Under the pieces are notes generated by a model. The model had not been told where the DNA came from and did not search any database. It saw only the letters and a list, made by a program, of their open reading frames with translations. A stretch of 64,000 nt of DNA. It comes from Actinomyces sp. Lineage in GTDB: Bacteria > Actinomycetota > Actinomycetes > Actinomycetales > Actinomycetaceae. Made by a program: the position numbers and the translations under genes. The stretch lies in assembly GCA_022649165.1 (NCBI GenBank), contig JALCNR010000007.1, positions 1-64,000 on the forward strand, given 5' to 3'. Positions 1 to 64,000 of this stretch are shown in pieces (position 1 is the stretch's first letter; each line of letters starts with the position of its first letter).

Positions 1-36
1 GGAGCAACACCTCCGAGTCCTGACGGCAGAACCACG

Positions 37-75
37 AGAGCCCTCATGTGCACCTGAAGCGCATGAGGGCTCTTT
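37..75 (+). terminator. Intrinsic terminator at left edge
   Basis: A perfect 12-bp inverted repeat (AGAGCCCTCATG, 13-nt loop, CATGAGGGCTCT) is followed by a short T run on the plus strand. It would end a rightward transcript that starts outside the window. Positions 76-175 hold no gene that I can support. Confidence 0.7.
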
Positions 76-175
76 ACGCATTTCCCGCGACCTATTCCGT
101 CATCCCGATCATCGGACTCTGCCGGTATAGGTCCTTGCTTCGGAGCCCAGCGGAAACGGTCGCGTCGTTATGCCG

Positions 176-2287
176 TCATGCTGTCTTGTCGGGCTCAGGT
201 GCGGTCTGGGCGGCGGGTCGTCGGGCGGCACGGATGCCGTTGAGTATGACGAGCACTTCGGCGATCTCGTGCACGAGCACGACCCCGGCCAGCCCGAGCA
301 CGCCGAAGAGCGCGAGCGGGAAGAGGGTGACGATGATCGCCAAGGCGAGTCCGATGTTCACGGTCATGATGCGCCGACCGCGGCGCGCGTGGGCGAGGGC
401 GGCGGGGATGAGCCGCAGGTCGTTACCGGTGAAGGCCACGTCGGCGGACTCGATGGCGGCGGCCGATCCTTTGGCGCCCATGGCGATGCCGACGGTGGCA
501 GTGGCCAGGGCGGGCGCGTCGTTGATGCCGTCGCCGACCATGGCCGTCGGATCCTTGCTCGCGAGGGAGGCGACGGCTTGGGCCTTGTCTCGGGGCAGCT
601 GTCCGGCTCTCACGTCGCTGATACCCGCCTGGGCGGCGAGGGCGTGCGCGGTGCGTGGGTTGTCACCGGTGAGCATGACCGTGTCGATACCCATGTCGTT
701 CAGGATGGCGATGGTCTGGGCTGATTCGGGCCGCAGCTCGTCGCGCACGCCGATCAGGCCGGCGATGGCGCCGTCCGTCTCGACGGCGACGACGGTGATG
801 CCTTGGGCGGCCATGCGTTCGACGGCCTCGGCGTATTCGCCGGGGTGAAGCCAGTGGGTGTTGCCCACTCGCACCTTGGTGGTTCCGACGTATCCCGTCA
901 GCCCGTGTCCGGCGTCCTCTTCGATGTCGCGGCCGGCGGGAGTCTTGGGGCATGCGGCGGTGATCGCGGCGGCGAGCGGATGGCTGCTGGAGGTCTCCAG
1001 TGCCGCGGCGAAGGCCAAGAGCTCCTGCTCCGGGTATTGGTTGGAGGCGACTTCGACGACCTGGGGCTCGCCGCGGGTGAGGGTGCCGGTCTTGTCCAAT
1101 GCGACGGTGCTGATGGTGCCGAGCTGCTCGAAGGCCTGGCCGGACTTGATGACCACGCCGTACTCGGACGCCGAGCCGATGGCGCTGATGACGGTGACCG
1201 GCACGGCGATGGCCATGGCGCACGGCGAGGCGGCGACCAGTACGACCAGGGCGCGTTCGATCCACAGCCCCGGGTCGCCCACGATGAACCCGAACACGGC
1301 GATCAGGCCGGCGATGATCAGCACGGCGGGCACGAGCGGGCGGGCGATGCGATCGGCGAGGCGGGCCCGTTCGCCCTTCTTCGCGTGGGCCTGCTCGACC
1401 AGGGCCACGATCTGGGTCAACGAATTGTCGCGGCCGTCGGCTGTCGCCTCGACGAGCAGCGTGCCCGAGCCGTTGACCGAGCCGGCCAGCACCTGGTCGC
1501 CAGGCTCGACGGATACGGGGATCGATTCGCCGGTCACCGCCGAGGTGTCCAGGCTGGAACGGCCCTGGGCGACCACGCCGTCGGTGGCGACCCGGTCGCC
1601 GGCGCCAACCACGAGCAGGTCGAGCTCACGAATCTGGGCGACCGGGATCGTCTCCGCGGCCCCATTCCGCTCGACTCGTGCGGTGTCCGGAATCAGGGAC
1701 AGCAGGGCGCGCAGCCCTTCCTTTGCCCGGTCCATCGCCCGGTCCTCCAGGGCCTCGGACAGGGAGAACAGGAACGCCAGGGCGGCGGCCTCGCCGACAT
1801 GGCCCAGGATTACCGCGCCGACCGCGGCGATGGTCATCAGCAGGCCCACGCCGATGCGGCCGCGAATCAGGCGCAGCAGCGTGCCGGGCACGAACGTGTA
1901 CGCGCCGGCGAGCAGCGCGACCCAGTGCAGCACGGTTCCCGCCGTGCCCAGGCCCGACCATTGCAGGCCGTAGCCCGCGACCAGCGCCACGCCGGAGACC
2001 GCCGAGGGCAGCAACGCCAGGTCACGCCACCACGGCGGGCGCACCTCTTCCTCGTCGTCGTCCCTCGACGCGCCGAACAGCGGCGCGGGATTCGGGCCGC
2101 AGCACGCGTCGCCATCATCAGCCACGGGCCGAGCACACTCCCGCGACTCGTCGCGTCCTGCCGCCGATGGTTCGTCGTGGGCGCAGCAGCCGCATGAAGG
2201 GGCCGCGGACTGACCCGGCACCCGGGTCAGCGACACGGGACTCTTCGCGCAAGCGGACCTCTCGGCCCCGCAGCACTCGTCACTCAT
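176..2287 (-). CDS. Heavy-metal P1B-type ATPase, probable Cd/Pb/Zn exporter
   Basis: This 703-residue membrane pump would export a soft divalent metal using ATP. Visible P-type landmarks are an SPC metal-binding motif near residue 356 in a membrane helix, the phosphorylation motif DKTGT near 398, and GDGINDAP near 584. The SPC variant replaces the CPC seen in most Zn/Cd pumps. The first 65 residues form no standard heavy-metal-associated domain but carry several Cys-Cys and Cys-x-Cys-Cys groups, a likely flexible metal-binding tail. The start codon overlaps the last 8 bases of the upstream cmtR-like gene, so the two are co-transcribed and probably coupled. With a Cd/Pb sensor beside it, Cd/Pb export is the best guess. 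It is probably cargo of the conjugative element to the right. Confidence 0.93.
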   Translation of the reverse strand: MSDECCGAERSACAKSPVSLTRVPGQSAAPSCGCCAHDEPSAAGRDESRECARPVADDGDACCGPNPAPLFGASRDDDEEEVRPPWWRDLALLPSAVSGVALVAGYGLQWSGLGTAGTVLHWVALLAGAYTFVPGTLLRLIRGRIGVGLLMTIAAVGAVILGHVGEAAALAFLFSLSEALEDRAMDRAKEGLRALLSLIPDTARVERNGAAETIPVAQIRELDLLVVGAGDRVATDGVVAQGRSSLDTSAVTGESIPVSVEPGDQVLAGSVNGSGTLLVEATADGRDNSLTQIVALVEQAHAKKGERARLADRIARPLVPAVLIIAGLIAVFGFIVGDPGLWIERALVVLVAASPCAMAIAVPVTVISAIGSASEYGVVIKSGQAFEQLGTISTVALDKTGTLTRGEPQVVEVASNQYPEQELLAFAAALETSSSHPLAAAITAACPKTPAGRDIEEDAGHGLTGYVGTTKVRVGNTHWLHPGEYAEAVERMAAQGITVVAVETDGAIAGLIGVRDELRPESAQTIAILNDMGIDTVMLTGDNPRTAHALAAQAGISDVRAGQLPRDKAQAVASLASKDPTAMVGDGINDAPALATATVGIAMGAKGSAAAIESADVAFTGNDLRLIPAALAHARRGRRIMTVNIGLALAIIVTLFPLALFGVLGLAGVVLVHEIAEVLVILNGIRAARRPAAQTAPEPDKTA

Positions 2288-2666
2288 GGATCGCCACCGC
2301 CTCGCCGCTGTCCTGCGGGGCCTTGGCCCCGCAGCCGGGCGTGGTGCACTCGGGATCCAGGCACACCTCGTTCTCGTCGACGGCCAGCGTCACATCCACC
2401 AGTGCGGTCAGCGCGGCCGTCAGATGGGGGTCGGCGATCTCGTAGCGCGTGCGCCGCCCCTCCGGCTCGGCCACGACGATGCCGCAGCCGCGCAGGCAGG
2501 ACAGATGATTCGACACGTTCGTGCGCGAAAGCCCAAGCTCGCGCGCCAGCACCGCCGGATAGCTCGGCGCATCCAGCAGCGCCAGCAGAATACGCGATCT
2601 CGTCGGGTCCGCCATCGCGCGGCCCAACCGGTTCATCGCATCAACCCTCGAAGCAATAGTCAGCAT
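2280..2666 (-). CDS. cmtR: ArsR/SmtB-family Cd(II)/Pb(II) sensor, CmtR-like
   Basis: This 128-residue winged-helix repressor should release its operator when it binds Cd or Pb, switching on the adjacent pump. I start it at ATG 2666 (MLTIAS) because Cys57, Cys61 and Cys102 then fall at the same positions as the three thiolate ligands known in Mycobacterium tuberculosis CmtR. Cys57 and Cys61 lie in HLSCLRGCG at the end of the recognition helix; Cys102 begins CLDPECTTPGC, which adds two more cysteines that CmtR lacks as far as I recall. Upstream in-frame starts up to 2702 would place the repeated operator inside the gene. The gene reads away from the conjugation genes, across a 199-bp divergent gap. 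Confidence 0.92.
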   Translation of the reverse strand: MLTIASRVDAMNRLGRAMADPTRSRILLALLDAPSYPAVLARELGLSRTNVSNHLSCLRGCGIVVAEPEGRRTRYEIADPHLTAALTALVDVTLAVDENEVCLDPECTTPGCGAKAPQDSGEAVAIHE

Positions 2667-2714
2667 ACAATGACCATACATCGACTGCTGACCATACAGC
2701 AAGTGATGACCATT
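2660..2714. promoter_or_regulatory. Repeated operator candidate for the CmtR-like sensor
   Basis: The sequence TGACCATACA occurs at 2671-2680 and again at 2689-2698, with a third, weaker copy TGACCATTCG at 2707-2716. The copies are exactly 18 bp apart. A related TCAGCATACA lies at 2660-2669, reaching the cmtR start codon. The array is in the region expected for the cmtR promoter and is a plausible autoregulatory operator. Confidence 0.6.
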
Positions 2715-2865
2715 CGTGGGAGTGTCGCCTGACCGCCGAAGGAAACCATCTCAGCCGCGCCATCCGGCGGGGCGGCCGGTGCGCACCTGCCAGCAGAGCC
2801 CATACCCGGTCGCAGCACCGCATCAAGGAATCGACGCTGCCGCCAAACCTAGCGAGGTGACAGCA

Positions 2866-3132
2866 ATGAATGTGTTTCCTGATTTCGGCGGCCTGACCGG
2901 CATCGACAGCCTGCGCGATGTCGTGGGCGCCTTGTTGACCATCACCCTGGTCGCCTCGGTCGCCGCGCTCATCGCCTCGGGGGTGGTGTGGGCGTTCGGC
3001 GCATCCAGCGGCAACTACCAGCTCGCCTCGCGCGGGCGCACCGGGGTGCTCGTCGCCCTGGGGGTCGCGGTCATGGCCGGCGGCGGCGTGGCATTGCTGA
3101 ACTGGCTGATCGGCGTCGGCGGCCAGCTCTGA
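2866..3132 (+). CDS. Small two-helix membrane protein, pilin-like (DUF6112-like)
   Basis: This 88-residue protein opens the transfer module. It has two hydrophobic segments (about residues 22-45 and 58-82) joined by a short polar loop with SSGNYQLASRGR, an arrangement typical of VirB2/TrbC-like pilin subunits and of the DUF6112 family that heads actinobacterial conjugation operons. I start it at ATG 2866, preceded by GCGAGGTGACAGCA, because the longer frame from 2716 adds an unrelated arginine-rich stretch. A tandem paralogue follows at 3289 after an intrinsic terminator. The pilin role is inferred from size, topology and neighbours. Confidence 0.8.
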   Translation: MNVFPDFGGLTGIDSLRDVVGALLTITLVASVAALIASGVVWAFGASSGNYQLASRGRTGVLVALGVAVMAGGGVALLNWLIGVGGQL

Positions 3133-3168
3133 CCACCGTCTCCTCTCTCTTCCCGGCTCTTTCTTGCT

Positions 3169-3200
3169 GCCCGTCCTCCAACTCGGAGGGCGGGCTTTTC
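3169..3200 (+). terminator. Intrinsic terminator between the two pilin-like genes
   Basis: A perfect 11-bp stem (GCCCGTCCTCC paired with GGAGGGCGGGC, one G-U) with a 5-nt loop is followed by TTTTCTC. It lies 37 bases after the first pilin-like gene and before the second. It would end much of the transcription from the left and give the first gene its own abundant short mRNA. Confidence 0.85.
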
Positions 3201-3288
3201 TCATGTTCGGGGTGTGGGGGCGCACCTGTCTGGGGACATATCGCCGCCCGCATTCCGGTGGGCGGCCCCACTTGGATTGGAGCCCGTC

Positions 3289-3612
3289 ATGCACGACCTC
3301 ATTGCCTCTTCTTTCGCCCGGACTGTGGGCATCGTGGCGTTGGACATCAACATCACCCCGAACACGGACGGCCTGCCCGGCATCGCCCAGCTGCGCACGA
3401 TCGTGGGCGCGGTCATGACCGTCGGCCTCATCCTCTCCGTGCTCGCCCTGATCATCTCGGCGATCGTGTGGGGCTTCGGCGCCAACAGCTCCAACCCGCA
3501 CCTGGCCAGTCGGGGCAAGGTCGGCGTGCTCGTCTCGTGCGGCGCGGCGGTGATCTGCGGGGCCGCGGTCACGCTCATCAACTTCTTCTGGAACGTCGGC
3601 CAGGCCGTATGA
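3289..3612 (+). CDS. Second pilin-like membrane protein, paralogue of 2866-3132
   Basis: This 107-residue protein repeats the layout of its neighbour. Both share the pattern GLxGIxxLRxxVGA, then two membrane helices separated by an SSNPHLASRGKVGVLV-type loop and an aromatic C-terminal segment. I start it at ATG 3289, which follows GGATTGGAGCCCGTC; the open frame reaches back to 3214 but without a better ribosome site. Its extra N-terminal 20 residues are mildly hydrophobic. The pair looks like a tandem duplication of a conjugative pilin or channel subunit. Why two are needed is unknown. Confidence 0.78.
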   Translation: MHDLIASSFARTVGIVALDINITPNTDGLPGIAQLRTIVGAVMTVGLILSVLALIISAIVWGFGANSSNPHLASRGKVGVLVSCGAAVICGAAVTLINFFWNVGQAV

Positions 3613-3643
3613 GCCAGGCCACTCAAGCGAAGGGAGAGGGCTG

Positions 3644-5167
3644 ATGGGCGTGTGCGATGTCCCCGTCATCTCCAACGTGTGCGACGTGGCCGGAGAAGCC
3701 GCCGCCACGCTGGTGTCGGCGCCGTTCGAGTGGCTGGCCGCCGCGATGGGCGAGGCCGCCGGCTGGCTGTTCCAAGCCGTCTGGAGCGTGTTCGACACCA
3801 CCACCCTGGTGGACGTGACCCGCCCCGAATACGTGAAGGTCTACAACCTGATCTTCGGCATCGGCGCCACCCTCATGCTCCTCTTCTTCCTCCTCCAGCT
3901 CATCACCGGGCTCATCCGCCGCGACCCCGGCGCCCTGACCCGCGCCGCCCTCGGCCTGGCCAGAAGCGTGCTCGGCTCGTTCCTGGTCACCGCGCTGGTG
4001 GGTCTGGCGTTGCAGATCACCGACCAGCTGTCCACCGGCATCATCCAGGCCGCCGGAGAGACCACGGCGAGCATGGGCGACAAGATCGCCGCCCTAGTCG
4101 CCGGGCTGGGCGGGCTGACCATGGCCTCGCCCGGCGTCGGAGCCATATTGATCATCTTCCTGGCCGGGCTGGCCATCGCCTCGGCCGCCATCGTCTGGCT
4201 GTCGCTATTGATCCGCAAGGCGCTCTTGCTGGTGGCGGTCGTGCTGGCCCCCTTGGCGTTCTCCGGCTCCTCCTGGGACGCCGCCAAAGGCTGGATTAGT
4301 AAATGGGCGATGTTCGTCCTCGCATTGATCCTGTCGAAATTGGTGCTGGTGGTGATCTTCCTGGTCGCCGTCACCCAGGTCTCCGCCCCCATCTCCACCG
4401 ACCTGGCGTCGGTGTCGGACCCGCTGGCCGGCATCGTGCTCATGGCCCTGGCCGGATTCAGCCCGTACATGGTCTACCGGTTCCTCTCCTTCGTGGGCGT
4501 GGATTTGTACAACCAGATGGGCGCCGAACAAGACGCCAAGACCGCCCTGAACCGGCCCCTGCCGATCCCGGCCACGGGGTCGGGCGACAGGCCGAAGAAA
4601 ATCCTCGACAGCAGCACCGGCAACAGCAAGAGCAACAACGGCAACGGAGACGGCGGCAACGGTGGTTCGTCGCCGGCCGCCTCCGCGCCAAGCGCCCCAT
4701 CCTCGGGCGGCCAAGGTGCTGCCGCATCTGGCGAAGCCGGTACATCGAGCGGTGCCGCATCTTCTGGCGCGGGAGCGTCCGGAAGTGGTGCGGCATCCGG
4801 AAGTGGAGCGGGCGCGTCGGGTGGCGCGGCTGCGGGTGGCGCTGCGGTCGCGGCTCCGGTGGCGGGGGCGGTGGTCGTGGCGAAGGAGGCTGCCACCGCC
4901 GGCCCGAAGGCGGCTGGCAAGCTCGCCGGGCAGGCCGAGCAGACCGCCGACGCGGCCAACCAGAGCGCCAGCACACCGCCCAGTTCTTCGCCGCCGTCGA
5001 ACGCGCCCACACGCGCGCCCTCAGCGGCACCGTCATCGTCCGCCCCAGCATCGGCGCCGTCGGCGCCGTCTCCGTCGTCATCGTCCGGTTCGAGCGCTCC
5101 GCGTGGGAGCGAGCCACCGCCACCCTCGCCGCCGCCCGTCCCACGCACCCCGCTCTCGAAGGAGTAA
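3644..5167 (+). CDS. VirB6/TrbL-like polytopic conjugation protein
   Basis: The 507-residue product is probably the inner-membrane channel of the mating apparatus. The first 60 residues are amphipathic. About six hydrophobic segments lie between residues 65 and 290, the usual TrbL/VirB6 pattern. From about residue 315 the chain becomes low-complexity, rich in Ser, Gly, Ala and Pro, probably an extended extracytoplasmic or linker tail; such tails are common in actinobacterial TrbL-like proteins. The start ATG 3644 has a good ribosome site (AAGGGAGAGG). It lies 31 bp after the second pilin-like gene and 4 bp before the SCO6880-like gene, so they form one operon. Confidence 0.82.
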   Translation: MGVCDVPVISNVCDVAGEAAATLVSAPFEWLAAAMGEAAGWLFQAVWSVFDTTTLVDVTRPEYVKVYNLIFGIGATLMLLFFLLQLITGLIRRDPGALTRAALGLARSVLGSFLVTALVGLALQITDQLSTGIIQAAGETTASMGDKIAALVAGLGGLTMASPGVGAILIIFLAGLAIASAAIVWLSLLIRKALLLVAVVLAPLAFSGSSWDAAKGWISKWAMFVLALILSKLVLVVIFLVAVTQVSAPISTDLASVSDPLAGIVLMALAGFSPYMVYRFLSFVGVDLYNQMGAEQDAKTALNRPLPIPATGSGDRPKKILDSSTGNSKSNNGNGDGGNGGSSPAASAPSAPSSGGQGAAASGEAGTSSGAASSGAGASGSGAASGSGAGASGGAAAGGAAVAAPVAGAVVVAKEAATAGPKAAGKLAGQAEQTADAANQSASTPPSSSPPSNAPTRAPSAAPSSSAPASAPSAPSPSSSSGSSAPRGSEPPPPSPPPVPRTPLSKE

Positions 5168-5171
5168 GACC

Positions 5172-6635
5172 ATGAGCAGCAGCGACAGCACGCCGTCCAC
5201 CGAGCTGGTGCCGGTGAAGTTCTCCCGCCTGACCCGAAGAGGCATCCTCCTCGGCCTCTCGGCCGCCCAGCTGACGGTCCTGGCTGTGGCGGTGGCGACG
5301 ATCGTGGCCGCGGTGTATGCGGGCGGGGGCATGATGCTGGCCTACACTGCGCCCATCTGGGCCACCTGCGTCGCCCTGACCTGGATTCCGGTCGCCGGCC
5401 GCCCGTTGGTGGAGTGGCTGCCGGTGGGCTTCTGGTGGCTGTGGAAGACCACCGGCGGGCAGCTCCTGTACCGGCGCAGGATCGTCGCGCCCCGCCCCGA
5501 AGGCACCTTGGCGCTGCCGGGCGACTTGGCCCGCCTGCGCGAGTACACCGACCCTACGAGCGGGGCGTGCATGATCCACGACCCGCACGGGGCCACGCTG
5601 ACCGCCATCTGCGAGGTGTCGCATCCCGCGTTCATTCTCCTGGACCCCGGCGAGCAGGAACGCCGCGTCACCGCGTGGGGCCGGGTCCTGGCCACCGCGT
5701 GCCGCTCGGGGCGGATCGCCACCGTGCAGGTCCTGGAGCGGACTTTGCCGGATTCGGGCACCGGGCTGGCCGAATGGTGGGCCCAGCACGGCGCGCAGGA
5801 TGGCTCCTGGGCGTCCACCACCTACGCGGAGCTGATCGAGCGGGCCGGCCCGGCCGGGGAACGCCATGCCACGACGATCAGCCTCGCCTTGAATATGAGG
5901 AATGCGGCCCGCCAGATCAGGACCGCGGGCGGCGGCATCAAAGGCGCCGCGGCCGTGCTGCGCCAGGAGATGGGGACGCTGACCACCGCCTTGCGCTCGG
6001 CGGATTTGAACCCGTCGGGCTGGCTTGCGGCCGGGGATGTGGCGGTGATCCTGCGCTCCGCCTACGACCCCGCCATCGCCGCCGCCCTGGAACGCCACGG
6101 TTCTATTGGACGGGAGCTGGCCACGGCCGGCCCGGTCGCCGTCACCGAAACCTGGAACAGCCTGCGCACCGACTCCGCCCGCCACACCGTCCTGTGGGTC
6201 AGCGAATGGCCCAGGTCGCTCGTCTATCCCGGGTTCCTGGCCCCCTTGGCGCTGTCCAGCGGCATCCAGCGCTCCATCAGCCTGCTGTACACGCCGTTGC
6301 GCTCGGACATCGCGGCGCGGGATATCAGGAAGAAGAAGGTCGAGTACATCTCCGACGCCACCCAACGCGCCCGGATCGGCCAGATCGAGGACGCCGCCCA
6401 GAGGGCCGAATACCACGACGTGCTCCAACAGGAATCCGAACTCACCGCAGGCCACGGCGTCCTGCGCTACTCCGGTCTCATCTCCATCAGCGCGCCCAGT
6501 GAGGCGGAGCTGGAGGCGGCGGTCGCGGCCATCGAGCAGGCCGCCATCCAAGCCTCCTGCGAGACCCGGCGTCTGGTCGGCCAGCAGGCCCAGGCCTTCA
6601 CCGCCGCAGCCCTCCCACTCGCCCGAACCATCTAA
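5172..6635 (+). CDS. SCO6880-family conjugation membrane protein
   Basis: This 487-residue protein starts MSSSDSTPS at ATG 5172, 4 bp after the VirB6-like stop. Two hydrophobic segments (about residues 30-50 and 53-75) are followed by a long soluble part. The order, two helices near the N terminus between a TrbL-like protein and a VirB4-like ATPase, matches the SCO6880/PrgI-like proteins of actinobacterial type IV secretion modules. No catalytic motif is seen. It probably anchors the ATPase to the membrane channel, as the VirB3 part of VirB3-VirB4 fusions does. The open frame extends further upstream, but that part is antisense-like composition over the repetitive VirB6 tail. Confidence 0.8.
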   Translation: MSSSDSTPSTELVPVKFSRLTRRGILLGLSAAQLTVLAVAVATIVAAVYAGGGMMLAYTAPIWATCVALTWIPVAGRPLVEWLPVGFWWLWKTTGGQLLYRRRIVAPRPEGTLALPGDLARLREYTDPTSGACMIHDPHGATLTAICEVSHPAFILLDPGEQERRVTAWGRVLATACRSGRIATVQVLERTLPDSGTGLAEWWAQHGAQDGSWASTTYAELIERAGPAGERHATTISLALNMRNAARQIRTAGGGIKGAAAVLRQEMGTLTTALRSADLNPSGWLAAGDVAVILRSAYDPAIAAALERHGSIGRELATAGPVAVTETWNSLRTDSARHTVLWVSEWPRSLVYPGFLAPLALSSGIQRSISLLYTPLRSDIAARDIRKKKVEYISDATQRARIGQIEDAAQRAEYHDVLQQESELTAGHGVLRYSGLISISAPSEAELEAAVAAIEQAAIQASCETRRLVGQQAQAFTAAALPLARTI

Positions 6636-6644
6636 GGAGACACC

Positions 6645-7433
6645 ATGCCCACCTACAACGATCCCATCGCCGACGCCGCGGAGGCGTCCGAGGCATTGCG
6701 CGGCCTGGCCCACGCCGGCGGCGTGTTCGCGCGTCCTGCGGACATGTACCGGGTGCTGGGCGACCTGTCCGCCAGTCTGCGCCACCTACACCAGATCGTC
6801 GAGCAGGTCGCCGCCAACCACGAAACCCGCGTCCCGTTCGCGTTCGACGACGCGGGCATCCACGAGACCGGCGTCCGCTACGCGCTGGACGTCGCCGAGC
6901 AGCTGCATCGGGCCGCCCGTCTGCTCGACCAGTCCTACGACCGGCTGGCCGACGGGTTCAGCGCCGCCGGCCGCATCGCCTGGCACCACGAGCCCGCACC
7001 AGACACCGACGTGGCGCTGGACCGGCAGTGGGTCACCGTCGTCTTCTTGCAAGGCGAAGAGGCCGACGAGGCGCTCGACATCATCCAGACCCAGGGCGTC
7101 GACGCGGCCGTCGAGCACCTGGCCTGCTGGGATTACGGGGCCGAGACCGACAGCGTCGCCATCACCAACGGGGACATCCGGGACGCGATCTCGGCCGGGG
7201 TGCTCGACAAGACCGCCGAATCCGGCCCGTACACGCTCTCGTATAACCCGTTCATGGGCCACGTCGCCCTCCACCGCCACCCCGCTACTGATGCGGCCGA
7301 GGAGGCGGCCACGTCGCCCGAACCCCAACCGGAACCGAAGCCGCCGTCAGGTCGCCGGAGGACACGGGCCATCACTCCTTATGAGCCGACGCGCCGGTCG
7401 GCATCCGATACTCCTCGGGGGCTGGGATTATGA
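6645..7433 (+). CDS. Conjugation-module protein of unknown function
   Basis: I do not recognise this 262-residue acidic protein. Residues 15-120 look helical, with regular Ala/Leu spacing as in coiled-coil or four-helix proteins. Residues 130-215 alternate acidic and aliphatic stretches. The tail after 225 is rich in Pro, Glu and Arg. There is no signal peptide or membrane helix. It starts 9 bp after the SCO6880-like gene behind CTAAGGAGACACC, and its stop overlaps the next start by 4 bp (ATGA), so it is translated together with the VirB4-like ATPase. A structural or regulatory role in transfer is inferred from position only. Confidence 0.7.
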   Translation: MPTYNDPIADAAEASEALRGLAHAGGVFARPADMYRVLGDLSASLRHLHQIVEQVAANHETRVPFAFDDAGIHETGVRYALDVAEQLHRAARLLDQSYDRLADGFSAAGRIAWHHEPAPDTDVALDRQWVTVVFLQGEEADEALDIIQTQGVDAAVEHLACWDYGAETDSVAITNGDIRDAISAGVLDKTAESGPYTLSYNPFMGHVALHRHPATDAAEEAATSPEPQPEPKPPSGRRRTRAITPYEPTRRSASDTPRGLGL

Positions 7434-8899
7434 GCGAGGAGAAGCTGCACACGACCGTCCTCGTCTCGCCCGCACGCGAGAAGCGCAAGCTGCGCAAGCA
7501 GCGCCGACAAGCAGCCGCCAAGCTCCAGCAGGAGCAGCGCCGCGCTGAACAGGACGCCGCGCGGGAGCGCCGGGAGGCGGAGCGGGCCGAACGCAACGCC
7601 ACCCGCTACCTGCCCAAGGCCGGCGAGCCCGGACCCGCCGCATTGCGCTCGCCGGGCCGCTTCCGCCTGCCCCGCCACCAAGACACCAGCGCCGTGCTGG
7701 CGGGGCAGTACCCGTTCCTGGCCGAAGGCGGCCTGGGGGCGGACGGCGTGTTCGTCGGCGCCGACCTGTATTCGGGCGGCTCGTTCGTGTACGACCCGTG
7801 GCAGCTGTACAAACAGGGCGTCATCACCGCGCCGAACCTCATCGTCGCCGGCATAGTCGGCTCCGGCAAATCCTCCCTCGCCAAAAGCCTCTACACCAGG
7901 AGCCTGCCGTTCGGGCGGCGGGTCTATATTCCCTGCGATCCCAAAGGCGAGCACACCCCGGTCGCCCAGGCCGTGGGAGGCCGGGCCATCATCCTCGGCC
8001 ACGGCCTGACCGCCCGACTGAACCCCCTGGACGAGGGCCACCGGCCGGCGGGGCTGTCGGATGCGGCGTGGGCGTCCACCGTCGCATCCCGACGCCGCGA
8101 CCTGCTCGGCGCCCTCGCCGAAACCGTCCTCGGCAGGCCGCTCACCCCGTTGGAGCACACCGCCCTCGACGCGGCTCTCACCGCCACTGTCAGAGACAAC
8201 GCGGTGCCGATCCTGCCCATGATCGTCGACCGGCTCTTCACCCCCGACCCGCACGGCGACGACGGCAGGCTCGCCGAAGACGGGCGTCTGGTCGCCCACG
8301 CGCTGCGCCGCCTGGTCGCCGGCGACCTGGCCGGCCTGTTCGACGGGCCCAGCACGATCGCGTTCGACCCCACGCTGCCCATGATCTCCCTGGACCTGTC
8401 GCGGGTGGCGGAGAACACCGCGCTGCTCTCGGTGCTCATGACCTGCGCGTCCGCGTGGATGGAGGCCGCATTGCTCGACCCCCAGGGCGGGCAGCGCTGG
8501 ATGGTCTACGACGAAGCCTGGCGGCTCATGAACCACCCCGCACTGCTGCGCCGCATGGATGCCCAATGGCGGCTGGCCCGGCATTACGGGATTGCGAACA
8601 TGCTGGTATTCCACAAGCTCACCGACCTGGACACCGTCGGCGACCTGGGCTCCGCCAACCGCGCCCTGGCCACCAGCTTGCTGGCGAACGCGGAGACCAG
8701 GATCATCTACCGGCAGGAATCCGACCAGCTCGGCATCACCGCCCAGACATTGGGCCTGACCGGCACCGAACAGAAGCTCCTCCCGACCCTCTCGACCGGG
8801 CAGGGCCTGTGGCGCATCAAAGACCGCTCCTTCGTCGTCCAACACCAGATGCACCCCAACGAACTCGCCCTGTTCGACACCACCAGCCGCATGGGCTAA
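7430..8899 (+). CDS. VirB4/TraC-like conjugation ATPase
   Basis: This 489-residue cytoplasmic ATPase should power assembly of the mating channel. A charged coiled-coil-like N terminus (residues 15-60, rich in Arg, Gln and Ala) precedes the P-loop GIVGSGKSS near residue 143. The Walker B segment MVYDEAW lies near 357, followed by the HxxLARHYG-type stretch and a motif with Asp-Gln common in VirB4 C termini. It is shorter than classical VirB4 proteins (about 800) because the N-terminal domain is carried by the separate SCO6880-like gene. ATGA overlap with the preceding gene shows translational coupling. Confidence 0.88.
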   Translation: MSEEKLHTTVLVSPAREKRKLRKQRRQAAAKLQQEQRRAEQDAARERREAERAERNATRYLPKAGEPGPAALRSPGRFRLPRHQDTSAVLAGQYPFLAEGGLGADGVFVGADLYSGGSFVYDPWQLYKQGVITAPNLIVAGIVGSGKSSLAKSLYTRSLPFGRRVYIPCDPKGEHTPVAQAVGGRAIILGHGLTARLNPLDEGHRPAGLSDAAWASTVASRRRDLLGALAETVLGRPLTPLEHTALDAALTATVRDNAVPILPMIVDRLFTPDPHGDDGRLAEDGRLVAHALRRLVAGDLAGLFDGPSTIAFDPTLPMISLDLSRVAENTALLSVLMTCASAWMEAALLDPQGGQRWMVYDEAWRLMNHPALLRRMDAQWRLARHYGIANMLVFHKLTDLDTVGDLGSANRALATSLLANAETRIIYRQESDQLGITAQTLGLTGTEQKLLPTLSTGQGLWRIKDRSFVVQHQMHPNELALFDTTSRMG

Positions 8900-8911
8900 G
8901 TTTCCCGCAAG

Positions 8912-8926
8912 TTCAGGAATCCTGAA
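8912..8926. promoter_or_regulatory. Perfect palindrome after the VirB4-like gene
   Basis: TTCAGGA-A-TCCTGAA is a 15-nt palindrome 12 bp after the VirB4-like stop codon, with a partly matched AAG...CTT extension. No T run follows, so it resembles an operator or small mRNA hairpin rather than a terminator. It lies in the 131-bp gap before the next gene. Confidence 0.4.
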
Positions 8927-9030
8927 GCTTGATTCGCCGGCCACTCCTGGCCAGCCACCGGGACTGTCGCTGTGAGCACCAGTTAGCCGCTTGGGCTACA
9001 TGCTGGGTGCAGGGTGCGCACCTGCCGGGC

Positions 9031-9534
9031 ATGAAGAACCAACCTGCATCATCCGCGCCCGTCAGCATTCCCCTCGTCGTCCTCACCGTCCACAGGAACG
9101 GCACGATCACCGTCACCCGGGACGGGACCGTGCTGCCGCCGCCCGCGCACTCCATGTGGCGGCGCTCCTCGCTGCCCGAGATCATCGAGACCGCATCCGA
9201 GCAGCGGACGGTGCCAGTGTGGGTGGAAGTACACGAGAGCGACGGCACCTCCTTCACCGACCTGTTCCCAGCCCAACCCCAACCCAGCCACCACGAGGAG
9301 CGGGCAGCGTCCAAGCCGCGGCACGCCGCACCCCACCCGCAGCTCACTGAGATGCGTGCTGAGGGGTTCCTTCCCGGCGAGGACATCGCCATCGCCCCCA
9401 TCACCGGGCATATCGACGCCGGCAAGGACGGGACCGTGCGGGCGCTCATCGACCCGACGGAGCATCCCGGGGTCGCCGAGGTGGTGCTGGTGGGCCGGGT
9501 GTCGGGCACGCTGGCGGTCAGGCGGATCGGATGA
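9031..9534 (+). CDS. Conjugation-module hypothetical protein
   Basis: I do not recognise this 167-residue soluble protein. I start it at ATG 9031 (MKNQPAS); the open frame continues to 8929 but includes the repeated GCGCACCTG element. It has a short beta-rich part (residues 15-80), a Pro/His/Lys-rich linker, and a second compact part (about 108-167) ending VRRIG. Its stop overlaps the start of the coupling-protein gene by 4 bp (ATGA), so it is expressed together with VirD4 and may be an accessory factor of the coupling protein. No strong ribosome site is visible for this start. Confidence 0.6.
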   Translation: MKNQPASSAPVSIPLVVLTVHRNGTITVTRDGTVLPPPAHSMWRRSSLPEIIETASEQRTVPVWVEVHESDGTSFTDLFPAQPQPSHHEERAASKPRHAAPHPQLTEMRAEGFLPGEDIAIAPITGHIDAGKDGTVRALIDPTEHPGVAEVVLVGRVSGTLAVRRIG

Positions 9535-11300
9535 GCCAGCCGCAGCGTTCGGGGTCGATGGGCGACGAACTGACCAACGCGGCCATCATCGGACTGCTCG
9601 CACTCGTCGCGTTCACGCTCATCCTGCGCGGGGCCGGCTCCGCCGCGGCATGGCTCAGCGGCACCGGTCAGCCGTCGGGCGGGCCCGCGTCTGGCATCCG
9701 GGTGCTGCTCCACCCGAGCGATCCCGGTACCGCCCTCGGCGCTGCGAACCTCAACCCGGTCATCTACTGGGTAGTTACCGCTGTCATGCTGACCCTCATC
9801 GGCACGGCGACGGTATTCGTGTGGCTGCGGGTGCGCCGGTTCACCAGTGCGGTGGAGGCCGATCCGCGGCGCCTGGCCGGCACCGCCACCCGACACGACA
9901 TCACCGCCACCGCCTCCACGAGGGCGCTGCTGAAACGCGCCGCCAGCTTGCGCCCGAGCCTGGAGTCTCCCAAGCCGCAGGATGTGGGCTACCTGCTGGG
10001 CAGGTCGAAGGGCGCGGGCGTGTGGGCGAGCGTGGAGGACTCGATCATGGTCATCGGCCCTCCCCGCTCCGGCAAAGGACTCCACCTCGTCATTCCCGCC
10101 ATATTGGACGCGCCCGGCGCAGTGGTCTGCACCTCGACCCGCCCCGACAATCTGACCGCGACGATGCGCGCCAGGGCCAGGGTCGGGCCGGTGGCGATCT
10201 TTGACCCCCAGCATCTGGCCGGGGGCCTGCCGTCGGGGATGCGCTGGTCGCCCATCCGGGGATGCCAGAGCCCGCAGACCGCGATGATCCGCGCCACCGG
10301 CCTGGCCGCCGGCACCGGCCTGGCCTCGGGCGGCGTGGACTCCGGCGGCTTCTGGGAAGGCAAGACCCGCACCGCGTTGCAAGCCCTATTGCATGCGGCG
10401 GCCATCGACCAGCGCACGCCGGCCGAACTGTTCCGCTGGACCCTGGACCCCGTGGCGGCCGCCGACGCCGTGGCCATCCTGAACGCCGCGCCCACGGCGG
10501 CGACGGGGTGGGCGGAGTCCTTGCAGGCCATGATCGACTCCGACCCCAGAACAAGGGACTCCATCTGGCAAGGCGTCTCCCTCGCCCTCGGCTCACTGGC
10601 CGATCCGCGCGTCCTTGATGCCGTATCGCCCGAGAGCGGGGAGAGCTTCGACCCCGAAACCTTCATCCGGGAACGCGGCACCCTGTTCCTGTTGGCGACC
10701 GGCAGCGGGGCCGGGGCCTCCGCCGCACTGGTCGCGGCATTGGTGGAGGACTTGATCGAGTCCGCGCGCAGGATGGCGGCGCGTTCGCCCAGCGCCAGGC
10801 TCGACCCGCCCCTCCTGCTCGCGTTGGACGAGATCGCCAACCTCAGCCCGCTGCCCTCCCTGCCCACGCTGATGGCGGAGGGCGGCGGCTCCGGGATCAC
10901 GACCATGCCCGTATTGCAGTCCCTCTCGCAGGCGCGGGACCGGTGGAACGAGCACCAGGCATCGGCGATCTGGGACGCGGCCATCGTCAAGGTCATCCTG
11001 GGCGGGGCGTCCGGCTCCCGCGACCTCCAGGACATCTCGAATCTCATCGGGGAACGCGACGAGACCACCGATTCCGTGACTCTGGGCGACCACGGCAGCA
11101 GGTCGAACCAGCGGTCGATACGCCGGGTGCCGATCCTGCCGCCCGACCGCATCCGCCGCCTCCCATTCGGCACCGGCATCGTGCTGCTGCGCTCCGCCCC
11201 GCCCATCATCACCGACCTGCGGGCATGGCCCAGCCGGCCCGACGCGCGACAGCTGACCGCCGACCGCACCGCAATCGAGGCCCTGTTGCGGCAGGGCTGA
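9531..11300 (+). CDS. VirD4/TraG-type coupling ATPase
   Basis: This 589-residue protein should link the relaxase-DNA complex to the secretion channel. Two membrane segments lie near residues 18-36 and 80-102. The P-loop GPPRSGKG is near residue 174. The Walker B stretch LLALDEIANL is near 430 and is followed by TLMAEGGGSGI and QSLSQARDRW, a signature typical of TraG/VirD4 proteins of Gram-positive elements. It overlaps the preceding gene by ATGA. The cognate relaxase is not in the window. Confidence 0.93.
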   Translation: MSQPQRSGSMGDELTNAAIIGLLALVAFTLILRGAGSAAAWLSGTGQPSGGPASGIRVLLHPSDPGTALGAANLNPVIYWVVTAVMLTLIGTATVFVWLRVRRFTSAVEADPRRLAGTATRHDITATASTRALLKRAASLRPSLESPKPQDVGYLLGRSKGAGVWASVEDSIMVIGPPRSGKGLHLVIPAILDAPGAVVCTSTRPDNLTATMRARARVGPVAIFDPQHLAGGLPSGMRWSPIRGCQSPQTAMIRATGLAAGTGLASGGVDSGGFWEGKTRTALQALLHAAAIDQRTPAELFRWTLDPVAAADAVAILNAAPTAATGWAESLQAMIDSDPRTRDSIWQGVSLALGSLADPRVLDAVSPESGESFDPETFIRERGTLFLLATGSGAGASAALVAALVEDLIESARRMAARSPSARLDPPLLLALDEIANLSPLPSLPTLMAEGGGSGITTMPVLQSLSQARDRWNEHQASAIWDAAIVKVILGGASGSRDLQDISNLIGERDETTDSVTLGDHGSRSNQRSIRRVPILPPDRIRRLPFGTGIVLLRSAPPIITDLRAWPSRPDARQLTADRTAIEALLRQG

Positions 11301-11380
11301 GCGTCCGGGCCCCGCATACCCACCTGTCTGGCACAGCAGCCCGAACCACGGGCCGCATGACCAGATAGGGAGCACGGCTC

Positions 11381-11908
11381 ATGGCCAGACAAGACGACAC
11401 CACACCAGCACAAGCAGCACCCCGCCCCGGACCAGGGGAAAGCCGGCCGGCGGATGCGCCGGACGTGCGGGACAGCTTCTACGGGTTCGTGGCCTCCAAC
11501 CCCCAGTTCACCCATCCCGAAGGCGGCACGCCCCGCCTGTACTTCAAGGCCGGGCAGGAGCACTACCGGCCCGAGCCCGACGGCACGTTCACCAAACTGG
11601 AGACCACCTTCCACGACGTGGTGGCCTTCCGGGCCGCCGCCGTGCGCGGCTTCGAGAAGCTGGCCAAACAGGACTACTTCGTCGCCCAAGGCGAACTGGA
11701 CACCTCCATCGACAAGGACACCGGCATCCAGCGCACCCGGTTCATCGCCAACCGGCTCGGCCACGACCTGGCCCGCACCCGCTACGAAGTCGACCGCACA
11801 CCACGCCGCGCCAGCCTCGGACAGGAAGCCCCCGCCCGCGACGCCACACCCTTCCAACGCGCCGAACGCTCCACCCCGGAGCGCGCCAACCCGGCCATCG
11901 GACTGTGA
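11381..11908 (+). CDS. Element-encoded single-stranded DNA-binding protein
   Basis: The 175-residue product looks like an OB-fold SSB. Residues 25-135 contain the family pattern: FVASNPQFTH, a beta strand LYFKAG, then TTFHDVVAFRAAAVRGFEKLAKQD corresponding to the SSB core around the second strand pair, and TRFIANRLGHDLARTRYEV closing the domain. The C-terminal 35 residues are disordered and lack the acidic DDDIPF-like tail of host SSBs, as is usual for plasmid or ICE copies. It would protect single-stranded DNA during transfer. It begins a short gene group 80 bp after the coupling protein, behind a candidate shared motif. Confidence 0.78.
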   Translation: MARQDDTTPAQAAPRPGPGESRPADAPDVRDSFYGFVASNPQFTHPEGGTPRLYFKAGQEHYRPEPDGTFTKLETTFHDVVAFRAAAVRGFEKLAKQDYFVAQGELDTSIDKDTGIQRTRFIANRLGHDLARTRYEVDRTPRRASLGQEAPARDATPFQRAERSTPERANPAIGL

Positions 11909-11922
11909 GAGGCAGGCGCATC

Positions 11923-12519
11923 ATGAGCGAGGACGACTACACGCCCGACACCAACCCCGAAGCCGAAGCCGGGCAGGACTATGCGGACAGCCCCGAGCCC
12001 TCCACGTTCGACGCCCGTCCCGACCTGCCCGAGCCGCCGCACCCCATCAACTGGAACCTGCTGTCGGCCAACGACTTGGAGGCGGAGCTGCTGGAGCTGA
12101 ACCGGTGGGTGGACTGGCTTCGCCACACCTACGGGCTTCCCGCCAGCGTGATCCCGCCGATGTGGCACCGGCACCCCGAACTGCTCTGGGAGCTCTCCGC
12201 CCTGCACTTGAGCTGGCTGGCCGCCTACGACCCCGAACAGAACGCCGCCGCACCCCTGGGCTGGCACCGCGACTTCGCCGACGCCAGAACCCGCCTGCGC
12301 GAATGGGTCGCCACCAGCGGCACCAGGTTGGACCGCGACCGGCCCACCCGGCAGACCAGCTGGCCCGGCGAACGGCCAGCCCCACCGGTCGAGGAGACGA
12401 CCATCGTCAACCGCGACCAGGACTTCGTCGACTTCATCATCGAGGAAGTCGCCAAACGCCAGACGGCCGAGGACCGGTTCTACGCCGGAGCCGACCCCGA
12501 GACAGGCGAGGTCGACTGA
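11923..12519 (+). CDS. DUF4913-like element protein
   Basis: This 198-residue soluble protein resembles DUF4913, a family met on actinobacterial plasmids and integrative elements. Residues 45-130 carry the typical pattern of conserved Trp and Pro: NRWVDWLRHTYGL, then PPMWHRHPELLWELSALHLSW. The N terminus is acidic and disordered; the C terminus (from about 150) is acidic and helical. I start it at ATG 11923 (MSEDDYT), which follows a GAGAGGCAG ribosome site. It starts 14 bp after the SSB gene. The function of the family is unknown. Confidence 0.72.
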   Translation: MSEDDYTPDTNPEAEAGQDYADSPEPSTFDARPDLPEPPHPINWNLLSANDLEAELLELNRWVDWLRHTYGLPASVIPPMWHRHPELLWELSALHLSWLAAYDPEQNAAAPLGWHRDFADARTRLREWVATSGTRLDRDRPTRQTSWPGERPAPPVEETTIVNRDQDFVDFIIEEVAKRQTAEDRFYAGADPETGEVD

Positions 12520-12722
12520 TGGTTCGGACATACCAGCGCAAGACGACCTGGCGTCCGCGTGAGGAGCGTCAGCTCACCGTGAGAGCGGAGCACCGAGACA
12601 GCCCTGATCTGGGAAAACTCACGGAGCTGCTGATCCGCCTCACACTCCAAGAGACCGGCCAGAGACGCATCGAGCAGTCGGCTTCGCCCACGGCGATGAC
12701 ATCCGACGGCAGGTCAGAGTAA
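12519..12722 (+). CDS. Small basic protein ahead of the recombinase
   Basis: This 67-residue protein (starting MVRTYQRKTTWRPREERQ) begins at an ATG overlapping the previous stop by one base (TGATG), a usual sign of translational re-initiation. The N-terminal 18 residues are strongly basic. The middle contains DLGKLTELLIRLTLQE, a likely helix. I recall similar short ORFs directly before serine recombinase genes in related elements, but cannot name a family. It could be a DNA-binding accessory factor or a regulator; this is inference. Confidence 0.6.
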   Translation: MVRTYQRKTTWRPREERQLTVRAEHRDSPDLGKLTELLIRLTLQETGQRRIEQSASPTAMTSDGRSE

Positions 12723-12898
12723 AATAGAATCATCCGCCGTAGAGGCGGGTGTTGTGGTCCCTGACCTCGCCGGCATGGCGGGGCATCTTTACTTGGCCTT
12801 CGCGGCCATGTCCATGCAGCCTTCGGGCTTTTCTCACGAGCAGCATTCGCAGTCGATGACTCTGCGGTGGTTCGGACCACTAGCTGCGGAGAAAAGCC
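12723..12898 (+). promoter_or_regulatory. Structured leader of the recombinase gene
   Basis: This 176-bp gap holds several short hairpins in a row: CCGCC...GGCGG near 12734, CCTCGCC...GGCGGGG near 12765, TGGCC-TTCG-CGGCCA near 12796, AGCC-TTCG-GGCTTTTC near 12819 (a weak terminator) and GTGGT-TCGG-ACCAC near 12867. The recombinase ATG follows GCGGAGAAAAGCC. The region is a candidate for control of recombinase expression or for the element's internal recombination site. Confidence 0.45.
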
Positions 12899-14644
12899 AT
12901 GAGCACACTCGTTGACGACCACATCAAGGTCGATAGCCTCGTTTCCCCTTCCGAGCCCGCCGACGGGCCGACCGCCGTGATCTACCTGCGCGTGTCCACC
13001 AAGGAGCAGGCCGAGAAAGGCGGCGGCGAGGAGGGCTACTCCATTCCCGCCCAGCGCAACGCGAACCTGGCCAAGGCAGAACAACTCGGCGCGAGCGTGG
13101 TCCAGGAATTCGTGGACGCGGGCGAGTCGGCTCGCAAGGCCGACCGGCCGGCGCTGATGCGGATGATCAAGTACGTGGCCGAGCACCGGATCAACTACTG
13201 CATCGTGCACAAGGTCGACCGGCTGGCCCGCAACCGCGCCGATGACGTGGCCATCCACCTGGCCCTGCGCGACGCGGGCGTGATGCTGGTGTCGGCCAGC
13301 GAGAACATCGACGAGACCCCCTCGGGGATGCTGCTGCACGGCATCATGTCCTCCATCGCCGAGTTCTACTCGCGCAACCTGGCCAGCGAGACCATCAAGG
13401 GGCTGACGCAGAAGGCCGCGCAGGGCGGCACGATCGGCGCGGCCCCGGTGGGCTACGAGAACGTGGGGGTGCGCAACGAGCACGGGCGCGAGGAGCGCAC
13501 CGTGCGCATCGACCCCGAACGCGGCGAGCTGGTCACGTGGGCGTTTCAGGTGTTCGCCTCCGGGTTGTGGACGGTCTCGGAGATGCAGCGCGAACTGGAA
13601 CGGCGCGGGCTCACCACTCGCCCGACCCCGAAGCGCCCGGCGCGTCCCTTGAGCAAGACGACGCTGCGCCGGATGCTGCGCAACTCGTATTACAAGGGCG
13701 ACATCACCTACAAGGACGTGACCTACCGGGGCACCCATGAGCCGCTGGTGCCGCGGGAGGTCTGGTATCAGGTGCAGTCCGTGCTCGACTCGCACGTCTC
13801 GGCCGCCGACAGGAGCCAGGTCCACGACCATTATTTGAAGGGCACGGTGTATTGCGGGCAGTGCGGCTCGCGGCTCATCATCTGCCACGCGCGCAATCAC
13901 CAGGGCAGCATCTATCCGTACTTCGTGTGCTCGGGACGGCACTCCGGAAGCACCGACTGCACCCGTCACGCGATCCTCATCGAGGACGTGGAACGCCTCA
14001 TCGAGGAGTACTACAAGACCATCCAGGTCTCGGCGCAGGTGCGCGAGGACGTGGCCGGGATGCTGCACGCCGAGTTCGACCGGCTCATGGCCTCCGAGAC
14101 CAAGGAGCTCGAACAGCTCACCAGACAGCGCGACAAGCTGGAAGGCGAGCGCTTCAAGCTGTTGCAGGCCCACTACGCCGACGCCGTGCCCCTGGACATG
14201 CTCAAACGCGAGCAGTCCCGCATCGGCGCCGCGCTGGAGACGATCGACAACCACATCGCCGCCCACAACAACGAGTACCTGGAGGCCCGGGAGAACCTGG
14301 AGGACTCGCTGGGACTGCTGGCGAACATCTCGGACATCTACCAGCGGTGCGACGACCTGAACCGGCGGCTGTGCAACCAGGCGTTCTTCACCCGCATCTA
14401 CATCGACGAGGACGGCGAGCGACGGGTCAGGGCCGAGTTCCAGAAGCCCTTCGACATGCTCTGCGACCCGGAGATTCAGGGCAACGCGCTGAACTGGGCG
14501 GCCGAGGCGAAGAAGAAAGGCCAAGTCCAGACCGGACCGAGGATGGTTCCTTTGGTCGAAGGTTTGAACTTGGCACAAGTGGGGTGGCTGACGGGATTCG
14601 AACCCGCGACATCCTGGACCACAACCAGGTGCTCTACCAGCTGA
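12899..14644 (+). CDS. Large serine recombinase (integrase/excisionase) of the element
   Basis: This 581-residue enzyme should integrate and excise the element. The resolvase domain covers about residues 25-175, with the catalytic serine expected at Ser33 in YLRVSTKEQ. A recombinase domain follows (about 200-310), then a zinc-ribbon region with CGQCG and a later CSGRH...DC group (about 318-360). A long coiled coil lies near 390-480 (KELEQLTRQRDKLEGERFKLL). The last ~20 residues (from GWLTGFEPATS) are read from the antisense strand of tRNA-His. The original stop codon has probably been lost or replaced at the integration junction. Confidence 0.93.
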   Translation: MSTLVDDHIKVDSLVSPSEPADGPTAVIYLRVSTKEQAEKGGGEEGYSIPAQRNANLAKAEQLGASVVQEFVDAGESARKADRPALMRMIKYVAEHRINYCIVHKVDRLARNRADDVAIHLALRDAGVMLVSASENIDETPSGMLLHGIMSSIAEFYSRNLASETIKGLTQKAAQGGTIGAAPVGYENVGVRNEHGREERTVRIDPERGELVTWAFQVFASGLWTVSEMQRELERRGLTTRPTPKRPARPLSKTTLRRMLRNSYYKGDITYKDVTYRGTHEPLVPREVWYQVQSVLDSHVSAADRSQVHDHYLKGTVYCGQCGSRLIICHARNHQGSIYPYFVCSGRHSGSTDCTRHAILIEDVERLIEEYYKTIQVSAQVREDVAGMLHAEFDRLMASETKELEQLTRQRDKLEGERFKLLQAHYADAVPLDMLKREQSRIGAALETIDNHIAAHNNEYLEARENLEDSLGLLANISDIYQRCDDLNRRLCNQAFFTRIYIDEDGERRVRAEFQKPFDMLCDPEIQGNALNWAAEAKKKGQVQTGPRMVPLVEGLNLAQVGWLTGFEPATSWTTTRCSTS

Positions 14645-14656
14645 ACTACAGCCACC
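14580..14656 (-). tRNA. tRNA-His (GTG)
   Basis: On the minus strand a full cloverleaf is seen: acceptor stem GTGGCTG/CAGCCAC, an extra G at -1 (position 14656) that is diagnostic for tRNA-His, anticodon loop TTGTGGT, and T arm GGGTTCGAATCCC. The discriminator is C (14583) and CCA is encoded at 14580-14582. The recombinase gene overlaps its 3' two-thirds on the opposite strand, so this is the probable host attachment site. Confidence 0.95.
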
Positions 14657-14823
14657 ATCGCCGCCAGGCGCAGGCCCGCGACGGGTTACGATGCTACCAG
14701 CTCAGCCCTTCGGCGGCGAAATCGCGTCCGCGGCCGCAGGGGTGGCGTACGACACGCCCCGCACCCCACGCCCCGCATCCCACGCCCCACGCGCGACTCC
14801 GCGGCGAAGGGGCCGAGCCGGCC

Positions 14824-15174
14824 TCAACCCCACCCGAGGTCGTCGAGTTCCGCGTCCTCGATGCCGAAGAAATGGCCGATCTCATGGATCACGGTGACGC
14901 GGACCTCCTCGGCGACTTCCTCGTCCGTGTCGCACATCCTCAGGGTCGGATTGCGGTAGACGAAAACGCGGTCCGGCAGCACGCCCGCGTAGTCGTCCCT
15001 CTCGGTCAGCGGCACGCCGTCGTAGAGGCCCAGCAGGCCCGGCTGGTCCGCGGGCGGATCGTCCTCGACCAGGACCACCAGGTTCTCCACCTGGTCCCAG
15101 AACTCGTCGGGGATCTCCTCGAGGGCCTGACCGACCAGATCCTCGAAGTCCTCCCGGCTCATCTCCACGGACAC
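14824..15174 (-). CDS. Metallopeptidase-family (zincin-like) protein
   Basis: This 116-residue protein carries HEIGHFFGI near residue 96, the HExxH zinc motif plus a downstream acidic tail (EDAELDDLGWG). It resembles the small zincin-like 'metallopeptidase family protein' common in actinobacteria, whose substrate is unknown. I start it at GTG 15174 because GGGAGGAGG lies at the right distance upstream; ATG four codons later is the alternative. It is the last gene of the leftward housekeeping run, 78 bp after the ATP-grasp gene, and lies 167 bp from tRNA-His. Confidence 0.82.
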   Translation of the reverse strand: MSVEMSREDFEDLVGQALEEIPDEFWDQVENLVVLVEDDPPADQPGLLGLYDGVPLTERDDYAGVLPDRVFVYRNPTLRMCDTDEEVAEEVRVTVIHEIGHFFGIEDAELDDLGWG

Positions 15175-15252
15175 GCCTCGCCTCCTCCCCGCCGCTCCGG
15201 CGGCCCCTCCCGCCGATGGCGCTCAAACCCGGGCACGCTCACCCGGGCGCGC

Positions 15253-16167
15253 TCACCAGAACGCGCGCACCGTGATCGCGTCGGCGAAATTGCCCAGCGC
15301 CTCGGGCGTGGCCTCCAGGTACAGGTCCGCGTCCATCATCGACACCTCCATCACGAGGAACGACCCTCGGCCATCCGGCACGAGGTCGACGCGGTTGAAC
15401 AGGAACTGCTCGTCGCGTCCCAGCAGGGAGCGCACGTAGTCGTGGAGGACGGCCCGGATCTCCTCGCCCCAACGCCACTGCTCCTCGGTGGCGTGCTCGG
15501 CGGTCACCACCGCCTCGTGCATCCTCGGATCGGTGACGCGGGCGGGGTGCAGCACGGCGCGCTTCTCCACGGCATGGGACACCAGGCCGTTGAAGAACAC
15601 CAGCGAGAGCTCGCCGTGGACGTCGATCTGCTCCAGGTAGCGCTGGACCATCACGGCCCGGCCCTGCGAGAGCAGGTTCATCGCCTGCAGGATCGCGGCC
15701 TGGCGCTGCCCCGTGTCGTTGGCCGTGTACCGCCCGATGTCGCGCACGCCCGAGGACACGGCCGGCTTGACCACGAAGTCCCCCATGGCGGGGAAGCGCG
15801 AGTGGACCTGCTGCTTGGACAGGTGCTGGTCGGGCTCCAGCCAGGTGGTGGGGATCACCGACAGACCCCGCTTGGCCAGGTCGATCATGTAGTGCTTGTC
15901 CGAGTTCCACCGCAGGATGTCGGCGTGGTTGAGCAAGCGGGGAACCGACTCCGCCCACGACAGGAAACGCTCGCGGTCGTAGGCGTAGTCGGACACCGAG
16001 CGCACGACGCACACCCCGGCCTCCGACCAGTCGACGCCCAGATCGCTCCACACGGCGATGTGCGGATCCGCCCCCCGGTCGGACAGTGCGTCCAGCAGTC
16101 CCGCCTCGTCCGAGTACAGGTTCGGCATCTCTGCCGATGTGACCAGTGTGATCCTCGGTTTCGTCAT
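15253..16167 (-). CDS. ATP-grasp-domain protein
   Basis: This 304-residue cytoplasmic protein has the ATP-grasp layout: an N-terminal pre-ATP subdomain (ITLVTSAEMP), a central part with FVVKPAVSSGVRDIGRY near residue 130 (ATP-binding lysine), VQRYLEQI near 175, and FNRVDLVPDGRG...EVSMMDADLY near 265-290 (metal ligands). It would join a carboxylate to an amine or thiol through an acyl-phosphate; the substrate cannot be told. Similar proteins are annotated only by the domain. It is 45 bp downstream of ddl, itself an ATP-grasp enzyme, but the two are not close in sequence. Confidence 0.8.
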   Translation of the reverse strand: MTKPRITLVTSAEMPNLYSDEAGLLDALSDRGADPHIAVWSDLGVDWSEAGVCVVRSVSDYAYDRERFLSWAESVPRLLNHADILRWNSDKHYMIDLAKRGLSVIPTTWLEPDQHLSKQQVHSRFPAMGDFVVKPAVSSGVRDIGRYTANDTGQRQAAILQAMNLLSQGRAVMVQRYLEQIDVHGELSLVFFNGLVSHAVEKRAVLHPARVTDPRMHEAVVTAEHATEEQWRWGEEIRAVLHDYVRSLLGRDEQFLFNRVDLVPDGRGSFLVMEVSMMDADLYLEATPEALGNFADAITVRAFW

Positions 16168-16212
16168 GGACGACAGGGTACCCTCCAGAGCCTCGGCGCC
16201 GCCCTCGCCCCG

Positions 16213-17364
16213 TCAGCGCAGCCCCAGGGGGCGGGCCAGCGCGCCCTCAAGCAGCTCGTCGACCAGTTCCGGGTAGGAGACTCCGGCCTGCGCCCACATC
16301 TGGGGGAACATCGAGAACGGTGTGAAGCCCGGCATCGTGTTGACCTCGTTGACGGTGACCGCTCCGGTGTCCGGGTCGTAGAAGAAGTCGACGCGGGCGA
16401 GGCCCTCGCACAGCAGCGCGTCGAAGGCCCGCGCGGCGAGGCCCTGGATGCGCCGGGCGTCCTCCTCCGGGACCTCGGCGGGACACACGAGGCCCACGGC
16501 CTCGGTGTCGATGTACTTCGCGTCGTAGTCGTAGAAGCCGCCCTCGGGCACCACGATCTCCCCGAGGGGGGCCGTGCGCGGGGCCTCCGAGGCCCCCCGC
16601 CCCGCCAGGACCCCGCACTCGACCTCGCGTCCGGACAGGAGCGCCTCGACCATGACCCTGGGATCGTGGTTGGAGGCCTCCTTGACCGCCGCCGCCAGCT
16701 GGCCGGGGGCGTCGACGCGGGAGATCCCGATCGAGGATCCGGCGCGGCACGGCTTGACGAACACGGGGTACCCCAGTGCGGCGACCCGCTCCAGGCACTG
16801 CTCGCGCTCCGACTCCCACTGGTGCGCGGTGATGAGCTCCCACCGCCCGACCTCGATGCCGGCGGACGCCAGCACGGTTTTGGTGAGGTGCTTGTCCATC
16901 GAGATCGCCGAGGACGTCACGCCGCATCCCACGTAGCGCACGTCCGCCATCTCGAACAAGCCCTGGACGGTGCCGTCCTCGCCGTAGGGGCCGTGCAGCA
17001 GGGGGAGGACCACGTCGACGGCTCCCAGATCGGTGACGCCGGTCGCCGTCCCGTCCTCGCCGACGGCCGTCTCGAGGAGGCGGGCCCCGCCCTCGGTCAG
17101 CGTGACCCGCGAGGACCCGGGGTGCACGGACTGGCCGCGCCCGTCCCTCAGCTCGAACAGCGACGGGTCGTCGGGCACCCGGACCCACTCGCCGTCGCGC
17201 GTGATCCCGATGGGCAGCACCTCCCATTTCTCGCGGTCGATCGCGCGGAGCACGCCGGCGGCGGTGGCGCAGGAGATCTCATGCTCGCCGGAGCGTCCCC
17301 CGAAGACGATGAGGACGCGCGGGCGGGCCCCGTGCCCGGAGGGCTGGAAGGAGCGCTCTGTCAT
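16213..17364 (-). CDS. ddl: D-alanine--D-alanine ligase
   Basis: This 383-residue enzyme makes D-Ala-D-Ala for peptidoglycan precursors. The N-terminal FGGRSGEHEIS motif (residues 16-26), LHGPYGEDGTVQG near 128-140, and C-terminal ARVDFFYD and VNEVNTMPGFTPFSMFP are diagnostic of Ddl. I start it at ATG 17364 (MTERSF); upstream codons back to 17439 are arginine-rich and overlap gpsA. It follows gpsA by 71 bp on the same strand, an order common in actinobacteria. Confidence 0.96.
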   Translation of the reverse strand: MTERSFQPSGHGARPRVLIVFGGRSGEHEISCATAAGVLRAIDREKWEVLPIGITRDGEWVRVPDDPSLFELRDGRGQSVHPGSSRVTLTEGGARLLETAVGEDGTATGVTDLGAVDVVLPLLHGPYGEDGTVQGLFEMADVRYVGCGVTSSAISMDKHLTKTVLASAGIEVGRWELITAHQWESEREQCLERVAALGYPVFVKPCRAGSSIGISRVDAPGQLAAAVKEASNHDPRVMVEALLSGREVECGVLAGRGASEAPRTAPLGEIVVPEGGFYDYDAKYIDTEAVGLVCPAEVPEEDARRIQGLAARAFDALLCEGLARVDFFYDPDTGAVTVNEVNTMPGFTPFSMFPQMWAQAGVSYPELVDELLEGALARPLGLR

Positions 17365-17435
17365 GGCGTCCACCCTAGTGCGCCGCCGGCGGGCGGCCGC
17401 CCAAGGGGCGGTGCCGACACGCGGCGTTGCGCGCT

Positions 17436-18455
17436 TCACAGCAGCTCGATGCGCCAGCCGTCCATCTTCTGAGGGCGGGCGAGGAGCATCTCGCCCATCT
17501 CCTGGATGGTGGCCCCCTCATGCACGACGCGCACGACGGCCTCGGTGATCGGCATGTCGACCTCGTGGGCGCGCGCCAGGTCGAGGACCGGCTTGGCCGA
17601 CCGCACCCCCTCGACCACGCCAGGGGACAGGGCGAGCGCCTCCTCCAGCGACGCGCCACGACCCATCCGCAGACCCAACGAATAATTCCTCGACAACTTC
17701 GACGAGCAGGTGGCGACCAGATCTCCCACGCCCGCGAGGCCGGAGAAGGTCCCCGGATCCGCCCCCAGCGTCGTGCCCAGCCGCGTGATCTCGGCCAGGC
17801 CCCGGGTGATGAGCGTCGCCCGCGTGTTCATGCCCAGCCCCATGCCCTCCGCGGCGCCGATCGCCACGGCGATGACGTTCTTCGTCGCCCCCGCGATCTC
17901 GCAGCCGAGGACGTCCTGGGACACATACGGGCGGAAATAGGGGTTGTGGCAGGCCAGCGCGATACTGGTGGCGACCTCCGTGTCCTGACAGGCGATCACC
18001 GTGGCCGTCGGGTTCTCCGCGGCGATCTCGCGGGAGAGGTTGGGCCCCGACAGGACGGCGATGCGCCCGGCAGGCAGCTCCGACGCTTCGCGCGCCACCT
18101 CGTGGACGGTCGTGAGGGATCCGGGCTCCAGCCCCTTCGCCAGCGTGAGCAGGACGGCGTCGTCCTCGAGCAGGGGCGCCGCTCGACCGACGGTCTCGCG
18201 CACCGCCGCCACCGGCACGACCACGGCGACCATCTGCGCCCCGTCCAACGCCACGCCGAGGTCCCCGGTGGCGCTGATCGACCCGGGGAGATCGATGCCC
18301 GGCAGGTACGTGGAGTTCTCATGCGAGTTGATGAAGTCGACGACCCCCGCGTTGCGTCCCCACATCGACACCGTCAGACCCGCGTCGGCGAGCACCTTCG
18401 CGAAGGTCGTGCCCCACGCACCGGTTCCCAGCACAGCGGCGTGTGTGATCTCCAT
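17436..18455 (-). CDS. gpsA: NAD(P)-dependent glycerol-3-phosphate dehydrogenase
   Basis: This 339-residue enzyme reduces dihydroxyacetone phosphate to sn-glycerol 3-phosphate for phospholipid synthesis. It shows the nucleotide-binding motif LGTGAWGTTFAKVLA (residues 9-23), SGPNLSREIA near 140, GATKNVIAVAIGAAEGMGLG with the catalytic lysine near 195, and GLAGVGDLVATCSS near 240. Length is normal for the family. It belongs with plsC and the DAG-kinase-family gene nearby as a lipid-precursor group, though a plus-strand lipoprotein gene interrupts the run. Confidence 0.97.
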   Translation of the reverse strand: MEITHAAVLGTGAWGTTFAKVLADAGLTVSMWGRNAGVVDFINSHENSTYLPGIDLPGSISATGDLGVALDGAQMVAVVVPVAAVRETVGRAAPLLEDDAVLLTLAKGLEPGSLTTVHEVAREASELPAGRIAVLSGPNLSREIAAENPTATVIACQDTEVATSIALACHNPYFRPYVSQDVLGCEIAGATKNVIAVAIGAAEGMGLGMNTRATLITRGLAEITRLGTTLGADPGTFSGLAGVGDLVATCSSKLSRNYSLGLRMGRGASLEEALALSPGVVEGVRSAKPVLDLARAHEVDMPITEAVVRVVHEGATIQEMGEMLLARPQKMDGWRIELL

Positions 18456-18579
18456 GCCCCGACTCTACGACGGGTGCGCGCCGGACGCGGCCCCTCTAGA
18501 CTGCGAGGACACCCATCACGTGCGCCGCGCGGCCGTTGCGCGACGCGCGGCCCGCCCACTGCCACATGCGGAGGTCCCG

Positions 18580-19263
18580 ATGCCGTATCGACGCACGTCC
18601 CACCACCGGACCGGCCGCCTCGCCGCAGCGCTCGCCCTCCTGATCGCGGCCCCGCTCGCCGCCTGCACGCCCTCCGACCAGGAGTCCTCGCCCCAGTCCG
18701 CCTCGCAGGCGCCCTCCGCCTCCGCGTCGCAGTCCGGCGGATCCCCTCAGGCCTCCGCCTCGTCCACGGCGGCGTCGCCCTCGCCGACGCAGGACGAAGC
18801 GGACGCGACCACCCCGATCCTGGGCGCCGACGCATGGACGACGGCCCCCTCGGACAAGGACGCCGCCCCGACGTCGGAGGGCCTGGTCTTCCATGATCTG
18901 AGGGCGGGCGATCACGAGGGCTTCTACCGCGTCGTCGTCGAGTTCTCTGGATCGGGGGATCCCGGCTGGTTCATATCCTGGGCCGAGCAGCCGGTCGAGC
19001 AGGGGCGCGGGCTGCCCCTGGACGTCGAGGGGGTCGCCTTCCTCAACCTCGCGATCACCGGCACCTCGATGCCCCTGGACGACGAGCAGACCTCGCAGTA
19101 CTACTCCGGCCCGTCGAATGTCGCGGTCGGCACGCTCGACGTCATCGAGGACGGCACCTTCGAGGACCAGACCCACATCGTCATCGTCATGGACGACGTC
19201 CGGGAGTTCCAGGTCGGCACGCTCACCGACCCCGTGCGCGTCGTCATCGACGTCAAGAAGTAG
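18580..19263 (+). CDS. Secreted lipoprotein, AMIN-like domain
   Basis: The 227-residue product has a signal peptide ending in the lipobox LAAC (Cys near residue 29), then a Ser/Ala/Gln-rich linker to about residue 75. The folded part (about 85-227) begins GLVFHDLRAGDHEGFYRVVVEFSG and ends DPVRVVIDVKK, the beta-sandwich pattern of AMIN-like domains that bind cell-wall polymers. It is the only rightward gene among leftward lipid and wall genes, divergent from gpsA. Its end overlaps the end of plsC by 11 bp. Role probably at the cell envelope; ligand unknown. Confidence 0.75.
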   Translation: MPYRRTSHHRTGRLAAALALLIAAPLAACTPSDQESSPQSASQAPSASASQSGGSPQASASSTAASPSPTQDEADATTPILGADAWTTAPSDKDAAPTSEGLVFHDLRAGDHEGFYRVVVEFSGSGDPGWFISWAEQPVEQGRGLPLDVEGVAFLNLAITGTSMPLDDEQTSQYYSGPSNVAVGTLDVIEDGTFEDQTHIVIVMDDVREFQVGTLTDPVRVVIDVKK

Positions 19264-20011
19264 CGCGCCCCCCGCGGTCCCGGTCCTTCTTCGCGGGCTT
19301 CGCCCCGCGCGAGGTCCTCGGGTCGAAGGGCGTCTCGGGCGCGGTGCCGCCGCGGAGCGCCTCGACCCCGGCGGTGATGGCGCGGAAGATCCGCCCCGTC
19401 GCCTCCTCGACGGCCCCATGGTCCTGCGATCCGCGCTCGGAGTAGAGATCGGACAGATCGACGGCGGGCAGGATGCGGACCCGCGAGGGCTGGTGGGACC
19501 TGAGGGAGACCCTCAGCGAATAACGCGGCATGACATCCTGCATGCCCCACTGCGCGACCGGAATGATCGGCGCGTGGGTGTCCAGCGCCAGCCTCGCGGC
19601 CCCGGTCTTCGCACGCATCGGCCAGTAGCCGGGCTCCGCCGTGAGCGTGCCCTCCGGGTACAGTCCGACGCACTGGCCATCGGCCAGCAGCTGCGCGGCG
19701 ATCTCCAGGGACGCACCGGGATGGGACCCGCGGTCGACGGGCACCAGGCCGATCGACGCGAACCACGCGCCCACGACAGGGATGTCAAGCATCTCCTTCT
19801 TCGCCATCATCCGCACCTGGTACCCGTGGGACACCATCGCATACCAGATCCCCACCGGGTCAAGGTTCGAAATGTGATTGGGCGCGAGGACGAAACCGCC
19901 CTCTGCGGGCAGGTTCTCCTCCCCCTCGACCTGGACGTCGACGAAGTGGGCGAAGATCGGGCCCAGGTAGCGGTACGTCCGATGAGAGGCGGGGGTGACG
20001 GCGTGGCTCAC
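19253..20011 (-). CDS. plsC: 1-acyl-sn-glycerol-3-phosphate acyltransferase family
   Basis: This 252-residue enzyme likely acylates lysophosphatidic acid in phospholipid synthesis. The acyltransferase motifs are present: NHISNLDP (NHx4D, near residue 47), a VDRG motif near 96, and YPEGT near 120. The C-terminal 25 residues are Lys/Arg-rich. I choose GTG 20011 (VSHAVTPASH) because this is where PlsC-like sequence begins; no ATG is available nearby. It follows the DAG-kinase-family gene by 71 bp. Confidence 0.9.
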   Translation of the reverse strand: MSHAVTPASHRTYRYLGPIFAHFVDVQVEGEENLPAEGGFVLAPNHISNLDPVGIWYAMVSHGYQVRMMAKKEMLDIPVVGAWFASIGLVPVDRGSHPGASLEIAAQLLADGQCVGLYPEGTLTAEPGYWPMRAKTGAARLALDTHAPIIPVAQWGMQDVMPRYSLRVSLRSHQPSRVRILPAVDLSDLYSERGSQDHGAVEEATGRIFRAITAGVEALRGGTAPETPFDPRTSRGAKPAKKDRDRGGRATS

Positions 20012-20082
20012 GGGGCCAGAGTCTAGCCTGCCCCGCCGGCCCGCCGGCCATCGGCAAGGGACCCGCGCGACAGCTCGGCGGC

Positions 20083-21048
20083 TCAGACGAGGACGCGGAC
20101 GACGCCCGGCGCCACGGACACGCGCAGCGGGAGGTGCCCGACGAGATCGCCGTCCGCCATGGCGGGCAGGCCCTCGGGCGCGAGGACCTCCACCTCCCGC
20201 ACGGAGGAGAGGTGGACCAGCGGGTGGTCGGCGTTGCGCTGGGCCACCACCTGGATGACCGCCGGCAGCACCGTGTGCAGCGGGACCTGGTCGACCCGGA
20301 ACAGCTCCAGGACGCCGTCGAACGGGTCGGAGGAGGGCACCACATGGACGCCGCCGCCGATGAAGCCCGAGTTCGACACCGAGAACACCCACCCCGGCAG
20401 GTCCAGCTCCGCCCCGTCGACCCGCGCCCGGAAGCCGGCGCCATGGAAGTGCGCCGGCGTGGTCAGTGCGCCCCAGGCGTAGGCCATCGGCCCGGACCGC
20501 AGCCAGGAGTCGTTCGCCAGCTTGTTCGCCCACGCGTCCAGCCCCAGGGACACGACGCCCAGGGCCAGCCTGCGCGCCCCCTGGGCATCCTCGACCCAGA
20601 TCCCGTCGAGGGACCGCACGCGCTCCCCCAGGTCCCGCGGGCCAGGCCCCGCCCATGGCCGTTCCGCCAAGCCCAGCGGCGCCAGGGAGACCGCCCGGGC
20701 CACGGGATCGGGCCCCGCCCCGATCGACCGGCACAGATCGTTGCCCCGCCCGCCGGGCAGGGGAACCAGGACCGCCTGGGAGCCCACCAGGCCCTGGGCG
20801 ACGGCGGCGATGAAGCCGTCGCCGCCCAGGGCAGCGACGCAGCGGGATCTGACCGCGGCCTCGGCTGCGACGGCGCCGGGATCGTCGTCGCTGGTGGTCA
20901 CCCTGACCTCCACGCGCCAACCGCCCTCTTGGAGGCGGCGCACGACGCTGGGCCCGACGCGCACGGCCCGGCCGCGCGCCGACATCGATGACACGAGCAC
21001 CGTCATCGGCCGGCGGCCGACGCGGGGCCCGCCCGCCTTGGGGCTCAC
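20083..21048 (-). CDS. Diacylglycerol-kinase-family lipid kinase
   Basis: This 321-residue protein has the DAGK catalytic-domain motifs: ALGGDGFIAAVAQGL near residue 72-86 and PLPGGRGNDL near 97-106, where the family usually has GTGND. The C-terminal half (beta-rich, GWVFSVSNSGFIGGG) fits the family. It phosphorylates a diacylglycerol or related lipid. The GTG start at 21048 overlaps the murA stop (GTGA), suggesting coupling; ATG 21006 is an alternative without a clear ribosome site. Members of this family also act on sphingoid or polyprenyl lipids, so the substrate is open. Confidence 0.83.
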   Translation of the reverse strand: MSPKAGGPRVGRRPMTVLVSSMSARGRAVRVGPSVVRRLQEGGWRVEVRVTTSDDDPGAVAAEAAVRSRCVAALGGDGFIAAVAQGLVGSQAVLVPLPGGRGNDLCRSIGAGPDPVARAVSLAPLGLAERPWAGPGPRDLGERVRSLDGIWVEDAQGARRLALGVVSLGLDAWANKLANDSWLRSGPMAYAWGALTTPAHFHGAGFRARVDGAELDLPGWVFSVSNSGFIGGGVHVVPSSDPFDGVLELFRVDQVPLHTVLPAVIQVVAQRNADHPLVHLSSVREVEVLAPEGLPAMADGDLVGHLPLRVSVAPGVVRVLV

Positions 21049-22373
21049 GCGGCGTCGACGTACTCGACGCGGGCGTCGAGCTGGTGGAGCTTCGTGAGGA
21101 AGTGCTCGTAGCCGCGTGAGATCACGTCGACGCCCGAGACCCGCGACGTGCCCTCCGCCGCGAGGGCCGCGATGAGGTGGGAGAAGCCCCCGCGCAGGTC
21201 AGGGACGGCGATGTCCGCGCCGTGCAGCGGCGTCGGCCCGGAGATGACGGCCGAATGGTAGAAGTTGCGCTGCCCGAACCGGCAGGGCGTCGACCCCAGG
21301 CACTCCTTGTACACCTGGATCGTGGCGCCCATCTGGCGCAGCGCGCCGGTGAACCCGAAGCGGTTCTCATAGACCGTCTCATGGACGATGGACAGGCCCT
21401 CCGCCTGCGTGAGCGCCACGACCATCGGCTGCTGCCAGTCCGTCATGAACCCGGGATGGACCCCCGTCTCCAGCGCGATCGAGCGCAGAGGCCCGCCCGG
21501 ATGGTAGAAGCGGATGCCCTCCTCGTCGATGTCGAAGGCGCCGCCCACCTTCCGGAAGGTGTTGAGGAAGGTGATCATGTCGGGCTGATGCGCCCCGCGC
21601 ACGTAGATGTCGCCGTGGGTGGCCAGCGCCGCCGCGCCCCACGAGGCCGCCTCGATGCGGTCGGGCAGCGCCGTGTGGCGGAACCCGGTGAGGTGGGAGA
21701 CGCCCTCGATGCGGATCGTGCGATCCGTGTCGACCGAGATGATCGCCCCCATCTTCTGCAAAACGTTGATGAGGTCCATGATCTCGGGCTCCGTGGCCGC
21801 GCCGTGCAGCGTCGTGATGCCCTCGGCGCGCACCGCCGTGAGCAGCGTCTGCTCCGTGGCGCCCACGGACGGGAACGGCAGGGTGACGACCGTGCCCTTG
21901 AGCCCGCCGGCCGGGCTGGAGATGTGGATGCCATCGGGGCGCTTGTCCACGACGGCGCCGAACTTGCGCAGCGTGTCCAGGTGGAAGTCGATGGGGCGCC
22001 CCCCGATGTTGCATCCTCCCAGTTCGGGGATGAAGGCCTCCCCCAGCTGGTGGAGGAGCGGCCCGCAGAACAGGATCGGGATGCGCGAGGAACCGCCCAG
22101 GGCGTCGATGTCGGCGCGCCGGGCGGCCTTGACGTTCCTCGGGTCCAGGGTCATGACCCCGCGGTCCTGGTCGAAGTCGACCTGGACGCCGTGCAGGCCG
22201 AGCAGGTCGGAGACCACGTCCACGTCGCGGATCAGGGGCACATTGCGCAGCTGCGAGGGGCCGTCGGCGAGGAGCGACGCCACCATCGCCTTGGGCACGA
22301 AGTTCTTCGCGCCGCGGACGGTGATCTCCCCGATCAGAGGGTGACCACCCTCGATGTGCATGATCGACTCCAT
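21045..22373 (-). CDS. murA: UDP-N-acetylglucosamine 1-carboxyvinyltransferase
   Basis: This 442-residue enzyme transfers enolpyruvate to UDP-GlcNAc, the first committed step of peptidoglycan synthesis. It shows RGAKNFVPKAMVAS near residue 20 and LGGCNIGGRPIDFH with the catalytic cysteine at Cys121, so it should be fosfomycin-sensitive in principle. The PEP-binding and C-terminal EPSP-synthase-like repeats follow. I start it at ATG 22373 (MESIMH), which follows CAGGAGC; a start at 22361 is possible. It lies 134 bp downstream of leuD. Confidence 0.95.
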   Translation of the reverse strand: MESIMHIEGGHPLIGEITVRGAKNFVPKAMVASLLADGPSQLRNVPLIRDVDVVSDLLGLHGVQVDFDQDRGVMTLDPRNVKAARRADIDALGGSSRIPILFCGPLLHQLGEAFIPELGGCNIGGRPIDFHLDTLRKFGAVVDKRPDGIHISSPAGGLKGTVVTLPFPSVGATEQTLLTAVRAEGITTLHGAATEPEIMDLINVLQKMGAIISVDTDRTIRIEGVSHLTGFRHTALPDRIEAASWGAAALATHGDIYVRGAHQPDMITFLNTFRKVGGAFDIDEEGIRFYHPGGPLRSIALETGVHPGFMTDWQQPMVVALTQAEGLSIVHETVYENRFGFTGALRQMGATIQVYKECLGSTPCRFGQRNFYHSAVISGPTPLHGADIAVPDLRGGFSHLIAALAAEGTSRVSGVDVISRGYEHFLTKLHQLDARVEYVDAA

Positions 22374-22507
22374 GGGCCAGCCGCTCCTGAGGTGTGGGGT
22401 GAACGTGGCACACACTCTAGTTCACGCCTATGGGCGTCGTCCTCGTCAACGTCGTCACGGGGCCGGGGCGCCCAGGGGGCCAGGGGAACGGGCGGGGTCC
22501 CGGGGCC

Positions 22508-23167
22508 TCACGGAAGGCGGGGCATGCCCAACGCCACAGGGCGGGCGGACTCGATCCGCTCCTTCGGGAGCGTGCGGGCGGGCAGGGTCGTGGGCTTGAA
22601 GGAGGGACGGCGCGCCTCGAAGTCGGTGATGGCCTGCTCGTCGCGCAGCGTGAGCCCGATGTCGTCCAGACCCTCCATGAGGCGCCAGCGGGTGTAGTCG
22701 TCGATCTGGAAGCGGCACATCACGGGGCCCGCCTGGACCGTGCGCTTCTCCAGGGAGACCGTCACCTCGGTGCCCGGCTCCGTCTCGAGGACCTTCCACA
22801 GGGACTCGCAGTCCTCCTGCGTGATGACGCCGGTGACGAGGCCCTGCTTCCCGGCGTTGCCGCGGAAGATGTCGGCGAACTTCGGAGCCAGGACCACGCG
22901 GAAACCGTAGTCCTTGAGAGCCCACACGGCGTGCTCGCGCGAGGAACCGGTCCCGAAGTCGGGGCCGGCGACCAGCACCGAACCGGAGGCGTAGGACTTC
23001 TGGTTGAGGACGAAGTCCGGGTCGGTGCGCCACGCGGCGAAGAGCGCGTCCTCGAAGCCCGTCCGGGTCACTCGCTTGAGGTAGACGGCCGGGATGATCT
23101 GGTCGGTGTCGACGTTCGACCGGCGCATCGGGACCCCGATGCCGGTGTGGGTGGTGAACTTCTCCAT
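22508..23167 (-). CDS. leuD: 3-isopropylmalate dehydratase small subunit
   Basis: This 219-residue subunit works with LeuC to isomerise 2-isopropylmalate in leucine synthesis. NVDTDQIIP (residues 18-26), [21 protein letters not shown] and [13 protein letters not shown] are diagnostic. It is slightly longer than usual because of a C-terminal tail of about 20 residues. The start ATG 23167 (MEKFTTHTG) follows GGAAGAGGAACTGAC. The gene begins 40 bp after leuC. Confidence 0.97.
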
Positions 23168-23207
23168 GTCTGTCAGTTCCTCTTCCTCGCTGGTTCCCGG
23201 GCCGGGC

Positions 23208-24608
23208 TCACAGATCCGCCGGACTGGACAGCGTGCCGCGCACGGCGGTCGCGGCGGCGACCAGGGGCGACACCAGGTGAGTGCGGCCCCCCTTGCCCTG
23301 TCGGCCCTCAAAGTTGCGATTGGAGGTCGAGGCCGCCCGCTCCCCCGGTGCGAGTTGGTCGGGGTTCATGCCCAGGCACATCGAGCACCCGGCGTTGCGC
23401 CATTCGGCGCCGAAGTCCGTGAAGACGCGGTCCAGGCCCTCGTCCTCGGCTTGGAGGCGCACCCGGGCGGAGCCGGGGACCACGAGCATCCGCACCCCCT
23501 CGGCCTTGGTGCGGCCGCGCAGCACCTTGGCGGCCGCGCGCAGGTCCTCGATGCGGCCGTTCGTGCAGGACCCCAGGAAGACGGTGTCGACCCGGATCTC
23601 CCTCATCGGGGTGCCCGGCTCCAGCCCCATGTACTCCAGGGCGCGCTCCGCGGATGCGCGCTTCGTGGCGTCCGTGAAGTCCGCGGGGTCCGGGACGGCG
23701 GCCGACAGAGGGACCCCCTGGCCCGGGTTGGTGCCCCATGTCACGTAGGGCTCGAGTTCGGAGGCGTCGATGACGACCTCCGCGTCGAAGACGGCGTCCT
23801 CCTCGGAGCGCAGCGTCCTCCAGTACGCGACGGCGCGGTCCCACTCCTCGCCCTCGGGCGCGTGCGGGCGGCCTTTGACGTAGTCGAAGGTCGTCTGGTC
23901 GGGTGCCACCATGCCGGCGCGCGCGCCCGCCTCGATCGACATGTTGCAGATCGTCATCCGGCCCTCCATCGAGAGCTCCCGGATGGCCTGCCCCCGGTAC
24001 TCGAGGACGTACCCCTGGCCGCCGCCGGTGCCGATGCGGGCGATGACGGCCAGGATGATGTCCTTCGCCGACGCGCCGGGCGGGAGGGAGCCGTTGACGG
24101 TGATGGCCATCGTCTTGAACGGCTGGAGCGGGAGGGTCTGGGTGGCCAGGACGTGCTCGACCTCCGAGGTCCCGATGCCGAACGCCAGGGCGCCGAAGGC
24201 GCCGTGGGTCGAGGTGTGGGAGTCCCCGCACACGATCGTCATGCCCGGCTGGGTGAGCCCGAGTTGCGGGCCGACGACGTGGACGATGCCCTGGTCGGCG
24301 TCGCCGAGGGAGTGCAGGCGGATGCCGAACTCCTGCGCGTTCGAGCGCAGGGTCTGGATCTGGTTGCGGGAGGTCTCGTCCGCGATCGGCAGGTCGATGT
24401 CGACCGTGGGGGTGTTGTGGTCCTCTGTGGCGATCGTGAGGTCGGGGCGGCGGACGCGGCGCCCGGCGACGCGGAGCCCCTCGAAGGCCTGCGGGCTGGT
24501 CACCTCGTGCACGAGGTGGAGGTCGATGTAGAGCAGGTCGGGGGCGCCGTCCCGTCCCTTCGTCACGATGTGGTCCGCCCAGACCTTCTCTGCCAATGTG
24601 CCGCTCAT
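23208..24608 (-). CDS. leuC: 3-isopropylmalate dehydratase large subunit
   Basis: This 466-residue aconitase-type subunit carries the [4Fe-4S] cluster; the ligands are the cysteine of FLGSCTNGR and the two of GCSMCLG near residues 405-408. [19 protein letters not shown] is the family's active-site stretch. I start it at ATG 24608 (MSGTLAEKV) behind GGGAGGACACGGCC. The gene is divergent from an IclR regulator with a palindrome between them, the arrangement of the NdgR/LtbR regulator that controls leuCD in actinobacteria. Confidence 0.97.
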
Positions 24609-24695
24609 GGCCGTGTCCTCCCCCGCGGCGCGGATCCGCGTCGCTACATCATGCGTGCCTGACATCGTCGCCAGTTCCGTGATGCGGAGATTTGG

Positions 24696-24714
24696 CATCT
24701 CAGTGCGTGAGATG
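24696..24714. promoter_or_regulatory. Palindromic operator between leuC and the IclR gene
   Basis: CATCTCA-GTGCG-TGAGATG is a perfect 7-5-7 palindrome in the divergent gap, 14 bp before the regulator start codon and 88 bp before leuC. It is well placed to bind the IclR protein and act on both genes. Confidence 0.7.
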
Positions 24715-24727
24715 GCAGGATCAGGTC

Positions 24728-25468
24728 ATGGAGGACGCGACATCCAGCGGAGTGGGAGTCCTGGACAAGGCGGCGTTGGTCCTCGGTGCCCTTGAGGCGG
24801 GTCCCGCCACCCTTGCCCAGCTGGTTGCGGCGACGGGCCTGGCCCGTCCGACCGCTCATCGTCTGGCGGTGGCCCTTGAGTACCACCGCATGGTGGCCCG
24901 CGACATGCAGGGCCGGTTCGTCCTGGGCCCCCGGCTCCAGGAACTGGCCTCGGCGGCGGGCGAGGACCGTCTGCTGACCGCCTCGATGCCGGTTCTGGTC
25001 GCCCTGCGCGACCATACGAAGGAGTCGGCCCAGCTCTACCGCCGCCAGGGGGACTATCGCGTGTGCGTGGCCGCCGCCGAACGGCAGATGGGGCTGCGCG
25101 ACTCGATTCCTGTGGGCGTCACCCTGTCGATGAAAGCCGGGTCGGCCGCCCAGGTGCTGCTCGCGTGGGAGGAGCCCGACCGCATGCACCGCGGCCTGTA
25201 CAACGCCTCCTTCAACGCCACGATGCTGGCCCAGGTCCGCCACCGCGGATGGGCGCAGTCCGTGGGCGAGCGCGAACCCGGGGTCGCCTCGGTGTCGGCC
25301 CCCGTGCGCGGCCCGTCGGGGCGGGTGCTCGCCGCGATCTCGATCTCCGGCCCTATCGAGCGCATGGGACGCCAGCCCGGCCGCCAGCACGGGCCGTCCG
25401 TCGTCGCCGCCGCGAACCGTCTCTCCGACTACCTGCGGTCCGTGGAGGACATGGACGAGGGCGACTGA
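24728..25468 (+). CDS. IclR-family regulator, NdgR/LtbR-like
   Basis: The 246-residue protein has an N-terminal winged helix (residues 8-70, TLAQLVAATGLARPTAHRLAVAL as the helix-turn-helix) and a C-terminal effector domain with GDYRVCVAAAERQMGLRDSIPVG and GVASVSAPVRGPSGRVLAAISISGP, typical of IclR proteins. Divergence from leuCD matches the NdgR/LtbR group, which regulates leucine and other amino-acid genes and is thought to sense an amino acid. I start it at ATG 24728 after CAGGATCAGGTC. Confidence 0.9.
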   Translation: MEDATSSGVGVLDKAALVLGALEAGPATLAQLVAATGLARPTAHRLAVALEYHRMVARDMQGRFVLGPRLQELASAAGEDRLLTASMPVLVALRDHTKESAQLYRRQGDYRVCVAAAERQMGLRDSIPVGVTLSMKAGSAAQVLLAWEEPDRMHRGLYNASFNATMLAQVRHRGWAQSVGEREPGVASVSAPVRGPSGRVLAAISISGPIERMGRQPGRQHGPSVVAAANRLSDYLRSVEDMDEGD

Positions 25469-25524
25469 GGCGCCCAGCGGGTCAGCGGGCGGGCGCGGCC
25501 CGGCACGCCGTTAGGCTGTGGGGC

Positions 25525-26664
25525 ATGCGCCGCACGCTCCTCGTCACCAACGATTTCCCGCCCGTGGTCGGGGGCATCCAGTCCTATCTGGACGACTACA
25601 CGCGCCGACTGCCGCCCGGCGATCTGGTGGTCCTGGCCTCCACGCCGCCGGAGGGCGCGCAGGCGGCTCGCACCCATGATGCGGGCCTCCCCTTCCCCGT
25701 CCACCGCATGCCCACGCCGGTCCTGCTCCCGACGCCCGATGTGCGCGCGCGGATGGCGGGCCTGATCCGCGCCGAGCGCATCGAGACCGTCTGGTTCGGG
25801 GCCGCGGCGCCCCTGGGGCTGCTCGGCGGCGCGGCGCGGCGCGCGGGCGCGACCCGCGTCATCGCCACCACCCACGGCCACGAGGTCGGCTGGTCGATGC
25901 TTCCCGGCGCGCGCCAGGCCCTGCGGCGCATCTTCGCCGACGCCGATGTCGTCACCTACATCTCGCAGTACACCCTGGGCCGGCTCCGACCGTTCATGCC
26001 GGAGGGCACGCGGATCGTCCATCTGCCCTCCGGCATCGACGCGGACCGCTTCCGCCCGGATCCCGGGGCCCGCGCCGCGCTCCGGGGACGCTACGGCCTG
26101 GGCGAGGCCCCGGTCGTCGTCTGCGTCTCCCGCCTGGTGCGCCGCAAGGGCCAGGACACGCTGATCCGCGTGTGGCCCCGCGTCGTCGCGCAGATCCCCG
26201 GCGCGCGCCTCGTCATCGTCGGATGGGGGCCGTACGCCAGGGCCCTGGCCCGGATGAGGCGCGACTCCCCGGTGCGCGACCGCATCATCCTCACCGGCAG
26301 GGTCCCCTTCGAGGAGTTGCCCGCCCACGTCGCGATGGGCGACGTCTTCGCGATGCCGTGCCGGACGCGCGGCGGAGGCCTGGACGTCGAGGGGCTGGGC
26401 ATCGTCTTCCTCGAGGCCTCGGCCGCCGGCGTCCCGGTGGTCGCCGGGGACTCCGGCGGCGCCCCGGAGACCGTCCGGGAGGGCGTCACCGGCGTCGTCG
26501 TCCCGGGACGGGACGACGACGCCCTCGTCGACGCCCTCACCGGCCTGCTGGAGGATCCGCCCGCGCGGGCCCGGTTGGGAGCAGCCGGCCGGGAGTGGAT
26601 GCTGGCCGAGTGGACGTGGCCGCATCTGGTCGACCGTCTGGCGGGAGCCATCGACCAGAGGTGA
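25525..26664 (+). CDS. GT4 glycosyltransferase, PimB'-like mannosyltransferase
   Basis: This 379-residue enzyme has the GT-B fold. The N terminus LLVTNDFPPVVGGIQSYL binds the acceptor. The C-terminal donor site shows CVSRLVRRKGQDTLI near residue 200 and the EGLGIVFLEASAAGVPVVAGDSGGAPE motif near 293. This combination resembles PimB', which adds the second mannose to phosphatidylinositol mannosides from GDP-mannose in actinobacteria. Other GT4 mannosyltransferases share these motifs, so substrate is inferred. It is 56 bp after the IclR gene and starts at ATG 25525. Confidence 0.85.
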   Translation: MRRTLLVTNDFPPVVGGIQSYLDDYTRRLPPGDLVVLASTPPEGAQAARTHDAGLPFPVHRMPTPVLLPTPDVRARMAGLIRAERIETVWFGAAAPLGLLGGAARRAGATRVIATTHGHEVGWSMLPGARQALRRIFADADVVTYISQYTLGRLRPFMPEGTRIVHLPSGIDADRFRPDPGARAALRGRYGLGEAPVVVCVSRLVRRKGQDTLIRVWPRVVAQIPGARLVIVGWGPYARALARMRRDSPVRDRIILTGRVPFEELPAHVAMGDVFAMPCRTRGGGLDVEGLGIVFLEASAAGVPVVAGDSGGAPETVREGVTGVVVPGRDDDALVDALTGLLEDPPARARLGAAGREWMLAEWTWPHLVDRLAGAIDQR

Positions 26665-26809
26665 GCAGCCGGCCGGCGACGAGGACGGCCCTGCGTCCCA
26701 CCGCGCTGCGACCACGGTCCCACGCGGGCGCCAGGAGCGGGCGTACCCTCGATCGAGGACGGCCTGTCTGTCCGGACAGCCCGTGTCCGCGCAGATGGGA
26801 GCGAATTTC

Positions 26810-27985
26810 ATGACAGTTGGTCAGCATGTCGTCGGAGGCCGGGAGGGCGCCTCCCCCGATCTCCTCCCCGACGTCCACGGCATCCGGCCGATCGGATCCG
26901 TGCGCCCGGTGGAGTGGGTCTACGACCGCGCTCCGATGACGGTCTACTGGGAGATGACCCTCGCCTGCGCGCTGACGTGCCGGCACTGCCGGGCACAGGC
27001 GTGGAACCGGCCCGCCCCCGGACAGCTCACAACGGAGCAGGGGGTGGCATTGCTCGACGACATCGCCAGTTTCGGGGACCCACTCCCCCATCTCATCATG
27101 ACGGGCGGGGACCCGATGCGGCGCCCCGATCTGCTTGAGCTCATGGAGGAGGCCCGCACGCGGCGCATCGGGGTGTCGCTCTCCCCCGCAGTCACACCCG
27201 AGCTGACCCGCGAGCGGCTCGCCGAGGTCCAGCGGGCCGGAACGCGCGCGATCTCGCTGAGCCTGGACGGTTCCACCCCGCAGTCGCACGACGGCCTGCG
27301 CCGTGTCCCCGGCACCTTCGACCTCACGATGCGGGCTCTGGACGACGCGGCGGCGCTGGGGCTGCCCGTCCAGGTCAACACGCTGGTGACGTCCTCGACC
27401 GCCCCCGACCTCCCCGCGCTCCACCGCCTGCTGGTGGAGCGGGCCGTGGCGCGCTGGACCCTGTTCTTCCTCATCCGCACCGGGCGGGGCGCCATGCTCC
27501 AGGAGGTCGCGCCGGAGCAGTCGGAGCAGATCCTGCGGTGGCTGGACGGCGTGCGCGACGAGTCCCCCTTCCAGGTGAGCACCACCGAGGCGCTGCATTT
27601 CCGACGGATCACCTCCCAGTCGATGGAGGCCCGGGGCATGACCCGCGCGCAGATCGGGGCATCGCGCCTCGCCCGGTCCTATGGCGTGCGCGACGGCAAT
27701 GGGATCATCTTCATCTCCCACGTCGGGGACGTCACGCCGTCGGGTTTCCTTCCGGTGACGATCGGCAATGTCACGCGCGACTCGCTGGTGCGCCTGTACC
27801 GGGAGGACCCTCTGATGCGCGCCTTGCGATCTCCCGACTCCTTCGGCGGGGACTGCGGGGTGTGCGAATACAACCGCTGGTGCGGCGGGTCGAGGTCGCG
27901 CGCCTACGCCGCCACGGGCGACCCGCTGGCGGCGGACCCGTTGTGCGTCTACCGGCCGGGGAGATCGCGGAGCGAGGCCGCCTGA
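26810..27985 (+). CDS. Radical SAM/SPASM protein (TIGR04053-like)
   Basis: The 391-residue enzyme has CALTCRHC near residue 52-59, a Cx3Cx2C cluster that binds the SAM-cleaving [4Fe-4S], preceded by YDRAPMTVYWEMT. The C-terminal SPASM-like part carries CGVCEYNRWCGGSRSRAY near 350 and a later Cys, for auxiliary clusters. The preceding-motif wording matches the group I remember as TIGR04053, related to AhbD/PqqE and of unassigned function. I start it at ATG 26810 after GGGAGCGAATTTC; GTG 26783 is less likely. No small precursor peptide gene is seen nearby, so a haem- or peptide-related role cannot be chosen. Confidence 0.8.
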   Translation: MTVGQHVVGGREGASPDLLPDVHGIRPIGSVRPVEWVYDRAPMTVYWEMTLACALTCRHCRAQAWNRPAPGQLTTEQGVALLDDIASFGDPLPHLIMTGGDPMRRPDLLELMEEARTRRIGVSLSPAVTPELTRERLAEVQRAGTRAISLSLDGSTPQSHDGLRRVPGTFDLTMRALDDAAALGLPVQVNTLVTSSTAPDLPALHRLLVERAVARWTLFFLIRTGRGAMLQEVAPEQSEQILRWLDGVRDESPFQVSTTEALHFRRITSQSMEARGMTRAQIGASRLARSYGVRDGNGIIFISHVGDVTPSGFLPVTIGNVTRDSLVRLYREDPLMRALRSPDSFGGDCGVCEYNRWCGGSRSRAYAATGDPLAADPLCVYRPGRSRSEAA

Positions 27986-28059
27986 GGGCCCGCACGTCGG
28001 GGCGCGCCGGGCCCGCACGGCCTCCGGCCGTCTGCGCCGAAGAGAACATGGGAAACGGT

Positions 28060-28086
28060 GGGGGCGGACCGGTTCGGTCCGCCCCC
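28060..28086 (-). terminator. Hairpin ending the tRNA operon
   Basis: A perfect 12-bp stem (GGGGGCGGACCG, 3-nt loop, CGGTCCGCCCCC) lies 9 bp after the last tRNA on the minus strand, followed by ACCGTTTCCC. It probably ends the gltX-tRNA transcript and may also stop the convergent radical SAM transcript. Confidence 0.7.
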
Positions 28087-28094
28087 CTCCGAGC

Positions 28095-28170
28095 TGGTAC
28101 CCCCGACCGGATTTGAACCGGTGTTTGCGCCGTGAGAGGGCGACGTCCTGGGCCGCTAGACGACGGGGGC
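28095..28170 (-). tRNA. tRNA-Glu (CTC), copy with encoded CCA
   Basis: Minus-strand cloverleaf with acceptor GCCCCCG/CGGGGGT, anticodon CTC in CCCTCTCACG, T arm CCGGTTCAAATCCGG, discriminator A and encoded CCA at 28095-28097. It is identical over 73 nt to the copy at 28220-28292. Confidence 0.95.
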
Positions 28171-28219
28171 GATCTGACCCTGAAGCGGGTGTTTGTCCTG
28201 CCGAACGGATCGGCAGCGG

Positions 28220-28292
28220 TACCCCCGACCGGATTTGAACCGGTGTTTGCGCCGTGAGAGGGCGACGTCCTGGGCCGCTAGACGACGGGGGC
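28220..28292 (-). tRNA. tRNA-Glu (CTC), copy without encoded CCA
   Basis: Identical to the neighbouring tRNA-Glu, but the three bases after the discriminator read CCG, so CCA must be added after transcription. The two copies are 49 bp apart, a tandem duplication. Confidence 0.95.
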
Positions 28293-28328
28293 TTGAAGGA
28301 CACCGATCAGATCACCGACCGGCCTTCG

Positions 28329-28400
28329 CTGGGGTACCAGGACTCGAACCTAGACTAAGTGAACCAGAATCACTCGTGCTGCCAATTACACCATACCCCA
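28329..28400 (-). tRNA. tRNA-Gln (CTG)
   Basis: Minus-strand cloverleaf with acceptor TGGGGTA/TACCCCA, anticodon loop TTCTGGT (anticodon CTG), T arm AGGTTCGAGTCCT and discriminator G. CCA is not encoded. It is the first tRNA after gltX. Confidence 0.95.
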
Positions 28401-28575
28401 CGGTGTCTCGCCTCCGGCACGGCCGTCGGCGACAGGACTAGAGATTACCCGAACCGCCTGCGGAGGACAAAATCGCGAGGCGTGAACATCCCCACTCATC
28501 AGGCCAGAAAGCGCAGCCGGCCAGCCGAAGGCCGGGGCTGGGCCGTCGCCGGCGCCCCAGCCCCGACCGGCGGCC

Positions 28576-30081
28576 TCAGCCGAGCCTCTCCCGCAGGGAG
28601 CGCAGACGGGCGAGCGAGGACTCCCGGCCCAGGATCTCCATGGACTCGAAGAGCGGCGGCGACACCTGCCGTCCCGTCACGGCCACCCGAAGGGGTCCGA
28701 ACGCCAGGCGCGGCTTGATACCGAGCCCCTCGACGATCGCGGCGCGCAGCGCGGACTCCAGGCCGTCGGCCGTGAAGGGGGTCTCGGACTCGACGACGGG
28801 GATCGCGGCGTCCAGCACCTCCGGCGCATTGTCCTTGAGCTTCGCGACGGCCCTGTCATCGACCTCCAGGTCGGCGTCGGAGGCGAAGAGGAACCCGAGC
28901 ATCCCGGGCGCCTCCCCCAACAGCTGGATGCGCGTCTGGATGAGCGGCGCCGCGGCGGCGAGGACGTCCCGCTCGCGGGCCGTCAGCTCCGTGAGGCTCC
29001 CCGCCCCCAGCAGGCCCGCGCGGTGCAGGAAAGGCACGATCCGAGCGCGGAAGTCTTCCGCGTCGAGCATCCGGATGTGCTCGGCGTTGATGGCGGTGCA
29101 CTTCGTCGCGTCGAAGCGAGCGGGATTCGGGTTGACGTCGGCGATGTCGAAGGCGCGCACCATCTCGTCCAGGGAGAAGACGTCGCGGTCGGGGGCGATC
29201 GACCAGCCGAGCAGCGCCAGGTAGTTGATGAGCCCCTCGGGGATCATCCCGTGCTCGCGGTGCAGGAGCAGGTTGGACTCGGGGTCGCGCTTGGACAGCT
29301 TCTTGTTGCCCTCGCCCATAACGTAGGGGAGGTGGCCGAAGCGGGGCATGAACTCCGCGATGCCCAGCTCCTCCAGCGCGCGGTAGAGGACGATCTGGCG
29401 CGGTGTGGAGGACAGCAGGTCCTCTCCGCGCAGGACGTGCGTGATCCTCATCAGCGCGTCGTCGACGGGGTTCACCAGCGTGTAGAGCGGATCCCCGTTG
29501 GCGCGCACGATGACGTAGTCGGGCACCGAGCCCGCGCGGAAGGTGATCTCGCCGCGCACGAGGTCCTCGAAGGAGATGTCCTCATCCGGCATCCGCATGC
29601 GCAGCACCGGCCGGCGCCCCTCGGCCCGGTAGGCGGCGATCTGCTCGGACGTGAGGTCGCGGTCGAAGCCGTCGTAGCCCAGCTTCGGATCCTCGCCCCG
29701 GGCGACGTGGCGCGCCTCGACCTCCTCGGGCGTGGAGTAGGCCTCGTAGGCGTAGCCGCCCTCCAGGAGCCTGGCCGCGACGTCGCGGTAGATGTCCGTG
29801 CGCTGCGACTGGAGGTAGGGGCCGTACGGGCCGCCCTTGTTCACGCCTTCGTCCCAGTCCAGGCCCAGCCAGTCCAGGGACTCCAGAATTTGGTTGAAGG
29901 ACTCCTCGGAATCGCGCGCGGCGTCGGTGTCCTCGATGCGGAAGACGAAGGTCCCGCCCGTGTGACGCGCGTACGCCCAGTTGAACAGGCAGGTGCGGAC
30001 CATCCCGACATGGGGGGTGCCCGTGGGCGAGGGACAGAAGCGGACGCGGATGTCCGAGCCCGTTGCGGTGGTGACAGTCAT
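28576..30081 (-). CDS. gltX: Glutamate--tRNA ligase
   Basis: This 501-residue class I synthetase charges tRNA-Glu (and, where the amidotransferase route is used, tRNA-Gln). Residues 11-22 ([12 protein letters not shown]) hold the HIGH-type motif, GTPHVG here; LSKRD near 258 is the KMSKS motif. Length is normal. It precedes tRNA-Gln and two tRNA-Glu genes on the same strand, which supports joint expression of enzyme and substrates. Confidence 0.97.
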
Positions 30082-30530
30082 AGTGGGGCCAGTCTAGCGC
30101 CGGGCGATGCCCGTTCCCGGGCCTCCGACCCGCCCCGGGACCCGGAGGGCGGCCGGGACCGCGAGGCCCGTGCACCTGCGCAAGTGCGCGAATTCCGTGA
30201 GGGGCGAAGAGGGGCGAGGGCATTGTCCGGACCGTTTGTCCTGGGAATCGACACGGGCACCGGTCGAGCCCGGGTCGGCGCCGTCGAGATGGGCGTCTGC
30301 TCGGTCTGCGTCTCCCCCAGCCAGCTGCCCGTGCCGCACCCGTCCTCGACGACGACCAGATTGTCGAGGTCTGCCACGCCGCCGAAGGGGCAGGGGCCGA
30401 CGGGGCCACCTGCCCGGGAGCGTCATCGACGAGGGCGATCCTCGCGGGGCTGTCGGGATGAGGCCGATCCCCGCGCCGCGTGGATGTGCGGCCGCGAGCA
30501 GGCCCTGACTGTCTCACGCATCGCCCGACC
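30082..30530. other. Gap with no supported gene
   Basis: About 450 bp between gltX and the AT-rich promoter of the transaldolase gene. It is GC-rich and contains the gltX promoter somewhere, but I see no gene with family motifs. A 99-codon minus-strand frame (30078-30377) ends with an ATGA overlap at gltX, but its Pro/Arg/Ser-rich product looks non-coding. Confidence 0.5.
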
Positions 30531-30538
30531 CTCATATT

Positions 30539-30579
30539 CACATATATTGTGTTGTTTCTACCATTCTGAATGTTATGCT
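30539..30579 (+). promoter_or_regulatory. Promoter of the transaldolase gene, with palindromes
   Basis: An AT-rich island in GC-rich DNA. TTGTTT at 30552-30557 and TATGCT at 30574-30579, 16 bp apart, fit -35 and -10 boxes. The spacer holds the palindrome CATTC-T-GAATG (30562-30572), and CACA-N5-TGTG lies just upstream (30539-30551). The same TTGTTT-N4-CAT-N5-ATGT layout recurs before the RpiB-like gene at 31787. Confidence 0.7.
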
Positions 30580-30675
30580 GCTCGAGAGCCTGGGCGCCAG
30601 ATGACCGCGACCCCGGCACCGGCGGCTCCCCCGGAGAACCGCCCTCCTTGCGCCGATGGAAGAAGGAACACGACA

Positions 30676-31767
30676 ATGACCGACCATCTCAGGGACCTCA
30701 CCGACGCGGGCGTGTCGGTCTGGCTCGACGACCTCTCGCGGGAGCGGCTGGCCAGCGGGAGCCTCGCGGCGATGATCCGGAACGACCACATCCGCGGCGT
30801 CACCACGAACCCGACGATCTTCGCCGCCGCGATCGCACGGGGCGACGCCTACCTCGGACAGCTGCGGCAGATCGCGGCCCTGCCGACCGCCGAGGCGATC
30901 CAGCAGCTGTGCGCCCAGGACGTGCGGGAGGCCTGCGACCTGTTCGCCGAGCTCCACCGGGCCACCGGCGGCGAGGACGGATGGGTCTCCATCGAGGTCG
31001 AGCCCGCCCTCGCGCATGACGCGGCCGCCACGCTCGCCCAGGCCCGTCAGCTGCGCGCCATGGTCGCGCGCGACAACGTCCTCATCAAGATCCCGGCGAC
31101 GACCGAGAGCCTGCGGGCCGTTGAGGACGCTATCGCGGAGGGCATCAGCGTCAACGTCACGCTGATCTTCTCCGTCGCCCGCTACGACCAGGTGATGGAG
31201 GCCTACGCCCGCGGCCTCGCCCGCGCACGGGACGCGGGCCTCGACCTGTCGCGGATCCACTCGGTCGCCTCGGTGTTCATCTCCCGCCTGGACGCCGAGG
31301 TCGACCAGCGGCTGCGGGCGCTGGGGCGCACGGACCTGTGCGGGCAGGCCGCGATCGCCAACGCCCGAGTGGCCGTCGACCACTTCGCGGCGTTCTTCTC
31401 CCGAGAGCCCTTCGCCGAGCTCGCAGCCCACGGCGCCCACGCCCAGCGCCCGCTGTGGGCCTCGACGGGCACCAAGGATCCCGCGTATCCGGACACGCTC
31501 TACGTCTCGGAGCTCGTCCATCCGGGCACGGTCAACACGATGCCCGAGAAGACGCTGCGCGCGTTCGCCGACCATGGACGCCTGGGCGCGCCGCTGGCGG
31601 GCCGGGCGGACGACGGGCGCGCGACGCTCGCGGCTCTGCGGGAGGCGGGCGTCGACCTCGACGACGTCTTCGGGGTCCTGGAGTCCCAGGGCGTCCAGAA
31701 GTTCGTCGACTCGTGGAAGCGGCTCGCCGCCGACGTCGAGGAGGCGCGCCGCTCGCTGCCCTCCTGA
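30676..31767 (+). CDS. tal: Transaldolase
   Basis: This 363-residue enzyme moves a dihydroxyacetone unit between sugar phosphates, converting erythrose 4-phosphate and fructose 6-phosphate to sedoheptulose 7-phosphate and glyceraldehyde 3-phosphate. It shows GVTTNPTIF (residues 36-44), VLIKIPAT with the Schiff-base lysine near residue 138, and WASTGTKDPAYPDTLYV near 263. This is the longer actinobacterial type of transaldolase. It starts at ATG 30676 after GAAGGAACACGACA. A transketolase ends the same gene direction at 39.6 kb, so both non-oxidative pentose phosphate enzymes belong to this cluster. Confidence 0.95.
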   Translation: MTDHLRDLTDAGVSVWLDDLSRERLASGSLAAMIRNDHIRGVTTNPTIFAAAIARGDAYLGQLRQIAALPTAEAIQQLCAQDVREACDLFAELHRATGGEDGWVSIEVEPALAHDAAATLAQARQLRAMVARDNVLIKIPATTESLRAVEDAIAEGISVNVTLIFSVARYDQVMEAYARGLARARDAGLDLSRIHSVASVFISRLDAEVDQRLRALGRTDLCGQAAIANARVAVDHFAAFFSREPFAELAAHGAHAQRPLWASTGTKDPAYPDTLYVSELVHPGTVNTMPEKTLRAFADHGRLGAPLAGRADDGRATLAALREAGVDLDDVFGVLESQGVQKFVDSWKRLAADVEEARRSLPS

Positions 31768-31786
31768 ACGGGCTTCCCGCCGGTTG

Positions 31787-31814
31787 TTGTTTTCCACATC
31801 TAGCATGTTAGAAT
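31787..31814 (+). promoter_or_regulatory. Promoter of the RpiB-like gene, matching the tal promoter
   Basis: TTGTTT (31787-31792) and TAGAAT (31809-31814) are 16 bp apart. Within the spacer CAT-CTAGC-ATG sits at the same offset from the -35 box as CAT-TCTGA-ATG in the tal promoter, followed in both by TTA. The gene therefore has its own promoter though it follows tal by 105 bp. Confidence 0.7.
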
Positions 31815-31872
31815 CATCAGGCAAAGTGAGGCGGCAGGGAAGCCGCCCTTGTCTTCGGTATCGGGAGGACCC

Positions 31873-32364
31873 ATGGGACTGCGTATCGTTGTCGCCGCAG
31901 ACGCCGCCGGCGTCGACTACAAGGAGGCCATCAAGGCCGATCTGGAGGCCGACCCTCGCGTCGACTCCGTCATCGACGTGGGCATCGCCCCCGGAGAGAC
32001 GACGCCCTACCCGCACCAGGGAGTCGCCGGCGCGCGCGCCATCGCCGAAGGCCGGGCCGACCGCGGGATCTTCGTGTGCGGAACGGGGATGGGGATGGCC
32101 ATTTCCGCGAACAAGGTGCCCGGCATCCGCGCCTGCACGGCCCATGACAGCTTCTCCGTCGAACGCCTGATCATGTCCAACAACGCCCAGGTGCTGTGCC
32201 TCGGTGAACGCGTCATCGGCCGGGAACTGGCCCGCCGCCTCGCCCGCGAGTTCCTCGGCTACACCTTCGACCCCGGTTCGCACTCCCAGGCCAATGTCGA
32301 GCTCATCGAGAAGTACGAGTCGGAGTTCGGCGCCGACGGGGCCTCCGTCCCGGCCTCCTGCTGA
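31873..32364 (+). CDS. RpiB/LacAB-family isomerase, divergent (DerI-like)
   Basis: This 163-residue aldose-ketose isomerase has CGTGMGMAISANKVPGIRA with the probable catalytic Cys69. It lacks the usual SDHAG start (AADAAG here) and the EHNDAN motif, having AHDSFSVERLIMSNNAQVL instead. From memory this wording matches D-erythrulose 4-phosphate isomerases (DerI/EryI group) of tetritol pathways in mycobacteria more than ribose-5-phosphate isomerases; I could not align it. If so, it makes D-erythrose 4-phosphate, the substrate shared by the transaldolase and transketolase encoded beside it. I start it at ATG 31873 after GGGAGGACCC. Confidence 0.82.
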   Translation: MGLRIVVAADAAGVDYKEAIKADLEADPRVDSVIDVGIAPGETTPYPHQGVAGARAIAEGRADRGIFVCGTGMGMAISANKVPGIRACTAHDSFSVERLIMSNNAQVLCLGERVIGRELARRLAREFLGYTFDPGSHSQANVELIEKYESEFGADGASVPASC

Positions 32365-32516
32365 CCGGTCCCGCGTCCGGCCGGACCGCACGGCCTCCCG
32401 GCCGGATGCGGCCCGCCTCTCCCACGATCCACCGGGAGGGCGGCGCGACGCGCGCCACCCCTCCGGCCATTGCAGGCCCGACGACATCGGGCACCCTCTT
32501 CACAGAAGGAACAACG

Positions 32517-33596
32517 ATGTTCACATCCTCTGCCGGAGTCTTCCTCTTCGGTCTCCTCGCCGCCCTCGGGGGCGGATCGGTCGGAGCAGCGATCGGCGCG
32601 AACTACGCCTTCGTGCTCACCGGCTTCTCCGTGCTCACCTCATGGGGCGTCTTCGCGGCCACGGGGAACACCTTCGGCTTCGACTACCTGGCCTTCGGCC
32701 CCTTCATGGGACCCCACATCGCCTTCGCCGGAGGCGTCGCGGCGGCGATCTACGCCCGATACCGGGGGCGGCTGACCGACGGCAAGGACGTCAACACCCC
32801 GCTCGCGGGCCTCGGGCACCCGGACATCATGCTGGTCGGAGCGCTCTTCGGCGCCTTCGGCTACGTCTGCCAGATCGGCGTCAGCCACATCCCGTGGTTC
32901 GGCGCCCACACCGACTCCGTCGCCCTCACCGTGCTCCTCTCAGCGATCCTGGCGCGCCTCGTCTTCGGCGGCGTCCCCGGCGCCGGCCTGTTCAAGGGCT
33001 CGCTGCACAACGCCGAGCTGTTCCCCCCGGAGGCGACGACCTTCCCCGCGAAGATCAAACCCGGGCCCAACGGCCGGTGGCTGGAGTGGCAGGAGCGGCC
33101 CAGCCAGCTCCTCACCATCGGCTCGACCTTCGGCGTGCTCGCCGGCGGCGCGTCCCTCTTCCTCGCAGCCAACGTCGGCGCCCGCCTTACCGACCTGGGC
33201 TTCGCCAACGACCTCGCGGCCCGAAACGCGAACACCTTCGTCTTCGGCATCTCCGCGATCGTCGTCCTCTTCCTCATCACCAACCGCAACATGCCCGTCC
33301 AGCACCACGTCACCAACATCGCCGGCCTGGCCGCCGTCCAGTTCTTCCCCATCCTCATGGGCTCGACCTTCGCGGACTTCACCTGGACGGCGACGAGCAC
33401 CTGGGACTCCCACGAGTGGCTCATGGCGTTCCTCGCCCTTCTTGTCGCCGCGGTGTTCGGCATCTTCGCCGCCGGACTGGGCGAGTTCTGCGCGCGCCTG
33501 TGGTACGACCGTGGCACGAGCCATATCGACCCGCCGGCAGCCGCGATCTGGCTGTCCAACACTGTCGTCGTCTCGCTGGCCGCGCTCGTGTCCTGA
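32517..33596 (+). CDS. Polytopic membrane protein of unknown family
   Basis: This 359-residue protein has about nine hydrophobic segments spread over its length, no signal peptide and few charged residues. A small-residue-rich stretch GGGSVGAAIGANYAF lies at residues 13-27, GFDYLAFGPFMGPHIAFAGGVAA near 55-78, and a cytoplasmic-like loop (KIKPGPNGRWLEWQERPS) near 180. Conserved-looking Pro, Gly and His inside helices (HIAF, SHIPWF) would suit a transporter. I remember similar proteins beside FGGY kinases but cannot name a characterised one. It sits between an isomerase and a phosphatase with no other transporter in the operon, so it may be the substrate permease. ATG 32517 follows AGAAGGAACAACG. 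Confidence 0.7.
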   Translation: MFTSSAGVFLFGLLAALGGGSVGAAIGANYAFVLTGFSVLTSWGVFAATGNTFGFDYLAFGPFMGPHIAFAGGVAAAIYARYRGRLTDGKDVNTPLAGLGHPDIMLVGALFGAFGYVCQIGVSHIPWFGAHTDSVALTVLLSAILARLVFGGVPGAGLFKGSLHNAELFPPEATTFPAKIKPGPNGRWLEWQERPSQLLTIGSTFGVLAGGASLFLAANVGARLTDLGFANDLAARNANTFVFGISAIVVLFLITNRNMPVQHHVTNIAGLAAVQFFPILMGSTFADFTWTATSTWDSHEWLMAFLALLVAAVFGIFAAGLGEFCARLWYDRGTSHIDPPAAAIWLSNTVVVSLAALVS

Positions 33597-33644
33597 CGCG
33601 CCCCCGATGACGCGCCGCATCGCCCTCGTCAAAGGAGATTCCTG

Positions 33645-34502
33645 ATGGACAACTCGCATCCCGCCTCGCCTAGCGCCTTCGGGAAGGCCTACGTCTTCGA
33701 CATGGACGGGACGATCTACCTGGGCGACCGCCTCCTCCCGGGAGTCCGGCGCACCATCGGGGAGCTGCGCCGCCGCGGGATCCCCGTGCGCTTCCTCTCG
33801 AACAACCCCACCAAGGACCCTCAGCAGTACGTGGAGAAGCTCGAGACGCTCGGCCTGCCCACCGGCATCGACGACATCTGCAACACCGTCGTGACGACCA
33901 CCCGGTGGCTGAGGGGGCATCACCCCGACGCCACCGTCTTCGCGATCGCGGAGGAGCCTCTCAGGCGGGCCCTGAGCGAGGCCGGCATCCGCCAGAGCGA
34001 GGACCCGGAAGAGATCGACATCGTCATCGCCTCCTACGACCGCACCTTCGACTACCGCAAGCTCCAGATCGCCTTCGACGCCATCTGGTTCCACAAACGG
34101 GCCTTCCTCATCCAGACCAACCCGGACCGCTTCTGCCCCTTCCCGGGCGGGCGCGGCGAGCCGGACTGCGCGGCCATCACCGCCGCGATCGAGGCCTGCA
34201 CGAACACCACCTGCCGGGTCAACCTGGGCAAGCCGTCGCCGATCATGATCCAGGAGTCCCTCCGGGGCGCCGATGTGGCCCTGGAGGACTGCGTCATGGT
34301 CGGAGACCGCCTCCAGACCGACATCCAGATGGCTCTCGACACCGGGATGAGATCGGCCTGCGTCCTCACGGGCGAGGCGACCGCGGAGGACGTGGCCGCT
34401 CTGGACGACGCGCACCGCCCGACCTGGACCATCGACCGGCTCGACCGCCTCATCCCCTCCTCCGTCTGGGAGGAGCTGGGGTGGGCGGAGACCGACGACT
34501 GA
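33645..34502 (+). CDS. HAD-IIA phosphatase, AraL/NagD-like
   Basis: This 285-residue HAD hydrolase has DMDGT at residues 19-23 (nucleophile Asp19 and Asp21), FLSNNPTKD near 48, GKPSP near 194 and VGDRLQTDIQMAL near 215, the four HAD motifs with a large C2-type cap between. In Bacillus subtilis the related AraL lies beside AraM in the arabinose operon and dephosphorylates sugar phosphates of low specificity. Here too it lies next to an AraB-like kinase and an AraM-like dehydrogenase. A role in removing toxic or surplus phosphosugars, or in making glycerol from glycerol 1-phosphate, is inferred. AAAGGAGATTCCTG precedes ATG 33645. Confidence 0.88.
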   Translation: MDNSHPASPSAFGKAYVFDMDGTIYLGDRLLPGVRRTIGELRRRGIPVRFLSNNPTKDPQQYVEKLETLGLPTGIDDICNTVVTTTRWLRGHHPDATVFAIAEEPLRRALSEAGIRQSEDPEEIDIVIASYDRTFDYRKLQIAFDAIWFHKRAFLIQTNPDRFCPFPGGRGEPDCAAITAAIEACTNTTCRVNLGKPSPIMIQESLRGADVALEDCVMVGDRLQTDIQMALDTGMRSACVLTGEATAEDVAALDDAHRPTWTIDRLDRLIPSSVWEELGWAETDD

Positions 34503-34543
34503 ACGACCACCACCTCACGGACTCAAGGAAGAGACACACGACC

Positions 34544-36103
34544 ATGACGACCAACGGAACCTACGTCCTCGGCATCGACTACGGCACGGAGTCGTGCCGC
34601 GTCGCGATCTGCGACCTCGAGGGACGCCCCCTCACCTTCGCCGCGACCGCCTACCCCACCGCCCACCCGCATCCGGGCTGGGCCGAGCAGAACCCCGAGG
34701 ACTGGTGGAACGCGCTGCAGGCCTCCACGCACAAGGCGCTGGCGAACTCCGGGGTCTCGCCCGCCTCGATCATCGGCATCTCCTACGACGCCACGACCCT
34801 GTCGATGGTGGCCATGGACGATCGCGGGACCGAGCTGCGCCCCGCCATCATGTGGATGGACGTGCGCGCCACCGACCAGGCGGCCCGCTCGAACGGATCC
34901 GACTCCGTGGCGCGCCTGTACAACGGAGGCGGCACCGCCCCCGCCATCGCCGAGTGGTATCCCTTCAAGGCCGCCTGGCTGAGGGAGAACGAGCCCGAGA
35001 CCTACGCGAGGGCAGCCCACCTCGTCGACGCCCCGGACTGGGTGACCTACAAGCTCACGGGCGAGTGGACCACCAACATCAACTCCGCGGCCCTGCGCAT
35101 GTACTACAACCGCGACAAGGGAGGCTGGCCCGTCGACTTCTACGAGACGATCGGGTGCGGCGACGTCTTCCCGAAGATCCCCGAGCGCGTCGTCGACCTG
35201 GGGCGGCCCGTCGGCGCGCTCGCGACGATCCCCGCCCAGCTCCTGGGGCTGCGCCCGGGCATCCCTGTCGCCCAGGGCCCTGGCGACGCCTGGGCCGGCC
35301 AGATCGGGCTGGGCGTCCTCGACCCCGGGTCGATGGCCCTGATCACCGGCTCCTCCCACGTCCTCACCGGGCAGTCCGCCACCGAGATCCACGGACCCGG
35401 ATTCTTCGGCGCCTACACCGACGGGGTCGTCCCCGGCCAATACACCGTCGAGTGCGGCCAGACCTCCACCGGTTCCGTCCTCAAGTGGTTCCGAGACAAC
35501 TTCGCGGCGGACTTGGTCCAGGCCGCGGAGAAGGTCGGGCTCAACCCGTACACGATCCTCGACGAGCGCGCCCGGGCCATCCGCCCCGGCAGCGACGGCC
35601 TCATCGTCACCGAGTACTTCCAAGGCAATCGGACTCCGTACTCCGACTCCCGGGCGCGGGGCATCATCTCGGGCCTGTCGCTCATGCACACGCCCGCCCA
35701 CATGTACAAGGCGATCCTCGAGGCCGTCTGCTACGGCACCGCCCTCAACATCCGCTCCGTGGAGGCGGCTGGGATGGACGTCCAGCGGCTGGTGGCCTGC
35801 GGGGGCGCCACGAAGAGCCGCGACTGGATCCAGATGCACGCCGACATCACCGGCGTGCCCGTCACCCTCACCGAGGTCGGGGACGCCGTGGTCCTGGGCA
35901 CCTGCATGCTCGCCGCGGTCGGCGCCGGCGCCTACGCCAGCCTCAACGAGGCCGCGGGCCGCATGGTCCACGACATCGAGGTCATCGAGCCTGATCCCGA
36001 GCGCCATGAGGAGTACGCCTTCTACGTCGACCGTTACGCCGAGCAGTTCCAGACGCTCCAGCCGATGCTCCACACGGTCGTCGACCACGAGAACCAGCAA
36101 TGA
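34544..36103 (+). CDS. FGGY-family kinase, ribulokinase-like
   Basis: This 519-residue kinase phosphorylates a sugar or polyol. IDYGTESCRVAI (residues 10-21) and the C-terminal FGGY signature region (YFQGNRTPYSDSRARGIISGLS near 355-376) identify the family. GPGDAWAGQIGLGV near 246 and GGATKSRDWIQMHADITG near 425 form the nucleotide pocket. Overall length and GTESCR resemble AraB-type ribulokinases and their relatives more than xylulokinase or glycerol kinase. Neither L-arabinose isomerase nor ribulose-phosphate 4-epimerase is present, so the substrate is probably not L-ribulose. It begins 41 bp after the phosphatase gene. Confidence 0.87.
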   Translation: MTTNGTYVLGIDYGTESCRVAICDLEGRPLTFAATAYPTAHPHPGWAEQNPEDWWNALQASTHKALANSGVSPASIIGISYDATTLSMVAMDDRGTELRPAIMWMDVRATDQAARSNGSDSVARLYNGGGTAPAIAEWYPFKAAWLRENEPETYARAAHLVDAPDWVTYKLTGEWTTNINSAALRMYYNRDKGGWPVDFYETIGCGDVFPKIPERVVDLGRPVGALATIPAQLLGLRPGIPVAQGPGDAWAGQIGLGVLDPGSMALITGSSHVLTGQSATEIHGPGFFGAYTDGVVPGQYTVECGQTSTGSVLKWFRDNFAADLVQAAEKVGLNPYTILDERARAIRPGSDGLIVTEYFQGNRTPYSDSRARGIISGLSLMHTPAHMYKAILEAVCYGTALNIRSVEAAGMDVQRLVACGGATKSRDWIQMHADITGVPVTLTEVGDAVVLGTCMLAAVGAGAYASLNEAAGRMVHDIEVIEPDPERHEEYAFYVDRYAEQFQTLQPMLHTVVDHENQQ

Positions 36104-36118
36104 TTGGAGATCCCACAC

Positions 36119-37477
36119 ATGTCTGACCTCATCCGGCAGGCCCTGGCGGACGCGGACGACACCGCGGTCGTCGTCATGGGCCACGATGTCCTGGGCGAGA
36201 CCGGTCGCGTCTTCACCGAGCTCTTCGGCGGCGCCCGAGCCATCGTGGTCGCCGACGAGAACACCTGGGCGGTGGCGGCAGACGCGGTGACCGCCTCGCT
36301 GAGGGCCGCCGGAGTGCCCCTGGAGGACCCCTATGTCTTCCCCGGGCGCCCGACGCTCTACGCCAGCTACGACAACGCGGAGAAGCTGCGCGACCATCTG
36401 CGCGGGGTCGACGCCATCGCCTGTTCGATCGGGTCGGGTTCTCTCAACGACCTCACGAAGCGCGCGAGCGACGAGCTGGGGCGCCGGTACATGAACGTGT
36501 GCACGGCGGCCTCGATGGACGGATACGCGGCCTTCGGCGCGTCCCTGACGGAGAACGGCTTCAAGCACACCATGAGCTGCCGGGCTCCCCAGGCGCTCAT
36601 CGCCGACCTGCCGACCATGGCGGGGGCCCCCCGGCGGTGCACCGCGTCGGGGCTGGGCGACCTCATCGAGAAGATCCCCGCCGGCGCCGACTGGATCCTC
36701 GCCGACGAACTCGGCGTCGAGCCGATCGACCAGGAGGTCTGGGACCTCGTGCAGGGACCGCTCCCCCATGCGATCAGCGATCCCGTCGGCCTGGCGGAAG
36801 GGCGTCCCGAGGCCTTCGAGGGCCTCGCGGAGGGCCTCATCATGTCGGGGCTGTCCATGCAGAAGTACCGGATCAGCTCCCGCCCGGCCTCCGGGGCCGG
36901 GCACCAGTTCTCCCACGTCTGGGAGATGGAGCACCTGGGGATGGACCAGGATCCGCCTCTCACCCACGGTCTGAAGGTCGGCCTGGGCACCATCGCGGTC
37001 CTCGCCCTGTGGGAGCGCGTCCTCGACCTCGATCTCTCCGCTCTCAACATCGATGCGCGCGCCGCGGCCTGGCCGGACGCTGAGGCGATGGAGGCCCGGG
37101 TCCGCGCCAGTTTCACTGGGACGATGGTCGAACCGGCGGTCAAGGAGACCATGGCGAAGCACCTCACCGCCGACCAGCTGCGTGAGCGCCTCGCCCTCAT
37201 CCAGGAGAGGTGGCCCTCCATCCGCGAGCGCTGCCGCGCTCAGGTCCAGCCCGCCGCGACGGTCGAGAAGATCCTGGCCGACGTCGGCGCTGTCACGCAT
37301 CCCCAGCAGATCGGTCTGACCCGGCGGCGCTTCCGCGACACCTACCTGCGGTGCCGCATGATCCGCAGCCGCTACACCCTGGTGGACTTCCTTGAAGAGC
37401 TCGGCGTCCTGGAGTCCGAGACCGACAGTCTCTTCGCCCCGGACGGTTTCTGGGGCCGGCGCCCCTGGACGAAGTGA
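36119..37477 (+). CDS. AraM-like sn-glycerol-1-phosphate dehydrogenase
   Basis: This 452-residue enzyme belongs to the iron/zinc alcohol-dehydrogenase-like group that includes AraM/EgsA, which reduces dihydroxyacetone phosphate to sn-glycerol 1-phosphate. It shows SIGSGSLNDLTKRAS near residue 105 (NAD site), CTAASMDGYAAFGASL near 128, and likely metal-binding histidines in AGHQFSHVWEMEH and LTHGLKVGLGT near 262-285. It is longer than AraM (about 394). A different polyol phosphate could be its substrate. It starts at ATG 36119, 15 bp after the kinase, behind TTGGAGATCC. Confidence 0.85.
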   Translation: MSDLIRQALADADDTAVVVMGHDVLGETGRVFTELFGGARAIVVADENTWAVAADAVTASLRAAGVPLEDPYVFPGRPTLYASYDNAEKLRDHLRGVDAIACSIGSGSLNDLTKRASDELGRRYMNVCTAASMDGYAAFGASLTENGFKHTMSCRAPQALIADLPTMAGAPRRCTASGLGDLIEKIPAGADWILADELGVEPIDQEVWDLVQGPLPHAISDPVGLAEGRPEAFEGLAEGLIMSGLSMQKYRISSRPASGAGHQFSHVWEMEHLGMDQDPPLTHGLKVGLGTIAVLALWERVLDLDLSALNIDARAAAWPDAEAMEARVRASFTGTMVEPAVKETMAKHLTADQLRERLALIQERWPSIRERCRAQVQPAATVEKILADVGAVTHPQQIGLTRRRFRDTYLRCRMIRSRYTLVDFLEELGVLESETDSLFAPDGFWGRRPWTK

Positions 37478-37512
37478 ATCCGCCCCCACCCCACCCTGCC
37501 CTGGAGGCACAT

Positions 37513-39582
37513 ATGACAGAACTGACCTGGACCGACGACGACGCGCGCGCTGTCGACATCGCCCGGGTGCTGGCCGCCGACGCGGTGCAGAGGACCGGGA
37601 ACGGGCACCCGGGCACACCGATCTCCCTGGCGCCCCTCGCCCACCTCCTGTACCACAAGGTCCTCCGGATGGATCCTCGGGACCCCCACTGGCTGGGCCG
37701 CGACCGATTCGTCCTCTCCGCGGGCCATGCCTCGATGCTCCAGTACGCCCAGCTCTACAGCGCCGGCCTCGGACTGGAGCTGGAGGACCTCGAATCCCTG
37801 CGCACCGAGGGATCGCTGACGCCGGGGCACCCCGAGTACGGGCGCACCCGGTTCGTGGAGACGACGACCGGGCCGCTCGGCGCCGGACTGTCCACGGCGG
37901 TCGGCATGGCGATGGCCGCTCGGCGCGAGCACGGGCTCTACGACCCCGGCACGCCCCTGGGGGAGTCCGTCTTCGACCACGACGTCTACGTCATCGCCGG
38001 TGACGGATGCCTGCAGGAGGGCGTGCAGGCGGAGGCCGCTTCCCTGGCGGGGACCCAGGAGCTCGGAAACCTCGTGGTCCTCTACGACGACAACCGCATC
38101 ACCATCGAGGGCGACACCCGCATCGCCTTCACCGAGGACGTCGAGGCCCGGTACCGCGCCTACGGCTGGCACGTCCAGCACGTCGACTGGACGCAGGGGG
38201 GAACCGGCTACCGCGAGGACGTCCGCGCCCTCCACCGGGCGATCGAGGCCGCCCGCGCCGTCGCCGACCGCCCCAGCCTCATCCGGCTGACGACCGTCAT
38301 CGGATGGCCCCTGCCGACGAAACAGGGATCGGAGTCGGTGCACGGCTCCGCCATCGGCGAGGACGAGATCGCCGCCCTGAAGAGGGTCCTGGGGATGCCT
38401 CCGGAGCCCTTCGGCTTCGACGCCTCCGTCATCGAACGGACCCGCGCCGCCCTCGCCGGCCGCGCCGCGCAGGAGCGCGCCGAGTGGGACAGCCGTTTCG
38501 GGCGGTGGCGCTCGTCCGCCCCCGAGCGGGCGGCCCTGCTCGACCGCGTCCGTGCGGGCCGGCTCCCCGACGCGCTCGCCCTGCCGGCGTTCCCGGAGGG
38601 GAGGATGAGCACGCGGAAGGCCTCAGGCAAGGTCCTCGACGCGCTCGGGCCCCAGCTGCCCGAGCTGTGGGGCGGGTCCGCGGACCTGGCGGGTTCGAAC
38701 AACACCACGATGTCGGGAGAGGACTCGTTCCTGCCCTCGGACCGCGCCGGAGCGCACTGGCCGGGGAGTCTGTTCGGCCGGGTCCTCCATTTCGGCGTAC
38801 GCGAGCACGCGATGGGAGGGGCCCTCAACGGGATCACCCTGTCAGGACTCACCCGCGCCTACGGAGGCACCTTCTTCGTCTTCTCCGACTACATGCGCCC
38901 AGCCGTGCGCCTGGCCGCGCTCATGGGCATCGGGTCCGTCTTCGTGTGGACCCATGACTCCATCGGCGTCGGCGAGGACGGACCGACCCACCAGCCGGTC
39001 GAGCACCTGGCGAGCTACCGGGCGATCCCGGGCCTCGACATCGTGCGCCCCGCGGACGCCAACGAGACGGCAGTCGTCTGGAGGGAGATCCTCTCCCACC
39101 GCGACCGTCCCGCGGGCCTGGTCCTGTCGCGCCAGGACCTGCGCACGGTGGACCGCGAGGATCCGGCCTTCGCCTCCGCGGAGGGGGCGGCGCGGGGCGC
39201 CTACGTGCTGCGCGAGGCCTCGGCGTCCCCCGAGCTCATCCTCATCGCCACCGGGTCCGAGGTGGAGGCGGCCCTGGAGGCCCAGGACCTGCTGGAGTCC
39301 CAGGGCGTCGCCACGCGCGTCGTGTCCATGCCCTGCCAGGAGTGGTTCGACGCCCAGGACGCCGGCTATCGGGACTCCGTCCTGCCGGAGAATGTGCCGG
39401 CCCGGGTCAGCATCGAGGCGGGTCTGGCCCTGGGGTGGAGCCGCTACGTCGGACCGCGCGGAGCCTCGGTCAGCCTCGAGCATTTCGGCGAGTCCGCCCC
39501 CGGCGGGCGCCTCATGGAGAAATTCGGCTTCACCGGCGAGCACGTCGCCCAGGTGGCCAGGGACGTCCTCGCGAGCATGTGA
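37513..39582 (+). CDS. tkt: Transketolase
   Basis: This 689-residue thiamine-diphosphate enzyme transfers two-carbon units, for example joining erythrose 4-phosphate with the donor unit of xylulose 5-phosphate. GNGHPGTP (residues 31-38), GDGCLQEGVQAEAASLAG near 163 (ThDP/Mg site), and THDSIGVGEDGPTHQPVEHL near 480 are diagnostic. Length is normal. A growing actinobacterium normally has a housekeeping tkt-tal pair elsewhere, so this is likely a pathway-specific copy; that cannot be seen here. It starts at ATG 37513 after CTGGAGGCACAT. Confidence 0.95.
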   Translation: MTELTWTDDDARAVDIARVLAADAVQRTGNGHPGTPISLAPLAHLLYHKVLRMDPRDPHWLGRDRFVLSAGHASMLQYAQLYSAGLGLELEDLESLRTEGSLTPGHPEYGRTRFVETTTGPLGAGLSTAVGMAMAARREHGLYDPGTPLGESVFDHDVYVIAGDGCLQEGVQAEAASLAGTQELGNLVVLYDDNRITIEGDTRIAFTEDVEARYRAYGWHVQHVDWTQGGTGYREDVRALHRAIEAARAVADRPSLIRLTTVIGWPLPTKQGSESVHGSAIGEDEIAALKRVLGMPPEPFGFDASVIERTRAALAGRAAQERAEWDSRFGRWRSSAPERAALLDRVRAGRLPDALALPAFPEGRMSTRKASGKVLDALGPQLPELWGGSADLAGSNNTTMSGEDSFLPSDRAGAHWPGSLFGRVLHFGVREHAMGGALNGITLSGLTRAYGGTFFVFSDYMRPAVRLAALMGIGSVFVWTHDSIGVGEDGPTHQPVEHLASYRAIPGLDIVRPADANETAVVWREILSHRDRPAGLVLSRQDLRTVDREDPAFASAEGAARGAYVLREASASPELILIATGSEVEAALEAQDLLESQGVATRVVSMPCQEWFDAQDAGYRDSVLPENVPARVSIEAGLALGWSRYVGPRGASVSLEHFGESAPGGRLMEKFGFTGEHVAQVARDVLASM

Positions 39583-39602
39583 GGACCCAAGGGGAGGAAA
39601 CG

Positions 39603-39643
39603 CACCGGGGGCCCGGCCGCTGACCACGGTCAGGCCCCCGGTG
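39603..39643. terminator. Convergent hairpin between tkt and the DeoR gene
   Basis: CACCGGGGGCC (39603-39613) pairs with GGCCCCCGGTG (39633-39643), an 11-bp perfect stem with a 19-nt loop. It overlaps the last codons of the DeoR gene and could act on both strands. Confidence 0.55.
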
Positions 39644-40451
39644 TCGTCTCCTCGTCGAGGTGCGGCGCGACCTCGACCATCACTCCTTGTGCCCGCAGGC
39701 CCTCGACCGTCTCCCCCGTCGTCCCGGAATCGACGACGACGGCGTCGAACTCGTCGAGGGTGGCGAACTGGAAGAGGGCCCGGCGTGAGAACTTCGAATG
39801 GTCGAGGAGCATGATCCGCCGCTCGGCGGAGTCGAGCATCGCGCGCTTGACCGCGACGTTGTCCTGGTAGGGATGGAAGCATGCCAGCCCGGAGATCCCC
39901 GAAGCCGACACTACGGAGACGTCGGCGTGCATCGAACGGACGAAGTCCGTCACCGAGGGGCCCATCAGCGAGCGCGCCCACGGCTCATAGGTCCCTCCCG
40001 CCAGGACCAGCTTGATCGAGTTGCGCTCGACGACCTCGTTGGCCACGAGCAGGGAGTTCGTCACGATGGTGAGCGGCATCGTCTGCGGAAGGGCTCTGAG
40101 CAGCCAGATGCCCGACGTCGAGTCGTCGAGCATCAGCGATCCCCCGGAGGGGACCATCTGCGCGGCGACGGCCGCGACATCGCGTTTGAGCGCCGCCTGC
40201 TGTTCCAGGCGGAACTCGGCGTCGGCCTCCTGCATCGCGGAGGCGACGGCGACCACCTTGCCTCGATGGCGCTGGAGGACGCCGCGGTCCTCCAGCTGGG
40301 CGAGATCGCGGTAGACGGTCATCACGGACACGCCCGTCAGCGCCGCGAGCTTCTCGACGCTGATCGTGCCGTGCTTGATCACCGCCTCGGCGATCGCCAG
40401 CTGACGTTCCTTGGGGCCGTCCGCCTGGGTGTCCCCCGTGTTCCTCGCCAT
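39630..40451 (-). CDS. DeoR/GlpR-family repressor
   Basis: The 273-residue regulator has an N-terminal helix-turn-helix (residues 14-70; ISVEKLAALTGVSVMTVYRDLAQLEDRG is the family signature, MTVYRDL in the recognition helix) and a DeoRC effector domain related to sugar-phosphate isomerases (MLDDSTSGIWLLRAL, IVTNSLLVANEV, VLAGGTY). Such proteins bind a phosphosugar. Its place between the two halves of the cluster makes it the best candidate to bind the paired CAT-N5-ATG promoter elements. I start it at ATG 40451 behind GAGAGGAGGCG. It is 45 bp downstream of rpiB. Confidence 0.9.
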   Translation of the reverse strand: MARNTGDTQADGPKERQLAIAEAVIKHGTISVEKLAALTGVSVMTVYRDLAQLEDRGVLQRHRGKVVAVASAMQEADAEFRLEQQAALKRDVAAVAAQMVPSGGSLMLDDSTSGIWLLRALPQTMPLTIVTNSLLVANEVVERNSIKLVLAGGTYEPWARSLMGPSVTDFVRSMHADVSVVSASGISGLACFHPYQDNVAVKRAMLDSAERRIMLLDHSKFSRRALFQFATLDEFDAVVVDSGTTGETVEGLRAQGVMVEVAPHLDEETTPGA

Positions 40452-40496
40452 CCGCGCGCCTCCTCTCACATCGGGTGTCCGCGAGTGGTCGCGCCC

Positions 40497-40946
40497 TCAG
40501 GCGCCGAGGGCCGCGCCCACCTGATCGATCTGGGCCACTCGGCGGGCGTGGCGCCCGCCGAGGAAGTCGGTGGCGAGCCACACGTCGACGATCTCCTCTG
40601 CGACGCCCGGCCCGACGACGCGCGCCCCGATGGCCAGGGCGTTCGCATCGTTGTGCTCGCGGGACAGCCGCGCGGAGAACGCCTCGGAGACGATGGCGCA
40701 GCGGACGCCCGCCACCTTGTTCGCCGACATGCCGATCCCCTGGCCGGTGCCGCACACCAGGACCGCCCGATCGGCCTCGCCGGAGGCGACCTTGCGCGCG
40801 GCCGCCTCCCCGAAGACGGGATAGTCGCAGGACTGCGTGGAATGGGTTCCCACGTCGATGACCTCGTGGCCCTGGTCGCGCAGCCGCCGCGCCAGGTGCT
40901 CCTTCAGCTCGAAGCCCGCGTGATCGCTTCCCATCGCGATTCTCAT
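40497..40946 (-). CDS. rpiB: Ribose-5-phosphate isomerase B, canonical type
   Basis: This 149-residue isomerase has the usual RpiB motifs: GSDHAGFELKEHL (residues 6-18), DYPVFG near 41, CGTGQGIGMSANK with catalytic Cys65, EHNDANALAIGARV near 98, and GGRHARRV near 133. It interconverts ribose 5-phosphate and ribulose 5-phosphate (or a similar pair). It clearly differs from the second, divergent copy at 31873. It starts at ATG 40946 behind GGATGGAGGATCG and is co-directional with the DeoR gene. Confidence 0.93.
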   Translation of the reverse strand: MRIAMGSDHAGFELKEHLARRLRDQGHEVIDVGTHSTQSCDYPVFGEAAARKVASGEADRAVLVCGTGQGIGMSANKVAGVRCAIVSEAFSARLSREHNDANALAIGARVVGPGVAEEIVDVWLATDFLGGRHARRVAQIDQVGAALGA

Positions 40947-41089
40947 CGATCCTCCATCCGTGTCGGACCTCCATTGTCCCTGCCCGCAGGCGCCGAGGCG
41001 ACGCGCCATGCCGCCGGACGGCGGATGGCCTCGGCCTCGCCCCGCGCTAATGTGGCTCCGACGCGACGCGACACCCAGGAGGCCTCCCC

Positions 41090-42262
41090 ATGACGATCCG
41101 CACCTTCACCGATGAGGAGCTCCGCCGCGTGGGCGGCCTGAAGTGGAGCGGGATCACCACAGGGGACGGCTCCCCCACGATCGGCGCGTGGGTGGCGGAG
41201 ATGGACTTCGCCACCGCGCCTCCTGTGGCCGAGGCGATGAAACGGGCCATCGACGACGGCTTGCTCGGCTACCAGCCGACCTGGCTGGCCGGGCGGGTCG
41301 CCGAGGCGCTCTCCGCCTTCGAGCGCCGCCGCTTCGGATGGGACGTGGACCCCGCGCACATCCGGCTGGCGGAGTCCGTCCTGCCCGCCCTGCGCGCCAC
41401 GCTCACGCACCTGGTGCGCCCCGGAGCCCCCGTGGTCGTCCCCACCCCGGCCTACATGCCGTTCCTCACGATCCCCGAGGAGCTGGGCCACGAGGTCATC
41501 CAGGTGCCCTCCCTGCATGGAGACGGAGCCTGCGGGCACGGCTGGGCGCTGGACCTGGAGGGCATCCGGGCGGGCCTGGAGGCCGGGGCCGGCCTGGTCA
41601 TGCTGTGCAACCCGTGGAACCCCACGGGGCGCGTCCTCACCGAGAAGGAGCTGCGGGGCCTCCAGGGCGTCGTCGCCGGCTTCGACGCGCTGGTGTTCTC
41701 CGATGAGATCCACAGCCCGCTGGTCCTCGGGGAATGCGGACGCTTCCTCTCCTACGCCCGGCTCGGCCCCGAGTTCGCCGCCCACACCGTCACGGCCACC
41801 GCCGCCTCCAAGGGGTGGAACATCGCCGGATTGCCCTGCGCGCAGGTGGTCCTGCCGGACGACGACCTCAGACGGCGATGGGACGCCTTCGGCCCGTCGG
41901 TGGCCCACGGCGCCTCCACCATCGGGGCGCTGGGCACCGTGGCCGCCTACCTGCATGGGGATGACTGGCAGGCCGAGGTCCGCGCGGTCGTCGAGGAGAA
42001 CATCGACCTCGCCCTGGAGGCCGCGGCGGGCACCGGCATCGACCTCGTCCGCCCTCAGGGCACCTACCTCACCTGGTGGGGTTTCGAGGGGCTGGGCCTG
42101 CCCTCCTCCCCCGCCACCGTCCTGCGGGAGCGCAGCCGCATCGCGACGAACGACGGCGCCGCCCTCGGTCGCGGCTACGAGCAGTGGGCCCGCATCAACC
42201 TGGCGTGCTCCCCCGCCGCCGCCCGGGAGATCGTCGAGGGCGTCCTGGGCGTCCTCGCCTGA
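41090..42262 (+). CDS. PLP-dependent C-S lyase/aminotransferase, MalY/PatB family
   Basis: This 390-residue fold-type I PLP enzyme has WVAEMDFATAPPV near residue 35, NPWNPTGRV near 178, DEIHSPL near 205, and the PLP lysine in TATAASKGWNIAGL near 240. This matches the PatB/MalY branch, which cleaves cystathionine or cysteine conjugates. It is divergent from rpiB and not obviously tied to the sugar cluster. It starts at ATG 41090 after CAGGAGGCCTCCCC. Confidence 0.9.
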   Translation: MTIRTFTDEELRRVGGLKWSGITTGDGSPTIGAWVAEMDFATAPPVAEAMKRAIDDGLLGYQPTWLAGRVAEALSAFERRRFGWDVDPAHIRLAESVLPALRATLTHLVRPGAPVVVPTPAYMPFLTIPEELGHEVIQVPSLHGDGACGHGWALDLEGIRAGLEAGAGLVMLCNPWNPTGRVLTEKELRGLQGVVAGFDALVFSDEIHSPLVLGECGRFLSYARLGPEFAAHTVTATAASKGWNIAGLPCAQVVLPDDDLRRRWDAFGPSVAHGASTIGALGTVAAYLHGDDWQAEVRAVVEENIDLALEAAAGTGIDLVRPQGTYLTWWGFEGLGLPSSPATVLRERSRIATNDGAALGRGYEQWARINLACSPAAAREIVEGVLGVLA

Positions 42263-42281
42263 TCGGCCGAGGACGCCCAGG
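42244..42281. terminator. Convergent hairpin after the PatB-like gene
   Basis: CCTGGGCGTCCTCG (42244-42257) and CGAGGACGCCCAGG (42268-42281) form a perfect 14-bp stem around the PatB-like stop codon, between it and the aquaporin gene that reads toward it. No T run, but position suggests a two-way transcription stop. Confidence 0.6.
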
Positions 42282-42287
42282 CGCGCG

Positions 42288-43109
42288 TCATGCCGCCATG
42301 CCGAGGGCGTAGACGGCGACCGTCGCCAGGGAGGACCCCACGATCGGCGCGGTGATCGGGATCCAGGAGTAGGACCAGTCGGCCGGCGTCTTCCCCGGGA
42401 TGGGCAGGATCGTGTACGCGATGCGCGGGGACAGGTCCCTCGCCGGGTTCAGCGCGTAGCCCGTCGCCCCGCCGAGGCCCATGCCGATCGTCACGATGAC
42501 CAACGCCACGGCCAGCGGCCCGATCTGCGTCGGTGTCCCGCCCGAGACCAGCACCCACGCGACGAGGATGCCGGTCGCCACGACCTCGGTGACGAAGTTC
42601 CACCCGTAGCTGCGCACGGCCGGACCGGTGGCGAAGGTCCCGAGCTTGACCCCGGGCTCGGTGGGCTGGTCGTACTGGCGCTTAAGCGCGAGCCACGCCA
42701 GGACCGCGCCCACGAACGCCCCGAGGAACTGGGCCGCGAGGTAGATCCCGACATTTCGGGCGCTCACCGGGATGCCGCCCTGCCCGACCGGCAGGCCATT
42801 GAGCGTGACGGATCCGTCGAACCCGTGGGCGATCACCTTGGCCACGGTCACCGAGGGATTGAGGTGGGCCCCTGTCTTCCACGCCCCGTAGCAGCCGGCG
42901 AAGACCGCGAAACCCCAGCCGAGGGTCACCACGACCCACCCGGAGTTCGAGGCCTTGGACCGGGGGAGGAAGACCGCCGCCGTGACGGCGGTCCCGATCG
43001 TCATCATGATCGCGGTCCCCAGGAACTCGGAACTGAACATGTCCCATGGCGTGGGGACCGCCGGGACATCCGTCGTCGTCGCCACGGTGAGCAATGCGTC
43101 CAACATCAT
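42288..43109 (-). CDS. Aquaglyceroporin (MIP family), GlpF-like
   Basis: This 273-residue channel has six membrane segments and two half-helix motifs: HLNPSVT near residue 84 (NPS in place of NPA) and YALNPARDLSPR near 225. The aspartate directly after the second NPAR is typical of glycerol-conducting rather than water-only channels. GlpF-type pores are known to pass small polyols including erythritol. It is the last gene of the right-hand leftward group, 113 bp after the aldolase gene. I start it at the first of two ATGs (43109), after AGAAGGCAACG. Confidence 0.9.
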   Translation of the reverse strand: MMLDALLTVATTTDVPAVPTPWDMFSSEFLGTAIMMTIGTAVTAAVFLPRSKASNSGWVVVTLGWGFAVFAGCYGAWKTGAHLNPSVTVAKVIAHGFDGSVTLNGLPVGQGGIPVSARNVGIYLAAQFLGAFVGAVLAWLALKRQYDQPTEPGVKLGTFATGPAVRSYGWNFVTEVVATGILVAWVLVSGGTPTQIGPLAVALVIVTIGMGLGGATGYALNPARDLSPRIAYTILPIPGKTPADWSYSWIPITAPIVGSSLATVAVYALGMAA

Positions 43110-43136
43110 CGTTGCCTTCTTCTCGTGTGGGGGATG

Positions 43137-43201
43137 CCGTGGCCCGGACGGCCGGTGGCTCGCGCTCGCGCCGGCCGGACCACGGCCCCGTCCCGGGACG
43201 G
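43137..43201. repeat. Two strong hairpins between aldolase and aquaporin genes
   Basis: CCGTGG (43137) with an inner CCGG-rich arm pairs with CCGGCCGGACCACGG (43171-43185), and a separate 14-nt perfect palindrome CCGTCCCGGGACGG follows at 43188-43201. They could stabilise or partly end the mRNA between the enzyme genes and the channel gene. Confidence 0.5.
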
Positions 43202-43222
43202 TCCCGGGCGGGTCGTCGTCCT

Positions 43223-44005
43223 TCAGGCGTGCACGATGCCCGACAGCCGCGCCATCGTGGCCTCCATGTCCGGCACCTGCCAGACGTTGCGCCCGAAGAT
43301 CAGGCCGCGGGCGCCCGCGGCGATGGCGTCGCGCGCGGCGCGGGCCACCTGCTCGTCGGAGGCCGCAGCCCCGCCGAGCGTGAGCACCGGGACGTCCCCG
43401 GCCTCCTCGATGAGGACCCGCTCCGCCTCGACGTCGCCGACGAACTCGGTCTTGATCGCGTCGGCGCCCAGTTCCGCCGCGATGCGGCACATCTGCCGGA
43501 GCCCCTCGGGGTCCTTCTGGTCGGCGTTGCGCCGGCCCCACAGGGTCGCCTCCACGATGACCGGCAGACCCAGCGCGTGGGCGCGCTGGACGTAGGAGGC
43601 GACCGCCGCGACGTTGTCCGCGAACATCCCGCCGTCCTCCGGCCAGCCGATGAGGTAGAGGCAGACGGCCCCCGCCCCGAGCGCGAGCGCCTCGCGCGGA
43701 TCGATGAGGGTCCGGTAGCGCTCTCCCAGCTCGGTCTGCATCCGAGGGTCCAGGGTGGTCCAGTCCGCCCGGAGGATCGCCACGGGAGCCTTTCGGTGGG
43801 CGAAGAGGTCCTGGGTCTGGGCGAGCATCCCGCCCGTGACGAGGACGGCCTCGGGGCCGCCGGCGAGGATCCGGCGCATGAGGGCCACCGGGTCGCCGAG
43901 GCCTGCGGGGATGGGGAGCGCCTGCCCGTGGTCGAACGCGACGACGAACGCCCGCCCCGACGACTCGTCGAAGATCTGTCCGAGACGCATGGAGATACCG
44001 CTCAT
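43223..44005 (-). CDS. DeoC/LacD/LsrF-type class I aldolase
   Basis: This 260-residue TIM-barrel protein has FVVAFDHG near residue 20, LRADWTTLD near 80, EATLWGRRN near 150, and GADAIKTEFVGD near 180 with a lysine placed as the Schiff-base former of class I aldolases. TLGGAAASDEQV follows. The group includes DhnA-type fructose-bisphosphate aldolase, tagatose-bisphosphate aldolase and LsrF, so it probably splits or thiolyses a phosphosugar. Substrate unknown. I start it at ATG 44005 (MSGISM); ATG 43990 is possible. It lies 74 bp after the dehydrogenase gene. Confidence 0.82.
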   Translation of the reverse strand: MSGISMRLGQIFDESSGRAFVVAFDHGQALPIPAGLGDPVALMRRILAGGPEAVLVTGGMLAQTQDLFAHRKAPVAILRADWTTLDPRMQTELGERYRTLIDPREALALGAGAVCLYLIGWPEDGGMFADNVAAVASYVQRAHALGLPVIVEATLWGRRNADQKDPEGLRQMCRIAAELGADAIKTEFVGDVEAERVLIEEAGDVPVLTLGGAAASDEQVARAARDAIAAGARGLIFGRNVWQVPDMEATMARLSGIVHA

Positions 44006-44079
44006 AGTTTGTTTGCTGCCTTCCTGTTCGTCCGTTGAGGGCCGCAGCCCGGTGTCTGCGGCGGTGTGGCGCAGGTCCG

Positions 44080-45120
44080 TCAGGCCCTGCGGTTGAGCAG
44101 TTCCCCGCCGGTGAGGAAGCGCGTGAGCTCCTCGACTCCGATCTCGACGGAGGTCTCCATGGTGTCGGCCGAGGTCCCGGCCAGATGCGAGGTCAGCGTG
44201 ATGTTGTCCAGGGACAGATAGGGGTGGTCCGGCGCCAGGGGCTCCCGCTCGTAGACGTCGACGGCGGCGCCGCCGATGGCGTGCGCGCGCAGCGCCTCCG
44301 CGAGGGCAGCCTCGTCGACGAGGTCGGCGCGAGCCGTGTTGACGAGGTACGCCGTCGGTTTCATCAGCTTCAGGGTCTCCGCGTTGATCATGTGATGCGT
44401 CGACTCCGAGATGCGCATGTGCAGGGTGACGAAGTCGGACTGGGCCAGCAGGTCCTCCAGCGTGTCCGCCCTGGCCGCGCCCGCCTCCTCGATCCTGTCG
44501 GCGGAGACGTAGGGGTCGAAGACCAGGATTCTGCTCTCGAACCCGCGGAGCCGCTGGGCGACCCGGCTGCCGATGTTCCCGAAGCCGACGATCCCGACGG
44601 TGCACTTGCGCATGTCGTGGATGTGCGCCTGATTGGCGTACTCCTTGCACCACACTCCCTCCTTGAGGAGGTGGAAGCTCCGCGCGATGTTCTTGTTCTC
44701 CGCGATCATCATGCCGACCGTGAAGTCGGCGACGGCGTTGGCGGAACGCCATGGGGCGTTCACCAGGGGGATGCCGCGCTCGCGAAGCGCGTCGACGTCG
44801 GCGTTCTCGTACCCGCCTCGGAGGACGGCGACGAGGCGGAGGTTCGCGGCCCGCTCGATGACCGCCTTGTTGACCGAGGCGACGTGGACGACGATCGCGT
44901 CCTTGTCCGAGCAATTGTCCAGAAGAGCCTGGCACGAGGGCGCGGCGTCGACCCCTTCATGCTCGATGAGCCCCATCCGGTCGGTGATCTCGGCCATCGA
45001 CGCCATGTCGGCGTCCTCGACGATGGTGACCTCGGCACCCAGCTGCTCAAGGCCCTTCATCTTCTGCATCATCGACACGGTGACGCCGCCATCGGCGACG
45101 CACAGGATCTTCATGGTCAT
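44080..45120 (-). CDS. D-2-hydroxyacid dehydrogenase family
   Basis: This 346-residue NAD-dependent enzyme resembles phosphoglycerate and related 2-hydroxyacid dehydrogenases. GIVGFGNIGSRVAQRL near residue 178 is the NAD site; VAVLRGGYEN near 98 and NTARADLVDEAAL near 268 carry substrate-binding arginines, and LTSHLAGTS near 317 the catalytic histidine. The start ATG overlaps the stop of the GlpP-like gene (ATGA). Substrate unknown; a phosphorylated aldonate such as erythronate 4-phosphate is one possibility. Confidence 0.88.
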   Translation of the reverse strand: MTMKILCVADGGVTVSMMQKMKGLEQLGAEVTIVEDADMASMAEITDRMGLIEHEGVDAAPSCQALLDNCSDKDAIVVHVASVNKAVIERAANLRLVAVLRGGYENADVDALRERGIPLVNAPWRSANAVADFTVGMMIAENKNIARSFHLLKEGVWCKEYANQAHIHDMRKCTVGIVGFGNIGSRVAQRLRGFESRILVFDPYVSADRIEEAGAARADTLEDLLAQSDFVTLHMRISESTHHMINAETLKLMKPTAYLVNTARADLVDEAALAEALRAHAIGGAAVDVYEREPLAPDHPYLSLDNITLTSHLAGTSADTMETSVEIGVEELTRFLTGGELLNRRA

Positions 45121-45752
45121 CTTCCTTCTTCTCTCTCTTGCGGATGATGGGAGTCCGTCCGGCCGCGGCCGGACCGGCGCTCCCCGGGGCCCAGGTCCCA
45201 GACGCGCCGCGAACTGGTGTTGACCGCGCTGTAGCCCGCGTCGAAAAGCTGGCGGGCGATCTCCTCCCCCGACACGAAGCCCCCGGCGATCACCGGACGG
45301 CCGCCCGCAGCCTGCAGCACGGAGCCGGCGACGGTCAGGGCCATCGGCCCGGGCACGATCTCGAACCCGGTCCAGCGCGATGCCGGCATCGTCGACAACG
45401 ACGTCTCCAGGGCGCGGCTGTCGAGCAGGAACACCCTCCAGAACACGTCAAGTCCCGCCTCCAGGGCGTGGTTGCCGGTGACGACGGACGAGGTGAACAC
45501 GCCGTCCACGCCGAAGGCCTGCCGGAGCAGCCGGATCCCCCTCTGATCGGACTTCAGGCCCTCCACCAGGTCGGGGCGGACGAGCACCGGCTTGCCCATC
45601 GCGTGGCACTCCTGCGTGAGGGAGGCGATATTGCCGATGTGGACATTCGTCAGGAGGATGCACGGCGCGGACGAGTGGAGGGCGTCCTGCAGATGGGCGA
45701 GGTTGTACAGGGAGGCCACGACCGTGCGCGAGCCCGCGGGGATGACGGTCAT
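45117..45752 (-). CDS. glpP: GlpP-family RNA-binding antiterminator
   Basis: This 211-residue protein matches the GlpP family, whose Bacillus subtilis member binds glycerol 3-phosphate and then the leader mRNAs of glpD and glpFK to prevent termination. The TIM-barrel-like pattern is clear: ILLTNVHIGNI near residue 30, GKPVLVRPDLVEGLKSDQRG near 52, FTSSVV near 87, VFLLDSRALE near 105, FEIVPGPM near 128, and VIAGGFVSGEEI then AVNTSSRRVWDL near the end. It is coupled by ATGA overlaps to the kinase before and the dehydrogenase after it. An intrinsic terminator precedes the operon. Its ligand here is probably a phosphorylated product of the operon's kinase. Confidence 0.88.
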   Translation of the reverse strand: MTVIPAGSRTVVASLYNLAHLQDALHSSAPCILLTNVHIGNIASLTQECHAMGKPVLVRPDLVEGLKSDQRGIRLLRQAFGVDGVFTSSVVTGNHALEAGLDVFWRVFLLDSRALETSLSTMPASRWTGFEIVPGPMALTVAGSVLQAAGGRPVIAGGFVSGEEIARQLFDAGYSAVNTSSRRVWDLGPGERRSGRGRTDSHHPQEREEGR

Positions 45753-47248
45753 CGGCACAGCCTGTCCAGGCACCGCAGCCACGCGTCGAACTTGGCGGCG
45801 TAGGCTTTCGTCGCTTCCGGCGAGTGGGTGATGGTCCGCCCCGAGGGGACCATCGCCTCGGCCGCCTCCACGACGGAGGGGTACGCCCCCAGGGCCGCCG
45901 CGGCGGCGACCACGGCGCCGAGGACGCCCGATTCCGCCACGGGGACCGTCTCAAGGTCGAGGCCCAGGACGTCGACCAGGAGCTGCGACCATTCGGGGGA
46001 CTTCGTCACCCCGCCGGTGAGCCTGGCCCGGCCGGCCAGTGCGCCGTAGCCCCGGAGCCGTTCGATGTGCTCCTTGTGCGAGAAGGCGACGCCCTCGTAG
46101 AGGGAGCGCAGGAGCTGGGTGATGCCGTCCGCGTTGGAGACGTTCGTCCACCCTCCCAGGCCCCCCGGATGGAGGTTCGACCCGAAGACCATCGGGAGGT
46201 AGGACACCTGGCGGGAGTCGGCGCCCGGGGCGAAGACCATGGCGTCGCACAGGCGGAACAGCTCCTTGTTGCTCAACGACTCCATGCCCGGCAGAGGTCT
46301 GAGGACGTTGGAGACGAACCACTCGAGGTTCGCCGCCGAGGTCGGCGACGCCTCCATGACGAGGTAGCGGCCCGGCATGGGAGCCAGCGAGGTCATGAAG
46401 AGCCGTTCGTCGACCACCGGATCCGGGGTGAAGTACTCGTTGATGGACCATGTCCCCGTCACCACCGAGAGCTGGTGGTCCCTCACCGCGCCCGCCCCGA
46501 TGGCGGACGCCGAGATGTCGGAGACGCCGCCCAGCACCGGGGTTCCCGCCCGGAGTCCCACCTGCTGGGCGACGTCCGCCCGGATCCGGCCCGCCACGTC
46601 GCCGGAGCCGACGAGCGGAGGCAGCTTGTCCGACCAGGCTCCCAGGCCCATCCGTCCGAGACCCGTGGCATCCAGCGTCCTCGTGCGCATGTCGAGGAAG
46701 TTCGTGCAGGAGGCGTCGGTGATCTCGAAGGCCGGCACGCCCGTGAGCCGGAAACGGATGTAGTCCTTGACCATGAAGATGTGGCGGGCGCGCTCGACGC
46801 TGTCAGGCTCGTGCTCCGACAGCCAGGCGAGCAGCGCCAGGGGAGCTCCGGGGAAGAGCGACTGCATCGTCGAGTCGAGGAAGGTTTCCGTGTAGGAGCC
46901 GTCGGACGTCCATCGGTCGACGATGTCCTGGGCCCGGGAGTCGTTCGAGATGATGCCGTTGCGCACGGGCGCCCCATCGGGGCCGACCAGGTAGAGGCCG
47001 TTGCCGTGACCGGTCACCGTCACGGCGGCGACATCGGCGGGATCGATGCCGCCGTCCTCCACGACGGCGCGGATCGCGCCAACGTTGGCCGTCCACAGGT
47101 CCTCCATGTCGCGTTCGCTCCAGCCGGCCTGCGTGAGCACCGGGGGGACGGACTCGGTGGCCAGGGCGATGAGTTCGCCGCCGACCGAATACAGCGCGGC
47201 CTTCGACACGGTCCCGCCGTTGTCGATGCCCAGTATGTATTGCGTCAT
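45749..47248 (-). CDS. FGGY kinase, LyxK/EryA-like
   Basis: This 499-residue kinase starts MTQYILGIDNGGTVSKAAL, close in wording to L-xylulose kinase LyxK and to erythritol kinase EryA. QAGWSERDMEDLW near residue 40, GHGNGLYLV near 78 and MEASPTSAANLEWF near 280 are shared with that branch. GGVTKSPEWSQLLVDVLGL near 400 and GVLGAVVAAAAALG near 430 form the ATP site. It likely commits a ketose or polyol imported through the aquaglyceroporin. It is the first gene of a five-gene leftward group and overlaps glpP by ATGA. GAAAGGGTTGCA precedes the ATG. Confidence 0.87.
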   Translation of the reverse strand: MTQYILGIDNGGTVSKAALYSVGGELIALATESVPPVLTQAGWSERDMEDLWTANVGAIRAVVEDGGIDPADVAAVTVTGHGNGLYLVGPDGAPVRNGIISNDSRAQDIVDRWTSDGSYTETFLDSTMQSLFPGAPLALLAWLSEHEPDSVERARHIFMVKDYIRFRLTGVPAFEITDASCTNFLDMRTRTLDATGLGRMGLGAWSDKLPPLVGSGDVAGRIRADVAQQVGLRAGTPVLGGVSDISASAIGAGAVRDHQLSVVTGTWSINEYFTPDPVVDERLFMTSLAPMPGRYLVMEASPTSAANLEWFVSNVLRPLPGMESLSNKELFRLCDAMVFAPGADSRQVSYLPMVFGSNLHPGGLGGWTNVSNADGITQLLRSLYEGVAFSHKEHIERLRGYGALAGRARLTGGVTKSPEWSQLLVDVLGLDLETVPVAESGVLGAVVAAAAALGAYPSVVEAAEAMVPSGRTITHSPEATKAYAAKFDAWLRCLDRLCR

Positions 47249-47266
47249 TGCAACCCTTTCGCACAC

Positions 47267-47313
47267 AAAAAAGCCCGCCCCCCTGGCGCTTCTCAACGCC
47301 AAGGGAACGAGCT
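47267..47313 (-). terminator. Strong intrinsic terminator in the kinase leader
   Basis: On the minus strand a 17-bp stem (AGCTCGTTCCCTTGGCG with CGCCAGGGGGGCGGGCT, including G-U pairs) has an 8-nt loop and is followed by TTTTTT. It ends only 18 bases before the kinase start codon, leaving no room for a promoter between. It is therefore either an attenuator of the kinase-glpP operon or the end of the PNP operon, or both. Confidence 0.88.
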
Positions 47314-47354
47314 GACAGTGACACAGGCTCTGCGTCTTTTGTTTTGGTGGCGCC

Positions 47355-47383
47355 AGGATACACAGGCGCCGGGGGCGCGTCAA
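47355..47383 (-). promoter_or_regulatory. Promoter upstream of the leader terminator
   Basis: On the minus strand TTGACG (47383-47378) and TATCCT (47360-47355) are 17 bp apart, a near-consensus sigma-70-type promoter. It would start transcription near 47348 and give a leader of about 100 nt containing the terminator. Two copies of GGCGCC (47349-47354 and 47365-47370) flank the -10 box. Confidence 0.72.
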
Positions 47384-47394
47384 AGGGTGCCGCG

Positions 47395-48195
47395 TCAGGC
47401 CGCGGCGAGCACCGCCTCGATCCCCCGGCGGACCGTCTCCCCCGCCCGGGCCGCTGCCTCGACGACGGCGGACGGATCCGTGGGGGCGTCGGCGAAGGAC
47501 AGGGCGGACACGACGCTCATGCCCGCCACCTGCACGCCGAGCGCGCGCAGGGTGAGGGCCTCCATCACGGTCGACATCCCCACGCAGTCCGCGCCGGTCG
47601 ACGCCAGCCACCGGGTCTCCGCGCGCGTCTGGTACTCGGGTCCGCGCAGGATCGCGTAAACGCCTCGACGCTGGCACACGCCCGCCACCACGTCCGTGAG
47701 CGCCGGGTCCCAGGTGTCCCGGGGATCCAGGAAGACCGTCCCATCGAAGGGCGAGTGTCCGGAGAAGTTCAGGTGGTCCTCGATCGCCATGACGTCGCCG
47801 AGCGCCCAGTCGCGCAGGCATCCGTTCGCGTTGCACAGCACGGCCCGCGACACCCCCGAGGCCGCGGCCGCCCGCACGAAGGAGGTGACCCGGGAGGCGG
47901 AGGCGCCCTCGTACAGGTGCGTGCGTCCCAACGCCACGAGGACGTCGCGGCCCGCGCGTCGGTAGGAGCGGACCTCGTCGACGTGGCCGTCCGCCTGGGG
48001 CTCCAGGACGCCCGGGATCGCGGACAGGGGGAACCGCGCGCGAGGCTCGCCCCAGGACTCGAGCGCTCCCGCGAGGCCGGAGCCCAGCACGACCACCGTG
48101 TCGTGGCGCTCCGCCCCCGACAGGCGGGCGATGGCGCGGGCGTCCTCATGGGACTCCGCGCGCAGGAGGGCCTGCGGGAACTCCTCCGGGGTCAT
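47395..48195 (-). CDS. Purine nucleoside phosphorylase family
   Basis: This 266-residue enzyme should split purine nucleosides with phosphate. It shows VVLGSGLAGALESWG (residues 34-48), ALGRTHLYEGA near 83, LCNANGCLRDWALGDVMAIEDHLNFSG near 113, GVYAILRGPEYQTRAE near 165 and VGMSTVMEALTLRALG near 192, all features of trimeric PNP. The start overlaps the permease stop by ATGA. It forms a nucleobase/nucleoside salvage pair with that permease; ribose 1-phosphate released could feed pentose phosphates. Confidence 0.92.
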   Translation of the reverse strand: MTPEEFPQALLRAESHEDARAIARLSGAERHDTVVVLGSGLAGALESWGEPRARFPLSAIPGVLEPQADGHVDEVRSYRRAGRDVLVALGRTHLYEGASASRVTSFVRAAAASGVSRAVLCNANGCLRDWALGDVMAIEDHLNFSGHSPFDGTVFLDPRDTWDPALTDVVAGVCQRRGVYAILRGPEYQTRAETRWLASTGADCVGMSTVMEALTLRALGVQVAGMSVVSALSFADAPTDPSAVVEAAARAGETVRRGIEAVLAAA

Positions 48196-49682
48196 CTCTG
48201 CGCCCCCTCCGCGAAGGTCCGGGCGCCCGCAGCCTCCTGGGCCCGCACCCGCGAGCGGGAGGTCAGCAGGTAGCCTGCGAACCCGACGAGCATGGCCAGC
48301 AGGATCCCGATGTTGGAGTACGCCCAGTCCCCCTCGCGCCCTCCGATGGGACCGAGCAGGTACCCCTGCCAGCTGAGCCACGAGGCGGAGGAGTTGACGA
48401 CGAGCCCCCACCCGACGAAGGCCCCGATCAGCAGCGAGACGACCGCGCCCCAGTTGACGGACCCGTAGACGCCGCCGGCGCGGAACAGGTCGGGCTCGTT
48501 GTAGTCCTTCCTGCGCAGCAGGATGTCCGCCAGCATGACACCGCCCCATGCGGCGATGACGACGCCGAGCGTGGTGAGGAAACCCGTGAACGGCGTGATG
48601 AACGAGTCGGCGAAGAACACCACCCAGATGGTGCCGATCAGCATGATCGTGCCGTCGATCGCGGTGGCGACCGGGCGGATGACCGGGAGGCCGGCCGACA
48701 GCAGCGACAGCCCGGAGCTGTAGATGTCCATGACGATGCCGCCGATGAGGCCCAGGATCGCGACGATCGCGAAGGGGATGAGGAACCAGGTCGGCAGGAT
48801 CGTCGTGAGCGCGCCGATGGGGTCGAGGTCGATGGCCTCGCCCAGGTCGGGGTCCGATCCCACGAGCAGGAGGCCGAAGAACACCAGGATGACGGTGGGC
48901 AGGGCCGATCCGAAGGTCGTCCATCCCACGACGCCCCGGGTCGAGGCCGAGCGCGGCAGGTAGCGCGAGTAGTCCGCGGCGGCGTTGATCCACCCGAAGC
49001 CGAACCCCGCGAGCAGCATGCACAGCGCGCCGACGACGGCCGCGGTGGAGCCGGAGGGGAGGGAGGAGACCGCCTCCCAGTCGATCCTCGGCAGGGTCAG
49101 ACCCAGGTAGATCACGGTGAGTGCGGCCGTCAGCCACGTGATCCACGTCTGCACCTTCATGATCGTGTCGAAGCCGAGGATGCCGGAGCCCGCGGCGATC
49201 GCGACGACCAGGATCAGGCTGACGATCTGGGCGACCAGGTGGTTCTCGAATCCGAGCGCCCCCATGACGGTGGCGGTGGCCTGGACGGCCATGATGCACA
49301 GGAAGGTCTCCCAGCCGACCGTGAGGATCCAGGAGATGACGGCCGACAGGCGATTGCCGTTGTACCCGAAGGCCGCGCGGGAGAGCACCAGCGTGGGCGC
49401 CGATCCCCGTTTGCCGGCGATGGCGATGAGGCCGCAGGCGAGGAAGGACAGGACGACGCCGATGATGCTGGCGGCGACCGCCTGCCAGAAGGAGATGCCG
49501 AATCCCAGCACCCACGCGCCCCAGGACAGCCCCAGGACGGAGATGTTCGCGGCGAACCACGGCATGAACAGGTCGGAGGGCCTGCCCTTCCGGTCGGATT
49601 CGGGGATGACGTCCAGGCCCGCCATCTCGACGGCCAGCCCCCCGGAGTCCGCGGAGTCGGGGACGGATGTGTGCTCGCTCAT
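48192..49682 (-). CDS. NCS1-family nucleobase permease
   Basis: The 496-residue membrane protein has about twelve hydrophobic segments and the NCS1 pattern: FMPWFAANISVLGLSWGAW near residue 40, then VLSRAAFGYNGNRLSAVISWI near 98 and GWETFLCIMAVQATA near 122. The family carries cytosine, purines, hydantoins or thiamin with cations. Coupling to a PNP gene suggests a purine or purine nucleoside substrate. ATG 49682 follows ACAGGAGCACCC. Confidence 0.9.
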   Translation of the reverse strand: MSEHTSVPDSADSGGLAVEMAGLDVIPESDRKGRPSDLFMPWFAANISVLGLSWGAWVLGFGISFWQAVAASIIGVVLSFLACGLIAIAGKRGSAPTLVLSRAAFGYNGNRLSAVISWILTVGWETFLCIMAVQATATVMGALGFENHLVAQIVSLILVVAIAAGSGILGFDTIMKVQTWITWLTAALTVIYLGLTLPRIDWEAVSSLPSGSTAAVVGALCMLLAGFGFGWINAAADYSRYLPRSASTRGVVGWTTFGSALPTVILVFFGLLLVGSDPDLGEAIDLDPIGALTTILPTWFLIPFAIVAILGLIGGIVMDIYSSGLSLLSAGLPVIRPVATAIDGTIMLIGTIWVVFFADSFITPFTGFLTTLGVVIAAWGGVMLADILLRRKDYNEPDLFRAGGVYGSVNWGAVVSLLIGAFVGWGLVVNSSASWLSWQGYLLGPIGGREGDWAYSNIGILLAMLVGFAGYLLTSRSRVRAQEAAGARTFAEGAQR

Positions 49683-49804
49683 GGGTGCTCCTGTCGCCGG
49701 ATGGGTCCCCTCGAGCGTAGTCGCGCGCCAGCCCCGTTGACGAGGGCGTTCCCTGCTCTTTTGGGCGGATTGCGGTCAGAGCGGCGAGGCGGCCGGCGAC
49801 GGGC

Positions 49805-50581
49805 TCAGCCCGCGACGACGGGGTTGGACAGGGTGCCGATCCCCGACACCGAGATGTCGACACGGTCCCCGGCGACGATCGGCCCGACGCCCGCGGGCGT
49901 GCCGGTGATGATGACGTCGCCGGGCAGCAGGGTGAAGACGCGTGAGATGTAGGCGACGAGCTCTCGCACGGGGGTGATCATGTGGGCCGTCGTGTCCGAC
50001 TGGCGGAGCTCGCCGTTGACGGAGGAGGTCACGCGCAGGTCCGTGACGTCCAGGTCCGGACCGACCTCGATCCATGGGCCCAGCGGGCACGAGGTGTCGA
50101 AGCCCTTGGCCCGCGTCCACTGCCCGTCGGCGCGTTGGGCGTCGCGCGCGGAGACGTCGTTGGCGCAGGTGTAGCCCAGGATGACGTCGCCGACCCGGTC
50201 GACGGGCACGTCCTTGGCGAGGGTCTTGATGACGACGGCGAGTTCGGCCTCGTGGTGGACCTCCTGGGACCACGGGGGCAGGACGATCGGGTCGTCGGGG
50301 CCGATGACGGAGGTGTTGGGCTTGAGGAAGAGGATCGGGTGGTCCGGAGCCTCCCCGCCCATCTCCCGGACGTGGTCGGCGTAGTTCTTGCCGACGCCGA
50401 CGACCTTCGACCGGGGGATCACCGGGGAGAGCAGCCGCACGTCCTCGAGCTCGAAGATCTGGCCCGAGGGCTCGACCGGCGCGAACAACGGGTCGTTCCT
50501 CAGGGCCACGATGTTCTCGGAGGATTCATCCAGGGCGCCGTAGCGCGGGTTGTCGCCGTCGGAGAAGCGCACGATTCGCAT
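49805..50581 (-). CDS. Fumarylacetoacetate-hydrolase-family enzyme
   Basis: This 258-residue enzyme has VVGVGKNYADHVREMG near residue 60, LFLKPNTSVIGPDD near 84, HHEAELAVVIK near 106 (metal-binding Glu), GYTCANDVSARD near 134 and GDVIITGTPAGVGPI near 225, all typical of the FAH fold. Members hydrolyse or decarboxylate acylpyruvates or decarboxylate oxaloacetate. I start it at ATG 50581 rather than GTG 50587; no ribosome site is visible, so the mRNA may be leaderless. In many actinobacteria this gene lies directly before gltX; here it is 20 kb away, as if the sugar cluster had been inserted between. Confidence 0.9.
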   Translation of the reverse strand: MRIVRFSDGDNPRYGALDESSENIVALRNDPLFAPVEPSGQIFELEDVRLLSPVIPRSKVVGVGKNYADHVREMGGEAPDHPILFLKPNTSVIGPDDPIVLPPWSQEVHHEAELAVVIKTLAKDVPVDRVGDVILGYTCANDVSARDAQRADGQWTRAKGFDTSCPLGPWIEVGPDLDVTDLRVTSSVNGELRQSDTTAHMITPVRELVAYISRVFTLLPGDVIITGTPAGVGPIVAGDRVDISVSGIGTLSNPVVAG

Positions 50582-50614
50582 GGACACAGGCTACGTCAGG
50601 ACCCTGTGGCCGCG

Positions 50615-50698
50615 CCGAACCGTGGAGTTCCCACCGAGCCGAGGCCCTGTTCCGCTTCGTCTCGGCGCACCCCCCGCGGTTCGATGAGAACTCCACGG
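50615..50698. repeat. Nested inverted repeat between FAH and helicase genes
   Basis: CCGTGGAGTTC (50620-50630) is mirrored by GAACTCCACGG (50688-50698). CGAACCG (50616-50622) is mirrored by CGGTTCG (50677-50683), and GCCGAG by CTCGGC inside. The arrangement could form a large hairpin in this 177-bp divergent gap. No T run follows. Confidence 0.6.
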
Positions 50699-50758
50699 CC
50701 CAGCGTCAATCTGGGCGACGCGCAGGGCCGCCCTCGTCCGAGATGGGACAATCTCCCC

Positions 50759-53476
50759 ATGACGGCGATGCTCAACGACCTGCTGGACGACCTCGAGGAC
50801 CGGGGGCGGCTCGGCGACGACGATGCCCTCTACGAGACCTTCGCCGGGTGGGCCGAGTCCAGCGGGCGCCCCCTCTACCCCCACCAGGAGGAGGCCTTGC
50901 TGGAGATCCTCGCCGGCAACCACGTCATCGCGGCCACGCCGACGGGTTCCGGGAAATCGATGATCGCCCTGGCCGCGCATTTCGTCTCCCTGGCCCGCGG
51001 CGGGCGCTCCTACTACACGGCGCCGCTCAAGGCGCTGGTCTCGGAGAAGTTCTTCGACCTCGTCGCCCTTTTCGGAGCGGACAACGTCGGGATGGTGACC
51101 GGAGACGTCTCGCTGAATGCGGCCGCCCCCGTCATCTGCTGCACGGCGGAGATCCTCGCCAACCAGGCGCTGCGGGAGGGAGCCGGCCTGGACACGGACA
51201 TGGTCATCATGGACGAGTTCCACTTCTACGGCGATCCCCAGCGCGGGTGGGCGTGGCAGGTGCCGCTCCTGGAGTTCACGAGACCGCAGTTCATCGCCAT
51301 GTCGGCCACCCTGGGCGACACCTCGCGCTTCCAGGCGCAGTGGAAGCAGCGCACGGGGCGCGACGTCGCGCTGGTCGACGACGCCGAGCGCCCGGTCCCC
51401 CTGGAGTTCGACTACGTCGTCGACGATGTCCACGACACCGTCGAGCGCCTGCTCGCGGAGGGGCGGTGGCCCGTCTACATCGTCCACTTCGCCCAGCGCG
51501 ACGCGGTGGAGACCGCGCAGTCCTTCGACCGGCGCCGCCTCATCGACGACGACCAAAAGGCGCGCATCGCCCGGGCGCTCGCGACGGTGCGCTTCGGCCG
51601 CGGATTCGGCCAGACCCTGCGCCACCTCCTCGCCCAGGGCATCGGCGTCCACCACGCGGGGATGCTGCCGCGCTACCGGCGCCTCGTCGAGCGCCTCACC
51701 CAGCAGGGGCTGCTCGCCATCGTGTGCGGGACGGACACGCTGGGGGTCGGCATCAACGTGCCCATCCGAACGGTCCTCCTGACGTCTCTCGTGAAGTTCG
51801 ACGGGGAGCGCATGCGCCACCTCTCGGCGCGGGAGTTCCACCAGATCGCAGGCCGGGCGGGACGGGCCGGTTTCGACCTGGTCGGCTTCGTCCGGGTGCT
51901 CGCCCCGGGCCACGAGGTCGAGAACGCCCGCGCCCGGGCGCGTCTGAGCGCCGCGGAGGAGAACGCGCGCGACGAGCGCGAGGCACGACGGGTGGCGAAG
52001 AAGGCGAAGAAGCGCGGCGCCGCCACGAGGAGCCCGGAGAAGGGGCAGATCACGTGGACGCGCTCGACCTTCGAGCGCCTGCGCGATGCCCAGCCGGAGC
52101 AGCTCTCCTCCCAATTCGCGATGACTCATTCGATGGTGCTCAACGTGCTGGCCGGAACCGCCGCCGACGCCCACCGGGACCCGGCGGAGCGCCTTCTGGC
52201 GTTGGCCACCGGCAACGACGACCCGGTGCGCGAGTCGAACCCGCACCTGCGCCGCCTGGCCGAGATCTACCAGTCGATGCGCCAGGCCGGCGTGGTCGAC
52301 CATGTCTCCTCCGCGCAGGCCGCCTCCGACGGCCGCCCCCGTCTGCGCCTCGTGGCCGACCTGCCCGACGACTTCGCGCTCAACCAGCCGCTCTCCCCCT
52401 TCGCGCTGGCGGCCCTGGAGCTCCTGGATCCCGAGTCGCCCGCCTATGCCCTCGACGTCGTGTCGGTGGTCGAGTCGGTCCTGGAGGACCCGCGCCCCCT
52501 GCTCTACGCCCAGCAGCGGACGCGGCGCGACCAGGCAATGGCCGCCATGAAGGCGGAGGGGCTGGAGTACGACGAGCGCATCGCCCGCCTCGACGAGGTG
52601 ACCTGGCCGAAACCCCTGGAGGACCTGCTCGAGGGCGCTTTCCGGACCTACGTCCAGTCGAACCCCTGGGTCGGCGACCTGGAGATCTCCCCGAAGTCGG
52701 TCGTGCGGGAGATGATCGAGAACGCCCAGACCTTCACGGAGCTCATCGGCCGCTACGACGTGGGCCGTTCCGAGGGCGTGGTCCTGCGCTACCTCACCGA
52801 CGCCTACCGGTCGCTGCGCCAGGTCGTCCCCGAGTCCGCGGTGACGCCTGAACTCAAGGCCATCATCGACTGGCTGGGCACTCTGATCCGCTCCGTCGAC
52901 TCCTCCCTCCTCGACGAGTGGGAGGCGCTCGCCTCCGGGCGCGCGCCCGCGGGCGGCGCGGCGATCGGCGAGGGCGACTCCGGCGGCGCGTCCGGGGCCG
53001 AACTGGCCTTCGGCGCCGATGAGGACGGGACGGTCGCCTTCAGCGCGAACCGGCATGCGTTCCGCACGGCGATCCGCACCGCGCTGTTCCGTCGGGTCGA
53101 GCTCATGAGCCGCGACGATGTGGAGGGCCTGGCGCGGGCCGACGGGCCCGCGGGCTGGCCGGCCGGGAGGTGGGACCGGGAGCTGGCGCGCTACTGGGCC
53201 GAGCACGACTGGATCGGCATCGATCAGCGGGCCAGGTCCTCGGCGCTCGTCTCCGTGATCGAGCGACCCACGCCGGCGGACCTCCTGGATGCCGGGGCGA
53301 CGGAGGCGGTGGCGGAGGGGGCGGAGACCATGCCGGGGCGCCTGTGGCTCGCCGCCCAGACCCTGGTGGATCCCGAGGAAGACATGGACTGGCGTCTGAC
53401 GGTGCTCGTGGATGTCGCCGAGTCCGACCGCTCCGGTGCCGTCGTGCTGCGCCCACTCGCCTTCGGTCCCCGCTGA
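50759..53476 (+). CDS. Ski2-like DEAD/DEAH-box helicase
   Basis: The 905-residue helicase has ATPTGSGKS near residue 61 (motif I), MDEFHFYG near 145 (motif II, DEFH rather than DEAH), SATLGD near 182 (III), a second RecA domain with GIGVHHAGMLPRYR near 300, DTLGVGINVPIRTV near 330 and QIAGRAGRAGFD near 365 (VI). The long C-terminal part (from about 450) corresponds to the DUF3516 region of actinobacterial Ski2-like helicases. A role in RNA or DNA unwinding is known only generally. ATG 50759 is chosen from the family start. Confidence 0.9.
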   Translation: MTAMLNDLLDDLEDRGRLGDDDALYETFAGWAESSGRPLYPHQEEALLEILAGNHVIAATPTGSGKSMIALAAHFVSLARGGRSYYTAPLKALVSEKFFDLVALFGADNVGMVTGDVSLNAAAPVICCTAEILANQALREGAGLDTDMVIMDEFHFYGDPQRGWAWQVPLLEFTRPQFIAMSATLGDTSRFQAQWKQRTGRDVALVDDAERPVPLEFDYVVDDVHDTVERLLAEGRWPVYIVHFAQRDAVETAQSFDRRRLIDDDQKARIARALATVRFGRGFGQTLRHLLAQGIGVHHAGMLPRYRRLVERLTQQGLLAIVCGTDTLGVGINVPIRTVLLTSLVKFDGERMRHLSAREFHQIAGRAGRAGFDLVGFVRVLAPGHEVENARARARLSAAEENARDEREARRVAKKAKKRGAATRSPEKGQITWTRSTFERLRDAQPEQLSSQFAMTHSMVLNVLAGTAADAHRDPAERLLALATGNDDPVRESNPHLRRLAEIYQSMRQAGVVDHVSSAQAASDGRPRLRLVADLPDDFALNQPLSPFALAALELLDPESPAYALDVVSVVESVLEDPRPLLYAQQRTRRDQAMAAMKAEGLEYDERIARLDEVTWPKPLEDLLEGAFRTYVQSNPWVGDLEISPKSVVREMIENAQTFTELIGRYDVGRSEGVVLRYLTDAYRSLRQVVPESAVTPELKAIIDWLGTLIRSVDSSLLDEWEALASGRAPAGGAAIGEGDSGGASGAELAFGADEDGTVAFSANRHAFRTAIRTALFRRVELMSRDDVEGLARADGPAGWPAGRWDRELARYWAEHDWIGIDQRARSSALVSVIERPTPADLLDAGATEAVAEGAETMPGRLWLAAQTLVDPEEDMDWRLTVLVDVAESDRSGAVVLRPLAFGPR

Positions 53477-53575
53477 GGGGAGCGGGCGCCGCCCTCGTCG
53501 CCCACGGGAGGGAACCGTCCGTGGAATAAGTCACAAACCGTGTCGGAACCACGGGGAAGGGGTGGCTCAATTCGA

Positions 53576-53594
53576 TCAGGCTCGCCTAACCTAA
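53576..53594. promoter_or_regulatory. DtxR/IdeR-type iron box before the siderophore operon
   Basis: TCAGGCTCGCCTAACCTAA matches the 19-bp DtxR/IdeR consensus at 16 positions. It lies 57 bp before the binding-protein start, so the operon should be repressed when iron is plentiful. Confidence 0.82.
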
Positions 53595-53651
53595 TTGGGT
53601 CTCGTCGCACGTCACGGGACCCGACATCCGCACCCGAACCCGAGGAGCACC

Positions 53652-54671
53652 ATGCGAGCGCTCTCCACGCGCCTGATCACCACTCTCATCGCGGCGGCCG
53701 CCGTGATGACCGCCTGTTCCACCGGAACCGGCTCGGCCCAGTCCGATGCCGCCGAGTCCGGGACCCCTGCCGCCGCGGCGTCCGGCGACCAGGGGACGTG
53801 GCCCCGCACGATCGCCGACGAGCAGGGCGAGGTCACGATCGACGCGAAGCCGGAGAGGATCGTCTCGACCTCCCTCTCCGTCACGGGCACGCTGCTGGCC
53901 ATCGGCGCGCCAGTGGTGGCGTCGGCCGCCACCTCGGTCTCCGACATCACCGACGACAAGGGGTTCTTCTCCCAGTGGGCCGACGTGGCCGACGAAAGGG
54001 GTGTCGAGGTCCTCTACCCCGATCTCGAATTCGACATGGAGGCCCTCATCGCCGCCGATCCCGACCTCGTCGTCGTCTCCACCTCGGGCGCCGACTCGGT
54101 CCTCGACCATTACGACGAGATCGCCGCCGAGTTCCCGACCATCGTCGTCGACTACTCGAAGCAGACCTGGCAGGACCTGGCCACCCAGCTCGGAGAGGCC
54201 ACCGGCCTGGAGGGCGAAGCCCAGGCCTCCATCGCCGACTTCGACGACTACGCCGCCACCGCCGCTCAGAAGATCACGGCCCCTGAGGGCGGCGTGAGCA
54301 TCGTCTCCTACAACGGGCCCGGCTCCGACCAGGGCGTCGCGAAGCTGACCGGTCCCCACGCCCAGCTCATGGAGTCTCTGGGCCTCGACGTCGTCGAGGG
54401 GCCCGAGGACCTCGACACCAGCGAGCAGCCGCGGTCGGACTTCATCTTCGTCACCCTGGAGAACCTGTCGAAGGCCGTCGGCGGCGAGACCGTCTTCCTG
54501 CTGACCGGCACCGAGGAGACGGTCTCCGCCTTCGCCTCCGACTCGGTCCTGGCCAACCTCCCGGCCGTCCAGAAGAACCAGGTCTACCCGCTGGGACCGA
54601 CCTCGTTCCGCATCGACTACTACTCCGGCAAGCAGTTCGTCGACGCCGTCGTGGACGCCCTGGGCGCCTGA
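53652..54671 (+). CDS. Iron-siderophore ABC substrate-binding lipoprotein
   Basis: This 339-residue lipoprotein (lipobox MTAC, Cys near residue 21) captures ferric siderophores at the cell surface. TIADEQGEVTIDAKPERIVSTSLSVTGTLLAIGAPVV begins the class III binding-protein fold, with PDLEFDMEALIAADPDLVVVS near 130 and a C-terminal YYSGKQFVDAVVDALG. It resembles FepB/catecholate-type receptors. It starts at ATG 53652 after GAGGAGCACC and leads a six-gene iron operon. Confidence 0.92.
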   Translation: MRALSTRLITTLIAAAAVMTACSTGTGSAQSDAAESGTPAAAASGDQGTWPRTIADEQGEVTIDAKPERIVSTSLSVTGTLLAIGAPVVASAATSVSDITDDKGFFSQWADVADERGVEVLYPDLEFDMEALIAADPDLVVVSTSGADSVLDHYDEIAAEFPTIVVDYSKQTWQDLATQLGEATGLEGEAQASIADFDDYAATAAQKITAPEGGVSIVSYNGPGSDQGVAKLTGPHAQLMESLGLDVVEGPEDLDTSEQPRSDFIFVTLENLSKAVGGETVFLLTGTEETVSAFASDSVLANLPAVQKNQVYPLGPTSFRIDYYSGKQFVDAVVDALGA

Positions 54672-54676
54672 GACAG

Positions 54677-55831
54677 GTGACGTCGACCGCAGCGACCGCC
54701 CGCCGGGGCGGCAGCGAGCCCACCGGGTCCGCCGCCGCCCCGGCGGGTTCCGCCGCGCACGGGACCTCCGGGGTACCCGATCGCCCCGGGGCCGGGGGCG
54801 CCGGGCGCTCCCCTGGCTCCGGTCGCGTCCGGCACTCCCATCGCGGCCCGCTGCTGCTGGCCCTGGCGCTGGCCCTCATCCCGCTGATGGCGTTGTCCGT
54901 GGCGGTGGGGTCCCGCCTCGTCGACCTCGCCACCGTCGTCGACGCCCTGCGCGCCTTCGATCCTGGGGACGATGACCATCTGGTCGTGCGCGAACTGCGG
55001 GTGCCGCGCACGATCCTGGCGGTCCTCACGGGAGCCTGCCTGGGAGTCGCCGGCGCGCTCATGCAGTCCCTGACCCGCAACACGTTGGCCGAGCCCGGGA
55101 CCCTGGGGGTCAATGCCGGAGCGGCCCTGGGAGTCGTCGTCGGCCTGGCGCTCACCGGCTCCGCCTCGATCACGGTCTACGTGTGGTTCGCGTTCGCCGG
55201 GGCCGGACTGGCCTCGGTCCTCGTCCACCGGCTGGGCCGGGCGGGCGAGGCCGGCGTCAACCCCGTCCGGCTCGTCCTCGCGGGGGCCGGGCTGTCGATG
55301 ACGCTGGGCGCCCTCACCGACATCCTCATCCTCTCAAGCCCCCAGCAGATCCTCGACAGCTTCCGCAACTGGGCGACCGGATCACTCCAGGGACGCGGCT
55401 GGGAGTCGCTGCCCGTCGTCGCGGTGTGCCTGGCCATCGGCCTGGCCCTGGCATTATCCCTGTCGGGTCCCCTGAATTCCGTGTCGCTGGGCACCGACCT
55501 GGCACGCGCCCTGGGGGTCGACGTCCGACGCACCTGGAGATGGACGAACCTGGCGATCATGGTCCTGGCCGGAGGCGCGACGGCCGCCATCGGCCCGGTC
55601 TCCTTCGTGGGACTGGCCGCTCCCCACGCGGCGCGCAGCATCATCGGCCCCGACCACCGCTGGGTCGTCCCCTACTCCTGCGTCCTCGCGTCCATGGCCG
55701 TCCTGATCGCGGACCTCCTGGGGCGCCTCGTCCTGCATCCGGGAGAGATCGGGGCGGGCATCATGACCGCTCTCATCGGCGCCCCCTTCTTCATCGCGCT
55801 GGTGCGCCGGGGGCGGGTGAGCGAGCTGTGA
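54677..55831 (+). CDS. FecCD-family siderophore permease, first subunit
   Basis: The 384-residue product has a disordered Gly/Ala/Pro-rich N terminus of about 55 residues, then about nine to ten membrane helices. LRVPRTILAVLTGACLGVAGALMQSLTRNTLAEPGTLGVNAGAALGV near 110-155 is the family signature and IGPVSFVGLAAPHAARSI near 305 the ATPase-coupling loop region. It starts with GTG at 54677, 5 bp after the binding protein; a later start near residue 50 cannot be ruled out. Confidence 0.92.
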   Translation: MTSTAATARRGGSEPTGSAAAPAGSAAHGTSGVPDRPGAGGAGRSPGSGRVRHSHRGPLLLALALALIPLMALSVAVGSRLVDLATVVDALRAFDPGDDDHLVVRELRVPRTILAVLTGACLGVAGALMQSLTRNTLAEPGTLGVNAGAALGVVVGLALTGSASITVYVWFAFAGAGLASVLVHRLGRAGEAGVNPVRLVLAGAGLSMTLGALTDILILSSPQQILDSFRNWATGSLQGRGWESLPVVAVCLAIGLALALSLSGPLNSVSLGTDLARALGVDVRRTWRWTNLAIMVLAGGATAAIGPVSFVGLAAPHAARSIIGPDHRWVVPYSCVLASMAVLIADLLGRLVLHPGEIGAGIMTALIGAPFFIALVRRGRVSEL

Positions 55832-56856
55832 CGACGTTGCGCGTGGGCGCGGGCCCGCTCCGCCTGCGCGTGGAGCGGCGCACTCTGGCGGTCGGCGCCA
55901 TCCTGGTCGGGGTGCTCGCCGCGGCGGCCCTCGCCTCGCTGATGTCGGGCACCGTGCCCCTGTCCCCCGGGCAGGTCCTCGGCGCCCTGGGCGGACACGC
56001 CGATTCGGAGAAGACCGCGCGGGTCATGTGGCAGATCCGCGTCCCCCGGGTCGTCACGGCGCTCGCCGTCGGCATGGCCCTGGGAGCCGCGGGCTGCGTC
56101 TTCCAGTCCGTGTCCCGCAACGCCCTCGGCTCCCCCGACGTCATCGGGTTCACCTCGGGCGCCGCCACCGGCGCCGTCGTCCAGATCGTCCTCATCGGGG
56201 CGGGCCCGGGAGCCACGACCACCGCCGCGGTCGCCGCCGGGCTGCTCACCGCCCTGGTGGTCTACGCGCTCGCCCGCAAGGACGGGGTGAGCGGCGGCTA
56301 CCGGCTGGTCCTCGTCGGCATCGGGGTGAGCGCCTTCGCCGGGGCGCTCAACACGCTCGTCCTGGCCCGCGGGGACATCGATCTCACGACCCGCGCCAGG
56401 GTGTGGCTCTCCGGGTCCCTCAACGCCCGGACCTGGGACGACGCGTGGCCGCCGCTGGCCGCCGTCGTCGTCCTCGTCCCCGCGCTCGCCGCGCTGGCCC
56501 GCCACCTGGACATCCTCGAGATGGGCGACGACCAGGCCGGCCAGCTCGGCGTCCATGCCGAGCGCGCCCGCCTGCTCGCCATGCTCATCGGCGTCGTGCT
56601 GACGGCTGCGGCCGTCGCGGGCGCCGGTCCCATCGCTTTCGTCGCGCTCGCCGCCCCGCAGATCGCTGTGCGCCTCACCCGCGCCTCCCGCGTCCAGGTC
56701 ATCGTCTCGGCGCTCATGGGAGCGGGCCTGCTCCTGCTCGCCGATCTCGTGTCCGTGCACCTGCCGGTGCGGGCGGCCCTGCCGGTCGGCCTCACCACGG
56801 GGGCGCTGGGCGGCGTGTACCTGTTGTGGGTCCTCTCCCGCTCGAGGTCGGTATGA
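55828..56856 (+). CDS. FecCD-family siderophore permease, second subunit
   Basis: This 342-residue permease is the partner of the previous gene. IRVPRVVTALAVGMALGAAGCVFQSVSRNALGSPDVIGFTSGAA near residue 70-113 and GAGPIAFVALAAPQIAVRL near 268 are the family landmarks. Its GTG start overlaps the previous stop (GTGA), so the two are translated together, as usual for a heterodimeric permease. Confidence 0.92.
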   Translation: MTTLRVGAGPLRLRVERRTLAVGAILVGVLAAAALASLMSGTVPLSPGQVLGALGGHADSEKTARVMWQIRVPRVVTALAVGMALGAAGCVFQSVSRNALGSPDVIGFTSGAATGAVVQIVLIGAGPGATTTAAVAAGLLTALVVYALARKDGVSGGYRLVLVGIGVSAFAGALNTLVLARGDIDLTTRARVWLSGSLNARTWDDAWPPLAAVVVLVPALAALARHLDILEMGDDQAGQLGVHAERARLLAMLIGVVLTAAAVAGAGPIAFVALAAPQIAVRLTRASRVQVIVSALMGAGLLLLADLVSVHLPVRAALPVGLTTGALGGVYLLWVLSRSRSV

Positions 56857-56878
56857 CCAGGACTTCCCCGGAGGAATC

Positions 56879-57730
56879 ATGAGCACTTCCCTCGACGAGG
56901 ACGCCTCCCCGCTGCGCGGGGAGGGCCTCACCCTCTCCTACGGCGAGGGGCGCACCGTCTCCGATCACCTGGACATCGCGGTGCCCGACCACTCGTTCAC
57001 GGCGGTCATCGGCCCGAACGCCTGCGGGAAATCGACGCTGCTGCGCGCGCTCGCCCGGCTGCTCGCCCCCGAGCGCGGCGCCGTCGTCCTGGACGGGCGC
57101 GATATCCGGGACATCCCCTCCAGGACCGTTGCCCGCCGGCTCGGGCTGCTGCCCCAGACCTCCCACAGCCCGGCCGGCATCTCCGTGCGAGACCTCGTCG
57201 CTCGGGGCCGTTTCCCCCACCAGTCGCTGCTGCGGCAGTGGTCGCCCTCGGACGACGCGGCCGTCCAACGGGCGATGGCGGCCACGGGTGTCGCCGATCT
57301 GGCCGACCGCCTGGTCGACGAGCTCTCCGGGGGACAGCGGCAGCGCGTGTGGCTGTCACTGGTGTTGGCCCAGGAGACCCCTCTGCTGCTGCTCGACGAA
57401 CCGACGACCTTCCTCGACATCACCCACCAGCTCGAGATCCTGGATCTGTGTCGCTCGCTGCATGCCACGGGCCGATACACGCTGGTGGCGGTGCTCCACG
57501 ACCTCAATCTGGCGTTCCGCTACGCGACGCACCTCATCGTGATGAAGGACGGACGCGTCGTGGCGTCGGGTGCTCCCGAGGACGTGGTGGATGCCGACCT
57601 GATCCGCGAGGTCTACGGCGTCGACTGTTTGTGCCTGCCGGACCCCGTCAACGGCCGGCCGATGATCGTGCCCCTGGACACCACCGCCCCCATCCCGACC
57701 GCGCCCACCCCCGAGAGGACCTCCGCATGA
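56879..57730 (+). CDS. Siderophore ABC transporter ATPase
   Basis: This 283-residue FepC/FhuC-type ATPase has GPNACGKST near residue 43 (Walker A; GPNACGKST is the usual form in siderophore ATPases), LSGGQRQRVWL near 148 (signature), LLLLDEPTTFLD near 168 (Walker B) and VLHDLNLAFRY near 205 (H loop). GGAGGAATC precedes ATG 56879. It ends in an ATGA overlap with the SIP gene. Confidence 0.95.
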   Translation: MSTSLDEDASPLRGEGLTLSYGEGRTVSDHLDIAVPDHSFTAVIGPNACGKSTLLRALARLLAPERGAVVLDGRDIRDIPSRTVARRLGLLPQTSHSPAGISVRDLVARGRFPHQSLLRQWSPSDDAAVQRAMAATGVADLADRLVDELSGGQRQRVWLSLVLAQETPLLLLDEPTTFLDITHQLEILDLCRSLHATGRYTLVAVLHDLNLAFRYATHLIVMKDGRVVASGAPEDVVDADLIREVYGVDCLCLPDPVNGRPMIVPLDTTAPIPTAPTPERTSA

Positions 57731-58656
57731 CGCCTTCGCCGAACACCGCCCCGACCGCCGGCGGTCTGCCCACCGTTCTCGAGGTCGCCGACGTCATCGA
57801 TCTCACGGCATCGATGCGACGCATCCGCTTCGCCGGGGCCGGCGTCGCCGCGTATCTCGGCGCGCCCCGCATCCCCAACATCAAGCTCTTCCTCCCGGGC
57901 CCGGAGGGTCTGCGCGACCTGCCCACCCCGGACCAGGCCGACCATCACCGCGTCACGGCGGCCCAGCGGGCACGGGTGCGCACCTACACAGTGCGCGCCT
58001 ACGACGCGGAGGCCGCCACGCTGGACATCGACTTCGTGCGCCACGGGGACGAGGGACTGGCCTCCGCCTGGGCGGAACGAGCGCGCCCCGGCGACAAGCT
58101 GGGAGCGCTGGGCGGCGGCGGGCGCCTGCCCGCGCCGAGCCCGTGGCTGGCGCTCGTCGCCGACGACACCGGCGTGCCGGGCGCCCTGGCCATCCTGGAG
58201 CAGCTTCCCGCGGGCCAGAGGGGCATCGCCCTGCTCGAGGTGGACGGCGCCGAGCACGAGCAGCCCGTCGCCGCGCCCCGCGGGGTCGAGGTGCGGTGGC
58301 TTCATCGCCGGGGCGCGCGCCCGGGGACCTCCGACGTCCTGCTGGAGGCCGCGCTCGGCCTTGCGCTGCCGGACCCTCTGAAGGAGGACTTCATCTGGGT
58401 CTCCGCGGAGTCCCGGGTGGTGCGCGCGGTCCGCCGTCATGTCCGGATGCTCGGCGTTCCCCGAGGGAACCAACTCATCATCGGCTACTGGCGCCGCGGC
58501 ATCACCGAGACCGCTTATGGGACGCAGTCGCGCAACGACCGCATGCCCGGCGAGTCACTCGTCGTCCTGCCCGAGAACGGGAAGCTGCGGGCCGACTCGC
58601 TCGGGAGGCTGTTCGCCGGGGATGCGGAATCTCACCTCGCCGAATCCGATGACTAA
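57727..58656 (+). CDS. Siderophore-interacting protein (ferric reductase, ViuB-like)
   Basis: This 309-residue cytoplasmic flavoprotein should reduce ferric siderophores and free the iron. RVRTYTVRAYD near residue 80 is the FAD-binding RxYT motif; LVADDTGVPGALAILEQLP near 140 and the C-terminal GYWRRGITE near 257 are typical of SIP proteins. It is coupled to the ATPase gene and followed after 57 bp by an esterase gene with its own iron box. Confidence 0.92.
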   Translation: MTPSPNTAPTAGGLPTVLEVADVIDLTASMRRIRFAGAGVAAYLGAPRIPNIKLFLPGPEGLRDLPTPDQADHHRVTAAQRARVRTYTVRAYDAEAATLDIDFVRHGDEGLASAWAERARPGDKLGALGGGGRLPAPSPWLALVADDTGVPGALAILEQLPAGQRGIALLEVDGAEHEQPVAAPRGVEVRWLHRRGARPGTSDVLLEAALGLALPDPLKEDFIWVSAESRVVRAVRRHVRMLGVPRGNQLIIGYWRRGITETAYGTQSRNDRMPGESLVVLPENGKLRADSLGRLFAGDAESHLAESDD

Positions 58657-58672
58657 GGCTAGCCTGACCTCA
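58654..58672. promoter_or_regulatory. Second DtxR/IdeR-type iron box
   Basis: TAAGGCTAGCCTGACCTCA matches the 19-bp consensus at 15 positions. It overlaps the stop of the SIP gene and lies 41 bp before the esterase start, giving the esterase separate iron control. Confidence 0.72.
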
Positions 58673-58713
58673 GTGCCCCCGCGCCCCGTGCGCACCGTCC
58701 CGGAGGATTCCGC

Positions 58714-60114
58714 ATGACAACCCAGCCTGGCCCCGCCCGCGATCTCGTCGACGAGTACACCCCGCGGGCGTGGTGCGACCGCCTGGGATCGATCCATGTG
58801 GAACGCGCCCGCCAGGTCCCTCCTCACGACGCGGCGGTCCCACGGGTGCCCACGCCTCTGGGCGTCCTCGGCGTCCTCGACGCCATCGGCGGTGAGGACG
58901 CCCCCAGGTCGGGCGTCCTCACGAACCCGCTGATCAGCACCGACCCCGACGCGGCAGCAGCCGGGGGCGCCACGCGGGGCGGGGAACCGCCGATGCGGCT
59001 GTACACGTGGATCGTGGATGCGCCCGGGGCCTCCGCCGTGCTGCTGTGGGGCAACGGACTCTTCGACCACACGGACGTCGGCGCCTCCGAGCTCGAACGC
59101 GTGCCCGCGGGAAACCGCTGCGCGGGCCGGTGGACGATCACCCTCCGCCTGCCCGCAGACTGGCGCGGCTCCTACCGGATCGCCATCCACGAGGGGCCAG
59201 GCGAGGCCCCGTGGCGTTCGGCCCGAGGCCGTCACGCCATCCGCCGGGCGGCGATCGACGGGGCGCGCGTGGATCCCCTGGGCTCCCAGAGCATCCGCGG
59301 GTCGGGCGGCCAGGCGTGGTCGGTAGCCGCCGGACCCGCCGCTCCGGCGGAACCCTGGCGGCTCGGGGGCCGAGCCGATCAGGCCGGCGGCTCCAGCCAT
59401 CCTCACGGCCTCGTCGACGAGTTGGCCTTCCCCGCGGATGGCCCGCGTCCAGCCGAACGCGCGTGGGTCTACCGCCCGGCAGCGGCGGCCGCCGGGGGCC
59501 CGGAGCGCACGCCGGTCCTGGTGCTCTTCGACGGGCAGGTCTGGAAGGACGGGCTCGATCTGCCGGCCGCGCTGGACGCCGTCATCGCCCGCGGGCTGGT
59601 GGCGCCCCTGCACGTGATCATGATCGACTCCCATGACGAGGACACGCGCTGGGCGCACCTGGGGGTGCCGGGCGGCCAGGTCGATGCGGTGCTCGACCGC
59701 ATCCTCCCGCAGGTGCGCGCGGCCTATCCGGTGAGTCCCCGCGGCTGCGACACGGCCGTGGCCGGGCAGAGCCTCGGCGGCCTGGCGGCCCTGTGGACCG
59801 TCGCGCTGGCGGAGGGGCGTGTCGACCACGCGATCGCCCAGTCGCCGTCGCTGTGGCGCTTCCCGGTGGCCGCTCCCCTCCTGCGCGAACCGCGGTGGCG
59901 CTCCATCCGCCTGCAGGCCGGCACCCTCGAGGGCGACATGCTGCAGGACGCTCTCGACCTCGAGCAGCGCCTGAGTTTCGACCCACTGGCGGGATGCCGT
60001 TCCATCAGCGTCCAGCCCGTCCACGGTGGACACGACTGGGCGTGGTGGCGGGTCGGACTCATCGAGGCGCTGCGCGAGCTCTTCCCCGCAGGGGCCGCCC
60101 CCCGCGGGGCCTGA
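58714..60114 (+). CDS. Fes-like siderophore esterase
   Basis: This 466-residue protein resembles enterobactin esterase Fes. The N-terminal DUF3327-like domain (to about residue 215, with LYTWIVDAPGASAVLLWGN) precedes an alpha/beta-hydrolase domain with VLVLFDGQVW near 268, GQSLGG near 350 (nucleophile Ser) and HGGHDWAWWR near 437 (catalytic His). It would cleave a tri-ester catecholate siderophore after import. No siderophore synthesis gene is in the window, so the organism may use siderophores made by others. Its stop is 7 bp from a convergent permease gene. Confidence 0.88.
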   Translation: MTTQPGPARDLVDEYTPRAWCDRLGSIHVERARQVPPHDAAVPRVPTPLGVLGVLDAIGGEDAPRSGVLTNPLISTDPDAAAAGGATRGGEPPMRLYTWIVDAPGASAVLLWGNGLFDHTDVGASELERVPAGNRCAGRWTITLRLPADWRGSYRIAIHEGPGEAPWRSARGRHAIRRAAIDGARVDPLGSQSIRGSGGQAWSVAAGPAAPAEPWRLGGRADQAGGSSHPHGLVDELAFPADGPRPAERAWVYRPAAAAAGGPERTPVLVLFDGQVWKDGLDLPAALDAVIARGLVAPLHVIMIDSHDEDTRWAHLGVPGGQVDAVLDRILPQVRAAYPVSPRGCDTAVAGQSLGGLAALWTVALAEGRVDHAIAQSPSLWRFPVAAPLLREPRWRSIRLQAGTLEGDMLQDALDLEQRLSFDPLAGCRSISVQPVHGGHDWAWWRVGLIEALRELFPAGAAPRGA

Positions 60115-60121
60115 GACCCGT

Positions 60122-60940
60122 CTACTTCTCTGCTCCGGCGAGCATGCCCTTCATGAAGTACTTCTGCAGGAACAAGTAGGCGACGACCACTGGGATGACC
60201 CCAAGCAGCGACGCCGCAACCGCTGCGTTGACGTTGGAGCCTTGCGCTCCGAAAAACGTTGCGATGGCGGGAGCGAGCGTCCGCATGGTATCGCGGGACA
60301 TGATGTAGGAACTCAGGGCATATTCGTTCCACACCGCCACCGCCGTGAGGATGACGACGGTCGCAGAGACCGGCTTGAGCAGGGGCAGGACGATACGGAA
60401 AAAGGTCTGGACCTGATTCGCCCCGTCGACGCGGGCTGCCTCTTCTAGGGTGATCGGGATCGATCGCAGGAACTGCGAGTACAGGAAAATCGCCTGCGGC
60501 AGCTGGAGACATAGAAGGGGGAGGATCAGTCCCGCATAGGTATTAAGCAGGTGCATCCTGTTGAGCATCGAGTACAGAGGAACCAGGATACTCAGCGGCG
60601 GGACCATCATGACGCCCAGAGTGAAGATCTCGAAGCTTCGGTTGGCGACGGTCCTGCGCCGCGCCAACGGGTAGGAGGCCAGTGCCCCCAAGACGCAGGT
60701 GAGTGCCGTGACGACCACCGTGATCAGCGCGGAGTTAAGGATCGCGCGCAGGATCTTGCCGTCCTCGATGGCGGACGCGAAGTTGTCCAGCGTGACTCCG
60801 TGGAGGGGCAGGGTCCATACCGACGACAAGTCGGCCTGCCCCTTGAAAGCAGTGGTGATCGCGAAGTAGAACGGCAGGAGCTGGATCAGGCAGAACAGGA
60901 TCAGAACGAGTCCGATCACGGCCTTGGATTTGGCGGACAT
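60122..60940 (-). CDS. ABC sugar permease, MalG-like
   Basis: This 272-residue inner-membrane subunit has six membrane segments and the ATPase-contact (EAA) loop EEAARVDGANQVQTFFRIVLPLLKP near residue 165. It belongs to the carbohydrate uptake transporter 1 family and pairs with the next gene. The ATPase is not in the window; many actinobacteria share one MsmK-like ATPase among several importers. It lacks a terminator in the 7-bp convergent gap to the esterase gene. Confidence 0.92.
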   Translation of the reverse strand: MSAKSKAVIGLVLILFCLIQLLPFYFAITTAFKGQADLSSVWTLPLHGVTLDNFASAIEDGKILRAILNSALITVVVTALTCVLGALASYPLARRRTVANRSFEIFTLGVMMVPPLSILVPLYSMLNRMHLLNTYAGLILPLLCLQLPQAIFLYSQFLRSIPITLEEAARVDGANQVQTFFRIVLPLLKPVSATVVILTAVAVWNEYALSSYIMSRDTMRTLAPAIATFFGAQGSNVNAAVAASLLGVIPVVVAYLFLQKYFMKGMLAGAEK

Positions 60941-60941
60941 C

Positions 60942-61871
60942 TCAGTTCTCCAGACGATTGCGGCGGCGGTCGAACCAGAGGTTCATGACCACGGTGAAAA
61001 CGGCGATGAGCAAGAACAGCACGATGCCCTGGGCCGCGGCGTAGCCCGCCGACTGGTTGCCGAAGTAGGTCTTTCCGATCAGGGTGGAGACCGAGTTCGT
61101 GGAGTACCCGGGTCCGCCGCCGGTGAGGACCTGAACGATGTCGTAGAGCTTCAGTCCGCCGATGAGGTTGATGACGCACGAGGAAGCGAACGCCGGGAGC
61201 AGGAGGGGGACCGTGATCTTGCGGAACTGGACGAATCCAGTGGCACCATCCAGCGACGCCGCTTCCTTGACCTCCGACGGAATCGACTGGAGGCCGGAGA
61301 GATAGATCAGCATCGAGATGCCCATGAACTGGAGCGAGTTGATAAGGACGATCACTCCGATGGCAAATCCCGAGTCGCTCAGCCAAGCGACCTGGTCAAC
61401 ACCGAACAGACCGAGAAAATCGTTGAGAGCGCCCTGGTTGTAGCGGAAAACCAGGTAGTACATCGTGCCCATGACCACAGATGAGACGAGCACCGGCAGA
61501 TAGATGATGGCCCGCGCGATGTTGCGGCCCCGCAAGGATGTGTCCAGCAGGACTGCCAGGAGGAGCCCAAACACCTGTTGGATCAGCGTCGAGCCGAATC
61601 CGTAGACGAAGGTGTTGCGCAGGGCAACGAGGAAGTTGGCGTCACCAACGAGCCGCTGGAAGTTCGACAGCCCGACATTGGCCCGAGTCGGCGAGTAGCC
61701 GTCCCAATTGGTCATCGCGATGCCGACGCCGTTGATGACGGGATAGACGATGAAGATCGCGAACAGGATCAGCACGGGGAGGTACATCAGATTGACCGAT
61801 GCGCCCCGGAGCCGGGAGCTCTTGTTGACGGATGGCGCGCGACCTACTAACGCAGGGGTGCCGGTGTTCAT
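60942..61871 (-). CDS. ABC sugar permease, MalF-like
   Basis: This 309-residue membrane subunit has an N-terminal cytoplasmic stretch of about 25 residues, six membrane segments, and the EAA loop KEAASLDGATGFVQFRKITVPLLLP near residue 205. It forms the channel with the MalG-like protein. It stops one base before the next start, indicating tight coupling, and is separated from the binding-protein gene by a 62-bp gap with a strong hairpin. Confidence 0.92.
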   Translation of the reverse strand: MNTGTPALVGRAPSVNKSSRLRGASVNLMYLPVLILFAIFIVYPVINGVGIAMTNWDGYSPTRANVGLSNFQRLVGDANFLVALRNTFVYGFGSTLIQQVFGLLLAVLLDTSLRGRNIARAIIYLPVLVSSVVMGTMYYLVFRYNQGALNDFLGLFGVDQVAWLSDSGFAIGVIVLINSLQFMGISMLIYLSGLQSIPSEVKEAASLDGATGFVQFRKITVPLLLPAFASSCVINLIGGLKLYDIVQVLTGGGPGYSTNSVSTLIGKTYFGNQSAGYAAAQGIVLFLLIAVFTVVMNLWFDRRRNRLEN

Positions 61872-61889
61872 ATCTCACTCACTTTCTCC

Positions 61890-61927
61890 GAGGGGGTGCG
61901 GTGGGGCCAACCCCGCCACACCCCCTC
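61890..61927 (-). repeat. Hairpin between binding-protein and permease genes
   Basis: GAGGGGGTGCGGTGGGG pairs with CCCCGCCACACCCCCTC around a 4-nt loop. There is no T run. Such structures after a binding-protein gene protect the upstream mRNA and leave the permease less expressed, as in malE-malF. Confidence 0.65.
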
Positions 61928-61933
61928 AGGGGC

Positions 61934-63208
61934 TCAGTCCTGCTGACCGAACAAGGTCGCGTACTGGTCAGCCATCTGCTTCGTCCCCTCCGCGGGACTG
62001 GCCTGCTGGGAGATCACAGCGTCGGTCGAGCTGACCATCGTCGACCACATGCCGTTGGGAAGGTAGACGCGATCGAAGAACGGCTTGGTCGGTAGCTCGG
62101 CCGGCGCGACCCACTGGTCGTAGCTCGGCTGGAGGGTCCCCAGATCGATGCTGACATTCGTCAGTCCGGAGTATGAGCCATACGCCTTGAGCAGCACCGA
62201 GGCGTTGTCCGGCTCCGCTAGGAAGTCCAGGAACGCCAGGGCGTCATCCTTGCGCGGGCTGTCCTTCCACACGCCGAAGGCAGCCATGCCCTCGCCACCG
62301 ACCAAGTACTGACCGGACGATCCGTTGGAAGGGAAAGGAATGAACCCGACGTTGGCGTCCGGGTTGTAGGTCAGCGACGTTGCGAGCAGTGACGGCTGCC
62401 CTCCCGCGAACGCAGCTTCGCCGGTGGCCAGTTGCTTGGACATGTCATCGATGGACGCCGAGACGTAGTCGGCGCTGAAGTACCCCTGCTGCGCCCATCC
62501 GCCGATTCGGTCGAGAACACCCTTCTGGTAGGCATCGGTGTCGAAGGTCCCGTTGGTGAACTCTTCGAGCTGATCGTCGGTGAAGGCGTTCGCGGCGATG
62601 ACATTGGCCAGGTCGCCGGCCGGACCAGAGTCCTTTCCGGAGGAGACCAGCGGGGTCTTCCCGATCGCTTTGATCTTCGCCAGTGCGGTATCAAAGTCAT
62701 CCCAGGTCGCGATGGAGCCCGGATCGACGCCGGCTTCGTCAAGCACATCGAAGTTCGTGAGGACTCCGGTGACGGTGTAGTCGATGGGAAGGGCATAGAG
62801 GGTGCCGGAGTCGTCGCGCATCGACTCGTCAAGGCCTTTGTTGACGTACTGGGCCCAGGGGCGATCAGTGAGCGGCTCGAGGAACGGTCCGTACCGCAGG
62901 ACCGACCAGCCATGGGTTGTCCATACGTCCGGGAGGTTGCCCGCCGCCATACGCACCTTCATGTTGTTCTCAAAATTCGAGGAGTCGATGGTGATGTTGA
63001 CCGGGGTGCCGGTCTGATCCTCAAATGCCTGGGCGAGATCCTGGATAGCAGCGTATTGGGCGCTGCCCGTGGTCATGTTGAGGTAGACGTCCAGGGCATC
63101 ACCGGAAGCCCCCGACTCGCCGGACTGACCGCCTTCGGAGCAGCCGGTGAGCGCCAGGGCGAGGGCAGTGACCGCCGACGCAAACATTGCCGTGTTGGGT
63201 TTCTTCAT
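61934..63208 (-). CDS. ABC sugar-binding lipoprotein
   Basis: This 424-residue lipoprotein (lipobox LTGC, Cys near 23) is a family 1-type carbohydrate-binding protein. DVYLNMTTGSAQYAAIQDLAQAFEDQTGTPVNI begins the fold, with GNLPDVWTTHGW near 90 and PSNGSSGQYLVGGEGMAAFG near 285. It follows an alpha-galactosidase gene, so the ligand is probably melibiose, raffinose or a similar alpha-galactoside. It starts at ATG 63208 after GAAGGAACACAGATC. Confidence 0.92.
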   Translation of the reverse strand: MKKPNTAMFASAVTALALALTGCSEGGQSGESGASGDALDVYLNMTTGSAQYAAIQDLAQAFEDQTGTPVNITIDSSNFENNMKVRMAAGNLPDVWTTHGWSVLRYGPFLEPLTDRPWAQYVNKGLDESMRDDSGTLYALPIDYTVTGVLTNFDVLDEAGVDPGSIATWDDFDTALAKIKAIGKTPLVSSGKDSGPAGDLANVIAANAFTDDQLEEFTNGTFDTDAYQKGVLDRIGGWAQQGYFSADYVSASIDDMSKQLATGEAAFAGGQPSLLATSLTYNPDANVGFIPFPSNGSSGQYLVGGEGMAAFGVWKDSPRKDDALAFLDFLAEPDNASVLLKAYGSYSGLTNVSIDLGTLQPSYDQWVAPAELPTKPFFDRVYLPNGMWSTMVSSTDAVISQQASPAEGTKQMADQYATLFGQQD

Positions 63209-63310
63209 GATCTGTGTTCCTTCTGATGACATCGTTGGCTGGAGGAAACATCGGCAGCCCACGCCGCGCCTGTTCCACGTCGGGCGACGGGGCCCTGTCG
63301 GGTCACATGC

Positions 63311-64000
63311 TCAGTTCTCCACCTCCTTCGCCTCAAGAAGGAGGACTTGATCGGGATACAGCAGCGGCAGATGCACGCCGACCTCGTCCAGGCATCGACC
63401 GGTCATGATCGTGCCGTCGTCACCGACCGACTGCGCCCACGGCGCCAGGAAGAGCCCTTCAGGGCCGCCTCCGACGAGTCGTGGGCACAGTTCATAGAGC
63501 CCATCCGGGTTCAGACCAGGGACATGGAGCATCCCGCGCGGCGACAGAGGCGACCGTGATCGCGTGACAAGCTCGTAGAGCGCTCGAGAGCCGTCGGGAG
63601 CCACAATTCCGTGGAGCCATACGGAGCCGTCGGCGATGTCGCGGCGCACCAGATCCCCGGTGAGCAGCATGCGACGATGCTCCTTGTAGAAGTCGACCCA
63701 TTCACGCACCCGGGCGAGTTCGTCCTCGTCCAGGCCGAGGAGATCCCATTCAAAGCCGAAGTGCCCCCACAGGGCGGTCCCCGCCCGGAACGCGAGGTTC
63801 GAGGTGCGGCCGGTGGTGTGGGAGTGCGGTGAAGCCACATGGGTTCCCATGTACTCGGGTGCCACCAGCTGCTCGGTCCAGCGCATGATCTGCTGGCGCT
63901 CATGCGGATCGATACAGTCGGAGAGCCAGAAGCGCTGGGCGTGGGTGAGCATCTCGAGGTCGATGCGCCCCCCTCCCGAGGAGCACGACTCAATCTCCAG
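63311..64000 (-). CDS. Alpha-galactosidase, GH36 (3' part only)
   Basis: The right edge cuts this gene; about 229 C-terminal residues are present. At the edge ESCSSGGGRIDLEML (residues about 4-18 of the visible part) is the GH36 motif that contains the acid/base aspartate, followed by FWLSDCIDPHERQQI and PHSHTTGRTSNLAFRAGTALWGHFGFEWDL, both characteristic of family 36. The enzyme removes terminal alpha-galactose units. It is upstream of the binding protein and the two permeases on the same strand, so imported oligosaccharide is hydrolysed inside the cell. Confidence 0.93.
   Translation of the reverse strand: MEIESCSSGGGRIDLEMLTHAQRFWLSDCIDPHERQQIMRWTEQLVAPEYMGTHVASPHSHTTGRTSNLAFRAGTALWGHFGFEWDLLGLDEDELARVREWVDFYKEHRRMLLTGDLVRRDIADGSVWLHGIVAPDGSRALYELVTRSRSPLSPRGMLHVPGLNPDGLYELCPRLVGGGPEGLFLAPWAQSVGDDGTIMTGRCLDEVGVHLPLLYPDQVLLLEAKEVEN

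Follow-up and report, generated by a model that had tools for sequence, protein, structure and literature searches.

The operon in which a putative GlpP antiterminator is encoded is very probably controlled by that protein. It lies in the window, the 64,000-nucleotide stretch of Actinomyces sp. DNA analyzed here. We propose that GlpP, loaded with an intermediate of the encoded pathway, would relieve termination ahead of the kinase, glpP, dehydrogenase, aldolase, and MIP channel genes by way of a short antiterminator helix, making the circuit self-activating. We computed the parts of this system and their conservation, the match in number between leaders and GlpPs of one clade in the host family, and the complementarity of the helix arms across lineages.

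The operon and its leader

All elements of the operon, from promoter to last gene, lie on the minus strand. The first gene encodes an FGGY-family carbohydrate kinase of 499 amino acids (47248-45749), based on matches to PF00370 (180 bits) and PF02782 (82 bits). The second encodes a GlpP-family putative antiterminator of 211 amino acids (45752-45117), assigned by clade placement and by a 123-bit match to PF04309 (cut-off, 27) that covers profile positions 1-173 of 173. Its relatives in the PDB are 3kts (E 8.7e-15) and 1vkf (E 5.7e-13). The third gene, for a D-isomer specific 2-hydroxyacid dehydrogenase of 346 amino acids (45120-44080), was identified by profile match and is retained in related operons. 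ATGA overlaps occur at both the kinase/GlpP and the GlpP/dehydrogenase junctions, which confirms the predicted coupling of the kinase to a GlpP homologue. The parts placed by the original prediction within 45117-47390 are there, but the operon is longer: downstream of glpP it takes in the dehydrogenase, a DeoC/LacD-family aldolase (44005-43223), and a MIP-family channel recognized by profile match (43109-42288). The next gene, at 41090-42262 on the plus strand, is convergent with the operon.

We located the near-consensus promoter and the leader of about 100 nt where they had been predicted. The promoter, TTGACG (47383-47378) and TATCCT (47360-47355) separated by 17 nt, was the sole sigma-70-like site called in 44000-49000 (shuffled mean, 0.2). 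With the start deduced from the -10 box, the leader RNA spans 47348-47249. Right after the presumed transcript start lies an A-rich box, AAAACAAAAGA (47345-47335), followed by GAGC (47330-47327), assigned as the left arm of the proposed helix on a comparative basis only. The proposed right arm, GCUC (47312-47309), falls within the 5' arm of an intrinsic terminator with its stem at 47313-47272 and six T residues at 47272-47267, the last of them 18 nt from the kinase ATG at 47248. Position, U run, and distance to the ATG are thus as predicted, but the stem has 19 pairs, by both the terminator scan and RNAfold, rather than 17. The leader fold is significant (-49 kcal/mol; z, -4.35; 0 of 200 shuffles as good). 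The count of terminator-like sites in 44000-49000 is not, with 1 found and 1.0 expected under the loose rule of the scan. Taken in the window by itself, the GAGC/GCUC pairing is no better than chance, being equaled in a fraction of 0.402 of 500 shuffles.

Leader conservation and the proposed antiterminator helix

Conservation of the hairpin where glpP is conserved had been named as a test of the prediction, and in 213 genomes of the host family each of the 16 operons found with this type of GlpP had a leader with a terminator upstream. The family has as many clade GlpPs as leaders (16 of each), and the A-rich box AAAACAAAAGA is conserved in all 16 leaders. A leader model, R1, matched the window at 47265-47347 with 48.4 bits, the window leader being one of its training sequences. 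Its 15 strong genome-wide matches all fell at operons of this type.

The same operon type with its leader also occurs in Propionibacteriaceae, Bacillota, and enterobacteria. Single-sequence searches of the genome contigs found no relatives, whereas an alignment-based search found some; none were found in viral contigs. R1 matched two loci outside its training set, L125 (38.9 bits, E 3e-7, leader 83 nt before the first gene) and L131 (30.8 bits, E 4e-5, 15 nt before the first gene). Further leaders were recognized by eye in Bacillota, Klebsiella, where the A-rich box is merely partial, and E. coli SE11; the ten from Bacillota and Klebsiella were chosen this way, a choice that may favor pairing. 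R1 scores cover the nine Bacillota leaders: seven matched (E 0.0008 to 1.4), at a level that unrelated places also reach, one with an E of 0.016 (L124), and L123b and L133b gave no match.

Transcription would start at about 47348 and by default stop at the hairpin (47313-47272). Ligand-loaded GlpP would bind the leader and stabilize a helix between GAGC (47330-47327) and GCUC (47312-47309), closing a 14-nt loop. This helix would take bases from the 5' arm of the terminator and let polymerase enter the operon. As glpP is itself among the genes opened, the circuit would be self-activating. Self-activation is not general, because in five Bacillota loci the sole leader observed lies downstream of glpP. 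We infer RNA binding and the direction of the switch. LicT, SacT, SacY, and GlcT also act by stabilizing a weak hairpin, one overlapping a terminator, but they are unrelated proteins that take PTS phosphorylation as their signal and use another RNA motif.

Because MAFFT put the lineages out of register when the 28 leaders were aligned together, we tested the pairing by searching for helices and comparing them with shuffles, control terminators, and permuted arms. A helix of 4 bp or more (loop, 12 to 16 nt) from upstream sequence into the terminator 5' arm was found in 27 of 28 leaders, compared with 384 of 904 control terminators. None of 500 shuffles reached the total helix score over leaders; only 8 of the 28 were individually below 0.05. 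Permuted arms matched as well as the leaders' own arms in 0 of 5000 trials, for n = 28 and for n = 23 (loop, 12 to 16 nt). Left and right arms are complementary across lineages and change together, as GAGC/GCUC, CGGG/CUCG, UGAG/CUCA, GGUC/GACC, GGGUU/AACCC, GUAGGAU/GUCCUGC, AGUAGG/CCUACU, and AGGGU/GCCCU. Against the helix, the covariation score in alignment A1 was attained by 20 of 500 shuffles. The pairing that had been offered as a weak alternative fold (GAGC/GCUC in the window) thus recurs over wide phylogenetic distances, but neither the window nor the Actinobacteria by themselves suffice to demonstrate it.

The same data bear on the possibility that GlpP sits on the terminator arm itself or stabilizes the RNA, with no antiterminator helix and the left element serving only as a protein-binding sequence. 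Within the 14 actinobacterial leaders the left arm is nearly fixed and its complementarity does not exceed that of permuted arms (2212 of 5000), a test that fails because the arms hardly vary there. Left arms swapped within the window's own group (A with A) gave a mean of 13.83, above their own 12.33, and swaps of B with A gave 11.94 against 10.25, so the measure does not discriminate inside Actinobacteria. In addition, a clear helix is absent in two leaders, L037 having none at a loop of 12 to 16 nt and L035 a poor one, and that of L124a is ambiguous. Joint variation of the arms across lineages argues the other way, and we regard this helix-free mode as unlikely.

The GlpP clade and its ligand

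GlpPs of this operon type, from Actinomycetota, Bacillota, and enterobacteria, group in a single clade (SH-aLRT 100) separate from GlpPs beside true glycerol kinases; its branch is long (1.12). The genes next to clade GlpPs encode the kinase and the 2-hydroxyacid dehydrogenase, in most cases an aldolase, frequently an SDR, and a transporter of the EIIC-like or MIP kind. A literature search restricted largely to open-access journals found no description of this clade or its leader. The portions available of PMC3997798, PMC9732521, and PMC2965389 do not treat the clade, and PMC3245297 gives nine FGGY functions, the word GlpP being absent from it. Four more GlpP loci occur in the host family (L007, L008, L009, and L034); they are not labeled glycerol-type here, as the L007 kinase is not GlpK.

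In the parts available of PMC9604022 and PMC7430163, GlpP of B. subtilis bound to glycerol 3-phosphate acts at the terminator-bearing leaders of glpD, glpT, and glpFK; PMC7430163 also mentions the LicT/SacT/SacY/GlcT type of antiterminator. Set against the GlpP account, the window operon shares the GlpP protein and, in architecture, a promoter followed by a leader with an intrinsic terminator, and presumably also a GlpP site in that leader and metabolite-dependent antitermination. It differs in that its GlpP belongs to a separate clade, its kinase is not GlpK, and its regulator is encoded inside the operon that it would open.

Where GlpP loci adjoin glycerol kinase genes, as in Caloramator, Sporolactobacillus, and genomes from another class of the host's phylum, the leaders likewise show a short helix from upstream sequence into the terminator arm, with loops of 12 to 18 nt. 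A similar search, uncontrolled for this loop range, found at least 4 bp in 11 of 16 examined, although it put the terminator start in the wrong place for some of them. By eye, these leaders differ in loops that tend to AGAG-N-GAGA and in an A-rich box that is either changed or missing. At L072, in that other class, glpP and a terminator leader precede a kinase above the glycerol kinase cut-off. GlpP control, described in the original prediction as a matter of Firmicutes and glycerol, therefore probably extends beyond Firmicutes, for glycerol as well, and the window GlpP sits in a separate clade of three lineages.

Most likely, GlpP responds to a phosphorylated pathway intermediate, either the kinase product, as originally predicted, or a compound one step on, and not to glycerol 3-phosphate. 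Both ligand and substrate are inferred. That GlpP still senses glycerol 3-phosphate, coupling the operon to glycerol status, would fit the GG and S-x4-W positions common to clade and other GlpPs, and the presence of a MIP channel, glpF being a MIP as well. We nevertheless judge it quite improbable. The clade is separate and on a long branch, and the window kinase scores 95.5 bits against the NCBIfam GlpK equivalog TIGR01311 (cut-off, 590.35) and 204.8 bits against the XylB model (cut-off, 380.25), whereas 5 of 6 kinases tested beside other GlpPs exceed the GlpK cut-off. Moreover, the host genome has two operons of this type, and R1 gave no strong leader beyond theirs.

Ownership of the hairpin and significance of the clade

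The hairpin might merely terminate the upstream PNP operon, with the kinase transcribed from elsewhere. With the end of PNP at 47395, 11 nt short of the -35 box, PNP transcripts would indeed be stopped by the hairpin too. This reading is very unlikely as the whole account, since the promoter sits between PNP and hairpin, just 18 nt remain from the T run to the ATG, and the hairpin precedes the same operon at L044, L046, L047, and L048 (9.5-16 kb), where no PNP, NCS1, or FAH homologue was found. The operon's own promoter upstream, the recurrence without PNP, and the 16 leaders for 16 GlpPs bear out the assignment of the terminator to the kinase/GlpP operon. The promoter argument is limited to the window and its nearest relatives, because most distant leaders lack a good match: a promoter-like match of at least 9/12 lies just upstream of 12 of 28 leaders, the window's included, and the search found no good match at eight of nine Bacillota leaders (the exception being L123a), at L035, L036, and L037, or in Klebsiella. 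That GlpP is a passenger, with the leader a riboswitch or read by another factor, is very unlikely despite a DeoR-type gene nearby (39630-40469) and the putative status of GlpP RNA binding, given that strong leader matches and clade GlpPs coincide across the 213 genomes, that Rfam at gathering score gave tRNAs only in the 64-kb window and no match at ten related loci (best sub-threshold, 20.3 bits against a gathering score of 70.4), and that about 35 nt before the terminator is, in our judgment, short for an aptamer.

On balance, we lean toward a second GlpP clade, in Actinomycetota, Bacillota, and enterobacteria, that would sense some phosphorylated sugar, not glycerol 3-phosphate, by way of a separate leader class and mark an undescribed catabolic pathway; in genomes with two operons, each GlpP would serve its own leader only. 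A third GlpP branch, at L007, adjoins genes for an SDR, a GlcD-like oxidase, and a kinase that is not GlpK, so antitermination in response to sugar phosphates may be common to GlpPs in general. Few antiterminator proteins sense metabolites; GlpP is among them, and the literature examined ties it to glycerol genes. If our proposal is true, what has been a single example would become a family with several ligands, including a separate clade that has its own class of leader and occurs in three phyla. It would also supply naturally matched proteins and RNAs for recognition studies, along with compact, self-contained switches, and would lead to a catabolic pathway, the substrate of which might be traced through what opens the switch.

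Organization of the window operon and its relatives

On the minus strand of the window, the single promoter of its type called between 44000 and 49000 (TTGACG-17-TATCCT, 47383-47355) precedes an intrinsic terminator stem at 47313-47272 and a run of six Ts at 47272-47267, the last of which lies 18 nt ahead of the kinase ATG at 47248. Family matches identify an FGGY kinase (47248-45749) and a PF04309 protein, the putative antiterminator GlpP (45752-45117), on the same strand. One ATGA is common to kinase and glpP, another couples glpP to the dehydrogenase gene, and aldolase and MIP channel genes follow. Promoter, terminator, kinase, glpP, and ATGA coupling were all recovered at the coordinates of the original prediction; the 17-bp stem it described was not, as both the scan and RNAfold gave 19 pairs. 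The leader folds much more stably than shuffled sequence (z -4.35), and the one terminator-like site called in the surrounding 5 kb equals the number expected under the loose scan rule. The kinase falls below every NCBIfam cut-off, and its nearest solved structures are autoinducer-2 and xylulose kinases. Judging from the transporter types of these operons (MIP, EIIC-like), the pathway substrate may be a polyol or sugar that is small and neutral.

Elsewhere in the window, genes for a second FGGY kinase, a PF13685 iron-containing dehydrogenase, and a transketolase follow one another on the plus strand at 34547-39582; with RpiB and a DeoR-type regulator, encoded on the opposite strand, they make up another, neighboring sugar cluster. 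The minus strand also carries tRNA-His (14580-14655) and, at 28095-28400, two tRNA-Glu genes clustered with a single tRNA-Gln gene.

PF04309 was found above cut-off at 20 places in 15 of the 213 genomes of the host family. At E 1e-10, with the host counted, matches occurred in 11 of 396 sampled genomes of the order and 28 of 396 of the phylum. The family's glpP places are of two kinds: 16 adjoin genes for both a kinase and a 2-hydroxyacid dehydrogenase, and 14 of these also show an aldolase; the other four are loci L007, L008, L009, and L034. The kinase comes first in five of the 16 operons (window, L044, L046, L047, and L048) and the aldolase in 11. A scan of named genomes yielded 39 loci, including some in Flaviflexus, Ancrocorticia, Arcanobacterium, Actinobaculum, Acidipropionibacterium, Cytobacillus, Priestia, Brevibacillus, Anaerosalibacter, and Tissierella. 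The window gene order, kinase-glpP-dehydrogenase-aldolase-MIP, recurs in another of these loci, from a Propionibacteriaceae genome (L131), whose GlpP is 63% identical to the window GlpP. The order aldolase-glpP-kinase-SDR-dehydrogenase-EIIC is present in one Klebsiella record and in E. coli SE11. Among 5426 complete E. coli genomes, its aldolase-glpP-kinase stretch was detected in only 3 at the search sensitivity used; this rarity and the topAI and yjhQ genes adjoining the SE11 operon (L157, record 304130-310182) suggest horizontal gain.

A conserved leader with a candidate antiterminator helix

An A-rich box and a terminator stand upstream of the first gene in 16/16 family operons. The distance from leader to gene match reaches 378 nt (L036) and 247 nt (L037). 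A model trained on these 16 leaders gave 15 strong matches across 23 GlpP-bearing genomes, every one at these operons, with the rest at E 0.5 or worse; across the 213 family genomes it returned the same 15 and one weak partial match (genome G026, E 0.005). Since the 15 are training sequences, they measure specificity, not sensitivity. The sixteenth leader (L037) was missed by the genome search and recovered by a local search (37.8 bits). Two matches are independent, 83 nt (L125) and 15 nt (L131) before the first gene.

The model also matched seven of nine Bacillota leaders (E 0.0008 to 1.4), with no match for L123b and L133b. Because unrelated sites reach scores in that range, one at E 0.016, these nine and one Klebsiella leader, nearly identical in SE11, were chosen by eye. 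The Bacillota leaders lie ahead of the aldolase (L123 and L124) or directly 3' of glpP (seven loci). In two Bacillota loci (L129 and L130, about 5940-5970), a palindrome that we take to be cre-like (AAAACGTTTTCA) immediately precedes glpP, making catabolite control of glpP possible there.

A weak alternative pairing had been proposed in the window, GAGC (47330-47327) with GCUC (47312-47309), the latter within the 5' arm of the terminator. We took the terminator 5' start from RNAfold in 28 leaders and scored the best upstream-to-arm helix. The summed score was reached in 0/500 shuffles; singly, eight of 28 leaders fell below 0.05, the window leader standing at 0.402. Helices of at least 4 bp with a loop of 12-16 were found in 27/28 leaders versus 384/904 other terminators from these loci (Mann-Whitney p 1e-10, a significance exaggerated by the relatedness of the leaders); the exception was L037, and L035 had a poor helix. 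When each arm was instead paired with arms of other leaders, the observed total at a loop of 12-16 was reached in 0/5000 permutations, both for all 28 leaders and for 23 representatives, in 53/5000 for the nine representatives from Bacillota and Klebsiella, and in 2212/5000 for the 14 actinobacterial representatives, whose own arms paired no better than permuted ones. A loop of 12-18 gave 1, 0, and 82 of 5000 for all 28, the 23 representatives, and Bacillota with Klebsiella. The actinobacterial arms are nearly invariant; the evidence for conserved pairing therefore comes from differences between lineages and variation within Bacillota. The proposed pairing is thus supported across lineages, but in the window or Actinobacteria alone it is no better than chance. 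On the leader alignment, 80% of helix cells are paired versus 8-51% in slid versions, and the covariation score was reached by 20/500 shuffles.

Relation to other GlpPs and proposed control

For B. subtilis, GlpP, glycerol 3-phosphate, and the leaders of glpD, glpT, and glpFK have been described (PMC9604022, PMC7430163). In a tree of 71 GlpPs (quick search without bootstrap), all 27 operon-linked proteins and that of Anaerobutyricum (L137), which adjoins a distant FGGY kinase, form one clade (SH-aLRT 100), with the window and L131 GlpPs as neighbors. Of six kinases tested next to GlpPs outside this clade, five exceed the GlpK cut-off: L134, L142, L144, and L135 from Bacillota, and L072 from another class of the host's phylum. 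The sixth, L007, fails and matched no NCBIfam model at E 1e-50, and so is not GlpK. At this locus (7709-13539), glpP, from a further branch, is followed by a terminator leader and genes for an unassigned protein, an SDR, a GlcD-like oxidase, and the kinase, a set presumably resembling the E. coli ygc cluster; it is perhaps a third GlpP-controlled pathway.

Leaders beside other GlpPs are similar in build. Those beside glycerol-kinase-linked GlpPs have a helix of at least 4 bp in 11 of 16 examined (loop 12-18, no control set, terminator start misplaced in some). By eye, a hairpin and T run lie near glpP in five of six further actinobacterial loci (L007, L008, L034, L057, and L058) and not in L009. 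Given this shared build and the separate GlpP clade, the window leader is, judged by sequence, a GlpP-type leader in its own branch. In another class of the host's phylum, glpP is followed by a terminator leader and then an FGGY kinase (L068, L069, L072, L080, and L083, about 2017-2300). As the L072 kinase passes the glycerol kinase cut-off, GlpP control of glycerol genes probably exists in Actinomycetota, and the restriction to Firmicutes given in the original prediction probably does not apply even to glycerol.

Most likely, transcription of the kinase/glpP operon would stop at the terminator by default, and ligand-bound GlpP would stabilize the short antiterminator helix, allowing readthrough of the operon, glpP included. 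With glpP inside the operon read through, the window circuit would be self-activating. In five Bacillota loci the sole leader seen is 3' of glpP, so GlpP would be produced there before transcription reaches the switch.

No Rfam family matched at gathering score, and our literature search found no description of this GlpP clade. The host carries one kinase-first and one aldolase-first operon on the same contig. The latter (L006, G000:C7:97147 to about 103200) is a paralogous aldolase-glpP-kinase-SDR-dehydrogenase-EIIC operon with its own leader. Lying about 50 kb apart, the two operons form a natural experiment on whether a pair of GlpP switches can be insulated from each other.
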